From JBGPLH01 sp041486365 [NCBI: Thermodesulfobacteriota bacterium] (GTDB lineage Bacteria > JAUYMQ01), in contig JBGPLH010000025.1 in assembly GCA_041486365.1 (NCBI GenBank), forward strand, positions 1 to 18,339: DNA of 18,339 bases, written 5' to 3'. The notes beneath the pieces are model-generated. The model made no database searches. It saw only the letters and a program-made list of their open reading frames with translations, and had not been told where the DNA came from. Numbering within the stretch: the first letter of the stretch is position 1; every line of letters begins with the position of its first letter. The position numbers and the translations under genes are program-made. Of this stretch, positions 1 through 18,339 are shown piece after piece.

Positions 1-1425
1 CACCCGCTCACGCGACACTTCTTCGAGATGCTGGACGCCGAGGAGGCCGCGCCGACGGGCGCGCCCGTGATGGAGGTGGCGTCGCCCGGCGCGGCGGAGG
101 GGGCGGCAGGTCCCGCTCCCGGAACGCCCGCGGGCGAGGCGGCGGTCGACATCACGGAAGACGGGGCGGCGGTCTCGACGGACGCGGCCCTGGCCGAGGC
201 CGCCGGGCTGGCGGAAGCCGAGGGCGAGCCGGGACGGCTCCCGGGAGGCCTGCGCGCGATCGGCGTCCTGGATTTCCTGTTGTCCTTCCTCTTCCCGCCC
301 ATCCTCGTGGGGCTGGCAGCCGCCATTGGTCTCCTGCGAGGGCGGGCCTGGGGACGGGCCCTCACGCTCTTCTGGGCGACGACGACGCTCCTCGCCATCA
401 CCCTGGGCGGCATCCGCTACGCCCAGGCACCGATTCCCGTCGACGCTCTCCGGCGGATGGCGCCGGGACTGCCGGTGGAGGAGATTCTCCTCTCGGGCGC
501 CGTCTTCGGCGCCGCGCTCGCGGTCTACCTTCTGGTCGTCCTCGTCACGCTCGCACGGAGATCCGCGGCCGCGCGCTTCCACGGAGGCGGGTCTCTCACG
601 GCGATATTGCTCGCCCTCCTCTTCTATGTCGCGCTGGGCGGCCTCGTCGTGACCGGCGCGCTGAAGGATCAGATCGCACGGCTCAGGCCCCACCCGGTGG
701 CGCCGAGCACTCCGCCGAAGCCGCGGGTCAGGGCCTCGTTGCCCGCGCCGGGCCCGCTGCCCCCGACCGAGGTCACGGAGGGTCGCGCATTCACGGCAGA
801 CGGGCTCGCCAGCGTGGAGGTCGTGGCAGGCTGGAAGGTGCGGAAGATCACGGAGGGCGAGCCCGCGAAGCTCGGCGTGATGCTCGAAGGCGAGCGGAGC
901 GTGCCGACCGGCACGATGCGCCTCATCACGGCCGACCCGGGCGACCTCGAGCGCCAGGACGAGCGCTTCGATCGGGTCGACACGAAGCGCGGTGACATCA
1001 AGGAAGTGGAAGTGGTCCGGCGTGGTGAGTTCGAAGGCCGGAAGGTCGTCACCGCGTTCCCGGTGAACGGCGGGCTCACGGGGAACCTCCTGCTCTCGCT
1101 GCACGACAGGGACCAGGCCTACCAGTTTCGCTGCGGTGCGCGCGGGCCCTTCTTCGAGGCGATCCGTCCGGAGTGCGAGCGCATGGCGGCGAGCCTCCTC
1201 GTCTCGAATCGGTCGGCCGCGCCGGCCGCGCCCACCACGGTCCAGCCGGCGGGAAGTGCGTTGGCCGTGACGACTCCGGGTTCCGCCGCGGCCTCCGGGA
1301 GTCCGGAGCCGGCCGTTGCACCGGCGCCGAGCTCCCCGCGCGCGGGCGAGTCCGCGCCTCTGGAATCTTCGCCACCGGCGCCGGCCACGACGCCTCCCGG
1401 CGTGAGCGCACCGGCAAGTCCCTGA
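1..1425 (+). CDS. Membrane protein of unknown function, 5' end outside window
   Basis: I do not recognise this gene. The frame is open from base 1, and the first ATG (base 28) has no ribosome binding site, so the true start is probably upstream. Counting from that ATG, residues 1-70 are Ala/Glu/Gly-rich and probably disordered. Four hydrophobic segments follow at about 78-104, 109-130, 153-177 and 189-211, forming a small membrane domain. Residues about 247-390 form a soluble domain with a GWKV start and a C-terminal helix (FFEAIRPECERMAASLL) with two cysteines. This loosely recalls PsbP/DcrB-like lipoprotein folds, but that is a weak guess. The last 70 residues are Pro/Ala/Ser-rich low complexity. 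It is followed by a strong hairpin and a gene-free region, so it probably ends its transcription unit. Codon use matches the neighbours. Confidence 0.75.
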   Translation, partial: HPLTRHFFEMLDAEEAAPTGAPVMEVASPGAAEGAAGPAPGTPAGEAAVDITEDGAAVSTDAALAEAAGLAEAEGEPGRLPGGLRAIGVLDFLLSFLFPPILVGLAAAIGLLRGRAWGRALTLFWATTTLLAITLGGIRYAQAPIPVDALRRMAPGLPVEEILLSGAVFGAALAVYLLVVLVTLARRSAAARFHGGGSLTAILLALLFYVALGGLVVTGALKDQIARLRPHPVAPSTPPKPRVRASLPAPGPLPPTEVTEGRAFTADGLASVEVVAGWKVRKITEGEPAKLGVMLEGERSVPTGTMRLITADPGDLERQDERFDRVDTKRGDIKEVEVVRRGEFEGRKVVTAFPVNGGLTGNLLLSLHDRDQAYQFRCGARGPFFEAIRPECERMAASLLVSNRSAAPAAPTTVQPAGSALAVTTPGSAAASGSPEPAVAPAPSSPRAGESAPLESSPPAPATTPPGVSAPASP

Positions 1426-1441
1426 CCCGCACTCGCGAGAC

Positions 1442-1479
1442 GACACCGCCCGGACCTGGTCTAGGGCCCGGGCGGTGTC
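1442..1479 (+). terminator. Hairpin after the membrane protein gene
   Basis: A perfect 12-bp stem (GACACCGCCCGG at 1442-1453 with its complement at 1468-1479) encloses a 14-base loop, 16 bases after the stop codon. No T-run follows, so it is either an atypical terminator or a 3'-end stabilising structure. Confidence 0.55.
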
Positions 1480-1491
1480 CGTCAAGAGCGC

Positions 1492-1558
1492 TTGGGTAAA
1501 GGCTAAGAACAGCTTGTTTCACCCCGAGCCGGCCTTAGTCCCTGACCCCTTTACCCAA
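1492..1558. repeat. 67-bp inverted-repeat element, REP/MITE-like
   Basis: Perfect 11-bp terminal inverted repeats (TTGGGTAAAGG at 1492-1502 and its complement at 1548-1558) enclose a second inner pair (CTAAG 1503-1507, CTTAG 1534-1538). The terminus reads AAAGGGGTCAGGGACT on the minus strand. From memory this resembles termini of REP-type elements mobilised by IS200-like (RAYT) transposases in GC-rich environmental bacteria. No transposase is in the window. Confidence 0.5.
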
Positions 1559-1842
1559 ACGCCGCCTCACCCCCATGGTAGTGACCGGTCCGGGTGAGGT
1601 TTAGGGTCGCAACCTTTCACAGGAGGTGTCGTCTCGCGCTTCGTGCATGTCGAGGGCGGATAGCAGGAAGACATAGCAAGAGGCGTGCCGCCATCCGTTG
1701 CGGGCGACTCGGGGGAAAAGACGCGTCGAATCGCGATTTGCCCCGGGCGCGGGGCCCCCGCTGGGCCCGCCCGTCGGTCCCGCCCGTCATTCGCGCCGTC
1801 CACCGTACCCGACACCGCCCCAGGTGCCGTGCAGGGCCGCAC

Positions 1843-1871
1843 TTGATGCGCCGCGGCCGAACGCCTACTGT
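1843..1871 (+). promoter_or_regulatory. Candidate sigma70-type promoter for the maf operon
   Basis: TTGATG (1843-1848) and TACTGT (1866-1871) are separated by 17 bases, with the maf ATG 32 bases further on. Both hexamers are partial matches to consensus, so this is only a candidate. Confidence 0.3.
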
Positions 1872-1902
1872 TCCCCCCGTCCGCGCTTCCCCCGGAACCT
1901 CC

Positions 1903-2556
1903 ATGTCCCGGCTGGTCCTCGCTTCCCGGTCGCCGCGCCGAAAGGCGTTGCTCGAGCGGCTCGGCCTCGTCCTCGAGATCGCGCCGGCCGAGGTCGATGA
2001 GTCGCGCCGTCCCGGCGAGGCGCCGCGCCGGCACGTGCGGAGGCTCGCGGCCGAGAAGGCGCGCAAGGTGGCGAAGTCCCTGGTGGGGGAAGGCCCGGCC
2101 TTCGTGCTAGGCGCGGACACGGAGGTCGTCCTGGACGGAGAAGCGCTCGGCAAGCCCGCGGATCTGGAGGACGCGCGCCGAATGCTCCGTCTCCTCTCGG
2201 GCCGCCGCCACGAGGTGATCACGGGGTACGCCATCCTGCCGGTTCCTTGGCCGGTGCCGCGGCCGGCGCCGCGGCCGTCCCCAGGTGCGCGCGTCACGTC
2301 GGGCGTCGTCTCGACGCAGGTCGAGATCAAGACGCTGGACGAGGACGAGATCGACGCCTACCTCGCGACGGGCGAGCCGATGCACAAGGCGGGCGCCTAT
2401 GCGATCCAGGGGGTGGGCGCGTTCCTCGTGCGGCGCATTCGCGGATCGCATTCGAACGTGATCGGGCTTCCGGTGTGCGAGGTGGTGGAGGCGCTGCGCG
2501 CGCTGGGCGCCGTTGCTTCGCCGATCGGGCCGAGCGCGCGGCCGGACGAGCAGTGA
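1903..2556 (+). CDS. maf: Maf-family nucleoside triphosphate pyrophosphatase
   Basis: Maf proteins are cytoplasmic pyrophosphatases that hydrolyse dTTP, UTP or modified nucleotides to the monophosphate and are linked to control of septum formation. The 217-residue product starts MSRLVLASRSPRR, carrying the family N-terminal SPRR nucleotide-binding motif at 10-13. It has GADTEVV at 70-76 with the catalytic Asp at 72, LGKP at 82-85, HKAGAYAIQG at 161-170 and GSHSNVIGLP at 181-190. The KAGAYAIQG form points to the canonical dTTP/UTP type rather than the YceF type. The ATG at 1903 is chosen because the conserved N-terminus begins there, although the frame is open further upstream. A Pro-rich insertion (about 113-131) interrupts the usual loop after ITGYAI. 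The stop overlaps the GTG start of the next gene by four bases, implying translational coupling. Confidence 0.93.
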   Translation: MSRLVLASRSPRRKALLERLGLVLEIAPAEVDESRRPGEAPRRHVRRLAAEKARKVAKSLVGEGPAFVLGADTEVVLDGEALGKPADLEDARRMLRLLSGRRHEVITGYAILPVPWPVPRPAPRPSPGARVTSGVVSTQVEIKTLDEDEIDAYLATGEPMHKAGAYAIQGVGAFLVRRIRGSHSNVIGLPVCEVVEALRALGAVASPIGPSARPDEQ

Positions 2557-3278
2557 GCGGGGACGCCTCGATCGCGGCAAACGCGCGCGGCGTGCTCGAT
2601 CGCGCGGTCGCCGCCGCGCGGCGGGCGGCGCGGGACCCCGCGGAGGTGCGGCTCGTCGCCGTCACCAAGGCCGTGCCGGCCGAGCGCATCCTCGAGGCGA
2701 TCGACGCGGGGCTCCGCGTCTTCGGCGAGAACTACGTGCAGGAGGCGGCGCGGAAGATCGCCGCGGTGAGAGCGAACGCTCCCGCGCGAGCGGGCGAGGT
2801 CGCCTGGCACTTCATCGGCAAGCTCCAGCGCAACAAGGCCCGCCACGCGGTGGGCGCCTTCGAGGTGATCCACTCGGTCGACTCGCTCGGGCTCGCCCGT
2901 GAGATCGACAGGCGGGCGCAGGCGGGCGGGCTCACCCAGCGGATTCTCCTCGAGGTGAACCTCGGCCGGGAGACGACGAAGGCGGGCTTCACGCCCGAGG
3001 GAGCGCTCGCGGAAGCGGGCGCCATCGAGTCGCTCGCGAGCCTGCGGCTGCTCGGCCTCATGACCGTGCCTCCCGCGGCGGAGGATCCGGAGGAGAGCCG
3101 ACCGCACTTCCGGACCCTGCGGGAGCTGCGCGACGAGATCCGCCGCCGGGGGCTTGCCGGAGAGGGGTTTCGCGATCTCTCGATGGGCATGACGCACGAC
3201 TTCGAGGTGGCGATCGAGGAAGGCGCCACGTGGATCCGGGTCGGCACCGCAATCTTCGGAGAACGGCCGAAGGAGTGA
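2553..3278 (+). CDS. yggS: YggS-family PLP homeostasis protein
   Basis: A cytoplasmic pyridoxal-phosphate-binding protein of the alanine-racemase N-terminal fold with no known catalytic activity; family members maintain PLP and amino-acid balance. The 241-residue product has the PLP lysine in LVAVTK (Lys39), FGENYVQE, HFIGKLQRNK, and the C-terminal phosphate-binding block SMGMTHDFEVAIEEG followed by VRVGTAIFG-like IRVGTAIFG. The GTG at 2553 is chosen because it gives the family length and forms a GTGA overlap with the maf stop; earlier in-frame starts would run deep into maf. Its stop is followed after 15 bases by an inverted pair of the dispersed repeat, then proC. Confidence 0.94.
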   Translation: MSGDASIAANARGVLDRAVAAARRAARDPAEVRLVAVTKAVPAERILEAIDAGLRVFGENYVQEAARKIAAVRANAPARAGEVAWHFIGKLQRNKARHAVGAFEVIHSVDSLGLAREIDRRAQAGGLTQRILLEVNLGRETTKAGFTPEGALAEAGAIESLASLRLLGLMTVPPAAEDPEESRPHFRTLRELRDEIRRRGLAGEGFRDLSMGMTHDFEVAIEEGATWIRVGTAIFGERPKE

Positions 3279-3293
3279 CGGAGACGGGGATAT

Positions 3294-3362
3294 CGGGAGG
3301 GCGAAGCTCCTGCTGAGCCCACCACCCGGCACACAGGGCTCGGCTGGAGCCTCGCCCTCCCG
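3294..3362. repeat. Inverted pair of the GGGAGGGCGAGG dispersed repeat
   Basis: The left copy (3294-3319) and right inverted copy (3337-3362) match at 23 of 26 positions and are separated by 17 bases, giving a long imperfect hairpin. The same 26-bp unit recurs near 12.8-12.95 kb and 15.9-16.0 kb. This pair lies inside an operon, between yggS and proC, where it could weaken read-through or protect mRNA ends. Confidence 0.8.
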
Positions 3363-3415
3363 AACCCTGCCATCCATCCGCCTGGCGGAACAAGAACGCG
3401 GACAGGGAGACCGGC

Positions 3416-4225
3416 ATGGAAGACTACCGCATCGGCTTCGTCGGGGGCGGCAACATGGCCGAGGCGCTGATCCGCGGCCTCCTTCAGGCGAACGTGATGC
3501 CCGCGGGGACGATCGTCGCGTCCGACGTCTCGGCCGAGCGCCGCTCCCACCTCGCCTCCACCTACGGGATCCGCGCCACCGAGAACAACCGCCAGGTGGC
3601 GGAGCTCGCGCCCATCGTCGTTCTCGCCGTGAAGCCGCAGGGGATGCGGGCGATCGTCTCGGAGCTGGCCGGCGTCCCGGCGGGGAAGCTCTTCATCTCG
3701 ATCGCCGCCGGCGTGAAGCTCTCCCAGCTCTCCGAGTGGCTCGGAGATGCGCGCCCGATCGTGCGGGTGATGCCCAACACGCCGGCGCTCGTGCTGGCCG
3801 GAATGAGCGTGCTCTGCCCCAACGCGGCCTGCGCCAAGGCCGACGTCGAGACGGCCCGGAGGATCTTCGCGGCCGTGGGGGACGCGGTCGTGCTCGAGCG
3901 CGAGGAACTGCTGGACGCGGTCACCGGCCTCTCCGGCTGCGGCCCGGGCTATGTCTTCGTGATCCTCGACGCGCTCACGGAAGGCGCGGTGAAGCTCGGC
4001 CTTCCTCGCGACCTCGCGCGACGGCTCTCCGTGCAGACGGTCCTGGGCGCGGCGAAGCTCGCGGCCGAGACCGGGCGGCACCCGGCCGAGCTGCGCGACA
4101 TGGTCGCCTCCCCCGGCGGCGCGACGCTTGCGGGCCTGGAGTGCCTCGAGCGCGGGAACCTGCGGGCGACCCTCATGGCCGCCGTGGAGGCCGCCACGCG
4201 GCGGTCCCGGGAGCTTTCTTCCTGA
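3416..4225 (+). CDS. proC: Pyrroline-5-carboxylate reductase
   Basis: Catalyses the last step of proline synthesis, the NAD(P)H-dependent reduction of 1-pyrroline-5-carboxylate. The 269-residue length is normal. The Rossmann domain opens with IGFVGGGNMAEAL (residues 6-18). AVKPQ lies at 71-75 and VMPNTP at 118-123. The C-terminal dimerisation/active-site signature is TGLSGCGPGYVF at 170-181, followed by DMVASPGGATLAGL at 228-241. The usual SGSGPAY is SGCGPGY here, a Cys and a Gly substitution that the fold should tolerate. The ATG at 3416 has an AGGGAG upstream. The stop TGA shares one base with the yggT ATG. Confidence 0.95.
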   Translation: MEDYRIGFVGGGNMAEALIRGLLQANVMPAGTIVASDVSAERRSHLASTYGIRATENNRQVAELAPIVVLAVKPQGMRAIVSELAGVPAGKLFISIAAGVKLSQLSEWLGDARPIVRVMPNTPALVLAGMSVLCPNAACAKADVETARRIFAAVGDAVVLEREELLDAVTGLSGCGPGYVFVILDALTEGAVKLGLPRDLARRLSVQTVLGAAKLAAETGRHPAELRDMVASPGGATLAGLECLERGNLRATLMAAVEAATRRSRELSS

Positions 4226-4536
4226 TGTTCCTCCTGGCCAATCTCCTGATCGCGGTCGCCACGGTGCTCGACGCGGCCCTGCAGATCTACCTCTGGATGG
4301 TGATCATCCGGGCGCTGCTTTCCTGGGTGAATCCGGACCCCCGCAACCCGATCGTCCGGTTCCTGAACGCGGCCACCGACCCGGTCCTCTGGCGGATCCG
4401 GCGCTGGCTCGGGCCCCGGATCCTCACGGCCATGGGGGGCCTGGATCTCTCGCCCATCGTCGTGATCCTGGCCATCTATTTCCTGCGGGCCTTCCTGGTG
4501 CAGTCCCTCCGGGATCTCGCCCTCCGGCTGGGATGA
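4225..4536 (+). CDS. yggT: YggT family membrane protein
   Basis: A small inner-membrane protein of the YggT/YlmG family, which has been connected to cell division and osmotic or ion homeostasis without a fixed biochemical role. The 103-residue product has an N-terminal hydrophobic helix (about 3-28), then the family block WMVIIRALLSWVNPDPRNP, then a TDPVLWRIRRWL segment and a second helix containing LDLSPIVVILAIYFLR. It starts on the ATG overlapping the proC stop by one base. Its position between proC and divIVA matches the conserved ylm/ygg neighbourhood of many bacteria. Confidence 0.93.
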   Translation: MFLLANLLIAVATVLDAALQIYLWMVIIRALLSWVNPDPRNPIVRFLNAATDPVLWRIRRWLGPRILTAMGGLDLSPIVVILAIYFLRAFLVQSLRDLALRLG

Positions 4537-4696
4537 TTCAACTTTCCCCCCCTGGCGCCGATACGTCTCGCGATGCCCGCGTACGGGCCGTCAGCAGATC
4601 CGCCCGGCCGTGACCCACGCGCATCGCACTCCATCCCATCGACGTATCCGGAAACCGGCAAGAGGGCGCTTTTGCGCTCGGGGGAAAAGACAAGAG

Positions 4697-5203
4697 ATGA
4701 AGCTCACGCCACTGGACGTGAAGAGCCAGACGTTCTCCACGCGCTGGAAGGGGCTAGACCCCGCCGAAGTCCAGGCGTTCCTCGAGGTGGTCACGAGCGA
4801 CCTCGAGGAGATCACCGCCGAGAACAACACGCTGAAGGACGAGATGAAGCGCCTGCGGAGCGACCTCGACGGTCATATGGATCGCGAGAAGACGCTGCGC
4901 GAGACCATGGTCACGGCCCAGCGCCTGGCGGAGGAGATCCAGCAGCACGCCGAGGAGAAGGCGAAGCTCCTCGGCGGCGAGGCGGAGGTCCGGGCGGAGA
5001 AGATCCTCGATGCCGCCCACCGCCGGGCCGCGAAAATCTCTGAAGACATCTCGGAGTTGAAGCGTCAGCGAATGAGCCTGGAGGCGGCCATCCGCGCCAC
5101 CATCCAAAGCCACCTCTCGATGCTCGACGGACTGCGAGAGGAAAACAAGGATCAGGACGAGCTGGATGAAAAGCTCAAATTCCTCCTCCGGAAAAACAAC
5201 TAG
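4697..5203 (+). CDS. divIVA: DivIVA-domain cell division/polarity protein
   Basis: DivIVA proteins are cytoplasmic coiled-coil scaffolds that bind curved membrane at poles and septa. The 168-residue product begins MKLTPLDVKSQTFSTRWKGL, the typical N-terminal membrane-targeting domain, followed by DPAEVQAFLE. From about residue 30 almost everything is a charged coiled coil (EEITAENNTLKDEMKRL, then Glu/Lys/Arg-rich heptads to about 150). The ATG at 4697 is chosen because the conserved domain starts immediately there; an upstream extension of 29 residues is Arg-rich and unlike the family. A 160-base gap separates it from yggT; I see nothing firm in that gap. The yggU-like gene follows after 10 bases. 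Confidence 0.9.
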   Translation: MKLTPLDVKSQTFSTRWKGLDPAEVQAFLEVVTSDLEEITAENNTLKDEMKRLRSDLDGHMDREKTLRETMVTAQRLAEEIQQHAEEKAKLLGGEAEVRAEKILDAAHRRAAKISEDISELKRQRMSLEAAIRATIQSHLSMLDGLREENKDQDELDEKLKFLLRKNN

Positions 5204-5213
5204 AGCGAGAACG

Positions 5214-5576
5214 ATGAACCAAACGCATCACCCGAGCGCCGCCCGGAAGGTCGAGGCGCATCCGAAACCCGCCCCCTCCAGAGCCCAGAAGCTGAAGATC
5301 GATCCGGTCGATGACGGCATCGCCTTCGAGGTGCACGTCGTCCCGCGCTCGGCGCGCAACGAGATCGACGGCATCCACGGCGATCGGTTACGCGTGCGCG
5401 TGAACGTCCCGCCCGTGGAAGGCGCCGCCAACCACGCCGTCTGCACGCTACTCGCCAAGATTTTCGGCGTCGCCCCCAGCCAGGTCTCGATCATCCGCGG
5501 CCTGGTGAGCCGGATGAAGCGGATCCATGTAGCGGGGATCGAGGAAGCGAGGGCGAGGGAGACGTTGGCGGTGTAG
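5214..5576 (+). CDS. yggU: DUF167 / YggU family protein
   Basis: A small protein of the DUF167 (YggU) family; function unknown. The 120-residue product has a 35-residue polar, Pro/Lys-rich N-terminal extension, then the domain: VHVVPRSARNEIDG, LRVRVNVPPVEGAANHAVC, and VSIIRGLVSRMKRIHV near the end. The PPVEGAAN block is the family hallmark. The ATG at 5214 follows the divIVA stop by 10 bases, so the two are probably co-transcribed. Linkage to yggS and yggT parallels the E. coli yggS-yggT-yggU order. A hairpin follows 33 bases after the stop. Confidence 0.9.
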   Translation: MNQTHHPSAARKVEAHPKPAPSRAQKLKIDPVDDGIAFEVHVVPRSARNEIDGIHGDRLRVRVNVPPVEGAANHAVCTLLAKIFGVAPSQVSIIRGLVSRMKRIHVAGIEEARARETLAV

Positions 5577-5609
5577 GGCGCGGATTTTCGATGTAGATGT
5601 AGATGAGCG

Positions 5610-5632
5610 AAGGGGAGCCGGGGGCTCCCCTT
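5610..5632. terminator. Hairpin terminator between convergent genes
   Basis: A perfect 10-bp stem (AAGGGGAGCC at 5610-5619, complement 5623-5632) with a GGG loop is followed by CTCGTCTTT. It lies between the end of the + operon and the end of the - strand gene, so it may serve both directions. Confidence 0.7.
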
Positions 5633-5726
5633 CTCGTCTTTGATCCCTGGCCCAGCGAAGCGCCTCCACCGCCGTGATCGATGGGAAGGCCATGGCGCGG
5701 CGAAGGCCGGTGATCCCAGCGCCGCT

Positions 5727-7121
5727 TCAGGGATCGAAGGGGCCGACGGAGAGGCCGGTGTTGAGGATCGACACTCCGCCGCCGACAAATGTCCCGAGCA
5801 TCAGGTTGGCGTCGGTAGCATCCGACAGACAGTCGTTGTTCAGGTCGCCCTTCACGTTGCACTGATACGCCGGGAAGCACCCGAGCGCGCCGTTGCTGTC
5901 GGCGCAGAAAACCTGGCCCGCGGGGCAAGAGCCGCTTCCGAGGAGATTCGCTTTGCAAAAATCCGTGGGGTCGTCGGGGCAGGGATCGATCCGGTCCTCA
6001 ACGCCGTCGCCGTCGAAATCGATCCGCTGGGTGGTGTAGGCGAATATCATGCTATCCACGGTCGCGTTCGCGAGCGGCCACGTGAGGCCGGGCGGGAGTT
6101 TCGAGGTTACGGTCAACATAATCAGGTTGCTCGCGTTTACGTTCTGTCCAATCGCCGCCGGGACGATGACGTTCTGGATGTAGCAGCCGGGCGGGTTGCA
6201 GCGGCCCGGATTCGCGAAATTGGCCATCTGGTTCATGTCGACGGAATACGTGCGGAAGATGACTTTCTGATCGGGTACGACGAAGTTGCCGCTTCCCGGC
6301 TGCAGGCCGTCCACACAATGATCCACGGTGAGACTCTGGTACGTGACACCGTTGCCGCAGACGCTGCTCGAGCCCGGACCCGCCCCGCCCGCGGCCAGGC
6401 TCACCTGCGCGTGACCGAAGGGAGCCAACCACTGGGTCATCCACAGGCTCACGCTCACGGGCTGCACCGCGGCGGACGCGCCCGTGTTGCGCAGCGCCTC
6501 CGCGACGTTCTCGTCCCGCCCCCGGCCCATCGGGGGGCAGTCGTTGCAGGTATACGGGCACTCGGCCAGAACGAAGCTCCCCGAAAGAAACGCGATCCCC
6601 TTCTGCGCCGCCGAGGTGCCGAAAGCCGGTGTGTGAATCACCAGATAGCTGTACTCGCCCGTGCCGTCCTGGTTTCCCGCCGGATGCCCGCCGTGACCCG
6701 CCCCGGGGACGACCGCGCTGTTGCATGCGATGGTCTTCCGGTTGCATTCGGCGCCGCCCCCCGCGTTGCTGGGGCCTTCTGCCGCCCCCGGCGCTAGCAG
6801 GAACCCCGGGGGCGTTCCCAAGGCGCACGGAAAGCTGGGGGCCAGCTCGCAGAGGTTTATCGTCGTGCCGGTCTGCGCGAGAATCCTGCCCAGCAGAACT
6901 TCGTCCGCATCGAAGAGGTTCGGCGAGCTGGCCTGGTTCGGCCACCTGAGCGCTACTGAAGACCCTTCCACGAGGGTCCAGGTGTAGGTCTTCGGGTTCG
7001 CGCAGGGAGCCTGCTGGCCGCGGGCTTCCCCTGCCGCCAGCGTGCCGAGAAGCGCCGCAGCGAGCATGGCCGCAAGCGCTTCCCCGAAAGTCCCATGTCT
7101 TATCGCAACGATGGAATCCAC
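5727..7121 (-). CDS. Secreted Cys-rich protein with Ca-loop and dockerin-like C-terminus
   Basis: I do not recognise a named family for the main body. The 464-residue product starts on GTG with a short charged segment, a hydrophobic stretch (LAAMLAAALLGTLAAG) and a likely signal cleavage near ARG-QQ (about 35-36), so it is probably exported. The body is rich in Gly, Ala, Asn and paired cysteines (for example CPYTCNDCPP), consistent with oxidised extracellular folding. Near the end there is a thrombospondin-3-like Ca loop, DFDGDGVEDRIDPCPDD (from about 368). At about 425 a single dockerin-like half-repeat, GDLNNDCLSDATDANLML, follows. Such ends are common in large secreted proteins of planctomycete, Eisenbacteria and related genomes. 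It is monocistronic, convergent with yggU and divergent from folD. Ligand and attachment partner are unknown. Confidence 0.8.
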   Translation of the reverse strand: MDSIVAIRHGTFGEALAAMLAAALLGTLAAGEARGQQAPCANPKTYTWTLVEGSSVALRWPNQASSPNLFDADEVLLGRILAQTGTTINLCELAPSFPCALGTPPGFLLAPGAAEGPSNAGGGAECNRKTIACNSAVVPGAGHGGHPAGNQDGTGEYSYLVIHTPAFGTSAAQKGIAFLSGSFVLAECPYTCNDCPPMGRGRDENVAEALRNTGASAAVQPVSVSLWMTQWLAPFGHAQVSLAAGGAGPGSSSVCGNGVTYQSLTVDHCVDGLQPGSGNFVVPDQKVIFRTYSVDMNQMANFANPGRCNPPGCYIQNVIVPAAIGQNVNASNLIMLTVTSKLPPGLTWPLANATVDSMIFAYTTQRIDFDGDGVEDRIDPCPDDPTDFCKANLLGSGSCPAGQVFCADSNGALGCFPAYQCNVKGDLNNDCLSDATDANLMLGTFVGGGVSILNTGLSVGPFDP

Positions 7122-7213
7122 GGCGTGACCCCTCTTCGCGCGCTCACCCCTTTTTCAGATTCCGCCGCTCCCCCCTGATTGTCAAACGCATTCCTCGACA
7201 AGCCGAAAGCCCC

Positions 7214-7243
7214 TTTACACCCTCCCCTTCCCCTCACTATATT
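7214..7243 (+). promoter_or_regulatory. Candidate promoter of the folD-gcv operon
   Basis: TTTACA (7214-7219) and TATATT (7238-7243) are separated by 18 bases, a good sigma70-like match in an otherwise GC-rich gap. They lie about 60 bases upstream of the folD ATG. Confidence 0.5.
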
Positions 7244-7304
7244 CGCCCTTCGGCCGCCCCTTCCCGCCGAACCGGTCCCTGAAAAATCGAGCCCGAGGCC
7301 ACTC

Positions 7305-8240
7305 ATGATCGACACACCGCCCGGCTCCGCCGTCGTGATCGACGGGAAGGCCATCGCCCGCGCCATCCGCGAGCGGGTGGCGGCCGACACGGCGCGGCTC
7401 ATCCGCGACAAGGGGATCACCCCCTGCCTCGCCGTCGTTCTCGTGGGAGAGGACCCTGCCAGCCGGATCTATGTCTCCAATAAAGGAAAGGCCGCCGCCG
7501 AGGCCGGGATCGCCACGCGCGATCATCGGCTCCCGGCCGAGACGACCCAGGCCGATCTCCTCGCGCTGGTCCGCGCGCTCAACGACGACCCGCTCGTCCA
7601 CGGCATCCTCGTGCAACTGCCGCTTCCGAACCCGATCGATGCCCGCGCGATCCTGGAGAGCGTGTCGCCCGACAAGGACGTGGACGGCTTCCACCCGGTG
7701 AACGTCGGCCTCCTGCACATGGGCCGCGCGCGCTTCGTCCCCTGCACGCCCAAGGGCGTGATCGAGATGCTGCGCTTCCATAAGATCGCTCTCTCGGGGA
7801 AGCGCGCCGTCGTCGTGGGCCGCTCGAACATCGTCGGGCGTCCCGTCGCGTCGCTGCTCGAGCAGGAGAACGCCACGGTCACGATCTGCCACTCGCGCAC
7901 GGCCGATCTGCCCGGCGAGGTGCGGGGCGCCGACATCGTCATCGCCGCAATCGGCAAGCCGGAGTTCATCCGCGGAGACTGGATCAAGCCCGGGGCGGTG
8001 GTAATCGACGTCGGGATCAACCGCGGGCCCGACGGCAGGCTCGTGGGTGACGTCGCCTACGCGGAGGCACTCCCGCGCGCCGGGCACATCACGCCGGTCC
8101 CCGGCGGCGTCGGGCCGATGACCATCGCGATGCTCCTCTCCAACACGGTCGAGGCGGCCGGGCGGGCCTCTTCCGGAGGTGCCGCGCCCGGCGGTTCCTC
8201 ACCGGCGGGTCGCTCGTCGGAAGGCGCGGCCCGACGATGA
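7305..8240 (+). CDS. folD: FolD bifunctional methylene-THF dehydrogenase/cyclohydrolase
   Basis: Converts 5,10-methylene-THF to 10-formyl-THF through the methenyl form, with NADP reduction, in the cytoplasm. The 311-residue product has the catalytic Tyr and Lys in YVSNK (Tyr56, Lys60), [30 protein letters not shown], the Rossmann motif [16 protein letters not shown], and the C-terminal [17 protein letters not shown] 7305 fits the family start. An upstream extension in frame would be Pro-rich, would lack homology, and would lie across the probable promoter. A 24-residue Ser/Gly/Ala tail extends past the usual C-terminus. The stop overlaps the gcvT start (ATGA), coupling the enzyme that consumes methylene-THF to the system that makes it. 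Confidence 0.96.
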
Positions 8241-9364
8241 ACATGACATCTCCCCGCCGCACCCCGCTCTACGACCGCCACGTCGCCCTCGGCGGCCGCA
8301 TGGTCGACTTCGCCGGCTGGGAGATGCCCGTTCAGTACAAGGGGATCATCGCCGAGCACCTTGCCTGCCGGGCCGCCGCGGCGATCTTCGACGTGAGCCA
8401 CATGGGCGAGGTGAAGATCCGCGGGCGCGACGCGCTGGCGAGCGTGCAGCGGATCGCCACGAACGACGCCTCGAAGCTCGTGGACGGCCGCGTGCAGTAC
8501 GCCGCCATGTGCAGACCGACCGGCGGTGTCGTGGACGACATCACCGTCTACCGGCGCGGGCCCGAGGACTACTGCTTCGTGGTCAACGCGAGCAACGCGG
8601 ACAAGGACGTCGCCTGGATCCGCGAGCACGCGACCGGCGATACGCGCGTGGAGGACGTGAGCGCCGCGACCGCGCTCATCGCGGTGCAGGGCCCGAGGGC
8701 CCCCGCGATCGTCCAGAGCGTGGCCGACCGCGAGATCCTCGATCTCCCGCGCTACTGGTTCCGCGAAGGGGCGGTGAAGACGCCCGCGGGAACCATCGCG
8801 GCCACCTTCTCGCGGACCGGCTACACGGGCGAGGACGGATTCGAAGTCGCCTGCCCCTGGGAGCGCGCCGGAGAGGTCTGGGACCGCCTGATGGAAGCCG
8901 GATCCGCTGACGGGATCGTGCCGGCGGGGCTCGGCGCCCGGGACACGCTGCGCCTGGAGGCAAAGATGTGCCTGTACGGACACGAGCTTTCGGAGGAGAC
9001 GACGCCGCTCGAGGCGGGGATCGGCTGGGCCGTCGCGCTCGACAGCCCCGCGAAGGGGGACTTCATCGGGCGCGAGGCGCTTCGCCGCCAGAAGGCCGAG
9101 GGTCTCTCGCGCCGGCTCGTCGGCTTCGAGGTCACCGGGGCGGGCATCGCGCGACAGGGCTACCCGATCCTCGTCGGCGGGAAACCCGCCGGGGTCGTGA
9201 CCAGCGGCACGAAGTCGCCCACCCTGGGCAAGCCGATCGGCCTGGGCTACGTTCCGGCTGGCAGCGCGAAGCCTGGGACGCTCATCGAAATCGAGATCCG
9301 GGGCAAGGCCGTCGCGGCCGTGATCGTGCCCACGCCGTTTTACAAACCCGCCAGGCCGGCTTGA
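8237..9364 (+). CDS. gcvT: Glycine cleavage system T protein (aminomethyltransferase)
   Basis: Transfers the aminomethyl carbon from lipoyl-GcvH to tetrahydrofolate, releasing ammonia and methylene-THF. The 375-residue length is normal. Visible family blocks are [41 protein letters not shown] with the catalytic-position Asp at 101, [31 protein letters not shown], and in the barrel domain [22 protein letters not shown] 8237 overlaps the folD stop by four bases; a second ATG two codons on is possible. It is followed by a 148-base leader before gcvH. Confidence 0.96.
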
Positions 9365-9407
9365 ACCTTCCGCCGCGCGCCGGTCCGTGATAGAAGCGTA
9401 GGTCGCT

Positions 9408-9490
9408 CCGCCCGGGTCGAGACATGCCGGACCCGGGCGGGGAACATCCCGTCGAAGACCCCCCGGGGCGCAACGCACCCCCACGCCCCG
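9408..9490 (+). promoter_or_regulatory. Two-hairpin leader upstream of gcvH
   Basis: An 11-bp perfect stem (CCGCCCGGGTC at 9408-9418, complement 9430-9440, 11-base loop) is followed by a 7-bp stem (CGGGGCG at 9464-9470, complement 9484-9490), which ends seven bases before the gcvH ribosome binding site. It could be an attenuator, an mRNA-processing site setting H-protein levels, or an incidental GC-rich pairing. I do not see the conserved cores of a glycine riboswitch. Confidence 0.4.
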
Positions 9491-9497
9491 CATTGAA

Positions 9498-9504
9498 GAA
9501 GGAG
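9498..9504 (+). promoter_or_regulatory. Shine-Dalgarno site fixing the gcvH GTG start
   Basis: AAGGAGG (9498-9504) lies eight bases before the GTG at 9513. It is the strongest ribosome binding site I noticed in the window and supports GTG over any other start. Confidence 0.75.
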
Positions 9505-9512
9505 GCCCCCGC

Positions 9513-9902
9513 GTGGAGTACCCCGATGATCTCAAGTACACGAAGGAGCACGAGTGGGCGCGCATGTCCGACGGCCGCATCACCGTGGGCATCACGGACT
9601 ACGCGCAGGACGCCCTGGGCGAGGTGGTGTTCCTCGAGCTTCCGGAGGTCGACACCGAGGTCTCGAAGGAGGACACCTTCGGCGTGATCGAGTCGGTGAA
9701 GGCGGCGAACGACCTCTTCGCGCCCGTGAGCGGGCGTGTCGCGGAGGTGAACAGCACGGTCGTCGATTCGCCGGAGATGGTGAACACCGACCCCTACGGC
9801 GAGGGATGGCTCATCGCGGTCGAGCCCTCGGATCTCGCGGAGCTCGACGAGCTGATGACCGCCAAGGAGTACGCCGAGTACGTCCGTTCCCAGAAGGAAT
9901 AG
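9513..9902 (+). CDS. gcvH: Glycine cleavage system H protein
   Basis: The lipoyl carrier that shuttles the aminomethyl group among the P, T and L proteins. The 129-residue product begins MEYPDDLKYTKEHEWAR, the usual H-protein start. GITDYAQDALGEVVFLELP follows at 26-44. The lipoylation site is in VIESVKAAND, with Lys63 as the modified residue; NTDPYGEGWL follows later. The GTG start has a near-ideal ribosome binding site. gcvPA starts seven bases after the stop. All key residues are present, so it should be functional. Confidence 0.97.
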   Translation: MEYPDDLKYTKEHEWARMSDGRITVGITDYAQDALGEVVFLELPEVDTEVSKEDTFGVIESVKAANDLFAPVSGRVAEVNSTVVDSPEMVNTDPYGEGWLIAVEPSDLAELDELMTAKEYAEYVRSQKE

Positions 9903-9909
9903 GCCCCGG

Positions 9910-11256
9910 ATGCCCCACCGCTATCTCCCGCACACGCCCGACGACCTGCGCAGGATGCTCGCGGCGGTCCATGCGTCAGACATCGACGCCCTCTTCGAGG
10001 CGATCCCCGAGGACCTGCGGCGCCGCGCGCACCTCGACCTTCCCGACGGGATGGGCGAGCACGCGCTGAAGGCGCATCTCCAGGATCTCGCCTCCGCCGT
10101 GCGGGTGCCCGAGCCCGAGGGAATGTTCCTCGGCGGCGGCGCATACAATCATTTTCAGCCGGGGGTCGTTGACTTCGTCATCTCGCGCTCGGAGTTCTAC
10201 ACCTCCTACACGCCCTACCAGCCCGAGGTCAGCCAGGGCACGCTCCAGGCGATCTTCGAGTACCAGACGCTCATCTGCCAGCTCACGGGGATGGAAGTCT
10301 CCAACGCCAGTCTCTACGACGGAGCATCGGGCCTCGCCGAGGCGCTGCTCCTCGCGCGGCGCGTGAAGAAGCGCCCGAAGATGCTCCTCGCCCGATCGAT
10401 CCACCCCGACTACCGCGCGGTGGCGCGTACGTACCTGTCGGGAAGCGACGCCGAGATCGTCGAGGTCCCCTTCACGAAAGCCGGCACGATCGATCGCGCG
10501 GCACTCGAGAAGGCGCTCGACACGGGCGTGGCCGCCGTCGCGGTGCAGAGCCCGAACGTCTTCGGCTGCGTGGAGGACCTGCGGGCGATCGGGGAGATGG
10601 CTCACCAGGCAGGCGCGCTGCTCGTCGCCGCGTGCACCGAGCCCATCTCCTACGGCGTGCTGCGCGACCCGGGGACACTCGGCGCGGACGTGGCGCTGGG
10701 CGACGGGCAGAGCCTCGGGCTCCCGCCCTCCTACGGCGGCCCCTGGTTCGGTTTCTTCGCGACGCGGCAGGCCTTCGTGCGGCAGCTCCCGGGACGGCTC
10801 GTGGGCCAGTCGCACGACGCGAACGGGCGGCGCGGCTACGTGCTCACGCTCGCCACCCGCGAGCAGCACATCCGCCGCGAGAAGGCGACGTCCAACATCT
10901 GCACGAACCAGTCGCTCTGCGCGCTGGCCGGCGCGGCGTTCCTCGCCACGCTCGGAAAGACCGGCTTCGCGGAGCTCGCGCGCCAGAACCTCGCCAAGGC
11001 CGAATACGCCAAGCGGGTGATCCGTGACGAGGCGGGGCTCGCGTTCCCCTTCTCCGCGCCGACCTTCAACGAGTTCGTGGTCGAGGTGAAGGATGATCCG
11101 GAGCGCGTGCTGGGGCGCCTCCGGGAAGAGGGCCTGCTCGGAGGGATCCCGCTGGGGCCGTGGTACCCGGAGCTCGAGCGCGCCATCCTGGTTTGCGTGA
11201 CGGAGATGAACCCAAAATCGGCGATCGATCGACTCGCGCGGGGGCTCAAGGCATGA
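9910..11256 (+). CDS. gcvPA: Glycine dehydrogenase (decarboxylating) subunit 1
   Basis: The N-terminal half of the two-subunit glycine decarboxylase. With GcvPB it decarboxylates glycine on PLP and passes the aminomethyl group to lipoyl-GcvH. The 448-residue length is typical for subunit 1. Family blocks include MPHRYLPHTPDD, FLGGGAYNHFQPGVVD, FYTSYTPYQPEVSQGTLQ, GMEVSNASLYDGASGLAEA, DGQSLGLPPSYGGPWFGFFA, GRLVGQSHDANGRRGYVLTL, and EQHIRREKATSNICTNQSL. The PLP lysine belongs to the other subunit. The stop overlaps the gcvPB ATG (ATGA), ensuring equal production of the partners. Confidence 0.97.
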   Translation: MPHRYLPHTPDDLRRMLAAVHASDIDALFEAIPEDLRRRAHLDLPDGMGEHALKAHLQDLASAVRVPEPEGMFLGGGAYNHFQPGVVDFVISRSEFYTSYTPYQPEVSQGTLQAIFEYQTLICQLTGMEVSNASLYDGASGLAEALLLARRVKKRPKMLLARSIHPDYRAVARTYLSGSDAEIVEVPFTKAGTIDRAALEKALDTGVAAVAVQSPNVFGCVEDLRAIGEMAHQAGALLVAACTEPISYGVLRDPGTLGADVALGDGQSLGLPPSYGGPWFGFFATRQAFVRQLPGRLVGQSHDANGRRGYVLTLATREQHIRREKATSNICTNQSLCALAGAAFLATLGKTGFAELARQNLAKAEYAKRVIRDEAGLAFPFSAPTFNEFVVEVKDDPERVLGRLREEGLLGGIPLGPWYPELERAILVCVTEMNPKSAIDRLARGLKA

Positions 11257-12725
11257 ACGTGAAGCCCGGCGCCACGCAACCGCTCGAGCCGCTGCTCTTC
11301 GAGAAGGGATCTCCGGGACGGGTGGGCTGGTCGCTACCGCCTGCGGACGTGCCGGACGTCGATCCGGATGCCATCTTCGGGAAGGGCGCCGCGCGGGGTC
11401 CGGTCGAAGGGCTGCCCGAGCTTTCGGAAGTGGACGTCGTGCGGCATTACACGCGGCTCTCACGGCTCAACTACGGCGTCGACGTCGGCATGTACCCGCT
11501 CGGGTCCTGCACGATGAAGTACAACCCGAAGCTCAACGAGTGGGCCGCGCGAATTCCGGCCTTCGCGCGATCGCACCCGCTCCAGCCCCCGGAAATCTCC
11601 CAGGGGCTCCTCGCCCTCATGCACGCGCTCGAACGGATCCTCTGCGAGGTGAGCGGCATGGCACGCGTGACGCTGCAACCCGCCGCCGGGGCGCAGGGTG
11701 AGCTGGCGGGCATGCTGATCGTCCGGGCCCATCACAAGGCGCACGGCAACCCGCGGCACAAGGTGCTCGTGCCGGACACGGCCCACGGGACGAACCCGGC
11801 CTCCTGCGCGCTCTGCGACTACGAGGTGGTGACGATCAAGAGCGGGCCCACGGGGCTGCTCGAGCCCGCGGCGGTGGCGGCCCACATGGACGAGGACGTC
11901 GCCGCCCTCATGCTCACCAATCCGAACACCTGCGGCCTGTTCGAGACGCATATCCGCGAGATCGCGGATATCGTCCACGCCAAGGGCGGGCTCGTGTACT
12001 ACGACGGCGCGAACCTGAACGCGCTCATGGGCGTGGCCAAGCCCGGACACATGGGCGTGGACGTCATGCACTTCAACCTGCACAAGACCTTCTCCACGCC
12101 CCACGGCGGCGGCGGGCCGGGCTCCGGGCCCGTCGGTGTCGTCGAGCCGCTGGCGCGCTACCTCCCCACGCCGATCGTGAACCTCCGCGACGGCCAGTAC
12201 GTCCTCGACGACGTGCCGGAATCGATCGGGAAGATGAAATCCTTCCACGGCCACGTCGGCATGCACATCCGCGCCTACGCCTATGCGCTCGCGCTGGGCG
12301 GCAAGGGCCTCGCACAATCCAGCCGTTACGCCGTGCTCAACGCGAACTACGTGCTCGAACGGCTGCGCGGGGCCTACCACGTCCCCTACGCCGGACGCGT
12401 GATGCACGAGTGCATCGTGACGGACAAGCGGCAAAACGATCACGGGGTGAAGACGCTCGACATCGCCAAGCGCCTGATGGACTACGGCTACCATCCGCCG
12501 ACCGTGTACTTCCCGCTCGTCGTGCCGGGCGCGCTCATGATCGAGCCGACGGAGAGCGAGAGCCTGGAGACGCTCGACGCGTTCGTGGACGCGATGCTCG
12601 CCATCGCCCGGGAGGCGGAGGAGGACCCGGAGCTGGTCACCGGCGCTCCGCACACGACGCCCGTCGCGCGGCTGGACGAGGTGGAGGCGGCGCGAAAGCC
12701 CATCCTCAGGTGGACTCCGGCCTGA
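11253..12725 (+). CDS. gcvPB: Glycine dehydrogenase (decarboxylating) subunit 2
   Basis: The PLP-bearing subunit of the split P protein. The 490-residue product has MYPLGSCTMKYNPKLNE, QPAAGAQGELAGML, DTAHGTNPASC, and the PLP-lysine block HFNLHKTFSTPHGGGGPGSG, with the Schiff-base lysine at 278. PTESESLETLDAF lies near the end. ATG 11253 is chosen from the four-base overlap with gcvPA. It is the last gene of the one-carbon operon; a hairpin and two repeat copies follow. No lipoamide dehydrogenase (L protein) is nearby, so the pathway probably shares a genomic lpd elsewhere. Confidence 0.97.
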   Translation: MNVKPGATQPLEPLLFEKGSPGRVGWSLPPADVPDVDPDAIFGKGAARGPVEGLPELSEVDVVRHYTRLSRLNYGVDVGMYPLGSCTMKYNPKLNEWAARIPAFARSHPLQPPEISQGLLALMHALERILCEVSGMARVTLQPAAGAQGELAGMLIVRAHHKAHGNPRHKVLVPDTAHGTNPASCALCDYEVVTIKSGPTGLLEPAAVAAHMDEDVAALMLTNPNTCGLFETHIREIADIVHAKGGLVYYDGANLNALMGVAKPGHMGVDVMHFNLHKTFSTPHGGGGPGSGPVGVVEPLARYLPTPIVNLRDGQYVLDDVPESIGKMKSFHGHVGMHIRAYAYALALGGKGLAQSSRYAVLNANYVLERLRGAYHVPYAGRVMHECIVTDKRQNDHGVKTLDIAKRLMDYGYHPPTVYFPLVVPGALMIEPTESESLETLDAFVDAMLAIAREAEEDPELVTGAPHTTPVARLDEVEAARKPILRWTPA

Positions 12726-12749
12726 GGGCGGGATCGTTATAAATGGAAG

Positions 12750-12773
12750 CGCCCCGGTCCCCTGGCCGGGGCG
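12750..12773 (+). terminator. Hairpin after gcvPB
   Basis: An 8-bp GC stem (CGCCCCGG at 12750-12757, complement 12766-12773) with an 8-base loop lies 24 bases after the gcvPB stop. Only TTCGCGTT follows, so the U-tract is weak; it is a probable but not canonical terminator. Confidence 0.6.
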
Positions 12774-12811
12774 TTCGCGTTGGCCTGAAGGCGCGACGAA
12801 CGGATACGACC

Positions 12812-12851
12812 TGGGAGGGCGAGGCTCCTGCCGAGCCGCCCGAAGGGCGGC
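12812..12851. repeat. GGGAGGGCGAGG dispersed repeat, copy with adjoining hairpin
   Basis: A full 26-bp copy lies at 12812-12837. Its last bases run into a 7-bp hairpin (GCCGCCC at 12835-12841, GAA loop, complement 12845-12851). A further small GGCGC/GCGCC hairpin lies between this copy and the next one. Confidence 0.8.
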
Positions 12852-12886
12852 GTTCCCACGGTGTCGGCGCGAAGCGCCCTTCCGCC

Positions 12887-12950
12887 TGGGAGGGCGAGGC
12901 TCCTGCCGAGCCTACGTCGCAGTAGGCTCGCGAGGACGCTCGCCCTCCCA
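12887..12950. repeat. Inverted pair of the GGGAGGGCGAGG dispersed repeat
   Basis: A forward copy (12887-12912) and an inverted copy (12925-12950) flank a loop whose ends (TAC 12913-12915, GTA 12922-12924) extend the stem. The arms match at 22 of 26 positions. The mismatches are two GC/CG dinucleotide swaps, so the right arm has diverged. Confidence 0.85.
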
Positions 12951-12982
12951 CAAGCCCGGCAGACCGGTGTGGGTAGGCAAGG

Positions 12983-13849
12983 TCAATAGATGATCTCGAA
13001 CCCGAACTGAAGCGTGTGGCGGGAGGTGAGGAGCCTCCGGGGAGGGGGGTCGAAGGGGAACACGCGGCGCGCGGCCTCGAGCGCGTCGCGGTCCAGCGCC
13101 GAATAGCCGCTCGTCCGGACCACGCGCGCGTCGTGAAGGGATCCGTCGGCGTTCACTTCGAGCGAGAGGATCGTGCGCGGGCGGCTCGGGAGACTCTCCG
13201 GGAAAGAAAGACCCAGCGTCACGTTGCTCGGCTGGAAGACCACGCCGAAGGACGTCTTGAAATCGAGGAAGTACTGCGACTCCTCGAAGGCGCGGGTGTT
13301 GAGGCGCGTGGCGGGCCCGCGCAACACGTCGTCGAGCGGCTCGTTCACGCCGCCGTTTCCCCGCCGCGCTTCCGCCGCCACCCGCGTGCGCAGCCTTGTG
13401 ATCTCCCGATCGCGCAGCTTCTCCTGCAGCCGCTGTGCCAGTTGCTTGTTCCGGAGCGCGTCGATCTCGGACTGAATCTGCTCCACCTCCGCCTGAAACC
13501 GCGCCTGCTCGGCGGTGGCCTGGGGGCGTGCCTGCGCCGCCGGCGGCGACGGAGCGCCGGGCGTGCCCAGGTTCACGGTTTCCCGCTCGACCCGGCTCCC
13601 CTGCTTCGCCAGGAGCTTCGCGTCCGGGTTCTCCTGCGGCACCGGTGGTGGGGGAGCATCCACCACGCGGCCCGTCTGCGGCGCCGCCACGCGCTGGGGG
13701 AGCGCGACCAGCTCGATCACGCGGGGAATGTCGGCCGGGCCGGGGAATCCCCGGAGCATCGGCACGACGGCGACGACCAGCGCATGGAGGAGAAACGAGA
13801 AGAGGATGAACGGAAGGATCGAGGGCGAGGGACGATCGGCGAGCGTCAT
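12983..13849 (-). CDS. TonB-like energy transducer with coiled coil
   Basis: An inner-membrane, periplasm-spanning protein of the TonB/TolA type, which would transmit proton-motive force from an ExbB/D-like motor to an outer-membrane partner. From the ATG at 13849 it has 288 residues: a single N-terminal membrane helix (about 9-30, SILPFILFSFLLHALVVAVV), a Pro stretch (PPPPVP), a coiled coil at about 111-162, and a TonB-C-like domain at about 225-288 (LSLEVNADGSLHDARVVRTSG, ALDRDALEAARRVFPFDPPP). The start is chosen because AAGGGAGGG (13856-13864) sits six bases upstream. A GTG at 13879 and an ATG at 13867 are alternatives that overlap or abut the upstream gene. It is probably co-transcribed with the similar protein upstream. 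Confidence 0.8.
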   Translation of the reverse strand: MTLADRPSPSILPFILFSFLLHALVVAVVPMLRGFPGPADIPRVIELVALPQRVAAPQTGRVVDAPPPPVPQENPDAKLLAKQGSRVERETVNLGTPGAPSPPAAQARPQATAEQARFQAEVEQIQSEIDALRNKQLAQRLQEKLRDREITRLRTRVAAEARRGNGGVNEPLDDVLRGPATRLNTRAFEESQYFLDFKTSFGVVFQPSNVTLGLSFPESLPSRPRTILSLEVNADGSLHDARVVRTSGYSALDRDALEAARRVFPFDPPPRRLLTSRHTLQFGFEIIY

Positions 13850-13868
13850 GTCCATCCCTCCCTTCATT

Positions 13869-15107
13869 TCATTCGCCACCGACGATGAAGGTGAACTCGA
13901 GCGTGAGGCTGTTCCGCGTGAGCCGATCGGGCACCGGCGGGAAGGGATATCCCAGCCGAACGGCTTTGAGTGCTTCCTGATCGAGGAAGTTGCTGCCGGA
14001 GCTGCGCGTGATGCGCGGCTCCCCGCCTTGGCCGCCGTCCTTGGCGATCGTGAATTTGATCTTGGTGGTGCCCGCGCCCGTCCTCGACGCCGCCTCGCCG
14101 ATCGCGGTCTGGGCGCTCTGACTGATCCCGCTCGTGCTTCCGAAATTCGCCGCCGTCTGATCGTACATGTCCTTCGCCGCCCGGATGAGCCGGATCGGAT
14201 CCCAGTTGAGCGCGATGCGCCGCTTCACCGCAAGCCAGTAGCCCGCGTTCTCGTCCTTGAGCGTGTCCATCGACATCGTCGCGTCGGTGGGCACGAGGTC
14301 GGGGTTGTAGGGATTGTTCTGCCCGCCGGCGCGCCCGCGCTCGAGCTGCGCGATGCGCTCCTCCGTGGGAAGAAGGTCGCGCAGACCGGAGCCCACCCCC
14401 GGGAGCCCCGGGCGTCCCGCGCCGGGGACCGCCGCCACGCGGGGCTTCGCCCGGCGCTGGAACACGCCGTCCTCCACGATCGGTTTGGAGACCTCGTCGC
14501 CCCGTTCTCCGGCGACGCCCGGCATGGTAGCGGACCCATCGCCTCCAGCCCCGGCCCGGCCTCCAGCTTCCATCCGCGCCTGCGCCTTCTGGGCCTCCTG
14601 GGCCTCCTGGGCCTCGGCGGCGCGCTCCTTCGTCTCGCGGAGGGTGGGCTTCGCTAGCGCGTCGGCCGATTTCCGGGACGTGGGCAGCCCCCGTGTATCA
14701 ATGGGTAGATCGCGTGCCCGCGCGGGTCGCGGGACGCGCTGGTTGTAGAGGGAGCGGAACCTCTGGTCGCGCGGCGCCTGCTCGACGGCGGGCCTGGGGA
14801 TCTCGACGACATCGCCCGGCGGCTGCTCGGGCGGCAGAGGCTCCTCGGCGACGGGGATGGGCTCGGCCTTCGCCTTCTCCGGTCTGGCTTGCGGCGGAGG
14901 GGGGATCGGCGCGGGCGCCGGAATCCTGACCGGAACCCGCGTGGCCGCCATCCGCCCGCGAGGGATTTCCACCAGCTCGATGGGCGCGGGCATCGAGGGG
15001 AGGCTCAGCTTCGAGAGCAGGGGGGAGAGGTAGAACAGGAACAAGAGGGCGTGCAGGGCGATGGAGATCGCCATGAAGAGTTGAAGGTGGTCATCGCGAT
15101 CGGTCAT
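13869..15107 (-). CDS. TonB/TolA-like energy transducer
   Basis: A second membrane-anchored transducer. The 412-residue product has an N-terminal membrane helix (LFMAISIALHALLFLFYLSP), IELVEIP just outside it, a long Pro/Ala/Glu-rich spacer, a short AQEAQEAQKAQ repeat, and a C-terminal domain from about 286 (YWLAVKRRIALNWDP). TTKIKFTIAKDGG, SSGSNFLDQEALKAVRLGYPFPPVPD and LEFTFIVGGE follow. Between the first helix and the first strand of that domain about 34 extra residues are inserted compared with a plain TonB-C domain. The ATG at 15107 is chosen over the TTG at 15122 because GGGGAG (15115-15120) lies seven bases upstream of it. No ExbB/ExbD or TonB-dependent receptor gene is in the window, so the partner is unknown. 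Confidence 0.8.
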   Translation of the reverse strand: MTDRDDHLQLFMAISIALHALLFLFYLSPLLSKLSLPSMPAPIELVEIPRGRMAATRVPVRIPAPAPIPPPPQARPEKAKAEPIPVAEEPLPPEQPPGDVVEIPRPAVEQAPRDQRFRSLYNQRVPRPARARDLPIDTRGLPTSRKSADALAKPTLRETKERAAEAQEAQEAQKAQARMEAGGRAGAGGDGSATMPGVAGERGDEVSKPIVEDGVFQRRAKPRVAAVPGAGRPGLPGVGSGLRDLLPTEERIAQLERGRAGGQNNPYNPDLVPTDATMSMDTLKDENAGYWLAVKRRIALNWDPIRLIRAAKDMYDQTAANFGSTSGISQSAQTAIGEAASRTGAGTTKIKFTIAKDGGQGGEPRITRSSGSNFLDQEALKAVRLGYPFPPVPDRLTRNSLTLEFTFIVGGE

Positions 15108-15122
15108 CTCCCCGCTCCCCAA

Positions 15123-15848
15123 ACGGGCAGATTATACTCAGAAAGCACAAGCGGGGCTCTTTCGAGCCCCGCTTGCTTCGAGCGCAGAAGCCGCCGTTCT
15201 CCTGCTGCTCGCAACCGGTCTCCCTCCATCCGGAAGAAAACCGGCATTGCCTTCCGGCCACTGGGGGTCGGGCCGGGGGCACACTTCCTATGACCTGAGT
15301 GCAATGACCTGCGAGTGAGACCCCCAATCGTTCGGTCGTGACCGGCCGGCTCTCCAGGCGCCGGTCCGGCTTCATTCAGGAGGCTGGACCCGGGAGTCGC
15401 GCTCTCCGCCGTTTTGCGCGATCCGAAATCGGCACGACCGTCCTTCCGTTCCCCGATGCCTTTAGAGGGCTCCGGGGGTCGGTCGGTCGTCGCGGGGGCC
15501 CGCCACACTTCTAGATCAGGCTCTCACCTGATCTCACTGGGGCCTGGCCAGCCGTCGGGTCCAACGCTCCTGGGCCCTGGATAGAGCAAGTGTCGTGCCA
15601 GTATCCGGAGGGGGATCCGGGAGAGGATCGCCACGGGAAAAACGCAGGTGGCGCCCGGGATTCCGGTCCGAGGCCCGGATCGGGGAATCCGGCGGAGTTT
15701 GGTGATTGTTACGCTCCCGCTGACGCCTTTGGATGCGCTTTGACCCGATTTGCGGCGTGGTTGCGCCAAAGCCCGATGTGGGGCGGGGGATAACAGGCTT
15801 CGAGAAAATGACAGGGCGTGCAATTCCCGGGCGGGCGCGGCGCCCGCG
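15123..15848. other. Gene-free structured region between TonB pair and tkt
   Basis: No convincing protein, tRNA, tmRNA, RNase P or SRP RNA could be recognised on either strand. The region holds a perfect 8-bp hairpin (AGATCAGG 15513-15520, complement 15527-15534), a long-range 8-bp complement (GGCACGAC 15431-15438 with 15592-15599), and a 14-bp-period direct repeat starting ATGACCTG (15290 and 15304). Two related blocks read GGGGGTCGG then CACACTTC (15261-15290 and 15472-15513). It may be an unrecognised RNA gene, the remnant of a mobile element, or plain spacer. Confidence 0.4.
15131..15175 (-). promoter_or_regulatory. Promoter -10 box with adjoining perfect palindrome
   Basis: On the minus strand a perfect TATAAT (15131-15136) lies just upstream of the TonB-like pair. 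The -35 zone is covered by a perfect 12-bp stem palindrome (CAAGCGGGGCTC at 15148-15159, complement 15164-15175, loop TTTC), and no TTGACA-like box is present. Either this is an operator for a dimeric regulator, or the palindrome is the terminator of a minus-strand transcript arriving from 15.2-15.8 kb (TGCTTTCTGAG follows it). Confidence 0.5.
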
Positions 15849-15875
15849 CAAAAAACAACGCGCCCGTAGGGCGCG
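15849..15875 (-). terminator. Rho-independent terminator of tkt
   Basis: A 7-bp GC stem (CGCGCCC at 15859-15865, complement 15869-15875, three-base loop) is followed on the minus strand by TTGTTTTTT. Its orientation and position, about 130 bases past the tkt stop, fit tkt; the transcript would include the tandem repeat array. Confidence 0.75.
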
Positions 15876-15895
15876 CGCGAAAATCCTTCGCTGGT

Positions 15896-15993
15896 TGGGA
15901 GGGCGAGGCCGGTATGATCTGGGAGGGCGAGGCCGGTATGATCCGGGAGGGCGAGGCCGGTATGATCTGGGAGGGCGAGGCTCCTGCCGAGCC
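15896..15993. repeat. Tandem 24-bp array ending in a full dispersed repeat
   Basis: Three 24-bp units (15896-15919, 15920-15943, 15944-15967) each carry GGGAGGGCGAGGCC then GGTATGATC, and differ only in the first base. They end in a complete 26-bp copy of the dispersed repeat (15968-15993). The array begins 11 bases past the tkt stop codon and looks like local expansion of the first half of the repeat. Confidence 0.9.
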
Positions 15994-16004
15994 GGATCCG
16001 AAGG

Positions 16005-18053
16005 TCACGCTCTCCGGAGCACCCCCCGCGTCACCTCGACGACGTGATCCACGGTGAAACCGAAATTCTCCATGAGGGCCTCGAAGGGCGCGGATGCTCC
16101 GAAGCGGTGCATCCCGACCATCGCGCCGTCGCTTCCCACCCAGCGCTCCCACCCCATCGGCACGGCGGCCTCGACGGCGACCCGCTTCGTCACCGACGGG
16201 GGAAGGACGGACTCCCGGTACGCCGCGTCCTGCGCCTCGAACCACTCCCAGCAGGGGAAGCTCACCACGCGCGCGCGCACCCCGTCCGCCGCAAGGCGCG
16301 CCCGCGCCTGGAGTGCCAAGGACACTTCCGAGCCGGAAGCCAGGAGGATCACGTCGATCGGCTTCGCGTCGGCGATCACGTAGGCCCCGCGCGCCACGCC
16401 CTCGCGCGCCAGCGTCTGGCTTCCCTCGATCACGGGCAGTTTCTGCCGGGTGAGCGCCAGCGCCACCGGACCGTCCCCGCGGCCGAGGGCCTCGCGCCAG
16501 GCCGCCGACGTCTCGTTGGCGTCGGCGGGGCGAACCACGGCAAGACCGGGGATCGCCCGAAGCGCCGCCAGATGCTCGATGGGCTGGTGCGTCGGGCCGT
16601 CCTCGCCCAGGCCGATGCTGTCGTGCGTGAAGACATAGATGACGCGGAGCTTCTGGATCGCCGCGAGCCGGATCGAGGGGCGCATGTAGTCGGAGAAGAC
16701 CAGGAACGTCGCGCCGTAGGGGATCACGCCGCCGTGGGCCGCCATGCCGTTCAGCGCGGCCCCCATGGCGTGTTCACGGATCCCGAAGTGGAAGTTCCGT
16801 CCCTCGGGATGATCGACCGAGAAGCTCGCTTCCCCTTCGATCAGCGTATCGGTCGAGGGTGCCAGATCCGCGGAGCCGCCGATGAGCGCCGGCACCCTCC
16901 GCGCGATGGCGTTCAGCGCCCGGCCCGACGCCGTCCGCGTCGCGATGGCCTTGGCGTCAGCAGCGTACACGGGCAGATCGGCGTCCCATCCCGCCGGCAG
17001 CTCGCCGCGAAGCGCCTGATCCAGCGCCGCCGCAAGATCCGGGTGGGCCTTGCGGTAGGACTCGATCCGCTCGTGCCAGGCCTTCTCCTCCGCCGCGCCG
17101 CGGGGCACCGATTCGCGGAACGTCGCGAGCGCCTCCCCGGGGATCAGGAACGCGGGTGCCTCGGGCCAGCCGAGGTTGCGCTTGGTGAGGCGCACTTCCT
17201 CCTCGCCCAGCGGAGAGCCGTGAGCCTCGGCGCTGTCCTGCTTGTGCGGGCTGCCGTAGCCGATGTGCGTGCGCACGATGACGAGGGTCGGTCGCGAGGT
17301 CTCCGCCCGGGCCGCCTTCATTGCCGAATCGATCGCCGCGAGATCGGTGTTCCCGTCCTCGACGCGGAGCACGCGCCAGCCGTAGGCCGCGAAGCGTCGC
17401 TCGACGTCCTCGCGAAACGCGAGGTCCGTGCTTCCCTCGATCGTGATGTGGTTGTCGTCGTAGAAGACGGTGAGGTTCGGGAGCCGGAGAAAACCGGCGA
17501 GCGACGCGGCCTCGCTGCTCACGCCCTCCATCATGTCGCCGTCGCTCGCGATGACGTAGATCCGGTGATCCATCACCGGGAAGCCCGGGCGGTTGAAGCG
17601 CGCGGCAAGATGCGACTGCGCGATCGCCATGCCGACCGCGCTGCCGATCCCCTGCCCGAGCGGGCCCGTCGTGATCTCCACGCCGGGCGTGTGGCCTCTC
17701 TCCGGATGGCCGGGCGTCATACTCCCCCACTGCCGGAAGCGTTTGAGCTCCTCGAGGCCCAGATCGAATCCCGTGAGATGGAGCAGCGCGTACTGGAGCG
17801 CGCAGGCGTGGCCGGCGGAGAGGACGAACCTGTCCCGTCCGGGCCAGGCCGGGTTGCGCGGATTGAAGCGCAGGTGGCGCGTCCAGAGGATATACGCGAG
17901 CGGCGCCAGCCCCATCGGCGCGCCCGGGTGGCCCGACTTCGCCTGCTGGACCATGTCCATGGCAAGCGCGCGGATGGTGTTGATGCAGAGCGCGTCGTGC
18001 TTTTCGGGAGCGGTCATCGTCGGGGCCTGCTTCGGCTCGGCGTCGAGGTTCAT
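16005..18053 (-). CDS. tkt: Transketolase
   Basis: A thiamine-diphosphate enzyme moving two-carbon ketol units between sugar phosphates in the non-oxidative pentose phosphate or Calvin pathways. The 682-residue product has [11 protein letters not shown], the ThDP-binding block [14 protein letters not shown] with [60 protein letters not shown] and [20 protein letters not shown]. These show intact PP and Pyr domains. The ATG at 18053 is chosen for family length. A GTG at 18164 would add 37 Pro/Arg-rich residues unlike the family, and an ATG at 18017 is also possible. It is transcribed alone, divergent from the oxidoreductase gene, and ends just before the tandem repeat array and a terminator. 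Confidence 0.96.
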
Positions 18054-18272
18054 TCCAGGTATTCGTCCCGCGAACGGAGGGTTTCGAGAGCGGCCGCCGG
18101 GGAGATGGGACGGCAACGGCCGGACGGGCGGAGGGATGATACCGCCCCGGGGAAAATCTTGCACCCCGTCCCCCCCTCGACAACCCTTCCCACCTTATAG
18201 GATAGTGTGCCCTGGGGCCGCGCCCCGGGCACCGGGCGCGCGGCCGGATCACCCCGACTCAGGAGACGCGCC

Positions 18273-18339
18273 ATGCCCCAGATCCATTACCGCGCCTGCT
18301 CGCTCTGCGAGGCCATCTGTGGCATCGAGGTGGAGAGCG
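18273..18339 (+). CDS. Molybdopterin oxidoreductase, N-terminal fragment (runs off window)
   Basis: Only 22 codons are visible: an ATG at 18273 with AGGAGA at 18261-18266, then HYRACSLCEAICGIEVES. Cys at 9, 12 and 16 form the Cys-x2-Cys-x3-Cys pattern that binds the N-terminal [4Fe-4S] cluster of bis-MGD molybdopterin oxidoreductases such as formate dehydrogenase-like and assimilatory nitrate reductase-like proteins. Substrate cannot be told from this fragment. The reading frame is still open at the window edge. Confidence 0.75.
   Translation, partial: MPQIHYRACSLCEAICGIEVES

What the first reader, a model, noticed from the sequence alone, without database searches (positions are those of the whole stretch)
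3294..15993. One palindromic repeat family sits 3' of three unrelated housekeeping genes
A 26-bp unit (core GGGAGGGCGAGG, ending CCGAGCC) occurs 15 bases after yggS, about 85 bases after gcvPB and 11 bases after tkt, mostly as inverted pairs able to form long hairpins. The fixed placement after stop codons suggests a REP/BIME-like element with a role in mRNA 3' ends, or insertion tolerated only there. In one frame it reads GEAPAEP, which may explain spurious small proteins annotated in such genomes.
Basis: partly seen in the sequence, partly recalled or inferred. Interest (0 to 1): 0.6.

Follow-up and report, generated by a model that had tools for sequence, protein, structure and literature searches.

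The report
REP hairpins with their own transposase
The repeat behind three ordinary metabolic genes is a small palindromic element of the REP kind; in two unrelated bacterial genomes the same repeat brackets a transposase gene that probably copies it around, but its recognition tag (GGAG) differs from the classical one (GTAG).

Summary
A 25-nt unit (KGGAG-GGC-GA-NNN-TCCN-N'N'N'-GA-GCC) follows yggS, gcvPB and tkt: two inverted doublets, a lone unit, and a 24-nt tandem of truncated units closed by a full one. It is a REP/REPIN family. It is multicopy in 1 of 146 genomes of one (probably myxobacterial) phylum (54 copies) and 6 of 199 Planctomycetota (6-94 copies); in a third phylum 7 of 235 have one weak hit each. 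Units picked blind to the upper stem keep it paired in 117 of 120, in five stem types. In two genomes a REP-associated tyrosine transposase (RAYT) lies between such units; one of them has a second RAYT, between perfect-stem variants. Five of the seven multicopy genomes showed no close RAYT. The family favours convergent and avoids divergent gaps, but in codirectional gaps is not clearly nearer the stop codon (14 of 26). So: probably mobile DNA tolerated behind genes; an mRNA 3'-end role is neither shown nor excluded. Unusual is the tag, GGAG instead of GT[AG]G. The window's own genome is not held, so its RAYT could not be sought. New variant of a known kind.

The parts
3295..3319 (+). REP unit, upper stem AGC/GCT, left arm of doublet 1, 16 nt after yggS
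3337..3361 (-). REP unit, upper stem GGC/GCC, right arm of doublet 1 (tags outside, 42 nt start to start)
12813..12837 (+). REP unit, single, 87 nt after gcvPB
12888..12912 (+). REP unit, upper stem GGC/GCC, left arm of doublet 2
12925..12949 (-). REP unit, upper stem GCG/CGC (compensated on both sides), right arm of doublet 2 (37 nt start to start)
15897..15968 (+). three truncated units (first 13 nt of the unit plus CGGTATGATCY) in 24-nt tandem
15969..15993 (+). full REP unit closing the tandem, 11 nt after the tkt stop
12750..12773 (.). GC-rich hairpin between the gcvPB stop and the REP units (context only; the scan lists it as terminator-like on the - strand alone)
   Evidence: sequence
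15858..15876 (-). terminator-like hairpin with TGTTTTTT tail, beyond the tkt REP array on the tkt strand (context only)

Best explanation
The repeats are REP units and REP doublets (REPINs) of a GGAG-tagged family moved by a RAYT (TnpA-REP). Each unit is a 5' GGAG tag at the foot of a short hairpin: lower stem GGC/GCC, a 2x2 mismatch (usually GA/GA), a 3-bp upper stem and a TCCN loop. Shown here: the upper stem by covariation; doublets with outward tags and a spacing typical of the genome in Planctomycetota; RAYT genes between such units in genomes of two phyla; preference for convergent and avoidance of divergent gaps. Inferred from homology to E. coli TnpA-REP: the RAYT binds the tagged hairpin in single-stranded DNA, cleaves beside it with its HUH/Tyr site and moves the doublet; lone units and the 24-nt array are decayed or slipped remnants. 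Their place behind genes is best read as insertion tolerated where no promoter or reading frame is broken; effects on mRNA 3' ends would be secondary.
For: Copy number and patchy spread: 54 copies in G033 and at most 1 in each of the other 145 genomes of its sample; 94, 23, 16, 13, 6 and 6 copies in six of 199 Planctomycetota genomes. Hairpin: 117 of 120 units chosen blind to the upper stem are fully paired, five stem types. Doublets: all 25 found within 200 nt in G238, G327, G312 and G218 have tags outside; start-to-start spacing 76-79 in G327 (6 of 6) and 43-47 in G312 (8 of 8). RAYT: those of G238 (L218) and G033 (L155), 51% identical, lie between units; both pass NCBIfam REP_Tyr_transpos (82.7 and 89.6 bits, cut-off 80), and the G033 one matches solved TnpA-REP 4er8 at 3.6e-14. 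Matches of the RAYT profile at E up to 1e-20 occur in 1 of 199 and 1 of 146 genomes, each time the genome with most REP copies in its sample (the profile was built from these two proteins). Context.
Against: Five of the six multicopy Planctomycetota genomes (G218, G312, G327, G272, G243) gave no close RAYT, so in most hosts seen the mobiliser is lost, missing from the assembly, or another RAYT. The window's genome is not held, so no RAYT and no copy number were shown for it. No empty site was seen and no orthologous site compared; of 57 other genomes drawn as relatives of G033 none carries the family in numbers. Tag GGAG is not the GTAG/GTGG of described REPs. G033 has more inward (7) than outward (4) pairs and loose spacing, 38-149. 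In G238 the units beside the RAYT face inward. The six copies in G243 all carry 2-3 mismatches and may be another family (not fetched).
Confidence: 0.9

Rival explanations
1. The units are kept by selection as RNA elements at mRNA 3' ends (stabilisers against 3' exonucleases, or bidirectional stops), and mobility is incidental.
For: Convergent gaps are strongly enriched (20 against 6.5 expected, 0 of 5000 draws reach it); both window doublets make long hairpins; the literature argues that many REPs are transcribed (PMC3733652, abstract, one section and passages seen). At tkt the units lie between the stop and a terminator-like hairpin.
Against: No T-run follows the window units (read). In codirectional gaps the element is not clearly nearer the 3' end (14 of 26). 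The 80 gcvPB loci lack the unit (0 of 80 for an exact 16-mer and a 14-mer), though these are distant relatives (at most 64% identity) and whole-genome searches of 23 of them found the family in none beyond one weak hit, so this is weak. Avoidance of divergent gaps explains the bias without a function.
Confidence: 0.18
2. The likeness between genomes is chance, convergence of GC-rich palindromes, or contamination of metagenome assemblies, rather than one family.
For: Several source genomes are in hundreds of contigs; single hits with 3 mismatches occur in many genomes.
Against: Exact 25-mers stand on 21 listed contigs of G033; G272 is one 6.8-Mb contig and holds six copies, none exact; the reversed-pattern control gives at most 2 per genome and none; the RAYTs between the units are 51% identical across phyla.
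Confidence: 0.04
3. The units are ends or remnants of another kind of element (an IS200/IS605 MITE or some other palindromic repeat), not REPs.
For: A doublet with a gene or a spacer inside resembles an IS and its MITE; RAYTs belong to the same HUH superfamily.
Against: The bracketed G033 protein passes the REP_Tyr_transpos cut-off and scores 15.3 bits against a cut-off of 55 for IS200/IS605; the G238 protein lists only REP_Tyr_transpos. No Rfam family reaches its gathering score in the window.
Confidence: 0.04

Closest known systems
E. coli REP (y/z) with TnpA-REP (RayT), group 2 / subclass 2.2
   Same: Tag at the foot of an imperfect hairpin with a 2x2 mismatch between lower and upper stem: the control 65 nt behind K-12 rayT reads GTAG-GCCGGAT-AA-GGC-GTTTAT-GCC-GC-ATCCGGC (divided by eye; the simple scan also gave one other GTAG match farther off). 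A G238 arm has the same AA/GC mismatch and the same GGC/GCC upper stem. RAYT 30% identical; HUH, W-Q, R and Tyr/NPV positions shared.
   Different: Tag GGAG, not GTAG; lower stem 3 bp or less instead of 7; usual mismatch GA/GA; the RAYTs lack most of the E. coli C-terminal tail. PMC8266576 (passages) says that the E. coli tag tolerates no substitution.
REPINs of Pseudomonas (PMC3116915, abstract and passages seen)
   Same: Inverted doublets with a typical spacing; singlets read as remnants; each RAYT beside its own REP type.
   Different: The arms of a doublet are of two types in 6 of 6 (G327) and 8 of 8 (G312), though shuffled arms reach that in 337 and 270 of 5000. The two RAYT copies of one genome sit between a mismatched and a perfect hairpin.
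GTAG- and CGTC-tagged REP super-families (PMC3733652, abstract, one section and passages seen)
   Same: Spread over distant phyla including Planctomycetes; preference for convergent and unidirectional gaps; HH and TT dimers.
   Different: Neither tag. Figure 1 with the family sequences is not held, so I could not compare its 28 families one by one.

Membership tests
REP (repetitive extragenic palindrome) | many copies of a 20-40 nt palindromic unit per genome | tested here: met
   6 to 94 copies in seven genomes (G243's six with 2-3 mismatches). For the window's own genome not testable; 9 whole or truncated copies in 18 kb
REP (repetitive extragenic palindrome) | mostly extragenic | tested here: met
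   12 of 69 elements in predicted genes where 80-90% of the DNA is coding; 6 of the 12 are in G312
REP (repetitive extragenic palindrome) | conserved hairpin with compensatory changes | tested here: met
   117 of 120 units paired in the upper stem, five stem types. Energy of a single GA/GA unit does not beat shuffles
GTAG-tagged REP | GTAG or GTGG tetranucleotide 5' of the hairpin | tested here: not met
   positions 2-5 are G 84, G 85, A 85, G 82 of 91 (overlapping loci counted more than once); one unit with GTAG there (L091)
REPIN | inverted doublets as the repeated unit, with conserved spacing | tested here: met
   G327, G312, G218 and 4 of 7 in G238; not so in G033 (spacing 38-149, 7 inward and 4 outward)
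REPtron (RAYT with flanking REPs) | RAYT gene flanked by the same REP | tested here: met
   L218 and L155; L236 with a variant. Not found in five other multicopy genomes
REPtron (RAYT with flanking REPs) | RAYT binds and cleaves the REP as single strand | not testable with these tools
   needs protein
REPtron in the window's organism | RAYT present in that genome | not testable with these tools
   genome not held

The most novel reading that the evidence does not exclude
A lineage of RAYT-REP systems has changed its tag from GTAG to GGAG, kept the E. coli-like hairpin plan, and spread between at least two phyla (and to the window's lineage). Within one genome two RAYTs, 77% identical, have parted company over the mismatch: one sits between GA/GA hairpins, the other between perfect ones. 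That would be a natural switch between the two recognition modes known from group 2 and group 3 RAYTs.
Probability: 0.4. Interest if true: 0.55.

Novelty: new variant of a known kind. Interest (0 to 1): 0.42.

Why it matters
RAYTs are thought to be domesticated transposases, and the best studied one reads a fixed tag, GTAG. A family with a different tag, in phyla where REPs are little studied, gives close pairs of enzyme and substrate with which tag reading and mismatch reading can be tested. It also offers a source for spurious small ORFs (REGEAPAEP) in GC-rich genomes.

Tried and rejected
A tree places the window loosely among deltaproteobacterial or myxobacterial rows and one acidobacterial row, on a branch without firm support. 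I make no claim on its phylum. None of these 80 loci holds the exact 16-mer or 14-mer of the unit; a looser structural motif matches 3 times in their 1.45 Mb, which I took for chance.

An IS200-type TnpA near a weak unit (L124, G238) was dropped: the two are about 700 nt apart. The G312 RAYT in L260 lies about 1.2 kb from a unit and was not counted. Of the 59 Y1_Tnp hits the surroundings of 50 were scanned, and further RAYT loci. RAYT relatives in viral contigs: none confirmed. The gcvPB doublet region in plasmids: no match. The RAYT in plasmids: 16 records, all under 60% identity.

Alternative hairpin GGCTC/GAGCC on the same letters: rejected by eye, because stem types GCC/GGC and GCG/CGC break it and keep the REP hairpin (types). 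The folding energy of a single GA/GA unit does not beat shuffles (z -0.2 to -0.4); the perfect-stem variant does (z -3.8). Shuffling the eight distinct stem types gives 12 of 2000 shuffles at or above the observed 5 paired types, a small test.

A CT dinucleotide before the tag (a cleavage site in E. coli, PMC8266576, passages) is common in G033 (18 of 42) and the window (3 of 6) but not elsewhere: 3 of 13 in G327, 1 of 18 in G312, 0 of 24 in G238, 0 of 10 in G218, 0 of 5 in G272, 0 of 20 in viral contigs. Not used as evidence. Two-type arms: 6 of 6 and 8 of 8 in G327 and G312, 8 of 11 in G033, 4 of 7 in G238, 2 of 4 in G218, 3 of 5 in viral contigs, 2 of 2 in the window; shuffles reach these in 337, 270, 672, 2775, 4270, 4760 and 3327 of 5000. 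Not used as evidence.

The first gene caller chose antisense frames in GC-rich DNA and was replaced. The first, looser element set (22 convergent, 26 codirectional, 5 divergent; 14 of 67 in gene) holds some chance matches; the stricter set is the one cited for enrichment, while 14 of 26 comes. Regions were taken around copies that the searches listed first, not around all copies; G243 and G200 copies were not fetched. In one search, 8 of 69 elements (locus or contig edges, or gaps under 30 nt) are left out of the enrichment.

On re-checking, the argument from terminators was weakened: the hairpin at 12750 is listed on the - strand only, and such hairpins are at chance level. The mRNA rival was therefore raised from 0.15 to 0.18.
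Full report
What is there. The window holds nine copies, whole or truncated, of one repeat: 3295(+), 3337(-), 12813(+), 12888(+), 12925(-), 15897, 15921, 15945 and 15969(+). The core 12-mer is found 10 times with at most one mismatch, against 0.71 expected; 0 of 200 shuffles reach that. The gene map comes from protein families and a hexamer gene caller: maf, yggS, proC, yggT, divIVA, yggU, folD, gcvT, gcvH, gcvPA, gcvPB on the + strand; two proteins with a TonB C-terminal domain and tkt on the - strand; two called genes without a family. The repeats lie between yggS and proC (codirectional), between gcvPB and a TonB-like gene (convergent), and behind tkt in an 0.9-kb gap (codirectional).

The unit. 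Relatives in other genomes let the unit be read as a structure: KGGAG tag, lower stem GGC/GCC, 2x2 mismatch GA/GA, upper stem of three pairs, TCCN loop. Units picked by the other positions only, blind to the upper stem, are fully Watson-Crick paired there in 117 of 120 (deduplicated by context): GGC/GCC 85, AGC/GCT 15, GCC/GGC 12, CGC/GCG 4, GCG/CGC 1; the three others read GCC/GCC, GGC/GCT and GGC/ACC. The window holds three of the paired types. Tag letters at positions 2-5, in units picked by the core alone, are G 84, G 85, A 85, G 82 of 91 (some loci overlap, so some units count twice). The last base of the lower stem varies (C 66, A 21, T 4 of 91), so the lower stem is shorter in G238 and G218.

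Where it occurs. Searches with the 25-mer and up to 3 mismatches: 1 of 23 gcvPB-relative genomes with one 3-mismatch hit; 5 of 146 genomes in the phylum of G010, of which G033 has 25 + 29 copies and four have one copy with 3 mismatches; 13 of 199 in the phylum of the Brocadiales genome G021 (Planctomycetota), with G238 94, G218 23, G312 16, G327 13, G272 6, G243 6, G200 3 and six with one; 7 of 235 in the phylum of G002, each one 3-mismatch hit. The six G243 copies all carry 2-3 mismatches and most of them an unpaired upper stem, so they may be another family. The reversed-pattern control gives at most 2 per genome and none. Of 58 genomes drawn as relatives of G033 (itself included), three others have four one-mismatch hits in all to a looser pattern, against five in the control. 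Ten IMG/VR contigs hold the first 19 bases exactly. So the family is patchy: absent from most genomes searched, abundant in a few of different phyla.

The transposase. A search for Y1_Tnp (PF01797) in the repeat-bearing genomes gave many hits. Scanning the loci around most of them for the unit left one clear case: L218 in G238, whose RAYT (2289-2750) lies between a unit at 2076(-) and one at 2805(+). Its relative in G033 (L155:8359-8820, 51% identical) had been missed by the Pfam model (E 0.0044). It lies between a unit with an internal duplication at 8320(+), 3 nt before its ATG, and a unit at 8830(-), 9 nt after its stop, with two more behind. Both proteins pass NCBIfam's REP_Tyr_transpos, and the G033 protein matches the solved E. 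coli TnpA-REP 4er8 at E 3.6e-14. A second G033 RAYT (L236:1495-1959, 77% identical to the first) lies between two units in which GA/GA has become TC/GA, so that the stem is perfect. That variant, as an exact 25-mer, was found in no other of the 288 loci then fetched; I did not search the rest of G033 for it. At E up to 1e-20 the RAYT profile matches in 1 of 199 and 1 of 146 genomes, each the richest in REPs of its sample; the profile was built from these two proteins, and in some genomes only part of the first-look candidates was scored. Against this: G218, G312, G327, G272 and G243 have the repeat but no close RAYT; at E up to 1e-4 G312, G272 and G243 have distant ones and G218 and G327 none. 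The five other held genomes of G238's class, G218 among them, gave no second case.

Doublets. In G327, G312, G238 and G218 every doublet found within 200 nt (25 of 25) has its tags outside, with a start-to-start spacing typical of the genome: 76-79, 43-47, 68-70 (four of seven; the other three 142-169) and 34 or 42. G327's spacers are alike between copies (read). G033 is looser: 7 inward and 4 outward pairs, 38-149 apart. The window's doublets are outward, 42 and 37 apart. In G033 both RAYTs stand between outward units, like a doublet with a gene for a spacer; I infer that doublets are the gene-less form. In G238 the units beside the RAYT face inward, which does not fit that simple picture.

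Place relative to genes. In six genomes, 69 elements: 12 in predicted genes, 8 at edges or in very short gaps, 49 in intergenic gaps: 20 convergent, 25 codirectional, 4 divergent. Draws from the same gaps weighted by length give 6.5, 26.4 and 16.1; none of 5000 draws reaches the convergent or falls to the divergent count. Elements are treated as independent, and gene calls are my own. In codirectional gaps (looser set) 14 of 26 lie nearer the 3' end. So there is a bias towards gene ends and away from promoters, of the kind reported for other REPs (PMC3733652, abstract and passages), but not a fixed distance. In the window a terminator-like hairpin lies beyond the REPs on the tkt strand, and a hairpin listed on the - strand only lies between gcvPB and its REPs; the scan finds 8 such sites against 7.5 expected by chance, so little can be built on them.

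Comparison. The E. coli control behind rayT reads GTAG-GCCGGAT-AA-GGC-loop-GCC-GC-ATCCGGC (divided by eye). A G238 arm reads GGC-AA-GGC-TCCT-GCC-GC-GCC behind its tag: same mismatch, same upper stem. The RAYTs share the HUH motif, the Q and R of the tag-contact region with the W beside them, whose role the paper calls unclear (PMC6006769, passages), and the Tyr/NPV region, but lack most of the C-terminal tail that is said to contact the last two tag bases (PMC8266576, passages). The same paper says that E. coli's GTAG tolerates no substitution and that restoring a regular stem eliminated activity, though its SELEX selected the mismatch bases only moderately (passages); group 3 REPs are generally perfect. 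One survey looked for REPs with GT[AG]G only (PMC6006769, passages), so a GGAG family could be overlooked. Searches of the held library: the unit's 12-mer stands in three papers on unrelated subjects, its peptide readings in none; further strings gave 34 papers through the short DNA strings, of which the 20 listed are on unrelated subjects by title; no paper joins REPtron or TnpAREP with GGAG or 'REP-associated tyrosine transposase' with Myxococc-. The figure of family sequences in PMC3733652 is not held, so I cannot say that the family is undescribed.

Verdict. Real, ordinary in kind, and somewhat unusual in its tag and in its two RAYT-hairpin pairings. How it moves is inferred from homology; that it moves at all rests on copy number, doublet structure and bracketed RAYTs, not on an observed empty site.

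Noticed in passing
window 15122-16005: An 0.9-kb gap without a called gene between the TonB-like gene and tkt; only its tkt end is explained by REPs and a terminator-like hairpin.
   Followed up: no
window 28-1425 (+) and 5727-7121 (-): Two long called genes without a Pfam family at E up to 0.001.
   Followed up: partly
window 12983-15122 (-): Two neighbouring genes for proteins with a TonB C-terminal domain.
   Followed up: no
L236:1466-1989: Second RAYT of G033 between perfect-stem variants of the unit; the exact variant is in no other fetched locus.
   Followed up: partly
L168:7795-8010: Four GCC/GGC units in tandem, 63-64 nt apart, in G033.
   Followed up: no
L206:8157-8563: Two doublets inside one predicted gene of G312; half of the in-gene elements (6 of 12) come from this genome. 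May be a gene-calling error.
   Followed up: no
L090, L093, L097; L098, L099: IMG/VR 'viral' contigs that share a REP with its flanks, within each of the two sets; such contigs may hold host DNA.
   Followed up: no
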